Shown here: piece by piece, positions 1-64,000 of the stretch
Layout of the letters: each line of letters begins with the position of its first letter
How positions within the stretch are numbered: the stretch's first letter is position 1
DNA from: Fodinibius sp. Rm-B-1B1-1
GTDB taxonomy: Bacteria; Bacteroidota; Rhodothermia; Balneolales; Balneolaceae
DNA length: 64,000 nt
Assembly (NCBI RefSeq): GCF_038594945.1
Contig: NZ_JBCFYD010000002.1
Span: forward strand, 1 to 64,000
Direction: 5' to 3'
Notes under the pieces: generated by a model
The model's database searches: none
The model's input: the letters and a program-made list of their open reading frames with translations, nothing else
What the model was told of the DNA's origin: nothing
Translations under genes and position numbers: made by a program

Positions 1-134
1 TCATGCCGGGCGACAATGTGACGATGGAAGTAAGCCTGATTCAACCGGTAGCGATGGAAGAAGGCCTGCGTTTTGCGATCCGCGAGGGCGGCCGCACGGT
101 AGGCGCCGGTGTTGTAACTGAAATTATTGAGTAA
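1..134 (+). CDS. tuf: Elongation factor Tu, C-terminal end (partial)
   Basis: Only the last 43 codons and the stop lie in the window; the reading frame is open to the left edge, with codons starting at base 3. The visible protein contains [20 protein letters not shown] followed by [17 protein letters not shown], the nearly invariant end of domain 3 of EF-Tu. EF-Tu delivers aminoacyl-tRNA to the ribosome. It lies just before a tRNA-Trp gene and secE-nusG, the common bacterial order tuf-tRNA-Trp-secE-nusG. GC content is higher here than in the following genes, as expected of a highly expressed gene. Confidence 0.97.
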
Positions 135-208
135 AGAAGTGAGTTCAGGTTTCTGCACAAAATTGCAAGGGGAATAGGCTTCTTTTGAGGTCTGTTCTCT
201 CTGCATAT

Positions 209-281
<73 letters not shown>

Positions 282-307
282 CAAGTTTAGAAATTGATTA
301 TTAAATC

Positions 308-490
308 ATGGATAGTATAAAAGAGTATTTAAAAGATGTGCAAAAGGAGATGAGAAAAGTCTCCTGGCCTGATCAGCAGGAATTAGTTGATTACACTATT
401 GTAGTTGTAGTTTTTACGATTCTATTGTCAGGATTTATTTTTGCAGTTGATCAGGTGTATAGCACAATATTAGAGGCCATTTATCAATGA
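308..490 (+). CDS. secE: Preprotein translocase subunit SecE
   Basis: A 60-residue protein of the single-span SecE form. SecE is the small essential clamp subunit of the SecYEG channel in the inner membrane. The amphipathic cytosolic helix carries the family motif around VSWPD (residues 18-22), and one hydrophobic span follows at about residues 30-50 (IVVVVFTILLSGFIFAV). The stop overlaps the nusG start by four bases, so the two are translationally coupled, as in most bacteria. Confidence 0.96.
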   Translation: MDSIKEYLKDVQKEMRKVSWPDQQELVDYTIVVVVFTILLSGFIFAVDQVYSTILEAIYQ

Positions 491-1050
491 CACAAGAAGA
501 TCAACATGATTGGTATATAGTCCGTGTATTCTCTAATCACGAGAAAAAGGTAAAGCGTTATTTGGATCGTGAGATTGAGATGCAGGGTTTGGAAGACAAA
601 ATCAGTGAGGTGTTGATCCCTACTGAAACGGTTATTGAGATACGTTCTGGAAAGAAGCGTACCCGGGAAAAGAATTTTTTACCCGGATATATAATGCTTA
701 AGACTATTTATGATGAAGAGGTAAATAACCTTATTCAAGGTGCTCCCTCAACTATTGGGTTTCTGAAGAGTAAGAATGAACATCAGCCCAAACCACTTCG
801 AAAATCTGAAGTGAATAGAATCCTCGGACAAGTACAAGATAATGAGGATATGATGGAAGAAGGGGGTAAGATTGAAATTCCCTATGATGAAGGAGATGTT
901 GTTAAGGTTATTGATGGTCCTTTTAAAGATTTTGATGGAACCGTACAAGAAGTTAATACAGATAAACTGAAATTACGCGTTCTTGTAAGTATTTTCGGTC
1001 GAAAGACCCCGGTTGAAGTTGGTGTGAACCAGGTAGAACCTGCAACTTGA
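487..1050 (+). CDS. nusG: Transcription termination/antitermination factor NusG
   Basis: A 187-residue protein with the NusG two-domain layout. The N-terminal NGN domain (about residues 7-115; starts with DWYIVRVFSNHEKKV and includes FLPGYIMLK) binds the RNA polymerase clamp. The C-terminal KOW domain (about residues 130-187; begins YDEGDVVKVIDGPFKDFDG) contacts Rho or ribosomal S10. It follows secE with a four-base overlap, and the ribosomal operon starts 75 bases downstream. Length is normal. Confidence 0.97.
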   Translation: MTQEDQHDWYIVRVFSNHEKKVKRYLDREIEMQGLEDKISEVLIPTETVIEIRSGKKRTREKNFLPGYIMLKTIYDEEVNNLIQGAPSTIGFLKSKNEHQPKPLRKSEVNRILGQVQDNEDMMEEGGKIEIPYDEGDVVKVIDGPFKDFDGTVQEVNTDKLKLRVLVSIFGRKTPVEVGVNQVEPAT

Positions 1051-1124
1051 CCATATTATTAATCACTTGATGCAAAGTGAGCTATTACGCGGCAAACAAA
1101 CATAAGTACAAGCAGTAAATTAAA

Positions 1125-1556
1125 ATGGCAAAAAAAGTAGATCAAGTACTTAAGCTCCAGATTCGAGGCGGGCAGGCGAATCCTGCACCACCTGTAGGAC
1201 CTGCTTTAGGGCAGGCTGGAATTAATATTATGGAGTTTTGTAAGGCTTTTAATGCTGCTACACAGGAAGATGCCGGTACTATTATTCCGGTTGAAATTAC
1301 GGTGTATCAGGATAAGTCTTTTACATTCATAACTAAAACTCCACCTGCTGCAGTACTGCTAAAACAAGCTGCTGGGATTAAATCCGGTTCTGGTGAACCT
1401 AATCGAACAAAGGTTGGCCAAGTAACCTGGACTCAGTGCAAAGATATAGCAGAGCAGAAAATGAAAGATCTCAATGCATTTGAGATCGAGAATGCTGCAG
1501 AGATGATTGCAGGTACTGCCAGAAGTATGGGGCTGCGAGTGCTAAGAGATAAATAG
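1125..1556 (+). CDS. rplK: 50S ribosomal protein L11
   Basis: A 143-residue L11, about the usual length. The N-terminal domain contains [19 protein letters not shown], the thiostrepton-region signature. The C-terminal rRNA-binding domain contains [13 protein letters not shown] and ends [12 protein letters not shown]11 forms the GTPase-associated stalk base with 23S rRNA and supports RelA activation. It is the first gene of rplK-rplA-rplJ-rplL, with rplA 18 bases downstream. Confidence 0.97.
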
Positions 1557-1574
1557 AAGGTATAAAATTAATTT

Positions 1575-2273
1575 ATGGCACAACGAGGAAAAAAATACCA
1601 AGAGGCCGCAAAGCTCATAGATCCCGAGTTGGAATATACTCTGGAGGAAGCATGTGATCTTGTGAAGAAAACCTCTACGGTTAACTTCGATGCATCTGTC
1701 GATTTAGATTTACGTCTGGGAGTTGATCCCCGGCACGCCGATCAGATGGTACGTGGTTCTGTTACCTTACCGCATGGTACAGGTAAAGAAGTACGTGTAT
1801 TAGCTTTGGTTAACGAAGCTAAACAAGAAGAAGCCGAAGAGGCCGGAGCAGATCATGTTGGTCTCGACGAGTATATTGAAAAAATTGAAGAAGGATGGAC
1901 TGACGTTGATGTAATTATAGCTACTCCTGATGTGATGGGGCAAATAGGTAAACTTGGACGCATTTTGGGTCCACGTGGATTGATGCCTAATCCCAAGAGT
2001 GGTACCGTTACGAACGATGTTGCTGATGCAATTGATGAAGCTAAATCTGGTAAGATTGATTTCCGTGTAGACAAGTATGGTATTCTACATGCATCAATCG
2101 GACGAATTAGCTTTGATGCCAGCGAGATTCGTGAAAACGCTTTGGAATTTATGCGCACGGTAATGCGGCTCCGACCCGCTTCTGCAAAAGGATTATATAT
2201 CAGAAGCGCGTTTATGAGCTCATCCATGGGCCCAAGTATTCCATTGAGTCGTTCATCTATAATTTCTGCATAA
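1575..2273 (+). CDS. rplA: 50S ribosomal protein L1
   Basis: A 232-residue L1 with the conserved start [12 protein letters not shown], the domain II motif [18 protein letters not shown] and a C-terminal [20 protein letters not shown] close to the family ending. L1 forms the mobile L1 stalk that helps deacylated tRNA leave the E site, and in many bacteria it represses its own mRNA. Here the last 13 residues after the conserved MSSSMGPSI are divergent and serine-rich. The next gene starts 21 bases downstream, so there is no room for a separate rplJ leader of the E. coli kind. Confidence 0.96.
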
Positions 2274-2294
2274 AGAATAAATAGGAACTAAATA

Positions 2295-2819
2295 ATGCCA
2301 ACATTAGCAGAAAAGAAAGCAACTGTTGAACAAATTACCGAAGATCTGCAATCTTCTGGTGCTGTTTATATCACCAATTATTCAGGCATGTCGGTAAAGG
2401 AAGTCAACAATATGCGTGGCGAATTCTTTAAAGGCGATATCAAGTATAAAGTATATAAAAATACCTTGGTAAAGCGAGCCATGGACGAAGTTGGAGGATA
2501 TGAAGATTTGTATCCCCACTTGGTTGAACAAAATGGTTTTGCCTTTGTAGAAGAAGAGCTTGCCGCACCAGCAAAAGTGATTAAAAAACTATTTGAGGAA
2601 ACAGAAAAGCCAAAGTTTAAGGCTGCCATCATCGACGGAGATTATTACGGTGAGGATGAGCTTGAGACACTGGCTGCTATGAAGTCTAAGACCGAAGTTA
2701 TTGGAGACATTGTTGGTCTCTTGCTTGGTCCTGTTTCTAATGTTGTAGGTGCTTTACAAGCTCCCGGTCGTAACATTGCCGGAGCCCTTGAAACAATCGC
2801 TGAAAAAGGCGACGAATAA
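2295..2819 (+). CDS. rplJ: 50S ribosomal protein L10
   Basis: A 174-residue L10. The N-terminal globular domain (MPTLAEKKATVEQITEDL, then YKVYKNTLVKRAM) binds 23S rRNA next to L11. The C-terminal helix (from about residue 135, including PVSNVVGALQAPGRNIAGAL) is where L7/L12 dimers attach. It lies between rplA and rplL as expected and is probably co-transcribed with them. Confidence 0.96.
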   Translation: MPTLAEKKATVEQITEDLQSSGAVYITNYSGMSVKEVNNMRGEFFKGDIKYKVYKNTLVKRAMDEVGGYEDLYPHLVEQNGFAFVEEELAAPAKVIKKLFEETEKPKFKAAIIDGDYYGEDELETLAAMKSKTEVIGDIVGLLLGPVSNVVGALQAPGRNIAGALETIAEKGDE

Positions 2820-2872
2820 CAATTACTAACACACGAATTTTCAATTCATAAAGATCAATCGGAGAAATAACA

Positions 2873-3244
2873 ATGGCTGACGTTAAAGATTTAGCTGAAC
2901 AATTAGTCAACTTAACTGTAAAGGAAGCAAATGAACTTGCTGAATTTCTTGAAGAAGAATACGGCATTGAGCCTGCAACCGGAGGTGCTGTAGTAGCAGC
3001 CGGTGGCGGAGAAGGTGGCGGCGAAGAAGAACAAACTGAATTCGATGTTGTTCTTACTGGTGCCGGAGACAAGAAGATTGCTGTTATTAAAGAAGTTCGC
3101 AGCATAACTGGTCTCGGTCTTAAAGAAGCCAAGGAATTGGTTGATAATGCACCGAACCCAATTAAAGAAGCCGTCTCTAAAGAAGAAGCTGAAGACCTTA
3201 AGTCTAAGCTTGAAGACGCAGGCGCTGAAGTTGAGCTTAAGTAA
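2873..3244 (+). CDS. rplL: 50S ribosomal protein L7/L12
   Basis: A 123-residue L7/L12. An N-terminal dimerisation helix (residues 1-33) is followed by a Gly/Ala/Glu-rich hinge (about 35-55) and the C-terminal factor-binding domain, with [20 protein letters not shown] and the ending [10 protein letters not shown]. It recruits translation GTPases. A GGAGA ribosome binding site lies 8 bases before the ATG. The gene is followed by a stable hairpin and about 160 bases before rpoB. Confidence 0.97.
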
Positions 3245-3273
3245 TTAGCGCTCAATTACATACTTTTAGTCAT

Positions 3274-3303
3274 TAGCCAATATCGTATTTACGGTATTGG
3301 CTA
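3274..3303 (+). promoter_or_regulatory. Stable hairpin between rplL and rpoB (possible attenuator or processing site)
   Basis: TAGCCAATA at 3274-3282 is the exact reverse complement of TATTGGCTA at 3295-3303, with a further CG/CG pair inside and a short AT-rich loop. No run of T follows directly, so it is not a canonical intrinsic terminator. In E. coli the rplL-rpoB gap carries a partial terminator and an RNase III site that lower rpoBC relative to ribosomal protein output; a similar role here is inference from position. Confidence 0.6.
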
Positions 3304-3391
3304 TTGGCGTCTATTTGCATGCTAATTATTCACTTTGTATAAAGTGTATGTAAAGCGGCAAATTCAGCTCATCATCATCTTTTAATTTTAA

Positions 3392-3408
3392 AGGAGAGGT
3401 TCCTTTTG
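3392..3408 (+). promoter_or_regulatory. Ribosome binding site fixing a TTG start for rpoB
   Basis: AGGAG at 3392-3396 lies nine bases before the TTG at 3406-3408. The next in-frame ATG (codon 7, at 3424) has no comparable site, so TTG is the likely start. Confidence 0.8.
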
Positions 3409-6400
3409 AATAAACAAAGTAAAATGGAGAAAATACCTTTCACCGACCGCTTATCATTTGGGAGTACCGAACATGTGCTTGACTATCCTGATTTTTTGGA
3501 TATCCAGCTTGAATCGTTCAGTAACTTTACCCAATTAGATATTGCTCCTGAAGACAGAAAAAATCAAGGTCTTCAAAAGATATTCAATAACAACTTCCCT
3601 ATTCAGGATTCTCGTGAAACTCATATCTTGGAGTTCATGCATTATAGCGTGGATACTCCAAAGTATAATATCAAAGAATGCCAGGAACGAGGGCTTTCGT
3701 ACGCCGTACCTTTGAAGGCAAAGCTTCGTCTTTCTGCAGTTGACGATGATGACGAGACTACGGAAACTATTGAGCAGGAAGTGTTTTTAGGCGATTTGCC
3801 TTGGATGACGGAGAAGGGAAGCTTTATCGTCAATGGTTCTGAACGGGTCATTGTAAGTCAATTGCACCGATCACCAGGTGCCTTTTTTGGACAAAATGTT
3901 CACCCCAATGGCACCCAGCTTTACAACGCAAAAGTTATTCCTTTTAAGGGGTCTTGGATTGAGTTTTCTACTGATATCCGGGATGTGCTTTGGGCATATA
4001 TAGATCGTAAGAAGAAGGTCCCTTTCACTACTTTATTGCGTGCTTTAGGTTACTCTTCTGATGAGGAGCTCTTCAACCTGTTTGGCGGAACGGAGCTTTT
4101 AGAAATTGAGTCAAAAAAGCAGTATAAGAAAGAGCTTGTAGGTCGTCGCCTTGCTACGGATGTCGTAGAAGAAAAGATGGAAGAAGTTATTGATGATGAG
4201 ACCGGCGAAGTTACCGAGGCTCTTAATCGCGAAGTGCTTTTAGAAGTTGATCATGAGCTGACGGAAGATGATTACGGAATGCTGCAAGAAGCGGGCTTAG
4301 AAAAAGTACGTGTACAAACGCTTGAGCCTGAAGAATCTGAGCGTGATGTGTTTATGAACACGATGCGTAAAGATCCTTCTCATGATGAAGAATCTGCACT
4401 GGCTGAAATTTATCGCCAGATTAGAACAGGTGAAATGCCGGATGCTGAAACGGCTCGACAAGTGCTCGAACGTCTGTTTTTTAGTGACAAGAAGTATGAT
4501 CTCGGCGAAGTTGGTCGTTATCGTCTGAATAAGCGTCTGAAGATAGACGTGGATATGGATACGCGATATCTAACACCTGAGGATATCTTGGCGATTATTA
4601 GAGAAATTATTCGCCTTAAGAATATGAAAGCTCAGGTGGATGATATTGATCACTTGAGTAACCGTCGTGTACGTACAATAGGTGAGCAAATTTCGCAACA
4701 GTTTTCTATTGGACTTGCTCGCATGTCACGTACTATTAAGGAGCGGATGAACTCCCGTGATGCTGAGCAGTTGACGCCTCAAGATTTGGTTAACGCTCGT
4801 ACCATTTCATCGGTTATTAACACATTCTTTGGTACGAACCAGCTGTCGCAGTTTATGGACCAGACTAACCCGATGGCAACGTTGACGCACAAGCGACGTA
4901 TGTCGGCGTTAGGACCGGGTGGTTTGACGCGAGAGCGAGCAGGGTTTGAAGTTCGTGACGTTCACTATACACACTACGGACGCCTGTGCCCAATTGAAAC
5001 ACCAGAGGGTCCAAATATTGGGTTGATTACCTCGCTTTGTGTGCATTCAAAAGTGAATGATTTCGGATTTCTTGAAACTCCTTATCGTAAGATTGAGGAT
5101 GGAAGGGCAACAAAAGATATTGAATACCTTTCTGCCGAGCAGGAGGATGAGACGATTATTGCACAGGCGAATGCTCCTATTGATGAAAAAGGAGTATTCA
5201 AGAATAACAATATTTTCTCTCGTTTCCGTGATGGTGAAGTTGGTTTGGCTGATCCGGAAGAGATACATTATATGGATGTTTCCACAAACCAAATTGCATC
5301 GGTGGCCGCATCGTTAATTCCATTTGTGGAGCACAATGATGCGAACAGAGCTCTTATGGGAGCTAACATGCAGCGTCAGGCGGTGCCATTGCTTCGTCCC
5401 GAAGCTCCTGTAGTTGGAACTGGACTCGAACACCGTGCTGCAAAAGATTCCCGTGCAATTATTACTGCTGACGAAGATGGTGAGGTTGTTTACGTGAGTG
5501 CTAAAGAAATTCACGTAAAATATGATCGTACCGATATGGAACAGCAGTGTTACTTTGATGAGGGAATTAAGAAGTATAAGCTGGAGAAGTTTCAGCGTAC
5601 TAATCAGGATACAACCATTAACCAGACACCAATTGTTGAAGTTGGTGACAAGGTTAAGAAAGGAGAAACACTTGCCGATGGTTGCGCAACGGATCAGGGT
5701 GAACTTGCTCTGGGACGTAACGTTCTTATTGGATTCGTACCTTGGAGAGGTTATAACTTTGAGGATGCGATTGTGGTAAGTGAGCGTGTTGTTCAGGAAG
5801 ATATGTACACCTCAATTCATATTGAAGAATTTGAACAAGAGGTGCGTGATACGAAACGTGGTGAAGAGGAACTTACGCGTGAAATTCCGAATGTAAGCGA
5901 AGATGCTACTAAAGATCTTGATGAGCAAGGAATTATCCGTACGGGTGCTCAAATAAGTCACGGCGATATCCTTGTTGGTAAAATTACCCCTAAAGGGGAA
6001 ACCGATCCTACCCCAGAAGAAAAACTTCTGCGAGCTATTTTCGGTGATAAGGCCGGTGATGTGAAAGATGCATCGCTGAAAGTGCCTCCCGGAGTTAAGG
6101 GAACGGTTATTGATACCAAGCTCTTTAGCCGTAAGCGTGATGAGCAGATTTCTCGTAAAGAGGAGAAAAAGCAGGTAGAGCTTGAAAATGAGCGTCATCA
6201 AGAAAAAATTGATGAGCTCAATAGTAAGATGGTAGATAAGCTTTATACCTTGCTGAGAGATAAAACGTCACCTGGCGTTTATGATTTTAATGGTATTGAG
6301 CTTATTCCAAAAGGTGAAAAATATCGAAAATCAGATTTCGAAGAGCTTGATCCTGTAAACATTAACGAAAATATCCAGTGGGCTACTGATGATGAATTAG

Positions 6401-7239
6401 TAGAACACGTGCGATTGCTCTTTAAGAATTATCGGGATCTGCGTCGTGAGATTGATACTGAAGCCAAGCGTCGTAAATATCAGATTCAGGTTGGCGATGA
6501 TTTACCACCAGGAATTATCCAAAAAGCCAAAGTTTATGTTGCTAAAAAGCGTAAACTTCAAGTAGGTGATAAGCTTTCTGGTCGACACGGTAACAAGGGT
6601 GTGATCGCGAAAGTGGTACCCGTTGAAGATATGCCGTATATGAAAGATGGTACGCCGGTTGATATTTGTTTGAATCCGCTGGGAGTACCTTCTCGAATGA
6701 ACCTTGGTCAGATTTATGAAACCATTCTGGGATGGGCTGCCAAAAAACTTGGTGTTAAGTTTGCATCACCCATTTTTGACGGTGCCAGCGAAGATCAGGT
6801 TAAAGAGAAAATGCGTGAAGCGGGATTACCGGAAGATGGCCGCGTAACTTTATACGATGGTCGTACCGGTGAACCGATGGATCAAAAATCTACGGTTGGA
6901 TACATGTATATCCTGAAGTTGAATCACCTGATTCAGGATAAGATGCATGCCCGTTCTATTGGACCATATTCTCTTATTACACAACAGCCACTGGGCGGTA
7001 AAGCACAGTTTGGTGGTCAGCGTCTTGGTGAGATGGAGGTTTGGGCACTGTATGCATATGGTGCTTCAAGTATCCTAAAAGAGATGCTTACTGTAAAAAG
7101 TGATGATGTGAAAGGCCGTTCTCGTGTTTATGAGGCGATTGTAAAAGGTGAAAACTTGCCTGAAGGCGATGTACCAGAATCATTTAAGGTACTACTACGC
7201 GAAATGATGGGGCTTGGCCTTGAAGTTCACATCGACTAA
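3406..7239 (+). CDS. rpoB: DNA-directed RNA polymerase subunit beta
   Basis: A 1277-residue beta subunit, full length for this lineage. Visible blocks include GDLPWMTEKGSFIVNGSERV in the N-terminal part. The rifampicin region at about residues 473-500 reads GTNQLSQFMDQTNPM then THKRRMSALGPGG, with the Asp, His, Arg and Ser contact residues unchanged, so no target resistance is predicted. The catalytic region contains KLSGRHGNKGVIAKVVP and the C-terminus has GGKAQFGGQRLGEMEVWAL. The start is TTG with a strong ribosome binding site. The gene is followed after 52 bases by rpoC in the conserved order. Confidence 0.98.
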   Translation: MNKQSKMEKIPFTDRLSFGSTEHVLDYPDFLDIQLESFSNFTQLDIAPEDRKNQGLQKIFNNNFPIQDSRETHILEFMHYSVDTPKYNIKECQERGLSYAVPLKAKLRLSAVDDDDETTETIEQEVFLGDLPWMTEKGSFIVNGSERVIVSQLHRSPGAFFGQNVHPNGTQLYNAKVIPFKGSWIEFSTDIRDVLWAYIDRKKKVPFTTLLRALGYSSDEELFNLFGGTELLEIESKKQYKKELVGRRLATDVVEEKMEEVIDDETGEVTEALNREVLLEVDHELTEDDYGMLQEAGLEKVRVQTLEPEESERDVFMNTMRKDPSHDEESALAEIYRQIRTGEMPDAETARQVLERLFFSDKKYDLGEVGRYRLNKRLKIDVDMDTRYLTPEDILAIIREIIRLKNMKAQVDDIDHLSNRRVRTIGEQISQQFSIGLARMSRTIKERMNSRDAEQLTPQDLVNARTISSVINTFFGTNQLSQFMDQTNPMATLTHKRRMSALGPGGLTRERAGFEVRDVHYTHYGRLCPIETPEGPNIGLITSLCVHSKVNDFGFLETPYRKIEDGRATKDIEYLSAEQEDETIIAQANAPIDEKGVFKNNNIFSRFRDGEVGLADPEEIHYMDVSTNQIASVAASLIPFVEHNDANRALMGANMQRQAVPLLRPEAPVVGTGLEHRAAKDSRAIITADEDGEVVYVSAKEIHVKYDRTDMEQQCYFDEGIKKYKLEKFQRTNQDTTINQTPIVEVGDKVKKGETLADGCATDQGELALGRNVLIGFVPWRGYNFEDAIVVSERVVQEDMYTSIHIEEFEQEVRDTKRGEEELTREIPNVSEDATKDLDEQGIIRTGAQISHGDILVGKITPKGETDPTPEEKLLRAIFGDKAGDVKDASLKVPPGVKGTVIDTKLFSRKRDEQISRKEEKKQVELENERHQEKIDELNSKMVDKLYTLLRDKTSPGVYDFNGIELIPKGEKYRKSDFEELDPVNINENIQWATDDELVEHVRLLFKNYRDLRREIDTEAKRRKYQIQVGDDLPPGIIQKAKVYVAKKRKLQVGDKLSGRHGNKGVIAKVVPVEDMPYMKDGTPVDICLNPLGVPSRMNLGQIYETILGWAAKKLGVKFASPIFDGASEDQVKEKMREAGLPEDGRVTLYDGRTGEPMDQKSTVGYMYILKLNHLIQDKMHARSIGPYSLITQQPLGGKAQFGGQRLGEMEVWALYAYGASSILKEMLTVKSDDVKGRSRVYEAIVKGENLPEGDVPESFKVLLREMMGLGLEVHID

Positions 7240-7279
7240 TTAGAAATACAGAATTTGCACTGTTAAATAAAGTCAATCC

Positions 7280-7294
7280 GGAGGTACTTCCTTG
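7280..7294 (+). promoter_or_regulatory. Ribosome binding site fixing a TTG start for rpoC
   Basis: GGAGG at 7280-7284 is seven bases before TTG at 7292-7294. This is an ideal spacing and supports a TTG start for rpoC, the same unusual choice as in rpoB. Confidence 0.85.
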
Positions 7295-10200
7295 CCGACT
7301 ACTAATACATTAACAGTTTCGAAAGACTTCGATAAAATTGGTATTTCCCTTGCGTCGCCAGAGACTATTCTCTCGCGGTCGCATGGCGAAGTCTTGACTC
7401 CCGAAACAATCAACTATCGTACATTTAAACCGGAAATGGATGGTCTTTTCTGTGAAAAGATCTTCGGTCCGGTAAAAGACTATGAATGCCATTGTGGCAA
7501 ATACAAACGAATCCGTTATAAAGGGATTATTTGTGATCGCTGTGGTGTTGAGGTAACCCGAAAAGCGGTTCGTCGCGAACGTATGGGGCATATTTCCCTT
7601 ACCGTTCCGGTTGTTCACATTTGGTACTTCAAGTCGCTGCCAAACAAGCTTGCATACCTCTTGGGATATTCTTCAAAGAATCTCGAGAAGATTGTCTATT
7701 ACGAGACGTATGTTATAATGAATCCCGGGGTAGCCCGTGACCTTGGTTACAAGAAGGGTGACCTGATTTCTGAAGAAGAATATTACGACATCCAGGAACA
7801 ACTTCCCGAAGATCAGTGGGAGATGGATGACGATGATGAAGATAAGTTTCGGGCAAAAGAAGGTGCCGAAGCTATCGAAGAGCTTCTGGCTACTCAGGAT
7901 CTTGATGAGTTAGCTTATCGTCTGCGTTATGAGGCTCGTAACGAGACTTCGCAGATGCGTAAGAAGAAAAAGTTGAAGCGCCTGCAGGTTATTGAATCAT
8001 TCCGTGCAGCGAACCAACATACTGAAAACCGTCCCGAGTGGATGGTACAGAGTGTAATTCCTGTTATACCTCCGGAATTACGTCCACTCGTACCCCTTGA
8101 AGGTGGTCGTTTTGCGACTTCTGACCTTAACGACCTTTATCGTCGTGTGATCATTCGAAATAACCGACTTAAGCGTCTGATTGATATTAAGGCGCCTGAT
8201 GTTATCCTGCGTAACGAGAAGCGCATGCTGCAGGAGGCGGTTGATTCGCTGTATGATAATTCGCGAAAATCAAATGCGGTACGAAATAATAACCGACCAT
8301 TAAAATCTCTCAGTGATATGCTGAAAGGTAAAAGTGGTCGATTCCGTCAGAACTTGCTCGGTAAGCGTGTTGATTATTCTGGGCGTTCGGTGATTGTGGT
8401 TGGGCCTGAACTGAAAATGCATCAGTGTGGTCTGCCTAAAGAGATGGCCGTTGAATTGTATAAGCCGTTTATTATTCGCCGCTTGATTGAGCGTGGATAT
8501 GTCAAGACGGTTAAGTCTGCGAAAAAAGTAGTAGATCGCCGTGATGCGGTTGTTTGGGAAGTCCTTGAAAATGTGATTGACGGACACCCTGTACTGCTTA
8601 ACCGTGCACCGACGCTTCACCGATTGGGGATTCAGGCATTTCAGCCGGTTCTTATTGAGGAAAAAGCAATTCGATTGCACCCACTGGCATGTACCGCTTA
8701 CAACGCTGACTTTGACGGTGACCAGATGGCGGTTCACTTGCCATTGAGTCACGATGCAGTTCTTGAAGCATCCGTATTGATGCTTGGTTCGCATAACCTG
8801 TTGAGTCCGGCAAACGGTGGACCAATTGCGGTACCTTCGCAGGATATGGTCTTGGGTATTTATTACTTGACCAAAATGAGAGGTGATCAGCGAGGAGAAG
8901 GTAAAACGTTTGCTAACCTCGATGAGGTATTGATTGCTTACGATCGCGATCGTATTGATCTGCATGCGAAGATTAATCTCCGTATCACCAAAGAGAATGA
9001 AGATGGTGAAAAAGTACAGGAGATTGTGAAGACAACAACCGGCCGAGTTCTGTTCAACAAGATTCTGCCGGATGCTATGGAATTTGTAAACAAGACACTC
9101 GGCAAGAAAGAGTTGCGGGTACTCATTGGAGATATCCACTACAAAGTGGGTACCGCCCGTACTGCAGAATTTCTTGACGATATGAAACGTCTTGGTTTCG
9201 AAGAAGCTACAACGGGAGGTATCTCGTTTAGCTTGGAAGATATCGTTATTCCTGAAGAGAAAGATAAACTGCTCGAAAAAGCCCAGGACGAAGTAGCTGA
9301 GATTGATCAGCGTTACGAGATGGGTTTCATTACGGATAACGAGCGTTATAATCAGGTTATTGATAAGTGGACCAGTACTACAAACCGTGTTTCTGAATCT
9401 CTTTTCGAAGCACTGACTTCAGATCGAGAAGGGTTTAACCCGGTGTTTATGATGGCTGATTCTGGAGCTCGTGGTTCTAAAGAGCAGATCCGTCAGCTTG
9501 GTGGTATGCGTGGACTGATGGCGAAGCCACAGAAAAGTTCACAACAAGAAGGGAACGAAGTTATTGAGAACCCTATTCTCTCGTCTTTTAAAGAGGGACT
9601 AACGGTTCTTGAGTACTTTATCTCTACGCACGGTGCTCGTAAGGGTCTGGCTGATACGGCTCTTAAAACAGCTGATGCCGGTTACCTAACACGACGACTG
9701 GTTGATGTATCACAGGATATCATTATTAATGAACAGGATTGTGGTACGCTCCGTGGAATTAAGATGAAGGCTCTCAAAGATAACGAGGATGTTATCGAGA
9801 GTCTGGAAGATCGTATCTTGGGTCGGGTATCACTGCACGATATTTATGATCCTATTACTGACGAGCTTCTTTGCGAAGCTAATCAGATGATTGATGAAGA
9901 TGTAGCACAAAGTATTGCTGAAACATCAATTGAAGAAGTTGAGATACGTTCAGTACTTACTTGTGAGACAGAGCGAGGAGTTTGCTCGAAGTGTTATGGA
10001 CGAGATCTGTCACGTAATACGATGGTTCAGGTTGGTGAAGCTGTGGGAGTTATTGCAGCACAATCCATTGGTGAGCCCGGTACGCAGTTGACACTTCGAA
10101 CATTCCACGTTGGTGGTACGGCTTCGCGCGTTGAGTCAGAATCAATGCACAAGACCAAGTTTGAAGGAAAGGTCGAGTTTGAAAACGTTCGTTCTGTTGA

Positions 10201-11626
10201 ATACGATGATGGTGAGGAAATTCACGATGTTGTTCTCAGTCGAGCAGGAGAAATCAAGATTCTTGATGAAGAAGGTAAGGAGCTTATATCGTACAATGTG
10301 CCTTATGGTTCAGAGCTCTTGGTTGAAGAGGGTGATGAAGTGCCAAAAGGAGTACCACTTTGTACCTGGGATCCTTATAACGCCAATATTTATGCTGAGA
10401 TTGACGGTGTTGTTGAGTACAAGGATATTCTTGAAGATATTACCTTTACCGAGGAGACGGATGCTCAAACCGGTCACCGTGAGAAAGTAGTGATTGATTC
10501 AAAAGATCGCTCATTAATTCCAACGTTGTTGGTGAAAGGCGATGATGATCGAGTTCGTGAGAAAACGCTTCCGGTTGATACTCACATCGTTATTGATGAT
10601 GGTGAAGATGTTTCAGCTGGCCAGGTTCTTGCTAAGATTCCACGTTCTACCGGACAGTCAAAAGATATTACGGCGGGTCTGCCGCGTGTAACTGAGCTTT
10701 TTGAAGCTCGTTCACCGAGTGATCCTGCTGCGGTATCCGAAATTGACGGTATTGTCAAGATGGGTGGTCGTAAGCGTGGTAAACAGGAAGTTATTGTTGA
10801 AAGTAAGGACGGCAAGACGGAAAAAACATATCTCATTTCTCTTTCCAAGCACATTCTGGTGCAGGAGAATGATTATGTTGAAGCCGGTCAGCAGCTATCT
10901 GATGGTACAATCCCGGCCGAAGAGATTCTGAATATTCTCGGTCCATATGCTGTACAGTCTTACCTTGTGAATGAGATTCAGGAGGTTTATCGACTGCAGG
11001 GTGTGAAGATCAATGACAAGCACATTGAGACCATCGTTCGTACAATGATGCAGAAAGTGGAAGTTACTGATCCGGGAGATACTATGTATCTCGAAGGAGA
11101 TAAAGTTGACCGCTTTGAGCTGAACAATAAGAATGATGATCTTATTGGAAAATATGTTGTTACCGATCCCGGCGGAAGCGAACTTAAGCAGGGTACTCTG
11201 CTAACGCGCCGCGAGGTACGAGATACAAATAATGAACTTATTAGGGAAGGTCTGGATGAAATTGAGACACGTGAAGCCGAACCGGCAATTTCTAAGCCGA
11301 TATTGTTAGGTATTACACGTGCAGCCCTCTCAACTGAGAGCTGGTTATCTGCTGCTTCATTCCAGGAGACTACAAAAGTACTGACACAAGCATCTATTGA
11401 GGCAAAGAAAGATACACTTCAAGGTCTCAAAGAAAATGTTATTGTCGGACACAAAGTACCTGCTGGTACGGGTCTCCGTAAGTATGATGATCTTATTGTC
11501 GGTAAGAAAGAAGAGCTTGATGAAGATGAGCAAGATGTTGCAAAAGTCTTTGATGAGCTTGCCGGATCTGAAGGCAATGGAGAAGAAGAGGCTGCAAAAC
11601 CAGCTGCTGAAGAGGATGAGTCTTAA
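7292..11626 (+). CDS. rpoC: DNA-directed RNA polymerase subunit beta'
   Basis: A 1444-residue beta' subunit. An N-terminal zinc ribbon is visible ([20 protein letters not shown], about residues 67-86). The catalytic magnesium site is [12 protein letters not shown] (about 469-480). A second zinc site is [11 protein letters not shown] (about 890-900). The trigger-loop region has [20 protein letters not shown] (about 917-936). The C-terminus ends in an acidic Glu/Ala-rich tail. The TTG start is supported by GGAGG seven bases upstream. It is the last gene of the secE-rpoC cluster and is followed by a strong intrinsic terminator. Confidence 0.98.
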
Positions 11627-11651
11627 TTGACCTTCACTTACAGATATAAAA

Positions 11652-11688
11652 GAAAAGAGCCCGACTGTTTAAGTCGGGCTCTTTTTAT
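11652..11688 (+). terminator. Intrinsic terminator after rpoC
   Basis: AAAGAGCCCGACT pairs with AGTCGGGCTCTTT across a short loop, giving a GC-rich stem of about 13 pairs that runs into a T-rich end on the plus strand. On the minus strand the same hairpin is followed by a weaker T stretch and could also stop the convergent YtxH-like gene. Confidence 0.93.
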
Positions 11689-11738
11689 TAAAACCAATAA
11701 ATAAAGAGAACCTATTTATTTTAAAATCGTTTTAGAAA

Positions 11739-12068
11739 TTACGACTTCTCTTTTGTACTATTTTGGTTCGTTTCTTTTGAGTCGTCAATAGTCTCCAAGA
11801 GATCTTCAGCTTCTCGTATTAGATCTTGTGCACGATCGCGTGCATCTTCTACTACCAAGTTACCTTGACGTTTCGCTTCTGATATGGCTTCTTTCTCTTC
11901 AGAAAGACGATCTATCAGATGGGTAAGTTCATCTAAGTAAGAGCTTAAGCGATAGCTGAGAATATCCCTTGTATTGCTTCCTTTGTCTGGAGCATAAAGT
12001 AATGCTATTGCCGATCCAATCACGGCTCCGGATAATAAACCGAGTGTAAAGTCTTTTGATTTACTCAT
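11739..12068 (-). CDS. YtxH domain protein (membrane-anchored, coiled coil)
   Basis: 109 residues from the ATG at 12068. A longer frame opens at 12101, but an AGGAGG site (12081-12086) lies inside that extension and fits the downstream ATG, at a rather long spacing of 12 bases. The protein starts MSKSKDFTLG, then GLLSGAVIGSAIALLYAP, the glycine-rich membrane segment plus APxxG turn typical of YtxH/GvpP-like proteins. A charged, probably coiled-coil stretch follows (about residues 40-95). Relatives are often stress-associated, but no precise function is established. It is transcribed alone. Confidence 0.8.
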   Translation of the reverse strand: MSKSKDFTLGLLSGAVIGSAIALLYAPDKGSNTRDILSYRLSSYLDELTHLIDRLSEEKEAISEAKRQGNLVVEDARDRAQDLIREAEDLLETIDDSKETNQNSTKEKS

Positions 12069-12338
12069 AATTAATTGCTGCCTCCTGTAGCCTATTTTCA
12101 AATAGCTTTAAATGATTATGATATTATATATTGCTAACGTTTTATCTGAAGGTTTAATATGCAATTATCTATAGTTATTTAAAAATTTTAGCAACATTTC
12201 ATAAACTACTTTGGGGTTGGATTCAAGCATAGTAATTCTTGTAATAACGTACAATAGTTAGTATCCATATTAAGAAAAAGAAGCAATTTTTTTTATCTTA
12301 AGTTTACCAAAAAATAACTACCAAAGGACCAATCAACT

Positions 12339-12995
12339 ATGAAATTTTTTATTGATACCGCTGATCTTGATGAAATTAAAGAAGCCAACGATTTAGGGAT
12401 ATTAGATGGTGTTACAACGAACCCAAGTTTGTGTGCAAAAATTGGTGTTGCTGATTTTGAAGGCCATATTGCAAAAATTTGTAATCTTGTTGATGGTGAT
12501 GTTTCGGCTGAAGTTGTGTCCACGGAATATGATGAAATTATTTCCGAAGCACGACACTTGGCTGATATTGCCGATAATGTTGTAGTAAAAGTTCCCCTTA
12601 TTAAGGATGGAATTAAAGCCATCAAAACGTTATCCGACGAAGGTATTCGCACCAACTGTACGCTCTGTTTTTCAGCAACGCAAGCTTTGATAGCCGCTAA
12701 AGCGGGGGCTACCTACATTTCGCCATTTATCGGGCGGTTAGATGATATTTCGAGTGATGGTATGCAGCTTATCGCAGATGTGGTAACCATCTACGAAAAT
12801 TATGGATTTGAAACAGAAGTGCTTGCAGCAAGTATTCGTCATCCAATGCATGTACTTGAATCTGCCCGACTGGGAGCTGATGTAGCTACGATGCCACTTA
12901 ACGTGATCGACCAGCTTCTGCACCATCCTAAAACAGATAGTGGCTTAGAGCGTTTTCTTGATGACTGGAATGCACTCCAAGACGAGCTTAATTAG
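12339..12995 (+). CDS. tal: Transaldolase, small TalC/FSA-type
   Basis: A 218-residue TIM-barrel enzyme of the short transaldolase subfamily. It starts [20 protein letters not shown] and continues DGVTTNPSL. The Schiff-base lysine is K84 in [12 protein letters not shown]. Later motifs are [29 protein letters not shown] and [13 protein letters not shown]. In the pentose phosphate pathway it moves a dihydroxyacetone unit between sugar phosphates; the related fructose-6-phosphate aldolase activity cannot be excluded from sequence alone. It is transcribed alone and has its own terminator. Confidence 0.93.
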
Positions 12996-13026
12996 TAATA
13001 AATCGATTTATATATTCGTTTTTAAG

Positions 13027-13057
13027 TGCCCGGTATATCATGTGCCGGGCATTTTTA
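13027..13057 (+). terminator. Intrinsic terminator after transaldolase gene
   Basis: TGCCCGG (13027-13033) pairs with CCGGGCA (13045-13051) across an 11-base loop and is followed by TTTTTATTT. Confidence 0.85.
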
Positions 13058-13079
13058 TTTAACTTGATAAGAGCTTGAG

Positions 13080-14462
13080 ATGGATCTTTTTAATGAAGAA
13101 TCAGAATCGGGTCAAAGTAACCCCAAGTCCGACTTTGTAAATCCTCATGAACCGCTTGCTACCCGTATGCGGCCACGGTCTCTTGATGAGTTTGTTGGGC
13201 AGAATCATATTGTCGGAGAAGGAAAAATGCTGCGACGGATGATCGAGTCGGGTGTTATTGGATCACTTATTTTTTACGGTCCGCCAAGTTCCGGTAAAAC
13301 AACGTTGGCACATGTCATATCCCGGGAAATAAATGCCCAATATATTGAGCTTAATGCTGTGCTCGATGGCATAAAGGATTTGCGAAAGGTGGTGGCCAAG
13401 GCTGAAAAGGTCCAGCAGATGAATGATCGTAAGACCATTCTTTTTGTTGATGAAATTCACCGTTGGAACAAGGCCCAGCAAGATGCGTTATTACCACATT
13501 TGGAATCAGGGGTGATTACATTAATTGGGGCGACCACAGAAAATCCCTTTTATTCGTTGGTAAGTCCGTTGTTATCACGATGCCAATTGTTTGAGTTGTA
13601 TGATCTTACCACCGATCATGTTTTGAAAATGATTGACCGGTCGTTGGAGGATGAAGTGCGAGGTCTTGGAAAGAAAGAAATTGAGGTAACAGATGAGGCG
13701 AAGCAGCATTTAGCCGATTTTGCAGGGGGCGATATCCGTAATGCCATTAATGCCTTAGAAATAGCGGTTCTATCCAGTGAGGCTGATGAGGATGGTGTAA
13801 TTCGCATTAATTTAGAAGTTGCAAAGGAATGTATTCAACGTCGCGGGGTGCGTTATGATGGCAGTGGAGACGAGCATTATCATTATGCATCAGCTTTTAT
13901 AAAGTCGTTGCGTGGCTCGGATGTCGATGCAGCTCTGTATTGGATGGTCGCTATGTTAGAAGGCGGCGAAGATCCCAATTTTATTTTTAGGAGGATGCTT
14001 ATTCAGGCTTCTGAGGATGTAGGGATGGCCGATCCCCATGCGCTTACGCTTGTAAATTCTGCGCACGAAGCATTTACCAAATGCGGAATGCCCGAAGGGT
14101 TGTATTTTCTGGCTCATGCGTGTATTTATGTAGCCCTGGCGCCCAAGAGCAATAGTACAGGGGCTGTATTTTCTGTACGCAGCGAAATTCAAAGCAATGG
14201 TATTGGTGAAGTACCCCCGCATTTAAGAGATAAAACAGCCAATTCTAAACAGTCGCGCTATTTGGGCGTTGAAAATGCTTCTGATGATTACCATTATCCG
14301 CATTCATATGATCATCATTGGGTTCCACAAGATTATCTGCCTGAAAGTGTAAAAGAGAAAAGCTGGTACGAAGCCGGTGCCATTGGCCGGGAAAGTAAGC
14401 TGTGGGATCGTATTGAAAAGATTAAAGAAGCATACGAAAAAGCGAACAAAGGGAAACGATAG
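13080..14462 (+). CDS. rarA: Replication-associated recombination protein RarA (MgsA), AAA+ ATPase
   Basis: A 460-residue clamp-loader-like AAA+ ATPase. Family motifs are [20 protein letters not shown] at the N-terminus, Walker A GPPSSGKT (residues 67-74), Walker [17 protein letters not shown], sensor 1 in [19 protein letters not shown] and the RarA C-terminal block with [18 protein letters not shown]. RarA acts at stalled replication forks and binds SSB. Its start lies 22 bases after the transaldolase terminator, so it must have its own promoter or be read through. Confidence 0.95.
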
Positions 14463-14546
14463 AGTTAGTTTTCCCGTTAGGCTAAATTTAAGTATCGGTT
14501 GTTGAAAAATTACATGTAGGATATAGTAGAACTTAAACGTTTATTT

Positions 14547-15116
14547 ATGGTTGACCTTAAAATTATCAGCGGTACGGATCGTCCAAATTCTAATGCCATG
14601 CGTGTTTCAACGTATGTGAAAGGATTATATCAGAAGGAAGGTATCGATACTGACATTATTGATCTGCAGGATTTTCCCTTATCAGAGGTGGCCGGAGGGA
14701 GATATGGTGAAGAGTTGCCAGCTGTTGATACGTTTGTTGATGCTGCCGTAACTGCTGATGGTTTGGTAATAGTATGTCCCGAATACAACGGGGGCTATCC
14801 GGGAATTTTGAAAATGTTTATCGACTATTTGCCTTTTCCAAACAGTCTTGACAAAAAGCCCATTGCACTTATTGGAGAAGCAAATGGTGCTTTTGGAGCG
14901 ATGAGGGCGGTAGAACAGTTGCAGCAGGTTTTTGGATATAGAAATGCACACATCTATCCTGAGCGAGTATTTATATCTCGCATCAATGAAAACTTCGATG
15001 ATGAAAAAGGCATCAAAAATGAATTCCAGCAACAGCTCCTGATATCACAAATAGAGGGATTTCCGCCGTTTATCAGAAATTTGCAAAAAAATGAGTCGTT
15101 GGTTTCTGGAAGTTAA
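14547..15116 (+). CDS. NADPH-dependent FMN reductase family protein
   Basis: A 189-residue flavodoxin-fold oxidoreductase. The N-terminal MVDLKIISGTDRPNSNAMRV is the phosphate-binding loop of the FMN site, and VIVCPEYNGGYPGILKMFID is the family signature for the second FMN loop. These enzymes use NAD(P)H to reduce FMN, quinones or azo dyes; the substrate here is unknown. The gene is convergent with the response regulator downstream, and their stop codons overlap (TAA on plus at 15114-15116, on minus at 15113-15115), leaving no room for a terminator. Confidence 0.88.
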   Translation: MVDLKIISGTDRPNSNAMRVSTYVKGLYQKEGIDTDIIDLQDFPLSEVAGGRYGEELPAVDTFVDAAVTADGLVIVCPEYNGGYPGILKMFIDYLPFPNSLDKKPIALIGEANGAFGAMRAVEQLQQVFGYRNAHIYPERVFISRINENFDDEKGIKNEFQQQLLISQIEGFPPFIRNLQKNESLVSGS

Positions 15117-15817
15117 TTCATCTTAAGCATATATCCGACTCCATGTAAGGTAACCAAGTACTTGGGATCGTCGGGTTTGACCTCAATTTTGGAGCGTAAC
15201 TTTGAGATATGTACATCCACGGTTCGTGTATTAGTGCTAAACTCATAGCGCCATACATTTTCCAAGAGATCGTCACGAGAAACCGGTTCATTGGAGTGAG
15301 AAACCAGATAGCGTATAAGCTCTACTTCGCGTGTGGTAAGTTCTAAATCTCCTTCTTCGGGATGTTCAGCTACAGCGTTAGACAAATCAACATGGATTGG
15401 GTCGAGATTGATTTCTTTGACGGGTTTCATCTTGGAGTAGGTATCGGAACGGCGTAAGCGGGCTTTAATGCGGGCCAGAAGTTCTTTTACTCCAAAAGGT
15501 TTTGTGATATAATCATCAGCTCCAATGTTTAAGCCCGTAACTTTATCTATTTCCTGATCCCGCGCTGTTAGCATGATAATGGGAAAGGTGTAATTCTGGT
15601 CACGTACTTCGCGACATACATCAAACCCACTCATTCCTGGCAGCATGAGATCTAAAATCATCAAATCCGGATCTTCCTCTTGGACAATGTCCACCGCCTT
15701 GTCGCCATCCTTTGCTACAAAAACATCATACCCTTCACTTGCCAATGTATCTTGAAGAGTGAAAACTAAACTCGGTTCATCTTCAACAATAACTATTTTT
15801 TTGGGATCAGCTGACAT
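15113..15817 (-). CDS. OmpR/PhoB-family response regulator
   Basis: A 234-residue two-domain regulator. In the receiver domain (about residues 7-120), acidic residues E12 and D13 and the phosphorylated D56 (in MILDLMLPG) are visible, plus the conserved Lys in YITKPFG. The winged-helix DNA-binding domain (about 140-232) includes LTTREVELIRYLV and RTVDVHISKLRSKIE. The first codons overlap the end of the histidine kinase gene by 11 bases, so kinase and regulator form one unit. The signal sensed is unknown. Confidence 0.95.
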   Translation of the reverse strand: MSADPKKIVIVEDEPSLVFTLQDTLASEGYDVFVAKDGDKAVDIVQEEDPDLMILDLMLPGMSGFDVCREVRDQNYTFPIIMLTARDQEIDKVTGLNIGADDYITKPFGVKELLARIKARLRRSDTYSKMKPVKEINLDPIHVDLSNAVAEHPEEGDLELTTREVELIRYLVSHSNEPVSRDDLLENVWRYEFSTNTRTVDVHISKLRSKIEVKPDDPKYLVTLHGVGYMLKMN

Positions 15818-17507
15818 ATTGTTTTAATGCTTTATTTTCTGATAAAGATTCGGTGGCGTTTTGTTCTGACTTAACAGAATCTTTGCTTTCGGAGGTATTC
15901 AAAATAGGAAATGTGATGATAAAAGTTGATCCTTGTCCCGGTTTACTTTCTACTTTTATCGTACCGCCATTGAGCTGTACTAAATTTTTTACGATTGATA
16001 ATCCCAACCCGTGTCCTTTTGTCTTAGCGGTGAGGGAGTCTTCAATTCGAAAAAATTTATCAAATATATTCGACAGATTTTTCTTTTCAATGCCAATACC
16101 GTGATCCTCAATATGCATCTCAATATTCTTGGCTTGATTAAGCACTTTAATCCCTAAATACTTATGGTCATTACTATATTTTATAGCGTTATCAACCAGG
16201 TTACTGAGGATGGTTTCTAAACTATTGCGATCAATATTTGCCTGGGGTAAGGAATCATCAATATGGATATCGAGGTCAAAGTCTTGGGTCGTGAAAAACT
16301 TTTGATGCTTCTCGATGTATGACTGTACTACTTCGCCAATGTTTGTTGGCTTGGGGTTTATTAGCGATTCGCCGGCATTAGCTTTGGCGACATCCAATAG
16401 TTTATCAATCATTTTGCGGAGGCGAACAGCTTCGCTGTAAATATGATTGCCATAGCTTTTAAGTCTTTCTTGATCCTGAACGCGTCCATCAGAAAGGTTT
16501 TCCCCGGCAGCCTGCATTACGGAAAGCGGAGTCTTAAGTTCATGGGTCACGTTAGCCAAAAACTCTGACTGACGCTCTGCCAATGCACGTTCCTTGCGGG
16601 CATACCGAAACATGAAGACAAGTGCTCCAAGTAATAAGAGCATGGCTGCACCCAATACAATGAGGTTTCGAATCAGGGAAGTGTTGCTGGCTGCAATTGT
16701 TGATGCATCTGTAAAAGCTACTTCAATTTTCCAGTAGTCGAAAAAGTCAGGGAAGTTTTGGTCAAACTGGATCTGTTCCCGGTTATAGTCTGCCTCGGGA
16801 TTGCTGCCAGTAATAATTTCTTCATTAGTCCAATCGCGGAGCCAAACATTCATGTCGGCATGATCATCATCCCCGAACTTTTCTGCAAAAACAGATGGGA
16901 GATAGGAATTTCTTAAAAAATCCTGGTTAAAAGGCATTACCAAATATCCAAAAATGTGATGTTCGGATGGATTAATGAGTACAATGGTTATACTGCGATG
17001 CGAATCGAAAATGACCTTATTATTATATTTGTACTCATCAATTAAGCTTTTGATCTGAGTACGGGCAATGCCCATCCCATCACAAACGATCGAAGAAAAA
17101 TTGGAAGTAGGTCGGAACTCCTTTTCTGTGGTATACTCTAAAACAGAACCTTGTTGCTGGCATGCCTCTGAGGAGGAAGGGATGAAATAAATGGATTGAT
17201 AAATGGAATCCTTGACAGCATTATTAAGTAGGTTAGTAACCTCTCTTGTGAACTGTCCATTATCCTTAAATTGATTCTCCAGGCGATTGATATCGGTTGA
17301 TCCTAATCCAAAAAAGTCTTTAAAAAACCGATATCGGATTTTATCAGAAAACTCAGCAATCTGAAGCTTTTTATTTTCTCTTGAGGATTCCAGGGTATGT
17401 TCGTGTAGTGAGTAAAGCGAATACACATTCATGCCGGTAAGGGCCAAAATTGCAATTACGCCGGCAATTAAAATCCACTGTAGTGATCCATATTGTTTCA
17501 TACTCAT
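15807..17507 (-). CDS. Membrane sensor histidine kinase
   Basis: A 566-residue sensor kinase. One membrane span near the N-terminus (WILIAGVIAILALTGMNVYS), a periplasmic domain of about 240 residues without a recognised fold, a second span (LIVLGAAMLLLLGALVFMF), the HisKA box ANVTHELKTPLSV with H322, the N box NLVDNAIKYS, the glycine boxes EDHGIGI and GHGLGLSIVKN, then a hydrophilic tail of about 30 residues. It pairs with the OmpR-type regulator immediately downstream (11-base overlap). Their order is kinase then regulator, the reverse of many phoB-phoR pairs. Confidence 0.94.
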   Translation of the reverse strand: MSMKQYGSLQWILIAGVIAILALTGMNVYSLYSLHEHTLESSRENKKLQIAEFSDKIRYRFFKDFFGLGSTDINRLENQFKDNGQFTREVTNLLNNAVKDSIYQSIYFIPSSSEACQQQGSVLEYTTEKEFRPTSNFSSIVCDGMGIARTQIKSLIDEYKYNNKVIFDSHRSITIVLINPSEHHIFGYLVMPFNQDFLRNSYLPSVFAEKFGDDDHADMNVWLRDWTNEEIITGSNPEADYNREQIQFDQNFPDFFDYWKIEVAFTDASTIAASNTSLIRNLIVLGAAMLLLLGALVFMFRYARKERALAERQSEFLANVTHELKTPLSVMQAAGENLSDGRVQDQERLKSYGNHIYSEAVRLRKMIDKLLDVAKANAGESLINPKPTNIGEVVQSYIEKHQKFFTTQDFDLDIHIDDSLPQANIDRNSLETILSNLVDNAIKYSNDHKYLGIKVLNQAKNIEMHIEDHGIGIEKKNLSNIFDKFFRIEDSLTAKTKGHGLGLSIVKNLVQLNGGTIKVESKPGQGSTFIITFPILNTSESKDSVKSEQNATESLSENKALKQYVS

Positions 17508-17624
17508 TGTAACATGGCTATCTGTTTAGATATTATCTAAAGGTAAGAAAATTATCATCTCCTTAAATTCGAAACAGCTATTTTTTTACGTGATTTAATA
17601 CAACCTAAAACTAAATGTATTTAA

Positions 17625-17655
17625 AATAGAAAAAGGGTACTGTTAAGCGCCCTTT
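17625..17655 (-). terminator. Probable terminator of the M1 peptidase transcript
   Basis: Read on the minus strand, AAAGGG (17655-17650) pairs with CCCTTT (17637-17632) across a 12-base loop and is followed by TTCTATTTT. The six-pair stem is modest, but it sits 26 bases after the peptidase stop codon. Confidence 0.55.
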
Positions 17656-17680
17656 CCAACTAAAGTGCTAAATATTTGAG

Positions 17681-19708
17681 CTACTTTATCCAGTTGTTAT
17701 TTTGCCTATTTGTATCGGGGAAACTGTTACTGGGATCGATTTTTACCTTTGTTACTTCTCCGGGAATTGTTAGCTCAACTTGTGTTGCACCATTTAGCCA
17801 TTTTTCAACGGAAATGGTTTCAGTTACAGTAGATCCATCACTTTTAGTAATTTCCAGCATTACTGGCATAGCAGCCTGACCGTAGTCTTCAATTAAAATA
17901 TGGCTTTCCCCATCTTCGAAGCGAACATTTGTTATAGCATGATCAAGCGTCCAGGTTTCATAGTACCAAGCTCTCCAGAACCAGTCCAGATCACGACCTG
18001 CAACATCTTCAAAGGTGTTAAACATATCCCAGGGATATGGGTGTTTGTATTTCCATCGGTCAATAAATTTGTGGAGTGCTTCATTAAATGTTTTTTGGCC
18101 CAAGATTGCACGTAAACTTACGAGCATTGATGCTGGTTTGGGATAAGAGGCTACGCCATAGGCAAATCCGTTATAATGGTAATCTGACCATCGCATAATG
18201 GGACCTTCAATATCCGTATTTGTGATTTGTAGATAGCTGTTTATATCATTGACGTCAAAATCAGGTCCGCCGGGATAGTACGCTTTTTTTGCCTGATTTT
18301 CATTAAAGGTAGTTGTTCCTTCATCCATCCAGGCATAGCGGCGTTCATTGGTGCTTACGATCATAGGCACCCACATATGGGCAAGTTCATGGGCTATTAC
18401 CGCATAAAGGGCTTGTGATGACTGCCCGTTGTAATCTCCAATGATAGTCATCATGGGAAACTCCATGCCACCACCGATGATGCCGCCGCCCTCAACGGAG
18501 GTCATGTGCGGCCAGGGATATGTCAGGCCTGTTTGTTCCGAAAGATACGTGATGGCGTGTTGCGTAAACTTAGCGCCATCCGTCCACAGAGGTGCTGAAC
18601 CTCGATAGATTGCATTGATATTCGTAAAATCTTCTACGCCATCGCCATTACGATCGCCTATACCGGCCCGGGTTGCATCCCATTTAGATTCTTTGGTAAC
18701 ACTAAAAGCAAAGTCGCGAACTTTTTGGGCTTTGAAGTTCCATGTGAGCGTACCATTTTCGGATGACTTCGTTACTGATCCAAAATCATCTTCGGTCACT
18801 ACATGCATGACAGAATCGCTACTGTGTGCCTTATTGAGACGCTCGTATATATCTTTAGCAAGAACGTCATCGCCATTTGTCAATTGTCCGGTTGATCCCA
18901 CCATCCATTGATTCGGGACGGTAATATCTACGTTGTAGTCAGCAAAATCATGGTAAAATTCTGCATTACCAGTAAACTGATCTGTCATCCATCCAATAAC
19001 ATCATCATAAACACGCATTTGTGGGTACCAATAGGCAATGTAAAAAAGATTGTCTTCGCTGTACCCCATGCGTCCATCGGCCCCTTGCTGAGGGATTTTG
19101 AAATCCCAGGTAACTTGTATTTGGGCAGAATCGCCCGGTGCCAAGTTATTTTCAGGACGGATATATAGTAGCGTTCCATTGACGCCGTACCCAGAAGGAT
19201 CTCGCTGTGATTGCAGCTGGTTCAGCTTATTGCCATTCAAGCCCACATTATGCAGGTTAATGCCACCTGTAACCTCCTGCTGGCTGTTTCGTTTGGCACC
19301 TTTGGCATGCAGATTTTGGGCTAATTCCATATACAAACCGCTAAGGGTATCAGGCGAATTATTATAGTAAGTAATAGTAGCGTTTCCTTTAACAAGGGTA
19401 TCAGCGGGGAGCAATTCTACATCAATGTCATAATTGGCCCACTGTGTCCAGTAGTCTTCGCCCGGCGTGCCAGACATTGTTCGGGTGTTCATTTCAACAG
19501 CATTGAAGAAAGCGTCAGGAATTTCGTTTGTAATAGGATTGACGGCCAACCGGTTTTGGGTAGTTGTGGTTTCCGATGGCGTAGCTTCCTCACCTTCGGG
19601 TTGTTTTTCTTGGCTGATTTGTTGGGAACCCGTACATCCTGCAAGTAGCAGCGCACTTATAATGAATATGCAAATAGTGTTTTCAAAAGATAGTGGTTTC
19701 AAAATCAT
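17681..19708 (-). CDS. M1 family metallopeptidase, lipoprotein
   Basis: 675 residues from the ATG at 19708; a TTG three codons upstream (19717) is an alternative start. The N-terminus has a lipoprotein signal with lipobox LLAGC (Cys 25), so the protein is predicted to be anchored at the outer or inner membrane. The gluzincin site is complete: H440-E-L-A-H444 in VIAHELAHMW, then E463 in WMDEGTTTF, 19 residues after the second His. The substrate motif GGGMEFPMM corresponds to the GxMEN loop of M1 aminopeptidases. A short gap separates it from the receiver gene upstream, so co-transcription is possible. Substrate unknown. Confidence 0.92.
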   Translation of the reverse strand: MILKPLSFENTICIFIISALLLAGCTGSQQISQEKQPEGEEATPSETTTTQNRLAVNPITNEIPDAFFNAVEMNTRTMSGTPGEDYWTQWANYDIDVELLPADTLVKGNATITYYNNSPDTLSGLYMELAQNLHAKGAKRNSQQEVTGGINLHNVGLNGNKLNQLQSQRDPSGYGVNGTLLYIRPENNLAPGDSAQIQVTWDFKIPQQGADGRMGYSEDNLFYIAYWYPQMRVYDDVIGWMTDQFTGNAEFYHDFADYNVDITVPNQWMVGSTGQLTNGDDVLAKDIYERLNKAHSSDSVMHVVTEDDFGSVTKSSENGTLTWNFKAQKVRDFAFSVTKESKWDATRAGIGDRNGDGVEDFTNINAIYRGSAPLWTDGAKFTQHAITYLSEQTGLTYPWPHMTSVEGGGIIGGGMEFPMMTIIGDYNGQSSQALYAVIAHELAHMWVPMIVSTNERRYAWMDEGTTTFNENQAKKAYYPGGPDFDVNDINSYLQITNTDIEGPIMRWSDYHYNGFAYGVASYPKPASMLVSLRAILGQKTFNEALHKFIDRWKYKHPYPWDMFNTFEDVAGRDLDWFWRAWYYETWTLDHAITNVRFEDGESHILIEDYGQAAMPVMLEITKSDGSTVTETISVEKWLNGATQVELTIPGEVTKVKIDPSNSFPDTNRQNNNWIK

Positions 19709-19744
19709 GGGAATCAAGGGAGTTAAAATACTGGTGTAAGCGCT

Positions 19745-20125
19745 TTAAGAATCGGTTGAAAAGTGTTTCTCAACTGAAACCTTCAAATCTTCAAACTCAA
19801 TAGGTTTGGTAAGATAATCCAAGGGGTTGGTATCCTTGGATCGTTCTACATGGTAGGGGTCTGAATTACCCGTAATATAGATAACCGGAACATCCGAAAA
19901 CTCTCTAATCTTATTCATGGCTTCAATACCATCAATTTCTCCTTCCAGAGAAATGTCCATGATAATTAAATCGGGATCTATTTTTTTTGCTGTTTCAATT
20001 GCGGTTTTACCGTAAACAAGTTCACCCTCTGTTTGGAAGCCAAGTCGTTCTAAATAACTTTCGTACAGTAAATTGAGAATGAGATCGTCTTCAACAATGA
20101 TGACCTTCTTCTTATCTTTACTCAT
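19745..20125 (-). CDS. Stand-alone response regulator receiver (CheY-like)
   Basis: 126 residues, receiver domain only. The acidic pocket is E12-D13-D14, the phosphorylation site is D57 in LIIMDISLEG, and the conserved Lys is in YLTKPIEF. There is no output domain, so it must act through a partner protein. It follows the large HisKA_2 kinase after 162 bases and precedes the M1 peptidase. Receivers paired with this kinase class often act in phosphorelays or in light and stress signalling; the partner here is unknown. Confidence 0.92.
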   Translation of the reverse strand: MSKDKKKVIIVEDDLILNLLYESYLERLGFQTEGELVYGKTAIETAKKIDPDLIIMDISLEGEIDGIEAMNKIREFSDVPVIYITGNSDPYHVERSKDTNPLDYLTKPIEFEDLKVSVEKHFSTDS

Positions 20126-20287
20126 ATAATTTTTAGGATATCATTATTCATAGTATTACACCTAAAATAGTAAAATAGTGTGATAAGACAATTCTCTATT
20201 TTAATAAGGTGTTGCCTTTGTAATAAGATATTGTTTAAAAGAGATATCCGGCAATTCTGAGTATATGCTTTCAAAGTCATCTTGATA

Positions 20288-22930
20288 TTAAGGCATTGCA
20301 CTACCAGACCCACGAACTCGGTTTCTGCTAAAGGTGATCGTAAAGGTCGTTCCGGTCTCCGAATGCAGGTCGAGATCAGCGTCTAATTGTTGCGTAAGTT
20401 GTTTTATTAAAGAAAAGCCAAGCGAGTCACTTTCTGAAATTGAAAAATTCTCGGGCAGTCCCCGTCCGTTGTCTTCAATCTTTATGGTTACCTCATCACC
20501 AGTTTTAGTAAGTTCTACACTGATTTCTCCCTCTTCGTCAGGGAAAGCGTGATTATAGGCATTGGTAACAACCTCGTTAATAATCAATCCGCAAGGGATA
20601 GCCTGGTTGATATTCAAGTTGATTTGTTCGATAGAAAGATCAAATGATATATTCGAATGGGGCTGGCCAAAGATAGTCTCTACCGATTCGATGATATTCG
20701 AAATAAATTGCTCAAAAGGCAGATCGTTAAAATCTTGGGCCTCGTACAACATTTCATGTACCGTTGCCATCGATTGTATGCGGAGCTGGGTATTTGACAA
20801 GGTTTTCTGGGTGGATGGATTATCTGTGTCAAAAGTCTCTAACTGGAGCAAGCCCGAGATAATTGCCAGGTTATTTTTGACACGGTGATGGATTTCAGAA
20901 AGTAACACCTTCTTCTCTTCAAGGGAATTTTCTAACCGATGTTCATACTTTTTGAGAGGGGCAATATTTTGTCCGGTACCAATAATAAATTCCTTGCCGC
21001 CGGTTTTAAATGACGAAGCGCTAAAGAGATAAGGAGCAGTGTTGCCGTGCCGGTCAAGTACATCAGCTTCTGTAGTAGCATGACCGTTCGCAAATATTTC
21101 AGCAATTCCTTTTTTAACACGGAAGTGATGTTCTTTTTTTACAAAATCGAGTGGATTCATATACGAAATTTCCTGCCCATTATACCCGGTCCTTTTCTGG
21201 AGCTCGTCATTCCATCGTATTGCATTTCCATCCTTATCAAACATGAAAAATGCGTTTGGAAGACTATCAATAATTTTGTCACTCAGTGCTTTGGCTTGCT
21301 GTAGCCTTTTCTCATTTTCTTTTTGGTCGGTAATATTCTGAACTGCTCCATAAATTTCTTTGGGATTTCCATCATCACCGAACGTTGTTTTGCCTGTGAG
21401 GCGTACCCACCGGATTTGGCCACCATCTAAAAGTAGCCGGTGTTCAAATTCTTTAAATTCAGCCCCTTTTACAATATCGCTGTATCGCTGTTGTACCCAT
21501 TCTAAGTCGTCCGGATGGGTTCGGCTTAATAATAGGTCGGTGGTTGGTTTTATGGAAACATCATCTATCCCATAGATATCAAATACTTTTTCTGACCATT
21601 GGAGATAATCTTTGTCCCGATCCCAGCGAAAGCTCCCCACATTGGCCAAATCTTGACCAATATTAAGATTAGTAATAGCCTGACGAAGTTTTTCCTGATT
21701 TTTTCGTCGCTCTGTAATATCCCGGATTACTGCCATAAATTGTGGCGGATCTGTATCGCCGATATGGTTTACCTGTATCTCGATGGGGAATTCTGTACCA
21801 TCTTTGCGAAGCGCCGGTAACTCCACAAGTCGTCCCATAATGGGACCTTCGCCAGTTTTGATGTAATACTGCATCCCTCGTTCGTGTGCTTCTTCATGTC
21901 GTTTCGGGACGATAGTTTCCGACAGTTTTTTACCCTGAATTTCTTCTTTTGAAAATTGAAATATTTTTTCCGCAGCAGGATTAAATTCAATGATTTCCTC
22001 ATCCTTATTTACGGTAATGATGGCATCAGCCGAAGAGTTTAAAATAGCATCTTTTTTGATCTGAGTTTCTTCCAGTTGTTTACGAGTCTTCTCACGAGCG
22101 CTGATGTCACGAGCAGTGATATACCATTTGTCACCATGGAGCGAAAGACTAAACTCCAGAGAGGTTGTGTTTCCGGTGGGATGCGTTTTCTTGGCCAGAA
22201 AAATTCCTTGCTGCTCAATGTTAGAATCGATGAAGTTTATCATCTTCTCTTTTGAGTTGTATCCTTCAAGTAACTCTTCGAGAGTTAGTTTTTTTCCGAT
22301 TCCACCATCCATTTTAAAATATTTATTTGCTTCGTTATTCAGTTTGATAACTTCTTTGGAATGGGCGTCGACAATAAGTCTGATGTCAGAAGAGTTGTCG
22401 AGGAATTTTGCTGCCTTTTTAAGGTTGGCATTTTGTTTTTTAAGCTGTTGCTTGTTTTTAATTAATGTAAGTCGTGCGACCACCTCATCGGCCAGCTGTA
22501 TTAAACTTCGTTTTTGAACGTCAGTGAGATTTCGGGGTTTCGTATCCAATATACATAAAGCACCCAGCGAAATGTTATCATCAACGTTTAACGGAGCACC
22601 TGCATAAAATCTTATTTTTGGATCTTCATTAACAAAAGGATAGTCTTTTACACGTCGGTCTTTGGTTGTGTCCGGAATAACCAGCAGGCCATTTTCGTTT
22701 ATCGTGTATTGACAGAATGTTTCTTCTCTCGGTCGATCAGGAAAATCAATCCCGCGTTGTGCCTTTGTGTACTGCATTTCATCATCCAGGATATTAATCA
22801 GTGAAATAGGAGCATCACAAATTTCCGAAGCTAAATCGGTTAAACCGCTGAGCTCTTCTCGGATCTCTTTGCTAATAATACCAAACTCTTTTAGTGTTTT
22901 TAGCCGATTTGTGTTAGATGTGGAAAGCAT
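20288..22930 (-). CDS. GAF/multi-PAS sensor histidine kinase, HisKA_2 type
   Basis: An 880-residue kinase without predicted membrane spans. In order: an N-terminal GAF domain (about residues 20-165, ending with ALCILDTKPRNLT); a divergent PAS-like segment; PAS domains at about 290-410 (INKDEE-type start, then VIRDITERRKNQ), 430-545 (PAS_3-type with ENITDQ-like linker) and 550-660; the HisKA_2 box LSEIHHRVKNNLAIISGLLQ with H681/H682; and an ATPase domain with LIINEVVTNAYNHAF and EDNGRGLP. The related subfamily typically phosphorylates single-domain receivers, which matches the downstream lone receiver. The gene is divergent from the RND efflux operon. Confidence 0.93.
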   Translation of the reverse strand: MLSTSNTNRLKTLKEFGIISKEIREELSGLTDLASEICDAPISLINILDDEMQYTKAQRGIDFPDRPREETFCQYTINENGLLVIPDTTKDRRVKDYPFVNEDPKIRFYAGAPLNVDDNISLGALCILDTKPRNLTDVQKRSLIQLADEVVARLTLIKNKQQLKKQNANLKKAAKFLDNSSDIRLIVDAHSKEVIKLNNEANKYFKMDGGIGKKLTLEELLEGYNSKEKMINFIDSNIEQQGIFLAKKTHPTGNTTSLEFSLSLHGDKWYITARDISAREKTRKQLEETQIKKDAILNSSADAIITVNKDEEIIEFNPAAEKIFQFSKEEIQGKKLSETIVPKRHEEAHERGMQYYIKTGEGPIMGRLVELPALRKDGTEFPIEIQVNHIGDTDPPQFMAVIRDITERRKNQEKLRQAITNLNIGQDLANVGSFRWDRDKDYLQWSEKVFDIYGIDDVSIKPTTDLLLSRTHPDDLEWVQQRYSDIVKGAEFKEFEHRLLLDGGQIRWVRLTGKTTFGDDGNPKEIYGAVQNITDQKENEKRLQQAKALSDKIIDSLPNAFFMFDKDGNAIRWNDELQKRTGYNGQEISYMNPLDFVKKEHHFRVKKGIAEIFANGHATTEADVLDRHGNTAPYLFSASSFKTGGKEFIIGTGQNIAPLKKYEHRLENSLEEKKVLLSEIHHRVKNNLAIISGLLQLETFDTDNPSTQKTLSNTQLRIQSMATVHEMLYEAQDFNDLPFEQFISNIIESVETIFGQPHSNISFDLSIEQINLNINQAIPCGLIINEVVTNAYNHAFPDEEGEISVELTKTGDEVTIKIEDNGRGLPENFSISESDSLGFSLIKQLTQQLDADLDLHSETGTTFTITFSRNRVRGSGSAMP

Positions 22931-23219
22931 ACGATCGGTAGATAAATTACAGTACAGATTTCTATCAAAATGCGGTGACAGGGATCGTTATAAAAGCGGT
23001 ATCTCCCATGCAGTTAATCTAATAAGATGATGTTTTATAAGTTGTAAACTCTGAGTTAAAATTTGGTTTGTGTTTTAAATGTTACAATCACATTGTTACT
23101 TATGATTTAGTTAGCTCATATAAACTATTTATAGATATTCTATGTTGGAATGATTCCTAACAGAAGTCTATAATAGGTTCCATTCTTTTTTTCTGAATAT
23201 GTATTTGCAACTGTAACTT

Positions 23220-24614
23220 ATGTATCGTCGAATTTTAAGTTTTCTAAAATATTTTGGTGCTTTTTTTCTGCTGCTGGTGATTGGAAGTTGCGTATCACAA
23301 GAGGAGATATCTGCACCTCCAGTTGAGGAACCAGCATCCTTTTCGCAAAGTGGGGAAAACGAAGTGCCAGACCGTTGGTGGACAGCGTTTGGTAATGATG
23401 AGCTGAATACACTGGTTGATACGGCTCTCGCATCAAATTTTGATATTCGAACGGCTTGGCAGCGGCTGCAAGCTGCCGAAGCGGTTGTTAGCCGTGAACG
23501 GGGCGGACTTTTTCCATCATTGGATGGTACTGCGGGAGCACAAACAACCCGAAACCAATCCGACTTTGGCAGCAGCAATGATTTTAGTGTTGGATTGAGT
23601 TCATCATATGAGATAGATTTGTGGGGACGTATTGGTTCACAGGTTGATGCTGAAGAATACCGGGCCCAGGCATCATTGGCAGATTACCAGACAGCAGCAC
23701 TGACATTGTCGGGGCAGGTTGTACAAACGTGGGCACGGTTGGCCGAGGCGCAACAGCAATTATCTCTGCTCGACAATCAAATAGCGACAAACCGAAAAGT
23801 ATTACGATTGCTGAAAAACAGGTTTGGCACTGGCCAGATTAGAAGCGTTGATATATTGCGTCAACAGCAATTACTTGAAGCAACCCAACAACAGAAAGCA
23901 GATGCCGAGGCAAATCTAAAAGTATTACAGCACGAACTTTCAGTATTAGTAGGGCGACCTCCTCAGGATACGCTTGACGTACAGCCCAACCAGCTACTGG
24001 ATTTGGCTCCATTACCCGAAACCGGTGTGCCTGTTGATCTTGTTCAGCGTCGTCCCGATGTACGAAGTGCCTTTAATTTAGTGAAAGCCGCTGACCGTGA
24101 TTTGGCTTCTGCAATCAGTAATCAGTACCCCCGTTTAACCCTGTCAGTCTCGTTAAACAGTTCCAGTAATACAGCTGGGGGGCTTTTTGAAGAGTGGGTC
24201 TCATCCTTTGCGGGGAATCTGCTGGCACCGATTTTTCGGGGTGGAGAACTCAGTGCTGAAGTGGATCGCCTCGAAGCAGTAAAGAAACAGAGATTATACG
24301 AATATGGTCAATCAGTGCTTACTGCTTTTCAAGAAGTAGAAGATGCGCTTGTGCGGGAGCAGAAACAACGAGAAAGTATTAATCGAATTGAGGAGCAGGT
24401 AAAACTGGCAGAGCAGGCATACAGTCAGTTGCAATTACAGTATCTGAATGGAACCAATAATTACCTGGACGTTCTTACCGCTCTTGATGAAGTGCAGCAG
24501 CTTCGAAGGGATTTATTGACTGCAAAGCTTACACTTATAGAATATCGAATAGGATTATACCGGGCATTAGCAGGATCATTAGAAATCGAACGCAAAACAG
24601 GTTCGGATCGTTAA
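23220..24614 (+). CDS. RND efflux outer-membrane lipoprotein (NodT/OprM family)
   Basis: A 464-residue TolC-type outer-membrane factor with a lipoprotein signal (lipobox VIGSC, Cys 24). The mature part starts with the family pattern VPDRWWTAFGNDELNTLVDT and has two repeated coiled-coil/strand halves, each an OEP repeat, including LVQRRPDVRSAFNLVKAADR in the middle. It forms the exit duct of the tripartite pump whose adaptor and pump genes follow at 48- and 30-base gaps. Confidence 0.94.
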   Translation: MYRRILSFLKYFGAFFLLLVIGSCVSQEEISAPPVEEPASFSQSGENEVPDRWWTAFGNDELNTLVDTALASNFDIRTAWQRLQAAEAVVSRERGGLFPSLDGTAGAQTTRNQSDFGSSNDFSVGLSSSYEIDLWGRIGSQVDAEEYRAQASLADYQTAALTLSGQVVQTWARLAEAQQQLSLLDNQIATNRKVLRLLKNRFGTGQIRSVDILRQQQLLEATQQQKADAEANLKVLQHELSVLVGRPPQDTLDVQPNQLLDLAPLPETGVPVDLVQRRPDVRSAFNLVKAADRDLASAISNQYPRLTLSVSLNSSSNTAGGLFEEWVSSFAGNLLAPIFRGGELSAEVDRLEAVKKQRLYEYGQSVLTAFQEVEDALVREQKQRESINRIEEQVKLAEQAYSQLQLQYLNGTNNYLDVLTALDEVQQLRRDLLTAKLTLIEYRIGLYRALAGSLEIERKTGSDR

Positions 24615-24661
24615 ATTTGAATATTCCTATATAGGATAGTAGATCTTAGAAAACCAAGAAC

Positions 24662-25861
24662 ATGGATTGGAAACAGACACTTCTTGTGAGTTTGGGTATT
24701 TTGGCAGGAGCCGTGACCTTGATAGCACTCATTTTCTATACAGAGCCTACAGCGCAACAGGCCGGGGCTACTCGGGCAACACCGATGCTTGTTGATGTAA
24801 CCGAAGTTCAGTGTGGAAACTATCAGCCTACGATTCAGGTAATGGGTACTGTACGGGCTTCGCAGGATATCAATTTAAGTCCCCGCGTTAGTGGGGAGGT
24901 TATTTCGTTGTCCGATTCTTTTGCTCCTGGTGGATATGTTGAAAAGGGGGAACCGCTGGTACAGATTGACTCATCAGATTATAAAAACATCCTTGAACAG
25001 CGAAAAAGCGAGCTTCGACAGGCACAGGCCGACTTGGATATTGAGATGGGGCAGCAGGATGTGGCCCGACAAGATTATCAGCTGTTTGCAGATACTCTGA
25101 CAGAAGAGAATAAGGCACTGGTTTTGCGCGAGCCCCAACTCGAATCGGCCCGTTCGAGTGTGGAATCGGCCCAAGCCGGTGTTGATCAGGCACAATTGGA
25201 TTTGGACCGAACAACAATCCGGGCACCCTTTAATGCCCAGATTTTGAGTCGCAATGTAAATGTAGGTTCACAGGTATCGGAGGGAGAGGATTTAGGTCGA
25301 CTGGTCGGGCTCGATACCTACTGGGTAGAAGCAACGGTACCGCTTTCGAAGCTCCGTTGGATGGATATTCCACAAAATAACAGTGAGACCGGATCGGAAG
25401 TAAAAGTAAGGAACCGAACCGCGTGGCCGGCCGACACTTATCGAAAGGGGCATTTGTTTAGGCTCATAGGTACGCTCGAAGATCAAACTCGCTTGGCCCG
25501 CGTATTAGTTTCGGTGCCCGATCCGCAGGCATATAAGGTTGAGGATCCCAATGTGCCGCGCTTGATGTTAGGATCCTTTGTAGAAGTCCATATCCAAGCC
25601 AAAGAGCTTAGCGATGTTATCCGCTTGAATCGTGATTATATTCGTGATGACGAAACGGTGTGGGTGATGGAAAATGACAGCTTGCGTATTCAGGATGTTG
25701 AGGTTCAGTTTCGTGATGCGCAGTACGCGTATATCCAAAATGGATTGTTAGGTGGTGATCAGGTTGTAACGACGAATCTTTCAACGGTTAGTGATGGCGC
25801 CCCATTGAGATTGGGGGATAAACCAAGTTCAGAAACTGAATCCTCTTCTGCATCAGAATGA
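24662..25861 (+). CDS. RND efflux periplasmic adaptor (HlyD/MFP family)
   Basis: A 399-residue membrane fusion protein. An N-terminal membrane anchor (TLLVSLGILAGAVTLIALIF) is followed by a split lipoyl/barrel-sandwich domain (LSPRVSGEVISLSDSFAPGG ... TTIRAPFNAQILSRNVNVGS), an alpha-helical hairpin between them (about residues 115-185), a beta-barrel domain and a membrane-proximal domain. The C-terminal 15 residues are Ser/Glu-rich. It links the inner-membrane pump to the outer-membrane duct. No local TetR or MarR repressor is adjacent. Confidence 0.94.
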   Translation: MDWKQTLLVSLGILAGAVTLIALIFYTEPTAQQAGATRATPMLVDVTEVQCGNYQPTIQVMGTVRASQDINLSPRVSGEVISLSDSFAPGGYVEKGEPLVQIDSSDYKNILEQRKSELRQAQADLDIEMGQQDVARQDYQLFADTLTEENKALVLREPQLESARSSVESAQAGVDQAQLDLDRTTIRAPFNAQILSRNVNVGSQVSEGEDLGRLVGLDTYWVEATVPLSKLRWMDIPQNNSETGSEVKVRNRTAWPADTYRKGHLFRLIGTLEDQTRLARVLVSVPDPQAYKVEDPNVPRLMLGSFVEVHIQAKELSDVIRLNRDYIRDDETVWVMENDSLRIQDVEVQFRDAQYAYIQNGLLGGDQVVTTNLSTVSDGAPLRLGDKPSSETESSSASE

Positions 25862-25890
25862 TTAATGGTATTTTCTAAACAGCAGTATAG

Positions 25891-28800
25891 ATGAGTAAGT
25901 CTAATTTAAATACTTCGTCATCAAATGATGGTACCAGCCGTGGATTGATCGCTTATATGGCCGAAAATTCTATTGCGGCGAACTTGTTAATGCTCATTCT
26001 TATCGGAGGTGGTATATGGACGGCCTTTAACATTCAAAAAGAAGTATTTCCGGAATACCAGCTGGATATTGTTGAAGTGAGCGTTGTTTACCCGGGAGCT
26101 GCACCGGAAGAAGTTGAGCAGGGAATATTACGTCCGGTGGAAGAAGCCATTCGCGGGGTTCAGGGAATCAAAGAAGTGACCTCAACGGCCGATGAGGGAT
26201 CGGGGAATGTATCCATAGAATTGGTGACTGGCGCCGAGCGGATGAAAGTATTTCAAGATATTGATCAGGCGGTGAACCGTATCCGTACCTTCCCTGATGA
26301 CATTGAAGAGCCTGAAGTTCAGTTACAGTCGAATCAGCGTGAGGTCATGACCATCGGTTTGTATGGAGATTCCGATATCTGGACACTTCGTAAACTGGCC
26401 GAGAATATGCGGGATCGGCTCTTAAGCAAAGAAAATATTACGCAGGTCGAAATTGGCAATGTGCCCGATTACATCACTCATGTAGAGATTCCACGTAATA
26501 CGCTGCGCGAATATAATTTGACGTTGGCTGATGTAGCCAATGTGATACGTCAGTCCAGTGAAGATATTCCAGCTGGAGCCGTAGAAACCAACTCAGGAGA
26601 AATCTTGCTTCGGATGCAAGAGCGAAAACAATGGGCCGAAGAATATGGCAACATTGAAGTAGTAACATCAGATATCGGAACCAATGTAACACTGGGTGAT
26701 ATTGCAGAAATTACCGATGGGTTTGAGGAGATTGGTTTCTATGGGGAATTCAATCAACAGCCAACGGTCGATCTTCAGATCTATCGTATCGGTAATCAGT
26801 CACCGCTCGAGATTGCTGAAACTGTTGAAAATGAACTGGAGATCGCCCAATCAGAATTTCCGCCCGGTGTGCAATATCGTATTGACAGTAATAGTGCCGA
26901 GGACTATCGCGAACGTCTCTCACTATTGTTGAAAAACGGAGGGCTGGCTATCCTGATTGTACTGTTTATTTTGGCACTATTCCTGGAATATCGTCTTGCT
27001 TTTTGGGTGATGATGGGGATGACAATATCATTTGTAGGTGGATTGTTATTCCTCCCATTGTTGGGATTGAGCATTAATATGATTTCCATGTTTGGATTCC
27101 TGGTGGTACTGGGAATTGTGGTGGATGATGCCATTGTGGTGGGAGAGAATGTCTATGAATATCGTCAACAGGGCATGAGCTTTTTGGATGCGGCCATCAA
27201 AGGAGCGCGGGAGATGGGGAAACCGGTGACTTTTGCAATTCTTACCAATGTTATTGCCTTTTTTCCACTGATGTTTATGCCGGGAACAACGGGTAAGTAC
27301 TGGTGGCCGCTCCCCGCTGTAGTTATTGTAGTGTTATTGGTATCACTGGTTGAAGCACTATTTATACTGCCCGCCCACCTTGCACACAGTTCTAAAAAAG
27401 AGAGTCGGTTTGCCCTTGGTCAAAAAATGCATAAATGGCAGCAATCATTTGCTGAAAAATTTAACCGCTTTGTCGATACCTATTATCGAGGCTTTTTAGA
27501 TTTATGTTTGAAATATCGGTATATCACGCTTAGCACCGCAGTTGCATTGTTGATTGTCGTGGGTGGATACGGGTATAGCGACCATATGGGAATGATCATG
27601 ATGCCTGAAGTAGCTGCTGATGAGATTGAATCGGGAGTATCATTGCCGGTGGGAACGACGACTATGCAGGCAGCAAAAGTGGCCAAAGAAATTACTAATT
27701 CGACACAGCGGATGTTTGAAGAACATAATTTATATGAAGTGGCCGAAGGGGTCAAGACCAATGTACGGGGACAAAATTTTATCGATGTCGAAATTGTGAT
27801 GAAGCCGCCCAACCAACGTGATATGTCGTCGCAGGAAGTTATTGAGTTATGGCGCGAGGAGATTGGTGATATCGAAGGGGTGGATCAGATTACGTTTGAG
27901 GCTGAACGTGGACCCGGAGGATATTTGCCCGATATCAGTGTAGACTTGAGTCACTCGGATATTTCGGTGCTGGAAAATGCAAGCCAAGCGTTTGTAGAAC
28001 GCGTTGAACGCTATGAGGCCTCCCGAGATGTAAATGACAACTACAATCGCGGCAAAGCACAATATGATTTTAAATTATTGCCCGAGGGAAGACGCTTAGG
28101 ACTTACATCAGATGATATAGGGCAACAACTGCGGAATGCGTTTTACGGTTCGCTTGCGATGCGTCAGTTGAGAGGTACGAACGAAATTGAAGTACGTGTC
28201 AAGCTCCCCCTTGAGCAGCGGCGCGATATCCATAGCTTAGAAGATTTTGTGATTCAGACGCCTTCCGGGGCCGAAGTGCCATTGATGGATGTCGCTGAAT
28301 TTGAGAAGGGTGAAGCTTTTACAACTATTAACCGTCGCAATGGACGTCGCGTGGTATCGGTAAGTATGGATGCCGAACCTGCTAATGCGGTATCACGGGT
28401 ATTGGAATCACTACAGACAGAAACACTTCCCGAGTTACGTGAAGATTTTCCTGGTATCACATGGACGTTTGAAGGGAGTCAGGCCGAAATGCGCGAATCT
28501 ACCCAAGCGCTGTGGGGTACGTTTGCTTTGGCTTTAATTGTGATTTATGCCTTGCTGGCGGTAGCCTTTGGAAGTTATATGCAGCCTATTATTGTGATGG
28601 GGGCTATCCCTTTTGGGATTGTTGGAGCCGTAATTGGACACATCGTGTTGGGATATGACCTCTCGTTAGTAAGTTTGATGGGGGTTATTGCCCTGTCGGG
28701 CGTTGTACTTAACGACTCTCTCATTATGATTGATCTGGCTAATCGAAAACGAAAAGAAGATGGGGTATCCGTTTATGATGCAATTCATGAAGCAGGTTTA

Positions 28801-29028
28801 CGGCGTTTTCGTCCCATTACGCTAACTACATTAACGACTTTTGGCGGACTGACCCCAATGATTTTAGAGACTTCACGTCAGGCTGCAAACTTAATACCCA
28901 TGGCGATATCACTTGGCTTTGGGATTGTATTCGCCACTTCTATTATTCTGGTAATTGTACCTTGTCTGTATTTAATCCTTGAGGATACAATTACTGGATT
29001 CAATTCATTTGCTTCTGCAGAGAGATAG
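25891..29028 (+). CDS. RND efflux pump, hydrophobe/amphiphile type (AcrB-like)
   Basis: A 1045-residue RND transporter with the internal duplication expected: two sets of one plus five membrane spans and two large periplasmic loops. Visible are [19 protein letters not shown] and [13 protein letters not shown] of the first porter domain, and [20 protein letters not shown], which carries the proton-relay Asp pair in TM4. In the second half, [20 protein letters not shown] is the equivalent TM10 region. Drug specificity cannot be read from sequence. It closes the operon; an imperfect hairpin follows about 30 bases after the stop. Confidence 0.95.
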
Positions 29029-29058
29029 GAAGGTGATGAAGTAACAAAGTGTACCTCA

Positions 29059-29079
29059 TACCGTAGCTCCACTGCGGTA
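29059..29079. repeat. REP-like palindrome after the RND operon
   Basis: TACCGTAG (29059-29066) pairs with CTGCGGTA (29072-29079), one G-U pair, loop CTCCA. No T-run follows, so it is not a standard terminator. It shares the GTAGCTCC core with an element at 56788-56800. Confidence 0.45.
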
Positions 29080-29298
29080 GAAACTCTACTTGTTTAATCT
29101 ATTTAGTTAGCAGAGGATTGTTTTATGCTACCGCCTTGTTAATGATTGCGATAGGGTTTAAAATGCTGGTAAAATCTTTATCAAAATTACATTGTAGAAG
29201 TAATACATAATCCCTTATATTTGGAATCTCGAAAAATTGGTACCTTAGCTTAACAGTTAGAAAGGCTATCCGCTGAGGTAATCAATATGTAGATGTTT

Positions 29299-29386
29299 GC
29301 CCGAGTGGCGGAATTGGTAGACGCGTTGGACTTAAAATCCAATTGGTATCTAAATACCAGTGCCGGTTCGAGTCCGGCCTCGGGTA
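29299..29386 (+). tRNA. tRNA-Leu (anticodon TAA)
   Basis: An 88-base type II tRNA with a long variable arm. The acceptor 29299-29305 pairs with 29379-29385 (first pair G-U), A386 is the discriminator. The anticodon stem TTGGA/TCCAA encloses the loop CTTAAAA with TAA at 29333-29335. The T-arm is GCCGG-TTCGAGT-CCGGC. CCA is not encoded. Confidence 0.94.
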
Positions 29387-29507
29387 CTCAAAACAATAAG
29401 TCAGTTTTAAGGTGATTTATTTCATCATGATTTAAATCTGATGAAGTAAACTGCTGAAGTGTTTAGTAACTGACAAATAATCTGTTTATTTGTCGGGTAT
29501 AGGCATT

Positions 29508-29581
29508 GGGCCCGTAGCTCAGTTGGTCAGAGCAGTCGACTCATAATCGATTGGTCGCAGGTTCAAGTCCTGCCGGGCCCA
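29508..29581 (+). tRNA. CAT-anticodon tRNA, probably tRNA-Ile2 (lysidine type)
   Basis: The acceptor GGGCCCG (29508-29514) pairs perfectly with 29574-29580, A581 is the discriminator, and anticodon CAT is at 29542-29544. The body (GACTCATAATCG, then TTGGTCGC and a TTCAAGT T-loop) matches the E. coli minor tRNA-Ile (CAU, modified to lysidine by TilS) much better than elongator or initiator tRNA-Met. The initiator-specific GGG/CCC anticodon stem is absent. Elongator Met remains the alternative. Confidence 0.85.
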
Positions 29582-30063
29582 CATTTTCTCACCTTTTCAT
29601 GGGATGCCGCTGGAAATTCTTTGATTGTCATGTGACGAATCATGTATGTAATTCATGATTAGTCATCTCGAAAGTTGACACCAGCCCCATTTTTTTTCTC
29701 TTCTTACATGTTAATAGGTATTTGGGGCATCCCTATAAAAAGCCCACGTTATGGAACGTGTTATATACTGAAAAAATGATCTGCTACCTTCACCTTTTTA
29801 TTTCTGTCAAAAGGTGAAATAGAGCCAATCTACGTATCATGATTTAGAGATGTTCAAATAACTTCTTCATAACAGTGCCTTAATACTGCCATAAAGATAA
29901 AGTGTAGGTCATCAACTATATTTAGCCACTTATAAATAAAGGGTTGTTATTGCATTTAGCCTCCCAGTTGGTCATTTCTCATGAAAAGAATGCAATGACG
30001 CTGTTAATTCGTCACTTCCTGTAACCAGTTTGAAAAATATTTTCGCATAATTAAGGGGTATTT
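29582..30063. other. Non-coding gap with three hairpins
   Basis: No credible reading frame. Three inverted repeats stand out: AATCATG/CATGATT with flanking TGAC/GTCA (29633-29665), CACGTT-ATGG-AACGTG (29745-29760), and TTCACCTTTT (29789-29798) with AAAAGGTGAA (29809-29818). None has a proper T-run. The right part presumably holds the promoter of the phosphoesterase cluster; no recognisable Pho box was found. Confidence 0.5.
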
Positions 30064-30969
30064 ATGAACCTATTAAAGTATATAGTATTAATTGCACTTG
30101 TAACTATTATCAGTTGTAATGAGTCTAAACAAGACAAAACACTTGAATTGATTGGGCATCGAGAGGCAACGGGATTAGCACCGGAGAATACTATTCCCGG
30201 ATTTAAGATAGCACTGGGATACGATGTGGATGCCATTGAGCTTGATGTGGTAATTATCGGTGACAAACAAGTACTTGTCTCTCATGAGCCGTGGTTTCGT
30301 CATGATATTTGTCTGACGCCAAAGGGAGATTCTATTTCTGTTGACTCTCAAAAAGAGCACTTGGTTTATGACATGGATTATGAGCAGATTGTCGAATATG
30401 ATTGTGGTTCTATACAAAGGGAAGGATATCCCGGGCAGGAGAATCAACCGCTGACAAAGCCACTATTGACAGAGGTTATCCGCGAAGTAGAAGACTATAT
30501 TAAAGAAAACGATCTTGAACGGGTTGGGTACAAGATTGAAATAAAAAGTAAACCAGGTTGGTATGAGGGTAATAATATACAGCCTGTCCCGGAGCAGGCT
30601 GCAGAAATGGTGCATAAAGTATTGGTTGAAGAAGGAGTTATTAATCGGGTTAATATTTTTGCGTTCAATCCCCGAGTGCTGAACAGATTTGAAGAAATAA
30701 ATTCTTCTATCCCAAGAGTTTTCCTGATTCCCGAGTCTAAAAGTAATTTTGATGCAAACTTAGCCGAACTAAATAGTTTGCCTGATGTATATGCGCCGAA
30801 CTATACCCTTGTCAATTCGACCCTCGTAGAGCAAGTACACGAAAAGGGGATGACACTCATTCCATGGACGGTAAATAGATACGAAGATATGGTTAAGCTT
30901 GTAGGTGTTGGCGTGGATGGCATTATTTCAGACTATCCGAACTATTTTGAGAAACTAAGAGCAGAGTAA
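30064..30969 (+). CDS. Glycerophosphodiester phosphodiesterase lipoprotein
   Basis: A 301-residue GDPD-family enzyme with a lipoprotein signal (IISC, Cys 18). The catalytic signature is IGHREATGLAPENT (H32, R33, E42), followed by DAIELDV and VSHEPW carrying the metal-binding acidic residues and second His. Toward the C-terminus MTLIPWTVN and DGIISDYPN match the barrel end. The usual GHRG is GHRE here. These enzymes split glycerophosphodiesters into sn-glycerol-3-phosphate and an alcohol, using a divalent metal. It is the first gene of a cluster with alkaline phosphatase, SusC, SusD and a phosphoesterase. Confidence 0.92.
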   Translation: MNLLKYIVLIALVTIISCNESKQDKTLELIGHREATGLAPENTIPGFKIALGYDVDAIELDVVIIGDKQVLVSHEPWFRHDICLTPKGDSISVDSQKEHLVYDMDYEQIVEYDCGSIQREGYPGQENQPLTKPLLTEVIREVEDYIKENDLERVGYKIEIKSKPGWYEGNNIQPVPEQAAEMVHKVLVEEGVINRVNIFAFNPRVLNRFEEINSSIPRVFLIPESKSNFDANLAELNSLPDVYAPNYTLVNSTLVEQVHEKGMTLIPWTVNRYEDMVKLVGVGVDGIISDYPNYFEKLRAE

Positions 30970-31026
30970 TTACTGAAGGTTTTGTAATTACACTTTCATC
31001 CTTTTTAAATCCCAAAAAACAACATT

Positions 31027-32481
31027 ATGTCTGAATCCAAGAATAAAAATATATCACGTCGCGATTTTTTAAAGGCTGGGGCGCTGTCCAGTTTGGCTTT
31101 GGGGCCATTATTGCTTGGGGGATGCGATTCTGATGGCGAACAGTCATTTAAAGGACGCGGTAAAGCGAAAAACGTAATTTTTATGGTTTCTGATGGAATG
31201 AGTGCCGGAACCTTTAATATGGCTGATCTTATCAAGAGACGGAAATATGGGAACGGTAGTCATTGGGTTGATCTATATAATTCTGATAGGAGATTTCATC
31301 GGGGGATAATGGATATGGCCTCCCTGAATTCACCCATTACGGGGTCCGCAGCGGCCGCTTCTTCGTGGGGATGTGGGCATCGCGTTAATAACCTATCTGT
31401 AAATATGGGGCCTAATGGCGAAGAGTATACCCCCATTAATCAGATTTTTAAAGATGCTGGTAAAAAGACAGGACTGGTAACTACTACGAGAATTACGCAC
31501 GCCACTCCTGCGGGGTTTTCTGTAAATATTGATCATCGTAATAAAGAAGATGAGATTGCATTAAGGTATCTGCAGCGCGAATATGATGTAATGTTAGGCG
31601 GGGGTGCTCGTCATTTTGAGGCCGCCAGTCGTGATGATGATAAAAATCTAATTTCAAAATTTGCCGACAAAAACTACCAGATAGTCCAAACCAGACAAGA
31701 GCTTACCCAGGCTTCGGCGAATAAACGGCTTTTGGGTCTTTTTTATGATAGTCATCTACCCTACAGTATTGATCGTCAGACCATAGACGAACACCAACAG
31801 AACATTCCAACTATTGCTGAGATGACCCAGACAGCTTTAAAACATCTCGAAAATCAAGATGGGTTCATATTGCAGGTTGAAGGTGGGCGGGTTGATCACG
31901 GAGCTCACGCTAATGATGCTTCAGGCATGCTTTATGATCAAGTTGCGTTTGATGATGCCATAAAAGTGGCACTCGATTTTGTTGATCAACGTGATGATAC
32001 GCTGCTTATAATTACTACAGATCATGGAAATGCCAATCCTGCCCTTAATGCCGCCGGTGAAGGTTATAATGATTCTGCTCCTTTTTTCGATCGGCTTCAG
32101 GAATTCCGTCATTCTAATACTTGGATACTTTCTGAACTCGACAGCCATAGTACTGTTTCAGAGATTCGGGAAAGAGTAGAGTATGCCACTCGGCTTGGCA
32201 TCGGTAAGGATGAAGCACAAGCGTTAAGAAAAGCTCTAAATGGTAATCTGGATACTATTTACGACATAAAAAGCAATCCTTCGAGCGTATTGGGATCAAT
32301 TTTAGCAAATTACACCAGCGTTAGTTTTACAAGTGGTGGTCATACCAGTGACTTTGTAGAACTTGCAGCTCTGGGTCCGGGCATTGAAAACTTAGATTAC
32401 TTTACACGTAATACCGAGCTTTTTGATCTAATGGTAAATGTGGCTGGATTGAATGAAAATATGGTTCTGGCCAGTCAATAG
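31027..32481 (+). CDS. Alkaline phosphatase, Tat-exported lipoprotein
   Basis: A 484-residue PhoA-superfamily enzyme. A Tat motif (SRRDFLKAG, residues 10-18) precedes a hydrophobic stretch ending in a lipobox (LGGC), so it is folded before export and probably lipid-anchored. Metal ligands and nucleophile: DGMSAG, the Ser in ITGSAAAASSWGCGH (where E. coli has DSAA), VEGGRVDHGAHAND, ITTDHGN and TSGGHTSD. It would release phosphate from monoesters, such as glycerol-3-phosphate produced by the upstream GDPD, 57 bases away. A hydrophobic zinc/magnesium phosphatase is the safe reading; substrate range is unknown. Confidence 0.93.
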   Translation: MSESKNKNISRRDFLKAGALSSLALGPLLLGGCDSDGEQSFKGRGKAKNVIFMVSDGMSAGTFNMADLIKRRKYGNGSHWVDLYNSDRRFHRGIMDMASLNSPITGSAAAASSWGCGHRVNNLSVNMGPNGEEYTPINQIFKDAGKKTGLVTTTRITHATPAGFSVNIDHRNKEDEIALRYLQREYDVMLGGGARHFEAASRDDDKNLISKFADKNYQIVQTRQELTQASANKRLLGLFYDSHLPYSIDRQTIDEHQQNIPTIAEMTQTALKHLENQDGFILQVEGGRVDHGAHANDASGMLYDQVAFDDAIKVALDFVDQRDDTLLIITTDHGNANPALNAAGEGYNDSAPFFDRLQEFRHSNTWILSELDSHSTVSEIRERVEYATRLGIGKDEAQALRKALNGNLDTIYDIKSNPSSVLGSILANYTSVSFTSGGHTSDFVELAALGPGIENLDYFTRNTELFDLMVNVAGLNENMVLASQ

Positions 32482-32715
32482 ACTCAGATCGAGCACGGGA
32501 TATCTGGGAAGGTTGGACCAAAGATTCCTATCTGTACAATGGTTTCCCCATCAAACCAAGATTAGCTGTATTGATAACGACACACAAGCTTGAGTAGGTA
32601 ATAGTTTCATAACAGTAAGTTTCAAGTATAGTCAAAGCTGAAAACTATTATCTACAACCAATAAAACGGAAGGCAAAAAGTCTTAGTCAAAATAAAAAAA
32701 GCTAATCTTTTAGGA

Positions 32716-35700
32716 ATGATGAAGCGGAATACAATGAATAAAATATGCGCAAGATTTAGAAAACCAGCTATAGGGTTAATTGTAATGTTAATTGGATTTA
32801 CCTCTCAGATATATGGACAAGAGGTTAGCGGGATAGTAACTGATGAAACGGATTCGCTACTTCCTGGAGTCAATATCATGGTAAAAGGAACAGGTGTTGG
32901 TACATCAAGTGATACAGAAGGGGTATACAGTTTAGCGGTTCCAAGTATGCAAGATACTCTGGTATTCTCATTTATTGGCTATAAGACCCAGGAAGTACCA
33001 ATTGATGGGAGGTCAGAAATCGATGTGCAAATGCAATTAGAAACCGTGACCGGAGAAGAAGTTGTGGTTGTTGGGTATGGCACCCAACGGAAGGAAAATA
33101 TTGTTGGAGCCGTTGGTGAAGCTGAGGTTAAAGATATTTCAACTCGTCCATCTGCAGACATAGCAAGTTCTCTGCAGGGTGCTGTACCTGGTTTAAATGT
33201 TAGATCATCATCCGGTGGTGATCCATCTGAGACTCCAGAGATTAATATTCGTGGCTTTAACTCGATTAACGGCGGAGATCCTCTTGTTTTGGTTGACGGA
33301 ATAAAGGAAGACCTTGCGAATGTTAATCCCAATGATATTGAAAGTGTAACTGTCTTAAAAGATGCACAGGCAGCAGCTATTTACGGGGCCCGGGGTTCCT
33401 TTGGGGTAGTATTGGTAACTACGAAGACAGGTAGAAAAGGGGAGTTTGAAGTTGAATATTCCAATAATGTAGGTTTTACAACAAATACTGCTCGTACCGA
33501 TTTTGTGACTGATCCCTACACATATGCTCAATGGGCAGATGGGGCCATTGGTTCTTATCACAGTGGTTGTTATGTCTGCTATGAGGGAGAGGATTGGGAG
33601 ATTGCCAGACAAGTAGGAAACGGTGAGAGAGAACCTTTCTATGAGGAACAGCCCGATGGAACCTACAAATTCTATGAAAATAATGATTATTACGACATCC
33701 TGTTTAAGGACAAGCGCTCTCATGTTATGCATAATATTTCCGTCTCTGGTGGTTCCGACAAATTGCAGGGTGTTATTTCGGGGAGGATATATGAAAGGGA
33801 GAAAATTCAGAATATTCAGGATGCAGAGATGAAGCGATATAATCTTAAGCTTAACTTAGTTGCTACTCCCTATGATTGGTTGGAACTATCTGCTGTTAGT
33901 AAGTTCAGCAGTAGGTTTGATGAGCAGTATGCAGGGACCAAAAACGGTTGGGGTGGAGCATTCGGAGTGAGTAAATGGCGTGACCTTTTCCCCAATTATC
34001 CGGCTTTTGTTGATGGAGAGGGGGTAAGTGTTGGGCGGACCAGAAATGGTTATGTGGGACGTTTGGGAGCCTTAAAAGAAGGGGCGGCTCATCGTCAATG
34101 GCAGTACGAAAACCAGACGAATACGTTGAAAGCTATAGTAAATCCGATTGAAGAGTTAGAGCTTAATATGGACTATAGTTATAACATTGAAAGAACAGAT
34201 CGAACATTTTCGTACACCCCATTTTCCTATCTGTCAGGTAATGAACTTGAGTTAGTGGAAGATGCTGGTCTTAATCGTCATAATGAATATCGTTGGAAGG
34301 ATTATTATAAAGCGTTGAATATTTATGGAACGTATACCGAAGATGTAGCAGACAAGCATAATGTTAAGTTGATGCTTGGGTTTAATCAGGAGGTATTTGA
34401 TCGCGATAGAGTAGGAGCCAGAATTGAGGAGTTACTTACAAAAAATAAGGCTAATATCTCATTTGGAACCGAAATGTTGGATATGTCAGGTTCTACGTTA
34501 GAATGGGCTCTTCAAGGCTATTTTGGGCGTTTTAATTATAATTATGACGATAAATATTTATTGGAAGTTAATGCCCGTTATGATGGATCATCTCGTTTTC
34601 CTAAGGATAATCGATGGGGCTTCTTTCCATCAGTGGGAGTAGGTTGGCAAGTAGATAATGAAGCCTTTTGGACTTCTTCTTTAGAAGAGGTGGTTTCATC
34701 AATGAAGTTGAGAGCTTCATATGGGAAGCTGGGAAATCAAAATGTGGGTGTAAATACCTTTAGACAGCTTATAGGGATGGGCAAAAAATCATGGTTAGTT
34801 AATGGGCAAGAAGTTAATTATGCCAGTGCTCCAGAACCCCTTCCGGCAAATATTGGCTGGGAAAACATCACGTCAACAAACATTGGTGTTGATATAGGAT
34901 TTTTTGAAGACAAATTAACAACCTCCCTGGATTTGTATGAACGTAATACGAGTGATATGTATTTGCCCGGTCAGCCACTGCCCGCTGTATTTGGCGCTTC
35001 AGAGCCTCGTAGAAACTATGCATCTATGCGAAATAGAGGTTTTGAATTAACCGTTGGTTATAATGATCAATTTGATGTAATGGGGGACGCTCTTTCTTTC
35101 AATATCCAAGCCAATGTTTCAAATAATAAGGGGGTAATCACTAAATTTGATAACCCCAATGGCTTGTTAAGTACATTCTTTGAAGGGCAAGAGCTTGGTG
35201 AGATTTGGGGATATCGTATTGATGGTCAATTCCAGTCCGATGAAGAAGCAGCAGCATTTCAAAATAAATATGGCACAGAAAATTTGGTTGAGGTTTACCG
35301 TGGAATTCTTGACTACGGCTCAAATTCAGATTGGAATTACCTGAGAGGAGGAGATCTAAAATATGTAGATGTGGATGGAGACGGTGAAATTAATAATGGG
35401 AATAATACTTTGGAAGATCCCGGAGATTTGGAGCGAATTGGAAACGCCATGCCACAATTTCCCTTTGGGTTTAACATCAGTGCGGGCTGGAAAAATATTG
35501 ATCTCTCTGTTATTGGGCAGGGAGTTGCAAAACAACACTGGTACCCATCAGGGCCATTGTACTGGGCTACATTCCACAGACCATATGTCTCTTTTATCAG
35601 AAAAGATATTTTAGACAAAGTCTGGGATCCCGAACATCCTAATGATCCGGATAGAATTTATCCTCAAAGGCAAAGAGCGTATAACGCGCTAAGTTCAGGT

Positions 35701-36015
35701 CGGATGTCAGCGAATGTTAATGATCATTATTTAACCAACATCGGGTATCTGAGGATAAAGAATCTAACTGTTGGTTATACCCTTCCATCAACACTTACAG
35801 AAAAAGTAGATCTTAAAAAGGTAAGAATCTTCTTTAGTGGTGAAAATCTATTTACCTGGAGATTTGGGGGATTAACTGAATACCTGGATCCGGAAGAAGT
35901 AGGGGCTCATGTAAGTTATTCAAATCCAAATGGTGTTAGTGCAAAGCCTGCCAGAGATACCCAACTATATCCTATGGGTAAGACGTATTCGGCAGGAGTC
36001 GAAATTAGTCTCTAA
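32716..36015 (+). CDS. SusC/RagA-family TonB-linked outer-membrane protein
   Basis: A 1099-residue TonB-dependent porter. A signal peptide (cleavage near QIYGQ-EVSG) is followed by a carboxypeptidase-regulatory-like domain (VSGIVTDETDSLLPGVNIMV), the SusC signature EEVVVVGYGTQRKENIVGAV and a plug domain (EINIRGFNSINGGDPLVLVD, AIYGARGSFGVVLVTTKTG). A beta-barrel of about 850 residues ends in a phenylalanine-free ISL. Paired with the SusD gene 71 bases downstream, it forms a pedal-bin importer for an oligomeric ligand. No ECF sigma/anti-sigma pair or hybrid sensor is adjacent. Confidence 0.95.
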   Translation: MMKRNTMNKICARFRKPAIGLIVMLIGFTSQIYGQEVSGIVTDETDSLLPGVNIMVKGTGVGTSSDTEGVYSLAVPSMQDTLVFSFIGYKTQEVPIDGRSEIDVQMQLETVTGEEVVVVGYGTQRKENIVGAVGEAEVKDISTRPSADIASSLQGAVPGLNVRSSSGGDPSETPEINIRGFNSINGGDPLVLVDGIKEDLANVNPNDIESVTVLKDAQAAAIYGARGSFGVVLVTTKTGRKGEFEVEYSNNVGFTTNTARTDFVTDPYTYAQWADGAIGSYHSGCYVCYEGEDWEIARQVGNGEREPFYEEQPDGTYKFYENNDYYDILFKDKRSHVMHNISVSGGSDKLQGVISGRIYEREKIQNIQDAEMKRYNLKLNLVATPYDWLELSAVSKFSSRFDEQYAGTKNGWGGAFGVSKWRDLFPNYPAFVDGEGVSVGRTRNGYVGRLGALKEGAAHRQWQYENQTNTLKAIVNPIEELELNMDYSYNIERTDRTFSYTPFSYLSGNELELVEDAGLNRHNEYRWKDYYKALNIYGTYTEDVADKHNVKLMLGFNQEVFDRDRVGARIEELLTKNKANISFGTEMLDMSGSTLEWALQGYFGRFNYNYDDKYLLEVNARYDGSSRFPKDNRWGFFPSVGVGWQVDNEAFWTSSLEEVVSSMKLRASYGKLGNQNVGVNTFRQLIGMGKKSWLVNGQEVNYASAPEPLPANIGWENITSTNIGVDIGFFEDKLTTSLDLYERNTSDMYLPGQPLPAVFGASEPRRNYASMRNRGFELTVGYNDQFDVMGDALSFNIQANVSNNKGVITKFDNPNGLLSTFFEGQELGEIWGYRIDGQFQSDEEAAAFQNKYGTENLVEVYRGILDYGSNSDWNYLRGGDLKYVDVDGDGEINNGNNTLEDPGDLERIGNAMPQFPFGFNISAGWKNIDLSVIGQGVAKQHWYPSGPLYWATFHRPYVSFIRKDILDKVWDPEHPNDPDRIYPQRQRAYNALSSGRMSANVNDHYLTNIGYLRIKNLTVGYTLPSTLTEKVDLKKVRIFFSGENLFTWRFGGLTEYLDPEEVGAHVSYSNPNGVSAKPARDTQLYPMGKTYSAGVEISL

Positions 36016-36086
36016 TACATACTCATCAGTTTCGGAATAGATACACCGACGAACGTTATAAATAATTTTAAAAAATAGATATAACT

Positions 36087-37826
36087 ATGAATAGGCTCAT
36101 ACAAATATTAACAATAGTCATGTTGTTTTTAGTAACAACAAGTTGCCAAGACATACTTAACCAGCCCCCTGATGATGCTATAACATCAGAAGAGTTTTTC
36201 AACACCAGTAATGATTTAAGGGTTTACACAAATGATTTATATGATGTATTGCCCAGGAAATCGGTCTATATGGACGACGCCAGTTCCGATAATATTTTGG
36301 GAGTAAGTGCCTCGGCCAGAGTTGAAGGATCGCGTACTGTACCAACAAATAGAGGTAGCGGAGGTTGGTCTTGGGAAAACCTCCGAAAGATAAACTATTT
36401 CCTCGAAAATTATGATAGGGTAGACAATGCGGATGCAAAAGCCAAATATTCTGGGATAGCCAGATTTTTTCGAGCTTATTTTTATTTCGAGAAAGTGAAA
36501 CGGTTTGGAGATGTACCCTGGTATAGCGAGGTGATAAATGCTGATGATGAAAAGTTGTTGAACAAATCACGGGATCCAAGGGCATTGGTAATGGATTCTG
36601 TTCTTGCTGATATAAATTATGCTGTTGAGAACATTCCAGCTGAAAAACAACTAAATCAGATTACAAAATATACGGCCCTCATTTTAAAAGCTCGTATTAG
36701 TTTGTTTGAAGGGACGTTTAGAAAATATCATGATTTAGGTGATCATGAAAGATTTTTAGAAGAGGCCGCTTCAGCCGCTAAAGAATTAATAGATTCCGGG
36801 GCTTATACCCTGTATACCAATGGAGGTGCAGACCAGGCATATCTGGATCTGTTTGCAAGAAATAGCCAAGATATGACAGAGACCATTTTGGCTGTGGATT
36901 ACGAGTTTGGAAAGAGAACACATGATTTGGCTTACAGGATGACAGCACCAACCCAGGGTAGATGGGGGCTGGCAAAAGATCTTGTTAATAGTTACCTCAT
37001 GGCTGATGGAACCCCATTTACTGATCAAAATGGATATGAAACGATGGGTTTTTATGAGGAGATGCAGAATCGAGATCCACGGTTGACCCAAACCACAGCA
37101 GGACCTGATTATGAAACATACGGGTCAAATGAACGCGAACCTGTAAATTTAGATATAACGAGAACAGGATACCGGGTAATTAAAGCGTTGCCTCCTAAAG
37201 GACCACAATGGGGTTCGGGTGGATCTTATAACGACGTTATCCTTTTCCGTTATGCCGAAGCATTACTGATATATGCCGAAGCCAAAGCAGAGCTGGGAAC
37301 ACTCACCCAGGGAGATCTGGATATGTCTATTAATAAATTACGAGATCGCGTTGGTATGCCACACTTAAATATGGCAGATGCCAATGCTAATCCCGATCCT
37401 TATCAAGAAGCTCTGTATAAAAATGTTGAGCAGGGAGCAAATAAAGGAGTCATTCTGGAGATCCGCCGTGAACGAAGAGTTGAGATGGTGAATGAAGGCC
37501 TCCGGTGGGACGATTTGATGCGATGGAAAGAAGGAAACATCGTTGAGGATCCAATAAGAGGTATATACTTCTCAGGCCTGGGAGCTCATGATTTTAACAA
37601 TGATGGTAATGCTGATGTATATGTGCATGATGGAGACGCTTCCGGCGCACCTGAGGAGGTAACGACGACAATAAATATCAACGAACGTCCTCTGACAAAT
37701 GGTACAGCTGGAAACTTACATTTGTTTGATGGAGGGTCATTTGAGGAACCGAAAGATTACTATTACCCCATACCAATCGAAGATTTAGAATTGAACGATA
37801 ATTTAGAGCAGAACCAAGGTTGGTAA
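36087..37826 (+). CDS. SusD/RagB-family surface lipoprotein
   Basis: A 579-residue SusD-like protein with lipobox VTTSC (Cys 20) and mature start QDILNQPPDDAITSEEFF, typical of the family. Tetratricopeptide-like helices in the N-terminal half include ARFFRAYFYFEKVKRFGDVP. The C-terminal part has RYAEALLIYAEAKAELG and EIRRERRVEMVNEGLRWDDL, the RagB signature. It would cap the SusC barrel and bind the ligand at the cell surface. The cluster context suggests a phosphorylated ligand. A strong terminator follows. Confidence 0.95.
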   Translation: MNRLIQILTIVMLFLVTTSCQDILNQPPDDAITSEEFFNTSNDLRVYTNDLYDVLPRKSVYMDDASSDNILGVSASARVEGSRTVPTNRGSGGWSWENLRKINYFLENYDRVDNADAKAKYSGIARFFRAYFYFEKVKRFGDVPWYSEVINADDEKLLNKSRDPRALVMDSVLADINYAVENIPAEKQLNQITKYTALILKARISLFEGTFRKYHDLGDHERFLEEAASAAKELIDSGAYTLYTNGGADQAYLDLFARNSQDMTETILAVDYEFGKRTHDLAYRMTAPTQGRWGLAKDLVNSYLMADGTPFTDQNGYETMGFYEEMQNRDPRLTQTTAGPDYETYGSNEREPVNLDITRTGYRVIKALPPKGPQWGSGGSYNDVILFRYAEALLIYAEAKAELGTLTQGDLDMSINKLRDRVGMPHLNMADANANPDPYQEALYKNVEQGANKGVILEIRRERRVEMVNEGLRWDDLMRWKEGNIVEDPIRGIYFSGLGAHDFNNDGNADVYVHDGDASGAPEEVTTTININERPLTNGTAGNLHLFDGGSFEEPKDYYYPIPIEDLELNDNLEQNQGW

Positions 37827-37839
37827 AAAACGATTGAAT

Positions 37840-37886
37840 CCCATGCCATAATGTTTTTATAAACTATGGCATGGGCTCTTTTTTCA
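37840..37886 (+). terminator. Intrinsic terminator after the SusD gene
   Basis: CCCATGCCATA (37840-37850) pairs perfectly with TATGGCATGGG (37865-37875), 11 pairs, followed by CTCTTTTTTC. It separates the SusCD pair from the phosphoesterase gene downstream, which needs readthrough or its own promoter. Confidence 0.9.
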
Positions 37887-37924
37887 TACTTATTAACTAT
37901 TAACTCAGAAAAAGATCACTTTAA

Positions 37925-39526
37925 ATGGGAAAAATGAATAAGCAATTGTTAGTTGTAGCAATTACAATGTTGTTTTTTGGAGCCGGTTCAGCTTTGGCTC
38001 AAGACATGGCTACTGGAGTAGTTTTTCATGATAAAAACCAGAATGGTCAGCTTGATTCTTCAGAAAAAAGGCTTGCCGATGTCGCTGTATCAAATGGGAA
38101 GGATGTTGTATTAACTGACAAGCAGGGACGTTATGAACTTCCTGTAGATGATGATACTATTATCTTTGTTATAAAACCAGGTAGTTATAAGCTCCCGGTT
38201 GATAACAGAGAACGCCCACAATTCTATTACATTCATAAACCCAAGGGGTCCCCGGATTTGGAGTACAGTGGCGTATCTCCAACCGGACCACTTCCCGATT
38301 CCCTAAATTTTGGGCTAATTAAAGGCGAGCAGACCGATAATTTTGAGATGCTTGTCTTTGGAGATCCCCAACCCTATAACATGCAGGAGTTAGATTATTT
38401 CAACAGGGATATTATTAATGAGCTCACAGATGTTGAGGGCTATGAGTTTGGTATTACGCTCGGCGATATTGTTGGTAATGACCTGGATCTTTTTGAACCT
38501 TATTCCAAGTCGGTTGCCCGCATTGGCACGCCTTGGTTTAATGTATATGGCAATCATGATATGAATTTTGATGTGGAAAGTGACTCCCTTGCGGATGAAA
38601 CTTTTGAAGCAACTTTTGGCCCGCCAACGTATGCCTTTAATAAAGGTAAAGTGCATTTCATTGTTCTTGATGATGTGATATACCCTCGAAAAGATGGTGA
38701 ATCCGGTTATATAGGTGGACTTACTGACAAGCAGCTTACGTTTATCAAAAACGATCTTAAGCATGTGCCTAATGATCACTTGGTTGTACTGGCTTCGCAT
38801 ATTCCATTAGTCGTTCCCGAGTGGAGAGATGGTGATCCGTATTTTAGGATGGATGACCGGCAGAAACTTTTTGAATTGCTGTCGGATTATTCCCATACCC
38901 TGTCTCTATCGGCTCATACCCATGTGCAACGTCTTACATTTCTGACTGAAAATGACGGTTGGAAAGGGGAAAATCCTCACCTGCATTACAATGTAGGAAC
39001 TACTGGCGGTGACTGGTGGTCTGGTGAACCCGGAGAAGATGGCATACCGCCGACAATAATGAGAGACGGTACTCCCAACGGCTACGCCAGCATTAATTTT
39101 GAAGGCAACGACTATACACTTAATTATAAAGTTGCTGGTGCTGATGAAGAGAAAACGATGAATATATGGGGACCCGAAGTAGTTCCACAACGCGAGTGGT
39201 TTAATGCGGATCTATATGTGAACTATTTTTTAGGCAGTGACTCTACGAAAGTTGAATATCGGGTCAAGGGAAAAGAAGAATGGCAGAAGATGGACAAGGT
39301 TGCACTTGGCGATCCCTATATTACCTCATTGCGTGATAAATGGGACCGTTCCGAAGGACTTATTGATGGCAAACGCCCTAATAATGCTGTTGCTTCAAGT
39401 CACCTGTGGAAAACACGTGTCCCTAAAAACCTTCCCGAGGGCGAACATACTATAACTATCCGCGTGACTGACATTTTTGGACGACAATTCTTTGATGAAT
39501 ATAGTTATCATGTAGAAGATAGATAA
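37925..39526 (+). CDS. Secreted calcineurin-like metallophosphoesterase
   Basis: A 533-residue exported protein (signal peptide ends ALA-Q at 25/26). An N-terminal SdrD/MetallophosN-like beta domain (about residues 28-120, starts GVVFHDKNQNGQLDSSEKRL) precedes a calcineurin-fold phosphoesterase (about 135-390) with metal-binding motifs FGDPQ, GDIVGND, YGNHDMNFD, ASHIPLV and SAHTHV. A C-terminal beta domain (about 400-533) ends EHTITIRVTDIFGRQFFDEY. Proteins of this architecture hydrolyse phosphomono- or diesters. With GDPD, alkaline phosphatase and SusCD it completes a phosphoester utilisation cluster. Initiation could also be at Met 4. Confidence 0.92.
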   Translation: MGKMNKQLLVVAITMLFFGAGSALAQDMATGVVFHDKNQNGQLDSSEKRLADVAVSNGKDVVLTDKQGRYELPVDDDTIIFVIKPGSYKLPVDNRERPQFYYIHKPKGSPDLEYSGVSPTGPLPDSLNFGLIKGEQTDNFEMLVFGDPQPYNMQELDYFNRDIINELTDVEGYEFGITLGDIVGNDLDLFEPYSKSVARIGTPWFNVYGNHDMNFDVESDSLADETFEATFGPPTYAFNKGKVHFIVLDDVIYPRKDGESGYIGGLTDKQLTFIKNDLKHVPNDHLVVLASHIPLVVPEWRDGDPYFRMDDRQKLFELLSDYSHTLSLSAHTHVQRLTFLTENDGWKGENPHLHYNVGTTGGDWWSGEPGEDGIPPTIMRDGTPNGYASINFEGNDYTLNYKVAGADEEKTMNIWGPEVVPQREWFNADLYVNYFLGSDSTKVEYRVKGKEEWQKMDKVALGDPYITSLRDKWDRSEGLIDGKRPNNAVASSHLWKTRVPKNLPEGEHTITIRVTDIFGRQFFDEYSYHVEDR

Positions 39527-39902
39527 AAACTGTTGAGTACATAAAATGTAATTAGAACGACAACTCATTCAACGGTAGAGAATAGTATTAGATCAATAAA
39601 CCTATATAGTACCAGTTTGAGAAAAAGAGAGTGGAATGAAACATGTAATATGCCCGTCGTAATGGCGGGCATATTATTTAAAGGTATTTCTGGCTTTCCC
39701 TTTTGGTTTAAAGCCATTGTGTCTTTTCTATTTTAGGCGGCCCAAGAGTAGTATGTTTTGACTTCGAAAGTAGTTCAATAAATAAACAGCATAAGAAGCG
39801 TAATACGGGGGTTCTTTGAGAGTTAGGGTCAAAGGTTAAAAAGCAGTGACCCCATAAGATTATCTATACTTTATTGCCACTTAATATATTGTTAAAAGAC
39901 AA
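39527..39902. other. Non-coding gap after the phosphoesterase cluster
   Basis: Contains a terminator hairpin at 39647-39675 and a weaker inverted repeat GGGTCA (39826-39831)/TGACCC (39847-39852). No convincing gene is present. An AT-rich TATACTTT near 39867 could be part of a promoter for the following small gene. Confidence 0.45.
39647..39679 (+). terminator. Hairpin terminator downstream of the phosphoesterase gene
   Basis: AATATGCCCG (39647-39656) pairs perfectly with CGGGCATATT (39666-39675), followed by ATTTAAA. The stem is strong; the T-run is weak. Confidence 0.65.
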
Positions 39903-40163
39903 ATGGTATCATCACAGAGTAGAATTCTTCAAAACCTAAAAACTTTGGGAGATATGATGACGATACTTTTGGAAGATAAACTTGATGAATATTATCGTAC
40001 CGGCGAATACAAAGGGTTTTACGAAGTTATTGAACATGATCGAGGGAATATGACGCACCTTACACTTTCAGATGGGGTGCAGGAAATATCAGCTTCCGGC
40101 ATGTTTAAAAGTGATGCCTTGCAACGAATCTTTCATCAAATTGATAGCGTCCGATCAAACTAA
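39903..40163 (+). CDS. Small hypothetical protein, 86 residues
   Basis: Not recognised. The protein is soluble and mixed alpha/beta in composition: it starts MVSSQSRILQNLKTLGDMMT, has an acidic helix (ILLEDKLDEYYRTGEYKGFY), and ends RIFHQIDSVRSN. It has an ATG start and a sensible amino-acid mix, but no clear ribosome binding site. It lies alone between a terminator hairpin and a stretch of gene relics. Confidence 0.55.
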   Translation: MVSSQSRILQNLKTLGDMMTILLEDKLDEYYRTGEYKGFYEVIEHDRGNMTHLTLSDGVQEISASGMFKSDALQRIFHQIDSVRSN

Positions 40164-40273
40164 GTGCCGGGCAGACATATTATTACATTTAGGGTGAATG
40201 TAAACCAGCTTCTTGAATGTTAAATTCTTGACGTCCAGTTTGAATATAGTCTGGTAGGGTATGTTGGGGCAGA
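40164..40273. other. Short gap before the sulfatase relic
   Basis: No gene or repeat recognised; about 110 bases between the small hypothetical gene and the relic. Confidence 0.3.
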
Positions 40274-40438
40274 TTATCTCGATGCCATGGGCACGCCTAC
40301 TTGTTTTGCTGTCTTCTTCATGCTACTTCGTATTTGTTTGACGATCTCAGGATAATCTTTAGCCCTGTTAAAGCGCTCTTCGGGATCTGGTTTGAGATTT
40401 AAAAGCTGTGCTTTTTTGGAAGCTAACCACACTGAATC
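40274..40438 (-). pseudogene. Sulfatase C-terminal relic
   Basis: On the minus strand 54 codons end in a stop at 40274-40276. They contain AQLLNLKPDPEERFNRAKDY then PEIVKQIRSSMKKTAKQ, the usual C-terminus of FCB-group sulfatases (LYDLxxDPxExxNLAxxxPE, then a last helix). Directly upstream in frame there is a stop codon (40439-40441) and no start, so the catalytic domain is gone. The catalytic Cys/Ser signature is nowhere nearby. It is a remnant of a deleted arylsulfatase-like gene. An intact sulfatase should be about 450-550 residues. Confidence 0.72.
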
Positions 40439-40563
40439 TTACCCTATAAGTCAGGATCAGACAGAAATTATTTCTGATTCTCAGCGCTCATTTATACAGC
40501 TGGATCCTTCACAACCCGAATGCCGGATGGGTTTGAACCGTGAAATAGCTAATAAATCTTAGT
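40431..40563 (+). pseudogene. Unidentified C-terminal gene relic
   Basis: A plus-strand frame with no start runs to a TAG near 40561-40563 and encodes SQDQTEIISDSQRSFIQLD and PSQPECRMGLNREIANKS. Composition and codon use look protein-like, and the frame begins exactly where the sulfatase relic breaks off. I do not recognise the family. The most economical reading is the 3' end of a gene that was once divergent from the sulfatase. Chance open frame is the alternative. Confidence 0.4.
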
Positions 40564-40618
40564 TCAATGTTATTGGAAGTGTAACAGATAGAAATTTCTG
40601 TGTGACGAGAGTGCTTTC

Positions 40619-40993
40619 CTATCCAGAGATGTGCTTGTCGTAATGCTGGCCATGTTGCGTCTTTTTAGCATGACGAGTTAATTTAGAAAATCCATGTCCC
40701 AGCAAGGCCAGTGAGATTCCAAATGCAGAAAACAAACCTACCAAGAATCCGCTTAGGCTGATGATTTCAAAGTATTTTAATAATAACAAGCTAACCACCA
40801 TCAGCACATAATAGCTCAAAAACTTATCAAACATCCAGCTAAATACGGAGGCATTGAAACGGGTTTCTGATTTAGCCGATTCTGAATGAGTCTCATCAAA
40901 ATTTTGAACAGCTGTACGACCCATATTGTCCCCTCTGTCTGTAACTGGATTTGCTGTAAAAACAGCTTCGTTATGCTTGTTGATCGTCGCCAT
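40619..40993 (-). CDS. Small membrane protein, hypothetical
   Basis: A 124-residue protein. The first 45 residues are polar and Asn/Ser/Glu-rich (cytosolic). Two hydrophobic segments follow: YYVLMVVSLLLLKYF and ISLSGFLVGLFSAFGISLAL. The tail is His/Lys-rich (HAKKTQHGQHYDKH). No family recognised. It is transcribed alone, toward the relics. Confidence 0.6.
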   Translation of the reverse strand: MATINKHNEAVFTANPVTDRGDNMGRTAVQNFDETHSESAKSETRFNASVFSWMFDKFLSYYVLMVVSLLLLKYFEIISLSGFLVGLFSAFGISLALLGHGFSKLTRHAKKTQHGQHYDKHISG

Positions 40994-41460
40994 AATTTTG
41001 CCCTGCCCCCAAATACTTGGTTAAAAGTATATATTGCCAACAGATTCTTTATCGACGATGATAAAAGTTAGTTAATGAATATTAGAAAAAATTAACATTA
41101 TCAAATTTTGCTGGAATTAGGCGATGGCGTGGGGGTAGTAGATACTTGTTGCAAGGCTGGAGATGAAGAAACCAAAACGGACGTAAGTTTAAAGTTGAGG
41201 TATTATATTTTTTGGCAGTCAATGGTAGGTGGGTGATTAAGTTACTAAGTAACAGAGTATGAAGTTTAAGTGCAATGAAGGCTGATGGCGGTTGAACTAC
41301 TAACCGAAGTTGTCTTTTCGACTGGAGGCTGTAGGGGTCAGCCGGAATGGAGAAATCTTAGTTGGAAGAAGTGTTGATGTATAATACAATAGGTGTAGAG
41401 GGCCATTTACTCTTGTAATTCATCCAATCCCCAACCGGGGGTGCGAGCCATAAAAAGTAC
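40994..41460. other. Non-coding gap with one interspersed-repeat copy
   Basis: No supported gene. Bases 41311-41359 (CTTTTCGACTGGAGGCTGTA, then GGGGTCAGCCGGAATGGAGA and AATCTT) look like a degenerate copy of an intergenic repeat; a related form is at 42750-42799. A short hairpin ATCCCC-AACC-GGGGGT is at 41427-41442, just after the stop of the next minus-strand gene. Confidence 0.4.
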
Positions 41461-41676
41461 TTACTTGGTTTTTGGAGCTCCAGATTTCGTTTGGTCCATA
41501 AGTTTGTCCAAAGTATAGTATACAGGACAAAATCCGGTAAACATGCTCATAATTTGAAGTATGGCTACGGCTCCAGCCAGATATAGCCACTGTAAATTGA
41601 CGGTGGTTGCCAGGATGATACTTAGCAGGTAAATCATTCCTACAATACCATCGTGGAGTTTGGTTCTGTTATTCAT
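41461..41676 (-). CDS. DUF2892/YgaP-like small membrane protein
   Basis: A 71-residue protein with two membrane spans (VGMIYLLSIILATTV and WLYLAGAVAILQIMSMF) and the family ending TGFCPVYYTLDKL. The same segment forms the C-terminal membrane part of the rhodanese YgaP in E. coli. Free-standing copies occur widely with sulfur- and stress-related genes; the function of the isolated protein is unknown. It follows an 81-residue gene after 49 bases on the same strand. Confidence 0.75.
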   Translation of the reverse strand: MNNRTKLHDGIVGMIYLLSIILATTVNLQWLYLAGAVAILQIMSMFTGFCPVYYTLDKLMDQTKSGAPKTK

Positions 41677-41725
41677 CTTGTGTTAGATCTTTTTGATTAT
41701 GATTGTGATAAAAAATTATTAGTTG

Positions 41726-41971
41726 TTACGGCAATGCCAGTATTTCAATTTCTGCTTCATAATAAAGTTGTCCATCTTCGAAATGGATATTACCGGCGGT
41801 TACTTCAAATATTTCCCCTTTTTGTATGGGACTCAATGATTTCAAAAATGTCGTTTGGGAAGTGGGAAGACCGCCTTCGTTTTCCCATTGCTCGAGATTG
41901 TTCAAGTCGGTGGCCGACAGTGAAGGTACATCCAATTTAATTTTGAGATTTCGGATGAGCGTTTTTCTCAT
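41726..41971 (-). CDS. Hypothetical protein, 81 residues
   Basis: Not recognised. An acidic, soluble protein: MRKTLIRNLKIKLDVPSLSA is followed by an amphipathic segment and a beta-rich C-terminus (EIFEVTAGNIHFEDGQLYYE). It is only 12 bases downstream of the DUF892 gene, so the two are very probably co-transcribed. A role with the DUF892 protein is inference. Confidence 0.6.
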   Translation of the reverse strand: MRKTLIRNLKIKLDVPSLSATDLNNLEQWENEGGLPTSQTTFLKSLSPIQKGEIFEVTAGNIHFEDGQLYYEAEIEILALP

Positions 41972-41983
41972 GGCATATCGGGT

Positions 41984-42538
41984 TTAAGCTTCGGGAGTTG
42001 ACGGGGTTTGTATCTTTTTAATAATAGCCGACCACTTTGCATCGGGATTAATTTGGTTTTCGGCAAGGTCACTAAGACCCATATCGGCGCGCTTTTCTTC
42101 TCGGAGTGTATCCAATAGTAATTCAGCAATATCATGTCGATGAAGGGTTTTGGCATAGGCAATAGCAGTTCCATACCCTGCCATCTCGTAATGATTGATA
42201 TGCTGTATAGCAGTGATTACCGCCGCGTCGCGAACTTCCTTATTAATGCATCGATCGGCTAATTTTTTTGACTCTTTGATCAGTCCTTTGATACCATCAC
42301 ATGATTCGCCTTCCGCATCTTCATTTAGTATCTCAAAAATTTCCAGAATTCTCCGCGCCTGACGTTTGGTCTCTTTAAGGTGGAAGGACAGAAATTCGAT
42401 GAGTTCAAACGATACAGCAACATTACTTTGAGATTCTAAAAAAGTGATTTGTTGTAGTTCGCCATCATATAAATCTCGTAATTGTTCGACCATCAAATCA
42501 TAGAGGTCAAAAATGTCTTTCTGAGCTAAAATAGCCAT
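41984..42538 (-). CDS. DUF892 (YciF-like) ferritin-fold protein
   Basis: A 184-residue protein that matches the YciE/YciF family: DIFDLYDLMVEQLRDLYDGE at the N-terminus, a second helix with FLSFHLKETKRQARRI, a third with AAVITAIQHINHYEMAGYGT and a fourth ending LLLDTLREEKRADMGLSDLA. The regularly spaced Glu and His residues (ELIEF, HHxExAxY-type) form a di-metal site in homologues. Family members are induced by osmotic, stationary-phase or biocide stress, and their precise substrate is unknown. It leads a three-gene minus-strand unit with two small genes. Confidence 0.88.
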   Translation of the reverse strand: MAILAQKDIFDLYDLMVEQLRDLYDGELQQITFLESQSNVAVSFELIEFLSFHLKETKRQARRILEIFEILNEDAEGESCDGIKGLIKESKKLADRCINKEVRDAAVITAIQHINHYEMAGYGTAIAYAKTLHRHDIAELLLDTLREEKRADMGLSDLAENQINPDAKWSAIIKKIQTPSTPEA

Positions 42539-42998
42539 GGTTCATGAGGGCTATAGGTGGAAGTATTATTGATCCGGTATATTTAAAGTGCAATCCTTTA
42601 TAATATATGATAGACAGTTTTTGGTGTTGGTAAGATCTTGGAGGGGCTATTTTGTAAGGAGAAGGTGGGTTTATTTGTAGGAGGGGTTCGGGCTACCTTT
42701 TTGTTGCCTTCCACGGAGGTCTTTCGCCGGTTGTCAAAACAATGGTGATGTCATTCTGAGGGAAACAAGTGATAATGAGTGGACTCAAAGAATCTCCCTG
42801 AAATTGCCTGCGTAGGTTTGGGTGACCAGTATACGTTATATGCTACGTACAAGTTATGCTATAGGGCATACTCCATACAACTGCCGCAAGTTTTAAACTT
42901 GTGGCATTACATGAAATAATTAACAAAAAGGGATTTCCCTACAGCGTTTTCATGGGGATTTCTATAGCTTACAAGAAATTCCAATAACTCTCGAAATT
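42539..42998. other. Non-coding gap with repeat copies
   Basis: No gene supported. It contains a probable intergenic repeat (42750-42799, starts GTCATTCTGAGGGAAACAAG and ends AAGAATCTCC) and a near-perfect 25-base palindrome at 42882-42906. It is the divergent upstream region of the DUF892 unit and the following membrane protein, so promoters are expected here. Confidence 0.4.
42882..42906. repeat. 25-base palindrome, REP-like
   Basis: TGCCGCAAGTTT (42882-42893) is complementary to AAACTTGTGGCA (42895-42906) with one G-U pair and a single central base. Palindromes of this form (CCGCAAGTTTxAAACTTGCGG) are characteristic of REP families mobilised by REP-associated tyrosine transposases; no transposase is present in the window. 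Confidence 0.5.
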
Positions 42999-43298
42999 AT
43001 GGAAACTCTATCTGCCACAACACTTTTCTGGTTGCTAACAATGGGAGCTACAGTAGGTTGGGTAGTCAGCTATTTTATCAAGTACGAAGGTATTTCGTTG
43101 AAGGCTAATATCATTTGGGGGATGGCAGGTGCTGTTTCTACCGGCATTTGTGGCCTCTATCTAAACCTCAGTGGAATATTGATGTTTGCTTTCTTAGGAA
43201 CCCTGGCCATTCTCTTTTTAGCAAATGTATTTCACTTACATCACGTAGAAGATTTAACCGGTGATATTGATCGGGGAATGCGAATTAAAGAGAAGTGA
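42999..43298 (+). CDS. Small three-span membrane protein, hypothetical
   Basis: A 99-residue protein with three predicted spans: LFWLLTMGATVGWVVSYFI, NIIWGMAGAVSTGICGLYL and ILMFAFLGTLAILFLANVF. A short charged cytosolic tail follows (HLHHVEDLTGDIDRGMRIKE). The length and glycine distribution recall GlsB/YeaQ transglycosylase-associated proteins, but the match is loose. Function unknown. Confidence 0.65.
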   Translation: METLSATTLFWLLTMGATVGWVVSYFIKYEGISLKANIIWGMAGAVSTGICGLYLNLSGILMFAFLGTLAILFLANVFHLHHVEDLTGDIDRGMRIKEK

Positions 43299-43372
43299 TT
43301 GGGCAATTTAAGTGCCTTAATGACAGAGGGACAAAGTTTTTAAGCCTGCCGGGTTATGGGGCAACAGGGGAG

Positions 43373-43618
43373 TTATTTTGACATAGTACTTACTTCTTGT
43401 TCTTGCTGGGGTTCGTTTTCTTGTTCCAACCATAGATCTACATCAGTATCAAAGACAGTTGCCAGGTGGTGCGCACGAAGTTTTGTGATGGATAGTTCCC
43501 GGTCCAGCAATCCCTGCACTTCAGCTAAGGGCATGCCCGATATGTCTGAAAATTCACGGGGAGAAATATTTTGTTCGTCTAAATAATGTTTAAAGAGCTC
43601 CGAAGGGGATTGATGCAT
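43373..43618 (-). CDS. HigA-like helix-turn-helix protein (orphan)
   Basis: An 81-residue XRE-type regulator resembling HigA/VapI antitoxins: SPSELFKHYLDEQNISPREF is followed by the HTH helices (EFSDISGMPLAEVQGLLD), then the short LSITKLRAHHLATVFDTDVD and the Trp-containing WLEQE. The C-terminus is Glu/Gln-rich. No HigB/RelE-like toxin frame is found on either side. It may be a solitary transcriptional regulator or the remains of a toxin-antitoxin pair. Confidence 0.7.
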   Translation of the reverse strand: MHQSPSELFKHYLDEQNISPREFSDISGMPLAEVQGLLDRELSITKLRAHHLATVFDTDVDLWLEQENEPQQEQEVSTMSK

Positions 43619-43784
43619 AGTTTTGAAGGGTTTCTTATTGCAATGTGCTTTTGATGAAAGCAGTTGTGTGCATATTTACTTTGGGGTACGATTATAACCC
43701 CTGATATTGGGAAATGTTTCAGGCTATATCGTTATGATATGAGCCTGTGTGGCAGAAAGGGGATATTGTACGTTTCTTGATGAA

Positions 43785-43813
43785 ATAAAAAAGCCCGCTA
43801 TAAAAGCGGGCTT
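43785..43813 (-). terminator. Terminator of the cold-shock gene
   Basis: On the minus strand AAGCCCGCT pairs with AGCGGGCTT (43813-43805 with 43799-43791), nine pairs, and is followed by TTTTATTT. It lies about 30 bases after the csp stop. Confidence 0.9.
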
Positions 43814-43841
43814 AAAGATACCAAAATATATTGGCTAAAAC

Positions 43842-44060
43842 TTACTTATAATCAAGACTAACTACTTCAATAGCACTCAGTCCTTTATCAGTTTCTTCGA
43901 CGTCGAATTCAACGTTTTCGCCGTCTTCCAAACCTTGATTATAGTCTAAATTTTCTACGTTGTTGCGATGGACGAATACATCTTTCGTTCCGTCCTCAGG
44001 TTCGATAAATCCGTATCCTTTTTCAACGTCGAACCATTTAACTTTACCTTGTTGTGTCAT
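43842..44060 (-). CDS. Cold-shock domain protein (CspA family)
   Basis: A 72-residue single cold-shock domain: GKVKWFDVEKGYGFIEPEDG carries RNP1 (KGYGFI), and DVFVHRNNV is RNP2. It binds single-stranded RNA and DNA and acts as an RNA chaperone. The upstream gap of 266 bases would allow the long 5' leader usual for csp genes, but no cold-box motif could be identified. It is closed by an intrinsic terminator. Confidence 0.95.
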   Translation of the reverse strand: MTQQGKVKWFDVEKGYGFIEPEDGTKDVFVHRNNVENLDYNQGLEDGENVEFDVEETDKGLSAIEVVSLDYK

Positions 44061-44326
44061 GTATACTAAATATATTGTGTTATAACACCTTAGGGATTTC
44101 CTAAAAGAGAAGTATATCGTAAGATAATTCTATCTTGGAATCTCAATTCTAAGGTGGGAATTAAAATTATATTTAAAGATATCGTTTTGTAATTGGAATG
44201 TCCACAACCAAAATGGTCATCAAACAGGAACGAATTTTAGAATTACCAAATAATTCTTTTATTGGATTTGCAAACAGACGCAGCCTTCCGGTTGTAATAA
44301 ACAGATAACAAAGTCAGGGAGCAGTA

Positions 44327-44851
44327 TTGAGTAGCTTTAAGACAATTCTTGCCATAGGGATCATTATTCTCACAGGTATCGGCTGGTATTTATTTTCTTC
44401 AACCAATTCCAATTCTGATCCGCAAGCTTCAAGTCAGTCAATTGTAAATATCGATAGCCTGGAAATATCAGAACGACCCGTAATTACAACGCAACCCAAG
44501 GCTGATACCGTTGACAGCATTGCCCCACAAGTCAGAGAAGAATTGGCGCCGGGTACTGTCCTCTTAAGGGGAAAGGTTGTACACACAGCTGATGAGCAAA
44601 ATCCGAATCAGAAAATAACAATTACAGTACAGGAGGTGCTGGGATATGGGGCTTCAGCATCCCCGGTGGGAACGGGTGAAACGTTGGATGTGAACGTGCA
44701 AAAAGAATGGAGGAATGATCAAGAATTTAAGGCTTTAATAGTGAAGGGAGAGGTAGTTGCCATGGTACTTTCTTCGGAAGGGGATATGAATTTTGGGGAG
44801 AAGGAAAGTCGCAAAAGCTGGACGCTTATCGAATTAAAACCTAACAAATAG
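44327..44851 (+). CDS. Hypothetical exported or anchored protein, TTG start
   Basis: A 174-residue protein of unknown family. The TTG start at 44327 is supported by AGGGAG at 44314-44319, seven bases upstream. It has one N-terminal membrane segment (ILAIGIIILTGIGWYLF) followed by a Ser/Asn/Asp-rich linker (about residues 28-75) and a beta-rich C-terminal domain (GTVLLRGKVVHTADEQNPNQ, VLGYGASASPVGTG, KESRKSWTLIELKP), plausibly an OB-like or Ig-like fold. It is only six bases upstream of the large type IX-tailed protein, so the two are co-transcribed and may work together. Confidence 0.7.
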   Translation: MSSFKTILAIGIIILTGIGWYLFSSTNSNSDPQASSQSIVNIDSLEISERPVITTQPKADTVDSIAPQVREELAPGTVLLRGKVVHTADEQNPNQKITITVQEVLGYGASASPVGTGETLDVNVQKEWRNDQEFKALIVKGEVVAMVLSSEGDMNFGEKESRKSWTLIELKPNK

Positions 44852-44857
44852 TAGGGT

Positions 44858-47800
44858 ATGTTACGCAGCAAGAAAGTCATCTTTGGTATTACTGTTTTTA
44901 TCATCTTAATAATAGCTGCTGTAGGAACGTGGTATGGTGGGGGCTGGGAGTATTCGGCTATCTATATTGCGGAAAGTTCTACCAAGCTTGATCCTGTGGA
45001 GAAGAAAAGGGCACGGACTGATTACTTTTTTAATCTGCTTCGTGATCCTGCAACCAATAGCATCCCCGAAAATATACGGTCACGAGAATTGAATCATGCG
45101 CAGCAGTTGCGCGGCGGTAGGGGTTTGCGAAAGTCAGGCTCGGCAAGTATGCAGCAGGTGGGGGATATCAGCTGGCATTTAGCTGGTCCTGTGGATTTGG
45201 GCGGACGTACCCGGGCGCTGGCGTTTGATCGGCGCAATGCGGATATCGTTTTGGCTGGTGGAGTCTCCGGGGGAATGTGGAAGAGTATCGACGGTGGTAA
45301 TACCTGGCAGTTAAAAACCGATCCCAACCAGGATATGAGCGTAACCAGCGTGGCACAAGATCCTACCGAGCCGGATACCTGGTATTATGCGACGGGCGAA
45401 CTTCGAGGAAATTCGGCAGGAGATCGTGGGGGCAGGGCCTCCTATTTTGGTACCGGTATCTATAAATCGACCGATAACGGGGAAAGCTGGTCTCGGCTTT
45501 CATCAACGGAGGATACGGATATTGCCTGGAATAGTGAGTTTGATTTTATATCGCGGATTATAGTAAACCCGGTGAACGGCGATGTTTATTTCGCTGCCAA
45601 TGGTGGGGCAATTTATCGATCAACAAATGGGGGCGGTTCTTTTTCAAATGTGTTGGGTAATTTAGGTGGTCACCGTTATGCCGATGTAATTGTGAACAAA
45701 AACGGAACGTTACTGGCCGCTCTTTCTGAAAGGGGGGCGGGGGCAATACAGACCGATAATCCTGGTATTTATCGTTCTACGGACGATGGTCAAAGTTGGA
45801 TCGATGTGACGCCTTCTGATTTTCCCGCCACGCACGATCGTACGTACCTTGCATTTGCACCGTCGGCTCCCGATACGGCCTACGCCTTTACCTATGAAGG
45901 ATCGGGTTCGGGATCGAATGAAAATATCAGCTTTTTTATGATGGACTTTGCAAACGATGCAAGTGAGGATCGATCGGGTAACCTGCCGGATTTTGGAAAC
46001 CCGGTAGGATTTGTGAATACTCAGTTCAACTATAATATGGTGATGGCGGTAAAGCCCGACGACCCCGATTTGGTGGTGATAGGCACAACCAACTTGTTTC
46101 GGTCACGTGATGGGTTTGCAACCACTCCCGCCGGGGGTTACGATAATTCCGATATCAATCAAAAACAAGAATTTTGGGTTGGCGGTTACGACCCTGCCAA
46201 TAATGTAAGCCAGTATCCCAATCAGCATCCCGATCAACATGTGCTGGTTTTTCAGCCCAATGATCCCAATACTTTGTGGGCGGGTCATGATGGCGGATTA
46301 AGTGCTACGACTGATATAACCGCTGCTCCGGTAAGTTGGGAGGATAAGGATGAGGGATATGTTACGGGACAGTTTTATACGGTAGAGATTCCCGACGAGT
46401 CGGGAGATGATCGGTATTTGGGTGGCACCCAGGATAATGGGACGCCCTTTTTCCGCTTTGATGAGTCTAATTCACAGGCGACCACCATAGAAGATATATC
46501 GAGCGGCGATGGAAGTTATGCGCATTGGGGCACTGACTACGCCTATGTATCTTCTCAAATGGGAAATGTTTTGCGACTGACAATTGAATCGGATGGCAGC
46601 ATTACTTCTCCCTACGAGGCTCCTACAGGAACGTGGAGTTTTGTACAGCCATCAGGGGCCACAAATCAGCTCTTTGTACATCCCTATGCCGTTGATCCCA
46701 ATGATGATACTATCATGTATTATCCTGGCGGCACTACGATGTGGCGAAATACTGAAATGGATGAAATATCGAATTATAATCAAGGGAGTACGACGACTGG
46801 ATGGGAAAGCTTTGAAGGGACATCTTCAACAGGATATACCATTTCTACGCTTGAGGTAACGAGCATGAGTCCTTCAGATCGCCTGTATTATGGGGCGTCT
46901 TCCTCTACCGGAACACCTGAAATCTTTAGGTTAAATAATGCTTCGACCTCTGACACGCCTACCGAGATATCTATTGGAGGTGCGTCAGCCGGAGCCTATG
47001 TACACGATATTGCGGTCAATCCACTTGATGGTGATGAGGTAATTGCAGTGATGTCCAATTATAGTATCACCGGATTATATCATTCGCTGGATGCGGGTAA
47101 TAGCTGGACGGCTATTGAGGGCAACTTAGAGGGGGATTCTCAAGATCCGGGACCTTCGTTACGAGATGCGGAGATTCTGCCAACGGAGGAAGGTAATATA
47201 TATTTAGTGGGTACGAGCACTGGTATCTATACTACGATGACACTCGATGGAAATTCGACCAGCTGGCAGCGAACATCTGATGATGGTTCTCCTGAAAGTA
47301 TAGGATATTCGGTGGTGGAATACCTGGACGTGCGTCCTTCTGATGGAACTATTGCCGTTGGTAGCCATGGACGAGGAATATTTGTAGGACGGGCGGAAGT
47401 AGGGGATGTGGTTGTTGAACAACTACCTGTTATTGAGGATACCCTTGAGGTTGTTGATGATTGGCAATTGGTGGGATCTCCGATGACCTCAGATGCAGGT
47501 GCTGAACCCGGTTCGGACTTGCAGCTGTATGAATATTCTGGAACATACAAGTCGGTCGCCAACATATCTTCCCATAAGGGATACTGGACGAAAAGTAGCT
47601 CTGGTTCTGAGATTTCCTATAGTGGTGAAGCGGATACCGCAGCAACTATTGCCCTTGAGAAAGGATGGAATCTGATTGGCGGGGTTGCTGATACAGTTGG
47701 AATTTCGGCCATCAGCGATCCTAATAGTATTTTAAGTTCGGCTGATATATTTGAATACAGCGAAGGAAGCTATCAGTCGGCATCCGATGTAAAATCTTTT

Positions 47801-48523
47801 ATGGGATATTGGATTCATGCCAGTGAGGATGGCGATATCGAAATTCTGCCGGATGAATCGTCGAACAAATCCGGGCCGGTATTGGCATCAGGAGATGTTG
47901 GTCAACTAACTTTTAGCAATGAGACAGCCTCACAGCAATTTTATGTATCAAACCAGTTGTTAAGCACTTCGGAGGAAGAAAAGTATCTGATGCCACCGAT
48001 GGCTCCTGAAGCAGTAATGGATGTACGTACTGATCAGGGGTTGCGTTTGGCTCAGGGTGAACAAAGTAACTTAAAGCTGACGACTGACAGTTATCCGGTA
48101 ACAGTATCATCGCACCCAGAGAATAGTCAAGGATATACATTAAAGGGAGTGGTTGGTCAGGATACGGCATACTATAACCTGAGAACTGATGAAAAGGTAA
48201 CGCTTCAGCGTCCGTACGAGTCATTATTTTTGTCAACAGTTGGGGATAATGCTCAAATTACCGAACATAATTTAAAGCCAAATTTCCCCAATCCGTTTAC
48301 TTCAGGAACCCAAATTCGGTACCAGGTGGCGTCGCAATCACGGGCTACGCTCGAGGTTTATGATGTATTGGGTCGTAAAGTTCAAACGCTGGTTGACGAG
48401 CAGAAGTCAAAAGGGGAATATTCAATTCGGTTTGATGGAAGCAACCTTTCAAGTGGCATATATTTTATCCACCTAAAAGTTGGCGAAACAATAAAGGTAC
48501 AGAAGATGACTCTTATAAAATAG
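44858..48523 (+). CDS. Large Asp-box (BNR/Vps10-like) repeat protein with type IX secretion tail
   Basis: A 1221-residue protein. An N-terminal hydrophobic segment (FGITVFIILIIAAVGTWYGG) acts as signal or anchor. A beta-propeller follows with at least five Asp boxes (SIDGGNTW, STDNGESW, STNGGGSF, STDDGQSW, SLDAGNSW) over residues 145-760. Around residues 865-1005 two similar segments occur, each with an LVG or LIGG turn, a LYEYSG/FEYSEG motif and a KGYW or MGYW end. The last 85 residues form a type A type IX sorting domain: PNFPNPFTSGTQIRYQV, LEVYDVLGRKVQTL, SSGIYFIHLKV, KMTLIK. It is predicted to be secreted or surface-attached. Function unknown. Confidence 0.88.
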   Translation: MLRSKKVIFGITVFIILIIAAVGTWYGGGWEYSAIYIAESSTKLDPVEKKRARTDYFFNLLRDPATNSIPENIRSRELNHAQQLRGGRGLRKSGSASMQQVGDISWHLAGPVDLGGRTRALAFDRRNADIVLAGGVSGGMWKSIDGGNTWQLKTDPNQDMSVTSVAQDPTEPDTWYYATGELRGNSAGDRGGRASYFGTGIYKSTDNGESWSRLSSTEDTDIAWNSEFDFISRIIVNPVNGDVYFAANGGAIYRSTNGGGSFSNVLGNLGGHRYADVIVNKNGTLLAALSERGAGAIQTDNPGIYRSTDDGQSWIDVTPSDFPATHDRTYLAFAPSAPDTAYAFTYEGSGSGSNENISFFMMDFANDASEDRSGNLPDFGNPVGFVNTQFNYNMVMAVKPDDPDLVVIGTTNLFRSRDGFATTPAGGYDNSDINQKQEFWVGGYDPANNVSQYPNQHPDQHVLVFQPNDPNTLWAGHDGGLSATTDITAAPVSWEDKDEGYVTGQFYTVEIPDESGDDRYLGGTQDNGTPFFRFDESNSQATTIEDISSGDGSYAHWGTDYAYVSSQMGNVLRLTIESDGSITSPYEAPTGTWSFVQPSGATNQLFVHPYAVDPNDDTIMYYPGGTTMWRNTEMDEISNYNQGSTTTGWESFEGTSSTGYTISTLEVTSMSPSDRLYYGASSSTGTPEIFRLNNASTSDTPTEISIGGASAGAYVHDIAVNPLDGDEVIAVMSNYSITGLYHSLDAGNSWTAIEGNLEGDSQDPGPSLRDAEILPTEEGNIYLVGTSTGIYTTMTLDGNSTSWQRTSDDGSPESIGYSVVEYLDVRPSDGTIAVGSHGRGIFVGRAEVGDVVVEQLPVIEDTLEVVDDWQLVGSPMTSDAGAEPGSDLQLYEYSGTYKSVANISSHKGYWTKSSSGSEISYSGEADTAATIALEKGWNLIGGVADTVGISAISDPNSILSSADIFEYSEGSYQSASDVKSFMGYWIHASEDGDIEILPDESSNKSGPVLASGDVGQLTFSNETASQQFYVSNQLLSTSEEEKYLMPPMAPEAVMDVRTDQGLRLAQGEQSNLKLTTDSYPVTVSSHPENSQGYTLKGVVGQDTAYYNLRTDEKVTLQRPYESLFLSTVGDNAQITEHNLKPNFPNPFTSGTQIRYQVASQSRATLEVYDVLGRKVQTLVDEQKSKGEYSIRFDGSNLSSGIYFIHLKVGETIKVQKMTLIK

Positions 48524-48525
48524 GT

Positions 48526-48720
48526 TCCAAAGAGCTTTCGGTATCACGGGCTTTCAATGTCGTTAAATACTTTATAAATCACGGTATCGAAGCTGATCGG
48601 CTTAAAGCATCCGGTTATGCTGACACTCAACCTCTGGTGGCTAATCGTGATTCGCTGGGTAACCCCATCCCCGAAAACCGCGCGCAAAACAGGCGTATTG
48701 TAATGCGGATCTACTATTAG
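48526..48720 (+). pseudogene. OmpA/MotB C-terminal domain relic
   Basis: 65 codons without a start, ending in TAG at 48718-48720. The translation has SKELSVSRAFNVVKYF, ADRLKASGYADTQPLVANRD and PENRAQNRRIVMRIYY, the second half of an OmpA/MotB peptidoglycan-binding domain, including the conserved Arg (RAQNRR) that contacts peptidoglycan. The first half of the domain and any signal peptide or barrel are missing. It begins two bases after the stop of the type IX protein, in another frame. It is a truncated gene, not an expressed protein. Confidence 0.8.
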
Positions 48721-48849
48721 CGATTGACAGGGCATATTCTTCTGTTATTAAGGTTGGATAAAGAAAATTCAACTTTATTTGCATAACTTTTTTTACACCC
48801 TTACTCTACAAAAAAGATAATACACAAATGATAAGTTAAGAGGTTTGCT

Positions 48850-49422
48850 ATGAAATCTATCAAATACATTCTTGCAGTTGTAATTTTCACCTGTTCATTG
48901 GGAATGCTTCCACAGATGGCTTCTGCCCAAACGAGTATTGGAGCATCGTATGAGATAAGGGATGAAGACCCCCAAAACGGTTTTGGCTTGCGGCTTGAAC
49001 GCGGCATTTTAGGGCAACTGCCGATTGTTGATTTAGGGTTACGAGCTCACTTCAGTTATTTTAATGATGACATTTCATACGAAAATAGAACTTATTCAAC
49101 AGATGTCACCAGTTATGATTATGGGTTGGCAGCTGTTGGTGGTGTGTCTTTAGGCTTATTAAGTCCTTATGTGGGATTAGGTTTGGGAGCTTCAACATTA
49201 GATGTAACTCGAGAAGATGTGGGAGGAGTTTCTGCTCCTGAGGAAAGTAATGACAGTGCCTTTTACTGGAATGGTTTTGTAGGAGCGAAAGTAAGTCCGA
49301 TTCCTAATATAAAACCTTTTGTAGAATACCGGTTTGAGGATATTTCTGACTATGAGAATGAATTAAATGATGTTGGAAATAGTTCTGGGCGATTGATCTT
49401 TGGTGTTTCTTTATCATTTTAA
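48850..49422 (+). CDS. Outer-membrane beta-barrel protein
   Basis: A 190-residue protein with a clear signal peptide (cleavage ASA-Q at 26/27). The mature part is a run of amphipathic strands with Gly/Tyr turns (ASYEIRD, GLRLERG, GLRAHFSYF, LAAVGGVSLGLL, YVGLGLGASTL, WNGFVGAKVSP, PFVEYRFEDI) and ends in a strand with terminal Phe (LIFGVSLSF), the signal recognised by BamA. About eight strands fit an OmpX/OmpW-like small barrel. No ligand can be proposed. Own terminator downstream. Confidence 0.85.
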   Translation: MKSIKYILAVVIFTCSLGMLPQMASAQTSIGASYEIRDEDPQNGFGLRLERGILGQLPIVDLGLRAHFSYFNDDISYENRTYSTDVTSYDYGLAAVGGVSLGLLSPYVGLGLGASTLDVTREDVGGVSAPEESNDSAFYWNGFVGAKVSPIPNIKPFVEYRFEDISDYENELNDVGNSSGRLIFGVSLSF

Positions 49423-49441
49423 GATATACTTTTTAGGTACG

Positions 49442-49475
49442 AAGCGGACGTTATTACAACGTCCGCTTTTTTTCA
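49442..49475 (+). terminator. Intrinsic terminator after the beta-barrel gene
   Basis: AAGCGGACGTT (49442-49452) pairs perfectly with AACGTCCGCTT (49458-49468), followed by TTTTTC. Confidence 0.93.
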
Positions 49476-49593
49476 TTTATAAACTTACGACAATTGCTAA
49501 ATAGTTGTTCAGTCTCTTTTTTTGAATGTATAAAGTAATTGCATTGTTTAACATTACGTATGTAAGCGCTTAATATATTTTGAAGTAACTCAG

Positions 49594-51846
49594 ATGGCAG
49601 ACACGAAAACGAAATACGATATTAATCTGGACGAATATGTCCTTGATGCTCCTCAACAGGATGATCTTGATGAGCTGTTAAAGGTATGCCGTGAAAACCT
49701 TGAAGAGGTGGATGAGAACCTTGTTTCGCGGGCATTTAAACTCTGCTATCTGTCCCATGAAGGTATTGAGCGAGCATCTGGAGAACCATACTATTATCAT
49801 CCCGTTGCTGTTGCTAAGATTGTAGCATCAGAAATAAATATCGATGACGTGTCCGTGGTGGCCTCGCTTTTACACGATACGGTAGAAGATACTGAGGTGA
49901 CACTTGATGATATCGAGGAGAAGTTTGGAGATATTGTTGCCCACCTTATTGACGGGGTAACTAAAATTTCGGGCGTCTTTAAGAGTCGCAACACCAAGCA
50001 GGCCGAGACCTTTATGAAGATGTTGCTCTCTATGGCCGAAGATATTCGCGTGGTGCTCATTAAGTTTGCCGATCGGCTGCATAATATGCGCACTATTCAG
50101 CATTTGCCGCGTGAAAAACAGATGCAGAAAGCAACTGAGACGATGGAGCTGTATGCTCCGCTGGCTCATCGGTTTGGGTTGTTTAACATAAAAAGCCAGC
50201 TCGAAGATCTCTGTTTTAAAGTTATAGACCCCAACTCTTATAAGTTTATTGCTCGCAAACTCCGGGAAAAAAAGGAGTCGCGTGAGGCTTTTATTAAAGA
50301 GTTTATGGATCCCATCGAGGAGGAGCTTAACAAGCAGGGGTTTACTTTTGAGATGAAAGGTCGTCCCAAGCATATTTATTCGATCTTTCGCAAGATGCAG
50401 CGTCAGCAGAAACCATTTGAGGAAATATACGACCTTTTTGCTATTCGTATCATTTTGGAAGATCCGCACTCGAAAGAGGATTGCTGGCGCGTATATTCCA
50501 TCATTACGGACTGGTATACCCCTATCCCTAAGCGTTTTAGGGATTTTATTTCAGTTCCCAAAGCCAATGGATATCAGTCGCTGCACACCACGGTGATTAC
50601 TAAGAAAGGCCGTAAGGTTGAGGTGCAGATTCGTACCCGCCATATGGATGATATTGCTGAAAAGGGAGTGGCCGCGCATTGGAAGTACAAAGAGGGCAAA
50701 GAAGAAGGGTCAGAAACACTTGATAAGTTTGTGCATTGGGTGCGCGATGTGTTGGATAATCCACGTCCTGATGCGGCTACGGAGTTTGTAAAGGATTTTC
50801 AGCTTAATTTGTATCAGGATGAAATTTACGTATTTACCCCTGATGGTGAGCTGCGTACCTTGCCACAAGGTGCTACGCCTATTGACTTTGCTTTTGAAAT
50901 TCACAGTGAAATTGGGGAGCGAGCCATTGCTGCTAAGATCAATGGCAAGATGGCTCCGCTGCGGCAAAAGCTGGATATCGGTGACCAGGTTGAGATTATC
51001 ACCGGTAATAAAATAAACCTTAACCCCGACTGGATTAATGATGTTGTTACGCATAAGGCAAAGTCTCGTATTCGGCAGTACATCAAACAGAAAGAACGTA
51101 AAACGGCCGATGAAGGACGCGAGATATGGGAAAAACGGGCTAAAAGAGGGAGCGTTAAAATTTCAGAGCAAGACCTTACCCGTATTGCTCAAAAGTTGAA
51201 GTTTGATTCTACGCAGGACCTATTTTACGATATTGGAAAGGGTAGCTTTGACGTGAATGAGCTTTATAATGCGGTCAAAGAATTTACCAGCAAGGGACGT
51301 ATTGATGAAAAGGAAGATGAGAATAAAAAGCCAGCTCCAGCTACAGAGGAAGAGATTCAGGAAACGTACATTAATGCGGCACGCTCGGTAAGTGACGAAA
51401 AGGCGCTGGTTATTAATGGGGAGGTGACCAACGTTAAATATAGCTATGCTAACTGTTGTAACCCCATTCCGGGTGATGATGTGATGGGCTTTATTAGTCG
51501 TACCGGAGATGTGAAGGTGCATCGGTCAAATTGCAAGAATATCCACCATTTAATACAAACCGACGGAGAGCGGATCGTAGATGTTTCGTGGGCTAAGAAT
51601 ATCGATTCCAAATTTCTTGGAGCCGTTAAAGTTATTGGGGAAGATCGTGTGGGTATGATCAATGATATTACTGATGTGCTATCAAAGTCGCTTGAAACGA
51701 ATATGAAAAGCATTAATGTCAATAGTGACAGTGGTATGTTTGAAGGGATTCTTACCGTGTATGTGGATGATATTGATCACCTGGGAAGAATTATTAATAA
51801 ATTACAGAAAGTAACAGGTGTCAAGAGCGTCTTTAGATACGAATAA
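49594..51846 (+). CDS. rel: Bifunctional (p)ppGpp synthetase/hydrolase (RelA/SpoT, Rsh)
   Basis: A 750-residue long RSH enzyme. The hydrolase HD domain is intact (YYYHPVAVAKIV, H69; LLHDTVEDT, H94-D95). The synthetase domain contains GRPKHIYSIFRKMQRQ and RDFISVPKANGYQSLHTTV. A TGS domain (about 405-470) contains FTPDGELRTLPQGATPIDFA. A conserved zinc-finger-like region (NCCNPIPGDD) and a C-terminal ACT domain (about 670-750) follow. Both catalytic centres are present, so this single enzyme can make and destroy the stringent-response alarmone. It is transcribed alone, with an HU-like gene downstream. Confidence 0.96.
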   Translation: MADTKTKYDINLDEYVLDAPQQDDLDELLKVCRENLEEVDENLVSRAFKLCYLSHEGIERASGEPYYYHPVAVAKIVASEINIDDVSVVASLLHDTVEDTEVTLDDIEEKFGDIVAHLIDGVTKISGVFKSRNTKQAETFMKMLLSMAEDIRVVLIKFADRLHNMRTIQHLPREKQMQKATETMELYAPLAHRFGLFNIKSQLEDLCFKVIDPNSYKFIARKLREKKESREAFIKEFMDPIEEELNKQGFTFEMKGRPKHIYSIFRKMQRQQKPFEEIYDLFAIRIILEDPHSKEDCWRVYSIITDWYTPIPKRFRDFISVPKANGYQSLHTTVITKKGRKVEVQIRTRHMDDIAEKGVAAHWKYKEGKEEGSETLDKFVHWVRDVLDNPRPDAATEFVKDFQLNLYQDEIYVFTPDGELRTLPQGATPIDFAFEIHSEIGERAIAAKINGKMAPLRQKLDIGDQVEIITGNKINLNPDWINDVVTHKAKSRIRQYIKQKERKTADEGREIWEKRAKRGSVKISEQDLTRIAQKLKFDSTQDLFYDIGKGSFDVNELYNAVKEFTSKGRIDEKEDENKKPAPATEEEIQETYINAARSVSDEKALVINGEVTNVKYSYANCCNPIPGDDVMGFISRTGDVKVHRSNCKNIHHLIQTDGERIVDVSWAKNIDSKFLGAVKVIGEDRVGMINDITDVLSKSLETNMKSINVNSDSGMFEGILTVYVDDIDHLGRIINKLQKVTGVKSVFRYE

Positions 51847-51997
51847 GTGATTGTTTTCGTTGAAACTATTGCTGGACAATCATTTTTATCTCTGAGATAA
51901 AAGTAATATCATCAACCAAGAAAAATTGGTACGTTTTACAGACATTTTTTCTTAAAAGAGAATCGAATTTAAGAGCTAAAAATATCGTTCATAAAAT

Positions 51998-52330
51998 ATG
52001 ATTACCTATACGAAAAGAGATATCGTGCGGCGCGTGGCTGAGGAGATGGATGAACCAATGGTTCAGAGTGATCCGTGGGTCAATGCTGTGCTGGATGCTT
52101 TGCGTGAAACGATGATGGATGCTGATCCCACGTGTAGAATTGAATTGCGGGATTTTGGTGTTTTTGAAGTAAAGAAGACAAAAGCGAAGCCGAAGGCACG
52201 AAATCCTCGTACCAATGAAGAAATATATGTGCCTGCGCATCGTAAAACACATTTTAAACCCAGTAAACTACTGAAAGAGTTTTTAAAGCAACCTCTTGAT
52301 GAAGAGGAATTAGAAGAAATGGAAGATTGA
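51998..52330 (+). CDS. HU/IHF family DNA-binding protein
   Basis: A 110-residue histone-like protein. It has the HU core with the beta-arm (IELRDFGVFEVKKTKAKPKA, then RNPRTNEEIYVPAHRKTHFK) and helices MITYTKRDIVRRVAEEM at the N-terminus. It differs from typical 90-residue HU by an acidic C-terminal tail (PLDEEELEEMED). It bends DNA non-specifically or at IHF-like sites. It is directly followed by ruvX with a two-base spacing, so the two are co-translated. Confidence 0.93.
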   Translation: MITYTKRDIVRRVAEEMDEPMVQSDPWVNAVLDALRETMMDADPTCRIELRDFGVFEVKKTKAKPKARNPRTNEEIYVPAHRKTHFKPSKLLKEFLKQPLDEEELEEMED

Positions 52331-52332
52331 TT

Positions 52333-52788
52333 GTGGCACAATATGGAAGAATAATCGGTATCGATGTTGGAACAAAATGGGTTGGCCTTGCCCGTACCGA
52401 TTTACTAAAAACGGTAGCCAACCCGATTGGAACCTACCACGTTGATGACGTTTTTGATGCTCTTGGAGAACAGCTTGAAAACGAAAATGTGGAAAAGGTA
52501 GTGGTAGGTTGGCCTTTAACTCCGGAAGGGGAAGAGGGGCGTGCTATCAAAATGGTAAAAGAATTTCTTGCAAAGTTAGAGACAAAGTTTCCTGATGTTG
52601 ATGTTGCCAAGGTTGATGAACGGTACACTTCCAAAGAAGCTGTTCGGGCTATGGTTGAGGCAGGCGTACCGAAAATGAAGCGTCGGGAGTCTGATCGTGT
52701 CAACCAAGCTGCTGCAGCAATTATCCTTCAAAAATATATTGAACTTGTAAAAGCGAATAATGTCCGTATTACCGATCGTTACGTATGA
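52333..52788 (+). CDS. ruvX: Putative pre-16S rRNA nuclease / Holliday junction resolvase YqgF (RuvX)
   Basis: 151 residues from GTG at 52333. An in-frame TTG at 52327 is possible but would overlap the ribosome binding site GGAAG (52321-52325). RNase H-like fold with IIGIDVGTKWVGLARTD at the start, VVVGWPLTPEGEEG, VDERYTSKEA and RRESDRVNQAAAAIILQKYI. The acidic residues in the first and third motifs are the catalytic ones. YqgF proteins process the 5' end of 16S rRNA and have junction-resolving activity. The 3' end overlaps def by 29 bases. Confidence 0.92.
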   Translation: MAQYGRIIGIDVGTKWVGLARTDLLKTVANPIGTYHVDDVFDALGEQLENENVEKVVVGWPLTPEGEEGRAIKMVKEFLAKLETKFPDVDVAKVDERYTSKEAVRAMVEAGVPKMKRRESDRVNQAAAAIILQKYIELVKANNVRITDRYV

Positions 52789-53329
52789 CGACGATGTGCT
52801 TCGCAAAGAAGCAAAGCCAGTCGAAGAAAATACCCCAGAAATACAAACACTTATCGATGATATGTTCGATACCATGTATAATTCGGATGGTGTCGGGCTT
52901 GCCGCTCCTCAGATAGGAGAACTGTTGCAAATATTTGTAGCAGATGCTGATCCTATGATCGAGGGAGGTAATGGACCAAAACACGGGCCAATGGCACTAA
53001 TAAATCCACAGATCACATTTGAAAGTGATGAAGAAGTGGACATGGATGAAGGGTGTTTAAGTATTCCAGGGGTTAATGCAACGGTAACCCGCCCCGAAAA
53101 AATTGTTGTTGAGTACCTCGATCGCGATTTTAATGAACAACAGCTCGAGATTGATGGCTGGTGGGCGCGGGTAATTCAGCACGAAAAAGATCATCTCGAT
53201 GGAGTCTTGTTTTTGGACTATCTTTCGATGTTCAAGCGCAAGCTCCTGAGTTCGAAGCTTAAGGAAATAGCTGAAGGAAGGGCTGAGATCGCTTATCCTA
53301 TTGTACCCAAGAAAACAGAGACTAAGTAA
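52760..53329 (+). CDS. def: Peptide deformylase
   Basis: A 189-residue deformylase. Motif 1 GVGLAAPQI (about residues 44-52), motif 2 DEGCLSIPG with the metal-binding Cys, and motif 3 VIQHEKDHLDGVLF with the two His and catalytic Glu. It removes the formyl group from nascent proteins using Fe2+. Its start lies 29 bases inside ruvX in another frame. It is followed by fmt after 9 bases, so the pair that adds and removes the formyl group is one operon. Confidence 0.97.
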   Translation: MSVLPIVTYDDDVLRKEAKPVEENTPEIQTLIDDMFDTMYNSDGVGLAAPQIGELLQIFVADADPMIEGGNGPKHGPMALINPQITFESDEEVDMDEGCLSIPGVNATVTRPEKIVVEYLDRDFNEQQLEIDGWWARVIQHEKDHLDGVLFLDYLSMFKRKLLSSKLKEIAEGRAEIAYPIVPKKTETK

Positions 53330-53338
53330 CTTACTGTT

Positions 53339-54253
53339 ATGCGTATTGTTTTTATGGGATCTCCCGATTTTGCGATCCCCAGTTTAGAGCGGTTACATAA
53401 TTCGGAGCATGAAATCGTATCTGTTGTTAGCAATGTTGATAAGCGGCGTGGTCGGCGCGAAAAGCCTTCTCCTACTATTGTTAAAAGGAAGGCGCTGGAG
53501 TTGGGGTTGCCGGTTATAGAAGTTGAGGATCTCAGTGCCCCCTCTTTTTATGATGAACTTAAAGCATTGGATGCTGATCTGTTTGTCGTTGTTGCTTTTA
53601 GAATACTGCCACCTAAAATTTTAGATCTACCCCAAAAAGGGTCAATTAACCTCCACGCTTCTTTACTTCCTAAATACAGAGGGGCAGCCCCCATTCACTG
53701 GGCTATAATTAATGGTGAGGAAACGACTGGTTGTACGGTTTTCTTTTTGGATGAACAGGTAGACACCGGGAATATTATCTTGCAGCAAGAAACACCAATT
53801 GGTGCCAATGAAACAACTGGTGATGTATATGAGCGCCTTAAGAAGATGGGTAGTATCCTTTTGGGAGAGGCGGTAAATCAGATTGAAGAGGAGTCTTATC
53901 AGTTGCAGGAGCAAAATCATGAAAAAGCCACTCCAGCGCCAAAGTTATTTACCGAAGATTGTAAAATCCATTTTGATAGACCGGCACAAGAAATTCATAA
54001 TAAAATTCGAGGATTGAGTCCTTTTCCTACTGCCTGGGCGGAGCTCGATGATTTGAAATTTAATATGTATCGTTCTGAAATGGGACCGGCCGAGAATTTA
54101 GCTCCCGGACGTTTACAAATGCAGGATGATGATTTACTTGTAGGCTGCAAAGAAGGAACGGTTATTCTTAAAAAAGTTCAGATAGAAGGAAAAAAACGAA
54201 TGAGTGGGAAGGACTTTATGAATGGATATAACGGCCGGGGCATGCTGCATTAA
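53339..54253 (+). CDS. fmt: Methionyl-tRNA formyltransferase
   Basis: A 304-residue formyltransferase. It starts MRIVFMGSPDFAIPSLERL, carries the formyl-tetrahydrofolate site INLHASLLPKYRGAAPIHWA (about residue 105 on) and has LFTEDCKIHF/RGLSPFPTAWA of the C-terminal OB domain. It transfers a formyl group to Met-tRNAfMet for initiation. Length is normal. It forms a translation unit with def. Confidence 0.97.
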   Translation: MRIVFMGSPDFAIPSLERLHNSEHEIVSVVSNVDKRRGRREKPSPTIVKRKALELGLPVIEVEDLSAPSFYDELKALDADLFVVVAFRILPPKILDLPQKGSINLHASLLPKYRGAAPIHWAIINGEETTGCTVFFLDEQVDTGNIILQQETPIGANETTGDVYERLKKMGSILLGEAVNQIEEESYQLQEQNHEKATPAPKLFTEDCKIHFDRPAQEIHNKIRGLSPFPTAWAELDDLKFNMYRSEMGPAENLAPGRLQMQDDDLLVGCKEGTVILKKVQIEGKKRMSGKDFMNGYNGRGMLH

Positions 54254-54347
54254 AATAATGCTAAAAAGGTTTTTTATGTTGACAAATAATAAGATAATTG
54301 TCATATAATCACATTCACTTTCATCCCTTAATATAATATTTGAAGAT

Positions 54348-55034
54348 ATGGAGTTATCACCACTTTTAGATGCCGCTAAGAAGGGAGATATGTCAGAACT
54401 CGAAAGGTTGAGTGAGGACGATATTGATATTAATGAGACTGCCAAAAATGGGGTAACTGCGTTAATGTTGGCAGCCGAAAATAATAATGTTGAGGCTGTT
54501 GATTACCTCTTGAATGAAGGGGCTGATGTGAATGCTACAACGTCAATGGGCGGTACCGCTATGAGCAGGGCAGCCGAAAATGGCCATGTCGAAATTATTA
54601 AAAAGCTACTCGACAATGGAGCTAAAGCGGCAGATATAGCATTAATTGCAGCGGCAAGAGCAGGTAATGTAGATGCTGTAAAACTATTAATAGAAAACGG
54701 GGCTAATAAAAATGCTGAACAACGTTGGGGATTAACACCATTGATGTTGGCTGCCAGAGAAGGACATACCGACGTGGTTACTTATTTGCTCAACAATAAA
54801 GCCCGAGTAAAAGTGAAAGATAAAAATGGGAATTCTGCATTGTCTTTGGCTTTGGATAATGACCATGTTGATATTGCAAGTCAACTTAGACGAGCCGGAG
54901 CAAAAGCAGATGCTGCTGAATCGGAAGATGAGTTAGATGATGAGGATTCAGAAGATCTGTTAGATACAGACGACTATGATGATTTGATAGACGAGGAAGA
55001 AATACCAGAGGATATTGATCTGGAAGAAGATTAG
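54348..55034 (+). CDS. Ankyrin-repeat protein with acidic tail
   Basis: A 228-residue protein without signal peptide or membrane span, so probably cytosolic. About six ankyrin repeats in residues 1-190, with the classical cores NGVTALMLAAENNNVEAVDY, MGGTAMSRAAENGHVEII, DIALIAAARAGNVDAVKLLI and WGLTPLMLAAREGHTDVVTY. The last 38 residues are almost entirely Asp/Glu (ESEDELDDEDSEDLLDTDD and beyond). Ankyrin arrays bind other proteins; the partner is unknown. It is flanked by fmt and gapA with its own intergenic spaces on both sides. Confidence 0.9.
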   Translation: MELSPLLDAAKKGDMSELERLSEDDIDINETAKNGVTALMLAAENNNVEAVDYLLNEGADVNATTSMGGTAMSRAAENGHVEIIKKLLDNGAKAADIALIAAARAGNVDAVKLLIENGANKNAEQRWGLTPLMLAAREGHTDVVTYLLNNKARVKVKDKNGNSALSLALDNDHVDIASQLRRAGAKADAAESEDELDDEDSEDLLDTDDYDDLIDEEEIPEDIDLEED

Positions 55035-55103
55035 TTAAAAGGTATTTAGGATTAGTTTACAAAAGAACATTTGAACTTTTATTTTTAGCAGAAATATCTA
55101 ACA

Positions 55104-55117
55104 CGCGTATCAACGCG
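55104..55117 (+). promoter_or_regulatory. Small hairpin in the gapA leader
   Basis: CGCGT-ATCA-ACGCG forms a perfect 5-pair stem about 35 bases upstream of the gapA start. It may stabilise the leader; no T-run follows, so it is not a terminator. A role in regulation is not demonstrated. Confidence 0.35.
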
Positions 55118-55151
55118 AGAACTTTAACAAGGTAACGAAAGGTTACAATTT

Positions 55152-56156
55152 ATGAGTAAAATTAATATTGGTATTAATGGATTCGGGCGTATCGGGAGAT
55201 TGGTAACCCGTTCCATTATGGCATATCACAAAGATGAAATTAATATTGTAGGCATCAATGATTTGATGGATGTAGAAACGCTTGCCTATCTTTTTAAACG
55301 TGATTCTGTTCACGGAACCTACCAAGGAGAAGTAAGCCATACTGATAATAGTCTTACGATTGATGGAATGGAAATTGGTATCTCTTCTGAGAGAGATCCG
55401 TCGAATCTGAAGTGGGGCGAGCGTGGCGCCGATATTATTGTTGAGTCTACGGGCTTATTTCGTACTAAAGATGGAGCATCTAAACACTTGGAAGCGGGAG
55501 CTGAAAAAGTAATTATCTCTGCACCGGCAAAAGGAGATAAAGAGGTTAAAACTGTTGTATTGGGAGTGAACGATGAAGTTATCGACGAGGAAACAAACAT
55601 ATATTCCAATGCCAGTTGCACAACGAATTGCTTGGCTCCAATGGTTAAAGTCTTGAATGATTTCTTCGGATTGGAGAAAGGGTTTATGACCACCACACAT
55701 GCCTATACGGGAAGCCAAAATATTTTGGATGGCCCACATAAGGATGTCCGCAGAGGTCGTACGGCAGCTCATAATATTGTACCTACTACAACAGGAGCAG
55801 CGCAGGCGGTCGAATTAGTTCTGCCAGAGCTTGAAGGTAGACTGGATGGAAGTGCAATCCGTGTTCCGGTTCCAGATGGATCTCTGACAGATCTTACTGC
55901 TACCCTTAGTCAAGACGTGACGGTAGATGAGGTCCATAAAGCTTTTAAAGATGCAGCTGAAGGTTCTATGAAAGGAGTTCTTCAATATTCTGATGAAGAG
56001 CTTGTTTCAACTGATATTCTAACGAATCCACATTCTTGCATTTATGATAGCGGTTTTACCAAGGCAAATGATAATCTTGTGAAGATTCTTGCTTGGTACG
56101 ATAATGAGGCAGGATATTCTGCGCGTACCGCTGATCTCATTACTAAAATTGCCTAA
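55152..56156 (+). CDS. gapA: Glyceraldehyde-3-phosphate dehydrogenase, type I
   Basis: A 334-residue GAPDH. The NAD-binding motif INGFGRIGRLV is at residues 8-18, and the catalytic site is NASCTTNCLAPM with the reactive Cys near residue 155. Later motifs are TTTHAYTGSQNILDGPH, RRGRTAAHNIVPTTTGAA and WYDNEAGYSARTADLI. The acidic residue that follows the Rossmann motif (NDLMD) points to an NAD preference. It oxidises glyceraldehyde-3-phosphate in glycolysis. A GAAAGG-type ribosome binding site lies upstream; the gene is followed by two hairpins. Confidence 0.97.
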   Translation: MSKINIGINGFGRIGRLVTRSIMAYHKDEINIVGINDLMDVETLAYLFKRDSVHGTYQGEVSHTDNSLTIDGMEIGISSERDPSNLKWGERGADIIVESTGLFRTKDGASKHLEAGAEKVIISAPAKGDKEVKTVVLGVNDEVIDEETNIYSNASCTTNCLAPMVKVLNDFFGLEKGFMTTTHAYTGSQNILDGPHKDVRRGRTAAHNIVPTTTGAAQAVELVLPELEGRLDGSAIRVPVPDGSLTDLTATLSQDVTVDEVHKAFKDAAEGSMKGVLQYSDEELVSTDILTNPHSCIYDSGFTKANDNLVKILAWYDNEAGYSARTADLITKIA

Positions 56157-56177
56157 ATAGGGTATTATATTATTTTG

Positions 56178-56206
56178 TGATAGAATCATGGAGAGTGATT
56201 CTATCA
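56178..56206 (+). terminator. First hairpin after gapA
   Basis: TGATAGAATCA (56178-56188) pairs perfectly with TGATTCTATCA (56196-56206). It is AT-rich and followed by GTTTATTTC, a moderately T-rich tail. Confidence 0.6.
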
Positions 56207-56217
56207 GTTTATTTCGG

Positions 56218-56249
56218 GGGTCAGAAGTTTTTCTGACCCTTTTATATTT
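56218..56249 (+). terminator. Main intrinsic terminator after gapA
   Basis: GGGTCAGAA (56218-56226) pairs with TTCTGACCC (56231-56239), nine pairs, loop GTTT, followed by TTTTATATTTT. It forms a double terminator with the hairpin just upstream. Confidence 0.92.
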
Positions 56250-56274
56250 TAAATAGGTAATAAGACATGATATC

Positions 56275-56718
56275 ATGATTGACTGGAAACAGGTAAATGA
56301 ATATGCAGGAAAGGGGAATCCCGAACCACCCCGACGAATAGAGAAACCAGAAAAAGAGTGGAAAGAGCAGTTAACTGAGGAACAGTTTTATGTGGCTCGT
56401 AAGCATGGTACAGAACGGGCGGGAACAGGAGAATACTGCGAAAGCCACCAGCCTGGATTATATGCCTGTGTCTGTTGCGGAACGGAGTTATTTGATTCTA
56501 CCCAAAAGTTTGAGTCCCGATCGGGTTGGCCCAGCTTTACAGAACCGGTTAAAGATAACGTAATCAAATATAAGGAGGATTACAGCCACGGTATGCAGCG
56601 TATTGAGGTACTTTGTAATGTATGTGATGCGCATTTAGGGCACGTTTTTCCAGATGGCCCCGAGCCTACGGGATTACGATATTGTGTCAACTCGGCTTCA
56701 TTGAAGCTGGTATCCTAA
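56275..56718 (+). CDS. msrB: Peptide-methionine (R)-S-oxide reductase MsrB
   Basis: A 147-residue MsrB. Two zinc CxxC pairs are present (CVCC and CNVC), with the signature [31 protein letters not shown] and NSASLKL. The catalytic Cys lies in RYCVNS near residue 138. It reduces the R-isomer of methionine sulfoxide in oxidised proteins, using thioredoxin. No signal peptide, so cytosolic. It follows the gapA terminator, convergent with the branched-chain operon. Confidence 0.96.
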
Positions 56719-56728
56719 AGAAATTACC

Positions 56729-56818
56729 GTTCCCATGTTGGAGAACGATCAGCTCACTTTTTAATTCAACTGCTTGAATATCTCGGCATGCGGAGCTACA
56801 ACGACTCCCATACGGAGT
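56729..56818. repeat. REP-like palindromic region between convergent genes
   Basis: Between msrB and ilvE there are two short imperfect palindromes: GTTCCCATGTTGGAGAAC (56729-56746) and ACTCC-CATAC-GGAGT (56804-56818), the latter beside CGGAGCTACAACG. Their placement between convergent genes and the GTAGCTCC core shared with 29063-29070 suggest a repetitive extragenic palindrome cluster. Confidence 0.4.
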
Positions 56819-56862
56819 GGTACAGCCTTATTGATGCGCGCGTTTATCAACAGCAGATTAAA

Positions 56863-57972
56863 TCAGTCAATAGAAGACATCCATTGATTCGTATCCTCAA
56901 GAGTTGAGTATTGGATACCGGTAATAGTCTCATATAGTTTTTGGGCAAATGGCCCGATTTGTTCCCTGTCTGTTACAATGGTTTTGCCGTTGTGATGGAT
57001 GGAACCTACCGGCGAAATAACGGCTGCTGTTCCGGTACCAAAGATTTCTTCCAGCTTGTTGTTGTGATCTGCTTCAAAAATTTCATTGATGGTAATGCGG
57101 CGCTGATGCACGGGGATATCCCATTGTGAGGCCAACCGGATGACGGAGTCACGCGTAATTCCGCCCAAAATCGATCCATCGAGCGGAGGAGTGTGTAATT
57201 CTCCGTCAATTTTGAAGAAGATATTCATCGTCCCCACTTCTTCGATGTACTTATGTTCGTGGGCATCAAGCCAGAGTATTTGGGTAAACCCTTTTTCTTT
57301 GGCTTTCTGGGCGGGGAGGAGAGTGGGACCATAATTACAGGCCGTTTTTACATAGCCGGAACCGCCTTCAGTCGCACGGATATATTCATCAGTTGTAGTT
57401 AGATTTACGGGATCAAATCCCTCATCGTAATAGGCCCCCACGGGCGATGTGATGACAAGCAACTGATATGTTTTGGCCGGCTTAACACCCAAGCTGGCGT
57501 CGGTGGCAAAAATGATAGGCCGAATGTAGAGGGCGTTGCCATATTTTTCAGGTACCCATTTTCGGTCGATGGTAATTAGTTTTTTAAGTGCCCGGGAGAG
57601 CAGTTCTGTATCCAGTTGAGGAATGCACATCCGGGAACAGGAATTATTAAGGCGATTTAAATGATCGTGCAGCCTGAATATTTTGACCTCTCCATTTTGC
57701 CCACGAAATGCTTTCATCCCTTCAAAAACAGTTTGTCCATAGTGGATGGTGGCCGTGGCCGGAGAAAGTGATAGCTCACGGAACGGCTCGATCAACGGTT
57801 GCTGCCACTGGTTGTTTTTGTAGGTTATATTCAGCATGTGATCGGCAAAAACATTTCCAAAGCCGGGGTTATCCAAATCTACCGACTGAATACGGCTTTC
57901 CGTTTGGTGTTCTATTTTGATTGGGGAAGAGTCCTGATTTTTTGATTTTTGGGGAATAGTTGATTGATTCAT
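56863..57972 (-). CDS. ilvE: Branched-chain-amino-acid aminotransferase
   Basis: A 369-residue fold-IV PLP enzyme. Motifs: [12 protein letters not shown] and FEGMKAFRG at the N-terminal half, the PLP lysine in [14 protein letters not shown] near residue 209, [26 protein letters not shown] and [12 protein letters not shown]. It swaps amino groups between glutamate and the keto acids of leucine, isoleucine and valine. Length and motifs fit the long IlvE type (BCAT-like). Its start overlaps the leuB end by four bases; it is the last gene of the operon, and no clear terminator follows. Confidence 0.95.
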
Positions 57973-59081
57973 AAGAGGTTACCCGGTTGCATATAAGGAT
58001 TTAAATGTTTTAAAACCGCACTTCCCATATCAGTAGTATCAGCCAGATATTCTTTTGATGGTTTTGATGAAATATCGCCTGTTCTGAATCCGTCGTTGAG
58101 TGTAGCTTCTATAGCTGCTTCGATTTCGCGTGCTGCTTCGGGCATCCCCAGCGAATACCGGCACATCAGGGCAACTGATGCAATAGCTGCCAGCGGATTG
58201 GCTTTATTTTGTCCTGCAATATCAGGTGCCGAACCATGAACAGGTTCATACATAGCAAATTCTTCACCAAGACTGGCCGAAGGCAGCATGCCGATAGAGC
58301 CGGTGATCATTGAAGCCTCATCACTTAAAATATCCCCAAACATATTGCCCGTTAGAATGACATCGAACTGTTTGGGATTGCGGACGAGCTGCATCGCGCA
58401 ATTATCAACCAGCATGTGTTGTAGTTCAATCTCGGGCCACTGTTTGGCTGATTCCTGCACTGTCTTACGCCACAACCGGGAGGAGTCTAACACATTGGCC
58501 TTGTCAACAGAAGTTATTTTCCTGTCTCGTTTTGCAGCTGTTTCAAAAGCGGTATGAGCCACGCGTTCAATTTCTTCCGTTGTGTACGACAGGGTATCTA
58601 CACCACGTTCTCCCTGTTCAGTTTGTTCGATAAATCGTGGTCTCCCAAAGTAAATTCCCCCGGTAAGTTCACGGACAATCATGATATCCACCCCGCTGAC
58701 GATTTCTTGTTTTAAAGGGGAGCTTTTCAGTAATGATTTATAGGTTGTTATGGGGCGGAGGTTGGCAAAAAGATCAAGCTCTTTACGAAGTTGCAACAGA
58801 GCCGCTTCGGGTCGTTTGTCTTTTGGCTGATCATTCCACTTGCCCCCCCCCACTGCGCCCAGCAATATGGCTGAACTTTTTCTACAGGCTGTAAGGGCTT
58901 CTTCGGTAAGAGGACGTCCATAACGATCAATGCTGGCGCCTCCTACCGGAAAGCTTCGAATGCTTAGTTTTTTGTCGTGCCGCTTGCAGACCGTCTGCAG
59001 TATTTTAATAGCTTCTTTGGTTACTTCCGGTCCAATACCATCGCCCGGCAATACAACAATTTCTTTAGTTTTTGACATCAA
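57969..59081 (-). CDS. leuB: 3-isopropylmalate dehydrogenase
   Basis: A 370-residue decarboxylating dehydrogenase. Visible: [20 protein letters not shown], the substrate segment [13 protein letters not shown], the nicotinamide-side [17 protein letters not shown], the metal site [14 protein letters not shown] and NAD-binding [19 protein letters not shown]. It converts 3-isopropylmalate to 2-oxo-isocaproate, the third step of leucine synthesis. The first codons overlap the leuD end by 17 bases and its end overlaps ilvE by four bases, pointing to tight translational coupling. Confidence 0.96.
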
Positions 59082-59643
59082 TCATTCCCTCTTTTCGTGC
59101 AAATTCAAAAATTCCACCAGCGTTTACAATATTGGCGACACTGCCCAGCGGACGAATTTCGTAGCTGGTATCCTGGGTGATATTTGTTACAGTCTGTTTT
59201 TCTGGATGTATTTCAATTTTGTCACCGGTTTTTACTTCTTGGCTGAGATCCTGCAGGCTTTCATAGGGAATAACAAATCCACCATCTACCGAATTACGGT
59301 AAAAAATACGTGCAAAGGTTGGTGCTATAATGGCCTCAATACCGGCAATATCGAGCGAAGCCGGAGCGTGTTCGCGGGAAGAGCCGCATCCAAAATTGGG
59401 TCCGCCCACGATGATAGAAAATTCACTTTCGAACTGATCCTCATCCACCAATGGGATGTTTCCCTGTGGAAGCCCCGATTGTTCATCGGGAACCCCGGAA
59501 AGGGCATGCCGTCCGTAAAATTTTCGTTCCTCGGGATCATCAAGGCTGTAAACCAAGTGCTCAGCCGGAATAATTTGGTCGGTATCAATGTTTTTGCCGA
59601 GCACAAATGCTTTTCCTTTTATAGTTTGATGTTGTTTTGACAT
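59065..59643 (-). CDS. leuD: 3-isopropylmalate dehydratase, small subunit
   Basis: A 192-residue swivel-domain protein with the family signatures [20 protein letters not shown] and [16 protein letters not shown], then [10 protein letters not shown]-type residues ([16 protein letters not shown]). With LeuC it forms the heterodimer that isomerises 2- to 3-isopropylmalate. It lies 24 bases after leuC and overlaps leuB by 17 bases. Confidence 0.95.
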
Positions 59644-59667
59644 AGCTATCTAATAGGTAATGGGTTA

Positions 59668-60981
59668 TTAAATAATAGTTTCGTGAATAAAAACGCGCGG
59701 ATCGGTAACCTTACCGGTTATGGCAGAGGCGGCTACCGTGTAGGGAGAGGCTAAATAGACTTTCGATTCTTTAGATCCCATACGTCCCGGGTAATTTCGG
59801 TTTGTAGTAGAAATACATACCTCCTGATTGTTGAGCCGCCCGAAAGTGTCGGAGGGACCGCCAAGACATGCCGCACAAGAAGCCTGCCCAATTTTACAAC
59901 CGGCTTCTCTGAAGATATCGATCAGCGGTTTCCCGTTTAGGGTTTCGGTTTCAAGTCCATCGGCTATTTCAGTCGTAGCGGGCACGATATAGGTGTCAAT
60001 TTTAAGATTATTGCCAGCAATAATTTCTGCCGCCGCTTTAAAATCTGACAGCTTACCCCCTGTGCAGGAACCGATGTATGCCCGGTCCAGAGTTGTACCT
60101 TCGAGATCGATAACCCTGGCCTTGTTATCGGGACTGTGTGGCTTGGCAATCATTGGAACCATCTCCTCCAAATTGTATTGATATTTGGAGTGATAGTTGG
60201 CATCGGGATCGCTATACACTGGTTCAAAAGGTTTGTCAGTGCGCTGTTTAACGTATGCTTCTGTAGTAGCATCGGGTTCCACAACGCCATTTTTACCGCC
60301 TGCCTCAATTACCATGTTAGTGAGGGTCATACGGTCTTCCATTGTCATACAGCTGATTCCCGGTCCCCCGAATTCCATCGTGCGGTAGGTGGCTCCATCA
60401 ACACCTATATCGCCAATAATTTGCAGGATGATATCTTTGGCCATCAAATAAGGGGGCATTGACGTGCCATGAAAATCAAACCGCATGGTCTCAGGTACCT
60501 TTACCCAAAGCTGACCGGTGCCCATAATAAAGGCTGCATCGGTATTGCCAATGCCCGTTGCAAATTGCCCGAACGCCCCTGCGGTGCAGGTATGAGAATC
60601 GGTGCCAAACAGTACTTCGCCGGGACGCGTAAATCCCTCTTCGGGAAGTGCGATATGACACACGCCTTTGTAATCTTCGGATCCCACATCGTAAAAATAG
60701 GGCAGATCCTGATCGGCGGCAAAGGCCCTCAAAATATCAACATTGCGATTGGCGTATTTATCTTCAGTAAAAATATAGTGGTCTGGAATGATGACGAGCT
60801 TTTCCTTATCCCAAACCCGGGCATCTTCCCCAAATTGATCTCTGAAGATAGAAATGGAAGGAGGACCGCAGACGTCGTGTGTCATCAGTACATCCACATT
60901 CACCCATACGCTTTCGCCGGGTTCCACAGATGCGGCATCGCTGTGATTTGCTAAAATTTTTTCTGTAAGAGTCATTCCCAT
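59668..60981 (-). CDS. leuC: 3-isopropylmalate dehydratase, large subunit
   Basis: A 437-residue aconitase-family protein of the shorter type (about 420-440 residues) rather than the 465-residue enterobacterial form. The 4Fe-4S cysteines lie in GSCTGGKLSDF and SCAACLGGPSD. Other motifs: VDVLMTHDVCGPPSIS, LFGTDSHTCTAGAFGQFATG and STTNRNYPGRMG. An alternative start lies two codons downstream. Partner of LeuD. Confidence 0.95.
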   Translation of the reverse strand: MGMTLTEKILANHSDAASVEPGESVWVNVDVLMTHDVCGPPSISIFRDQFGEDARVWDKEKLVIIPDHYIFTEDKYANRNVDILRAFAADQDLPYFYDVGSEDYKGVCHIALPEEGFTRPGEVLFGTDSHTCTAGAFGQFATGIGNTDAAFIMGTGQLWVKVPETMRFDFHGTSMPPYLMAKDIILQIIGDIGVDGATYRTMEFGGPGISCMTMEDRMTLTNMVIEAGGKNGVVEPDATTEAYVKQRTDKPFEPVYSDPDANYHSKYQYNLEEMVPMIAKPHSPDNKARVIDLEGTTLDRAYIGSCTGGKLSDFKAAAEIIAGNNLKIDTYIVPATTEIADGLETETLNGKPLIDIFREAGCKIGQASCAACLGGPSDTFGRLNNQEVCISTTNRNYPGRMGSKESKVYLASPYTVAASAITGKVTDPRVFIHETII

Positions 60982-61034
60982 AATTCAAATAGTTTAATCT
61001 TAAGTTTGTTAATAATTTTCATTCAGTTTTATGA

Positions 61035-62219
61035 TTATCCGGTCATAGCACTGTCGGCTGGTATATTTTGTGAAGGCAATGCTTGGCTGATAAGATTTAG
61101 CAGGTCGTTTTCACTGATTTTCTTTTTCTGGTCAGCAAGATCAGTAAATTTTATGTATACTTGATTTAATTCATCTTTGGCAAGGGAATATCCCATCTTT
61201 TGCAGTTTCTCATCCAGTGCAAAACGTCCCGAATGTTTTCCAAGCACAATTTTGTTGCTTTCAAGTCCTACTGATTTGGGGGTCATTATCTCGTAGGTCA
61301 TGGGATTGTTAAGTACCCCGTGCTGGTGAATGCCCGCCTCGTGAGCAAAGGCGTTGTCACCCACAATAGCCTTGTTTGGCTGCACTTTATGACCTGTAAT
61401 TTCTGATAATAATCTGCTGGAGGGGACAAGCTGCTCGGTAGCAATACTCGTACTCATTTCTTTTTGGCGGGTAGCAATAGCCATCACAATTTCTTCGAGT
61501 GAGGCGTTGCCGGCACGTTCTCCAATGCCGTTGATAGTGCATTCAATTTGCTGTGCACCATTTTTTAAAGCCATAAGCGAATTGGCAACGCCCACACCAA
61601 GATCATTATGACAGTGGACGCTAAGTGTGGCTTGATCAATATTGGGGACTTTCTCTCGAATGTTTTTGATTAACTGACCAAATTCCCACGGCATGGCATA
61701 GCCCACCGTATCAGGTACATTGATGACATCAGCCCCAGCGTTGATAACCGCTTCAAATATTTCGTACAAAAATTCGGGATCACTTCGGGAGGCATCCTCA
61801 GCCGAAAACTCAACTTCATCACAGTATTGTTTAGACTGCTCAACAGCTTGCACGGCCGATTCCAGCACCTCTTCACGATCCTTTTTTAGCTTGTATTTCA
61901 TGTGAATGTCGGAAGTAGCAATAAAGGTGTGGATGCGCGGTTTAGTAGCCGATTTCAGGGAGGCCGCCGCCCGTTCGATGTCTTTTTTAGTAGTACGGCA
62001 AAGTGCCGCAACTGTGCTTTGGGTAATCTTCTTGCTTATTTCACGGACGGTATTAAAGTCGCCTTCTGAGGCAATAGGGAAGCCGGCCTCGATAACGTCA
62101 ACTTGCATGCGTTCAAGCTGAAGGGCAAGCTTCAATTTCTCCTCTTGATTCATGCTGAATCCGGGAGATTGTTCGCCGTCACGAAGGGTTGTATCGAAAA
62201 TTTTAATGGGTGTACTCAT
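61035..62219 (-). CDS. leuA: 2-isopropylmalate synthase, short form without regulatory domain
   Basis: A 394-residue synthase with the catalytic TIM barrel and linker but without the roughly 110-120-residue C-terminal LeuA allosteric domain. [16 protein letters not shown] (residues 6-21) is the family signature; the metal site is [14 protein letters not shown] and the second signature is [18 protein letters not shown]; then [15 protein letters not shown] and LGKHSGR. It condenses acetyl-CoA with 2-oxoisovalerate. Without the regulatory domain leucine feedback inhibition may be weak or absent. A homocitrate or citramalate role is less likely, because the operon also carries leuB-D and cimA. 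Confidence 0.9.
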
Positions 62220-62353
62220 AATAGTGATCAGGTGGATTTTTAATCAATGTTTGCACAATAATTTTTTGGTGATCTTGGAGTAGGTATGATAGATTTATGG
62301 CAGTCAGCAGACTGCGTAGCAGAGGTCTTAGTAATAGATTTAGCAAAGTCATG
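62220..62353. other. 134-base gap between cimA and leuA
   Basis: No gene and no strong hairpin or terminator seen. An internal promoter for leuA onward is possible, because it is the only sizeable space in the operon. Confidence 0.3.
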
Positions 62354-63943
62354 TTATATAGCTTTTTGATTATGTGTTTGATATTGTTGTGCTAAATAGT
62401 AGTTAAAACTGTCTGAAAGGGCTTCCCAGCTGGCATCAATAATATTTCTGGAGACACCAATAGTGGTCCATGAATCTCCGGGATGAGCCGAGTCGATAAG
62501 TACCCGCACCTGCGCGTCGGTTCCATCTTTTTTATTGAGAACCCGAACTTTGTAATCCTGTAGGTGCATGTCCGAAATTTCGGGATAGAAACGATGCACC
62601 GCTTTGCGAAGTGCTTTGTCGAGGGCATGCACGGGTCCACTTCCTTCTGCAGCACAGTGTTCCATTTGCCCATTTACGGAAAGCCGAATAGTAGCCTCGG
62701 TCCGTGAAGTGCCGGTGATGTTCTTTTCTACAATAATCCGAAAGCCCTCGAGCGAGAAAAATTCCTCATATTGATCCTTCATCTTTTTAACGAGCAGTTC
62801 AAATGAAGCCTCAGCGGCCTCAAACTGATAGCCATTATTTTCCATCTCCTTAAGCTTATTTACAACGGCCGAAAGTTCCTCGCTGTCGTTATTGATGTCG
62901 ATGTCCAGCTGCTCAGATTTAAAACGGATATTACTTTTGCCCGACAAATCAGAAACAAGAACACGTCGCCTGTTGCCCACTTTTTCGGGGACGACATGTT
63001 CGTAGGTTTCTTCATTTTTCATCACTGCGCTCACGTGGATGCCGCCTTTGTGAGCAAAAGCGCTTTTACCCACGTAGGGCTGTCGGTCGTTGGGATTTAG
63101 ATTCGCAACTTCGCTCACAAAATGAGAGAGTCCTGAAATATGACCCATATTATCTTCGGGCACACAGTGATAGTTTTGCTTAAGCTGCAGGTTGGGAATA
63201 ATCGAACAGAGGTTGGCATTGCCGCATCGCTCCCCATAACCGTTGATGGTGCCCTGAACGTGGGTACATCCGGCACTCACAGCTGCTATAGAATTGGCAA
63301 CACCGAGCTCGCAGTCGTTGTGAGCGTGAATCCCAATTTCTGTATCTATATGTTTTTGAACCTCTGTAATAATTTGGCTGATTTCCGTCGGAAGCGTACC
63401 GCCGTTGGTATCGCAGAGCACAAGCGTATCAGCACCAGCCGTTTCGGCGGCCTTTATGGTATCCAAGGCGTAATTGGGATGGACTTTATAGCCATCGAAA
63501 AAGTGTTCGGCATCGTAAATTACTTCTTTGTGATGCTCTTTGAGATAGTGCACCGAGTCATAGATGATTCGGATGTTTTCGTCCGCCGTAGTTTGCAGTG
63601 CTTCTTTTACATGAAGCAACCAGCTTTTGCCAAAGATCGAAACGGTTGGCGTTTGTGCTTCAATAAGTTTCTGGATATTGGGATCCTTGGCGGGATCAGA
63701 TTCGGTCCGGCAGGTACTGCCAAATGCCACAATGCGAGCGTGATCAAAAGTGTGTTTGCGGGCCAAGGCAAAGAACTCCATATCCTTGGGATTGGAGCCC
63801 GGCCAGCCGCCTTCGATGTAGTCGATGCCAAAGTTGTCGATCTGCTTGGCGATGCGCAGCTTGTCGTAAGCTGAAAATGCTACCTTTTCGCCCTGCGTAC
63901 CGTCCCGGAGCGTAGTATCAAATGTGTGGATTTTCTGATCCAT
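62354..63943 (-). CDS. cimA: (R)-citramalate synthase
   Basis: A 529-residue enzyme of the LeuA superfamily. [20 protein letters not shown] is the CimA start (LeuA has GEQSPG). The metal site is HAHNDCELGVANSIAAVSAG, followed by NGYGERCGNANLCSIIPN and FAHKGGIHVSAVMKN. A C-terminal regulatory domain of about 150 residues follows (from near residue 375), with GFRIIVEKN and the closing TTIGVSRNIIDASWEALSDS. It joins pyruvate and acetyl-CoA to citramalate, which leuCD and leuB turn into 2-oxobutyrate for isoleucine, bypassing threonine deaminase. ATG overlaps the upstream stop by one base. Confidence 0.95.
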   Translation of the reverse strand: MDQKIHTFDTTLRDGTQGEKVAFSAYDKLRIAKQIDNFGIDYIEGGWPGSNPKDMEFFALARKHTFDHARIVAFGSTCRTESDPAKDPNIQKLIEAQTPTVSIFGKSWLLHVKEALQTTADENIRIIYDSVHYLKEHHKEVIYDAEHFFDGYKVHPNYALDTIKAAETAGADTLVLCDTNGGTLPTEISQIITEVQKHIDTEIGIHAHNDCELGVANSIAAVSAGCTHVQGTINGYGERCGNANLCSIIPNLQLKQNYHCVPEDNMGHISGLSHFVSEVANLNPNDRQPYVGKSAFAHKGGIHVSAVMKNEETYEHVVPEKVGNRRRVLVSDLSGKSNIRFKSEQLDIDINNDSEELSAVVNKLKEMENNGYQFEAAEASFELLVKKMKDQYEEFFSLEGFRIIVEKNITGTSRTEATIRLSVNGQMEHCAAEGSGPVHALDKALRKAVHRFYPEISDMHLQDYKVRVLNKKDGTDAQVRVLIDSAHPGDSWTTIGVSRNIIDASWEALSDSFNYYLAQQYQTHNQKAI

Positions 63944-64000
63944 TATTCTGCGGCCTCGTCAACTTCACTTTCCTCTTCCAATATTCCTTCCATCATAGAG
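63943..64000 (-). CDS. C-terminal end of an upstream branched-chain operon gene (partial)
   Basis: A frame running off the right edge ends in a TAA at 63943-63945 that shares one base with the cimA ATG. The 18 visible residues are MEGILEEESEVDEAAE preceded by SM, an acidic tail. Operon context suggests ilvC, ilvN or a similar gene, but the tail is not diagnostic and no symbol is assigned. Confidence 0.6.
   Translation of the reverse strand, partial: SMMEGILEEESEVDEAAE

Follow-up and report, generated by a model that had tools for sequence, protein, structure and literature searches.

The window analyzed here is a 64,000-nucleotide stretch of Fodinibius sp. Rm-B-1B1-1 (contig NZ_JBCFYD010000002.1, positions 1 to 64,000). 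The host is a salt-loving environmental bacterium. Five genes and three noncoding features make up the locus, as follows.

29866..29900, + strand: three 11-bp direct-repeat-like units 5' of GDPD, a weak Pho-box candidate
30064..30969, + strand: glycerophosphodiesterase (GDPD; 301 aa), predicted lipoprotein (PF03009, E = 7e-28)
31027..32481, + strand: PhoA-type alkaline phosphatase (ALP; 484 aa), predicted Tat lipoprotein (PF00245, E = 1e-70)
32599..32650, no strand assigned: imperfect inverted repeat of 52 bp 5' of SusC, kept in G001 and G002
32716..36015, + strand: SusC/RagA TonB-dependent transporter (1,099 aa; TIGR04056, E = 4e-238)
36087..37826, + strand: SusD-like surface lipoprotein (579 aa), presumed ligand-binding lid (PF07980, E = 4e-47)
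37839..37886, + strand: GC-rich hairpin and T-run between SusD and MPE (z = −4.9), whose stem folds in G001 and G002
37925..39526, + strand: secreted calcineurin-like metallophosphoesterase (MPE; 533 aa) with MetallophosN/MetallophosC domains (PF16371/PF16370)

From GDPD through MPE, the intergenic gaps are 57, 234, 71, and 98 bp. The original prediction of five genes on one strand with short gaps is right about the genes, their coordinates, and the plus strand; the 234-bp gap between ALP and SusC is not short. Its claim that the locus lacks glycoside hydrolases, lyases, and sulfatases agrees with family profile searches, which found none among the five genes.

GDPD scored 98.8 bits against PF03009 (cut-off, 23.6), has the catalytic/metal motifs GHRE, ELD, SHE, and EIK, and finds its best PDB match in 3ch0; its N-terminus fits an SPII lipoprotein (IISC). 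ALP (239 bits against PF00245; cut-off, 24.4) is the only PF00245 protein found in its own genome and has the motifs TGSAAA, EGGRVDHGAHAND, TDHG, and GGHT, with an N-terminus that fits a Tat lipoprotein (SRRDFL...LGGC); the residue before its nucleophile, compared by eye, differs from the Asp of Escherichia coli. MPE has the motifs GDPQ, GDIVG, GNHD, SHIP, and SAHTH, had no match among PDB sequences, and has an N-terminus that fits SPI secretion; its AlphaFold model (four sequences) reached a pLDDT of 38 and was set aside. SusC scored 793 bits against TIGR04056 (cut-off, 368) and SusD, with a lipoprotein-type N-terminus, 162 bits against PF07980 (cut-off, 23); all N-termini were read from translations by eye. 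A SusC-family TonB-dependent transporter followed by a SusD lipoprotein identifies the pair as a SusC/RagA-SusD/RagB importer. SusCD pairs occur in very large numbers, and the usual assumption is that they import glycans. The window locus resembles glycan PULs in its SusC/RagA and SusD families (TIGR04056, PF07980), its lipoprotein lid, and the order susC-susD then secreted enzyme; it differs in that its enzymes are phosphoesterases, with no glycoside hydrolase, polysaccharide lyase, or sulfatase, and the CAZymes of a PUL are missing.

The inverted repeat 5' of SusC reads TAATAGTTT N34 AAACTATTA, an exact pattern that occurs once in the genome. It is a candidate operator/promoter element of the SusCD unit, and the conserved element 5' of SusC persists even where GDPD has decayed. 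The hairpin after SusD appears terminator- or processing-like. A single operon for all five genes is doubtful, because SusC keeps its own upstream element and the conserved hairpin parts SusD from MPE. No significant motif was shared between the upstream regions of GDPD and SusC, and scans for the Bacteroidota −33/−7 consensus and for sigma-70 promoters stayed at chance level. Upstream of pstS, the genus has a conserved direct repeat with an 11-bp period, a clear putative Pho box of the pst operon. The units 5' of GDPD read CATAACAGTGC CTTAATACTGC CATAAAGATAA; the best site there for the pst-derived 22-bp box had p = 0.18 in the window and p = 0.02 in the sister species Aliifodinibius salipaludis (G002), and the best site 5' of SusC had p = 0.36. 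Neither the GDPD nor the SusC upstream region of the window stands out in a scan with the pst-derived PWM, and a genome-wide search with the Pho-box pattern returned as many matches as the reversed control.

Orthologous SusCD pairs form one clade that spans Balneolota (Fodinibius, Gracilimonas) and Flavobacteriaceae (Salegentibacter, Gramella); in the SusD tree, this 12-row clade is fully supported (SH-aLRT, 100). GDPD adjoins SusCD in 9 of 11 distinct clade members and a tenth has a GDPD pseudogene, with the caveat that clade loci are linked by descent and transfer and that counts across members are not independent. Across five genomes of the genus, 4/5 orthologous SusDs have a GDPD no more than 8 kb away, compared with 0/136 other SusDs (Fisher p = 3e-7), the fifth orthologous locus having a GDPD pseudogene upstream of SusC; the GDPD-SusCD association is therefore beyond chance. 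Since the SusCD-linked GDPDs fall into two or more divergent lineages (identities of 72% for G002 and ~25% for G007 and G011), the data suggest repeated recruitment of GDPD to SusCD loci. Judged from these neighborhoods, GDPD is the conserved core partner of the clade's SusCD, and its retention in related genomes, which had been proposed as a check, was borne out. In the neighborhood examined, the SusCD-MPE of Gracilimonas mengyeensis is not accompanied by GDPD, and Fodinibius salsisoli has PhoD and GDPD beside its orthologous SusCD. Since some clade members also carry a PF00884 sulfatase, phosphate may not be the only group on the ligand.

The ALP orthologue of A. salipaludis (82.7% identical) stands alone, not linked to SusCD, because of which ALP is, from gene context, a late neighbor and not a conserved member of the cluster. 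MPE is SusCD-linked in five clade loci, and the genus also has paralogues of it that stand alone; ALP and possibly MPE are looser, lineage-specific partners. One conserved operon of five genes was rejected on this variation.

Such inconstancy is what would be expected if an ordinary glycan-importing SusCD merely sat beside independently expressed phosphoesterase genes; the separate element upstream of SusC and the hairpin 3' of SusD point the same way. For GDPD, chance adjacency was rejected on the genus count, and the linkage recurs in another phylum. Among the 80 wider relatives of this SusD, 73 lie in clusters that encode a phosphodiester glycosidase or a phosphoesterase. Wider relatives adjoin EEP, calcineurin-like, and NAGPA enzymes instead of GDPD, and no GDPD, EEP, calcineurin, or NAGPA neighbor was found at 20 control SusCD loci. 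Glycoside hydrolases are rare in the relatives' clusters; a glycosidase shared by the majority of clade loci, which would have favored chance neighbors and by the original prediction spoken against a joint function, was not seen. We regard chance neighbors as highly improbable.

GlpK lies close to SusCD in 6 of the 11 clade members, usually with GlpF and GlpD. In Fodinibius, GlpK, GlpF, and GlpD occur beside SusCD, with a GntR regulator beside GlpK; the Salegentibacter SusCD locus combines GlpK, GlpF, and GlpD with a DeoR-family regulator and a PafA phosphatase (NF042991, 805 bits). In Parabacteroides sp. 52, which is more distant, a single strand encodes glpD-glpK-glpF-susC-susD-gdpd; in Parapedobacter, SusCD-GDPD is accompanied by FGGY kinases and a polyol transporter of the RbtT type. 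No glp genes were found at the window locus, which is thus not of the glycerol-linked form; its own genome has GlpD, and no full GlpK was found there. These linked kinases, regulators, and transporter would suit a primarily carbon locus for glycerol or polyol scavenging, in which phosphoesterases merely free the polyol for GlpF/GlpK/GlpD. At the window locus, however, the gain of an alkaline phosphatase and the lack of a full GlpK indicate phosphate use, and a primarily carbon role appears improbable. In relatives with linked glp genes, carbon use would be at least as likely, because GlpK, usually with GlpF/GlpD, adjoins SusCD. In the window species, phosphorus use seems the better reading, because GlpK was not found in its own genome. 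The phrase "phosphorus rather than carbon" accordingly fails for the clade and is plausible here.

Phosphate-regulated SusCD loci were published in 2020 (Lidbury et al., PMC8115612) as the PUS/PusCD of Flavobacterium johnsoniae and its relatives. PusD is reported to be polyphyletic there; PUSI combines an ECF sigma factor with pf16670 and calcineurin-like (pf00149) enzymes, and PUSII has PhoA1 and FecR. Compared by gene content, the window locus likewise has SusCD co-located with phosphodiesterases or a PhoA-type phosphatase instead of CAZymes, that is, the PUS combination of SusCD and phosphomono-/diesterases; uptake of organic phosphorus and its subsequent hydrolysis are proposed for both. 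It differs in its constant partner, GDPD, and in the glycerol-metabolism genes of its relatives. The locus might be a general phosphate-scavenging PUS that, as described for Flavobacterium PusCD, is controlled by PhoB and takes up organic phosphorus of mixed kinds (lipid headgroups, nucleic-acid fragments), with no glycerol specificity. PusCD is a precedent of the same anatomy, lying next to PhoA and phosphodiesterases and responding to Pi depletion alone (PMC8115612), and the enzymes of the wider SusD relatives and the failure to find GlpK in the genome also fit; yet the linked enzymes of the clade itself are GDPD and glycerol genes, not nucleases, and the GDPD upstream region matches the pst Pho box of the genus weakly. 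On balance, we think this reading rather unlikely.

We favor, with moderate confidence, a SusCD that imports glycerophosphodiester-type ligands, mainly for phosphate here and also for glycerol carbon in glp-linked relatives. Glycerol-phosphate uptake is most likely because the importer elsewhere adjoins a glycerophosphodiesterase and often glycerol-metabolism genes. The earlier proposal of a phosphodiester-linked ligand gains real support from the conserved GDPD linkage and the few glycosidases in homologous loci; a phosphodiester is the probable ligand, more exactly a glycerophosphodiester. From sequence, we infer the ligand, the site of each enzyme's action, induction, and the cooperation of adjacent genes. 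SusD would capture short oligomers of glycerol-phosphate, e.g., teichoic acid fragments, or deacylated phospholipid headgroups, and SusC would import them with TonB energy. GDPD would convert the ligand to glycerol-3-phosphate and an alcohol, or peel glycerol-3-phosphate off an oligomer, and a phosphatase (here the PhoA-type ALP and/or MPE) would then release phosphate. With GlpK not found, the window species would harvest mainly phosphate; relatives with GlpF-GlpK-GlpD could use the glycerol as carbon too.

GlpQ and PhoD of Bacillus subtilis degrade glycerol-phosphate wall teichoic acid (PMC7086022), and a GDPD/GlpQ and PhoD pair lies next to the orthologous SusCD of F. salsisoli. The B. subtilis enzymes turn over the own wall polymer of a Gram-positive (PMC7086022), whereas here the phylum is of the Gram-negative type and the enzymes are linked to an importer of the outer membrane; the window has no PhoD. 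The main text of PMC8115612 does not mention glycerol, teichoic acid, or Balneolota, and a literature search for SusCD with glycerophosphodiester or teichoic acid returned nothing on the link beyond PusCD. A broader idea, which we put forward tentatively as unlikely, is dedicated SusCD uptake of polyol-phosphate polymers (glycerol-phosphate, plus a ribitol-type version in Parapedobacter), by which Balneolota and Bacteroidota would feed on teichoic acids from Gram-positive neighbors, or on (possibly sulfated) glycerol-phosphate headgroups from other microbes of salty habitats, through "selfish" import of charged phosphodiester oligomers instead of glycans.

SusCD loci for phosphorus are already known (PusCD); what is added is the clade with a glycerophosphodiester context. 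Such a clade would offer a sequence-based handle on SusCDs for phosphorus-rich ligands, carry the PusCD idea from Flavobacterium into another phylum, and make a directly testable prediction, that in saline habitats these bacteria may cross-feed on teichoic acids or phospholipid headgroups.

The five genes, originally predicted to form a SusCD locus for a phosphodiester-linked ligand, lie where they had been placed, and firm profile assignments confirmed their families, as follows.

30064-30969, + strand: glycerophosphodiester phosphodiesterase (GDPD; PF03009)
31027-32481, + strand: PhoA-type alkaline phosphatase (ALP; PF00245)
32716-36015, + strand: SusC (TIGR04056)
36087-37826, + strand: SusD (PF07980)
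37925-39526, + strand: metallophosphoesterase with MetallophosN/MetallophosC domains (MPE; PF16371/PF16370)

Spacers are 57, 234, 71, and 98 bp in this order. GDPD, ALP, and MPE each have their catalytic motifs, and the N-termini are compatible with the secretion signals claimed (signal types by eye). Profile searches found no glycosidase, lyase, or sulfatase among the five genes, as had been noted. Elsewhere in the window are a likely tripartite efflux set upstream (23220-29028; outer-membrane factor, periplasmic adaptor, and RND pump, by eye) and a 1,221-aa protein that combines Sortilin/Vps10-like repeats with a C-terminal type IX secretion sorting domain (44858-48523).

The window is from the Fodinibius group of Balneolota. 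Of 12 genomes in the genus, 5 carry orthologous SusCD, the window's own among them (SusD identity, 85 to 92%).

Gene order of the orthologous loci in the genus.
Window: GDPD-ALP-SusC-SusD-MPE
Aliifodinibius salipaludis (G002): GDPD-SusC-SusD-MPE
Same-genus genome G001: SusC-SusD-MPE, with the remains of a GDPD upstream of SusC
Fodinibius salsisoli (G007): GlpK-GlpF-ECF sigma-FecR-SusC-SusD-PhoD-GDPD
F. roseus (G011): GlpK-GlpD-GlpF-SusC-SusD-truncated sulfatase-GDPD

As a within-genome control, every SusD and GDPD was mapped in these five genomes. A GDPD lay within 8 kb of 4 of the 5 orthologous SusDs versus 0 of 136 others (Fisher p 3e-7, which overstates independence because the loci are related by descent), bearing out the expected conservation of GDPD next to SusCD. 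The F. salsisoli and F. roseus GDPDs share only ~25% identity with that of the window, which suggests more than one recruitment of GDPD. PF07980 matches per genome were very unequal (11 to 48) in the closely related Fodinibius-group genomes G000, G001, G002, G007, and G011. G001 also carries a second glp-GDPD cluster (L186:6007-14798; GlpK-GlpD-GlpF-GDPD), whose neighbours are another SusC-like transporter and a putative SusD-like lipoprotein.

Scanning species genomes yielded 80 SusD relatives, and a SusD tree placed the window within a 12-row clade (SH-aLRT 100) of Balneolota with Salegentibacter and Gramella (Flavobacteriaceae), a mixture that suggests transfer between phyla. The rows represent 11 distinct loci (L112 and L033 are one locus, that of G007; L081 is that of G002). 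GDPD adjoins SusCD in nine (window, G002, G007, G011, L083-L086, and L093), is a pseudogene in G001, and was not found in the neighbourhood examined in Gracilimonas, which keeps MPE. SusC, SusD, and GDPD make up the conserved core, and MPE is a frequent member. In 6 of the 11 (G007, G011, and L083-L086), GlpK is ~8 kb or less from SusCD. Salegentibacter loci comprise a DeoR-family regulator, SusC-SusD-(sulfatase)-GDPD, and GDSL hydrolase-PafA phosphatase (NCBIfam equivalog match)-GlpF-GlpK-GlpD. In Parabacteroides sp. 52, which is more distantly related, the order GlpD-GlpK-GlpF-SusC-SusD-GDPD lies on a single strand. The Parapedobacter pyrenivorans cluster (L142:4610-16149; SusC-SusD, RbtT-type [ribitol/arabinitol] polyol transporter, GDPD, and two FGGY-type kinases) is a possible ribitol-phosphate version.

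ALP, the sole PF00245 protein found in the window's genome, probably joined the locus recently, because its A. salipaludis orthologue (82.7% identical) stands alone. Parts of the ALP-SusC spacer align with the A. salipaludis GDPD-SusC spacer, consistent with insertion of ALP between GDPD and SusC; at 32482-32600, this spacer holds an open frame without a start, reading DSDRARDIWEGWTKDSYLYNGFPIKPRLAVLITTHKLE.

In their operon-like neighbourhood, 73 of the 80 loci carried one or more phosphoesterases or phosphodiester glycosidases (EEP, 31; NAGPA, 22; calcineurin-like, 20; GDPD, 13; MPE, 6; PF01663, 3; PhoD, 1), with labels from Pfam scans of cluster representatives extended to members by sequence similarity. 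Glycoside hydrolases, which the original prediction had set against a joint function if found consistently instead in homologous loci, were scarce. Another 20 SusCD loci, taken at random from the genus as controls, had downstream genes for GH76, GH88, GH32, GH43, amylase, ThuA, and sulfatases; a seed search of these controls matched no GDPD, EEP, calcineurin, or NAGPA (one PF01663 cross-match only), and none of these four families was among the 25 best-represented Pfam families listed for them. The contrast (Fisher p 9e-14) is indicative because the two sets differ in taxonomy. Pontibacter and Sphingobacterium relatives (L088, L090, L091, L097, L102-L104, L107, L108, L111, L113, and L115) share a conserved module downstream of SusD (ECF sigma/FecR-SusCD-TIM-barrel [PF01261]-BACON-domain protein-hemopexin/DUF218-NAGPA phosphodiester glycosidase-GDSL), which looks like a separate system for sugar-1-phosphodiesters. 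Dyadobacter, Larkinella, and Spirosoma relatives (many of L121-L160) form a further phosphoesterase-rich group, in which the genes after ECF-FecR-SusCD encode a calcineurin-like phosphoesterase and an EEP-family protein.

A conserved 52-bp imperfect inverted repeat, retained in G001 despite its dead GDPD, precedes SusC (exact pattern, one occurrence in the genome), and a hairpin between SusD and MPE folds in all three species (window, G001, and A. salipaludis). Given these elements, GDPD-ALP, SusC-SusD, and MPE may be tuned separately. A putative Pho box derived from seven pstS promoters was weak upstream of GDPD (window, p 0.18; A. salipaludis, p 0.02) and had no support upstream of SusC.

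In the proposed mechanism, SusD/SusC would import a glycerophosphodiester or short glycerol-phosphate oligomer, GDPD would set glycerol-3-phosphate free, and a phosphatase would liberate phosphate. Because GDPD-family enzymes also act on phospholipid headgroups, the ligand may be either a glycerol-phosphate polymer or such a headgroup. The F. salsisoli PhoD and GDPD pairing, which resembles the Bacillus subtilis pair of endo- and exo-acting teichoicases (PMC7086022), is by analogy a lead toward teichoic-acid-like polymers. GlpD is present in the window's genome (~98% complete), and no full GlpK was found there; its absence is likely but not certain. The predicted role in phosphorus rather than carbon utilization therefore probably holds for this species, with phosphate the probable output; GlpK-linked relatives would probably gain glycerol carbon as well.

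The idea of SusCD with phosphoesterases for phosphorus is already known in kind, since PusCD/PUS loci of Flavobacterium, with phosphodiesterases and PhoA and induced by Pi depletion only, were published in 2020 (PMC8115612) and later picked up in PMC8812569. The main text of PMC8115612 mentions neither glycerol nor teichoic acid, and a literature search covering mostly non-subscription papers found no paper on glycerophosphodiester SusCD. New here are the constant GDPD partner, the linkage to glycerol metabolism, the spread to Balneolota, and the within-genome control.
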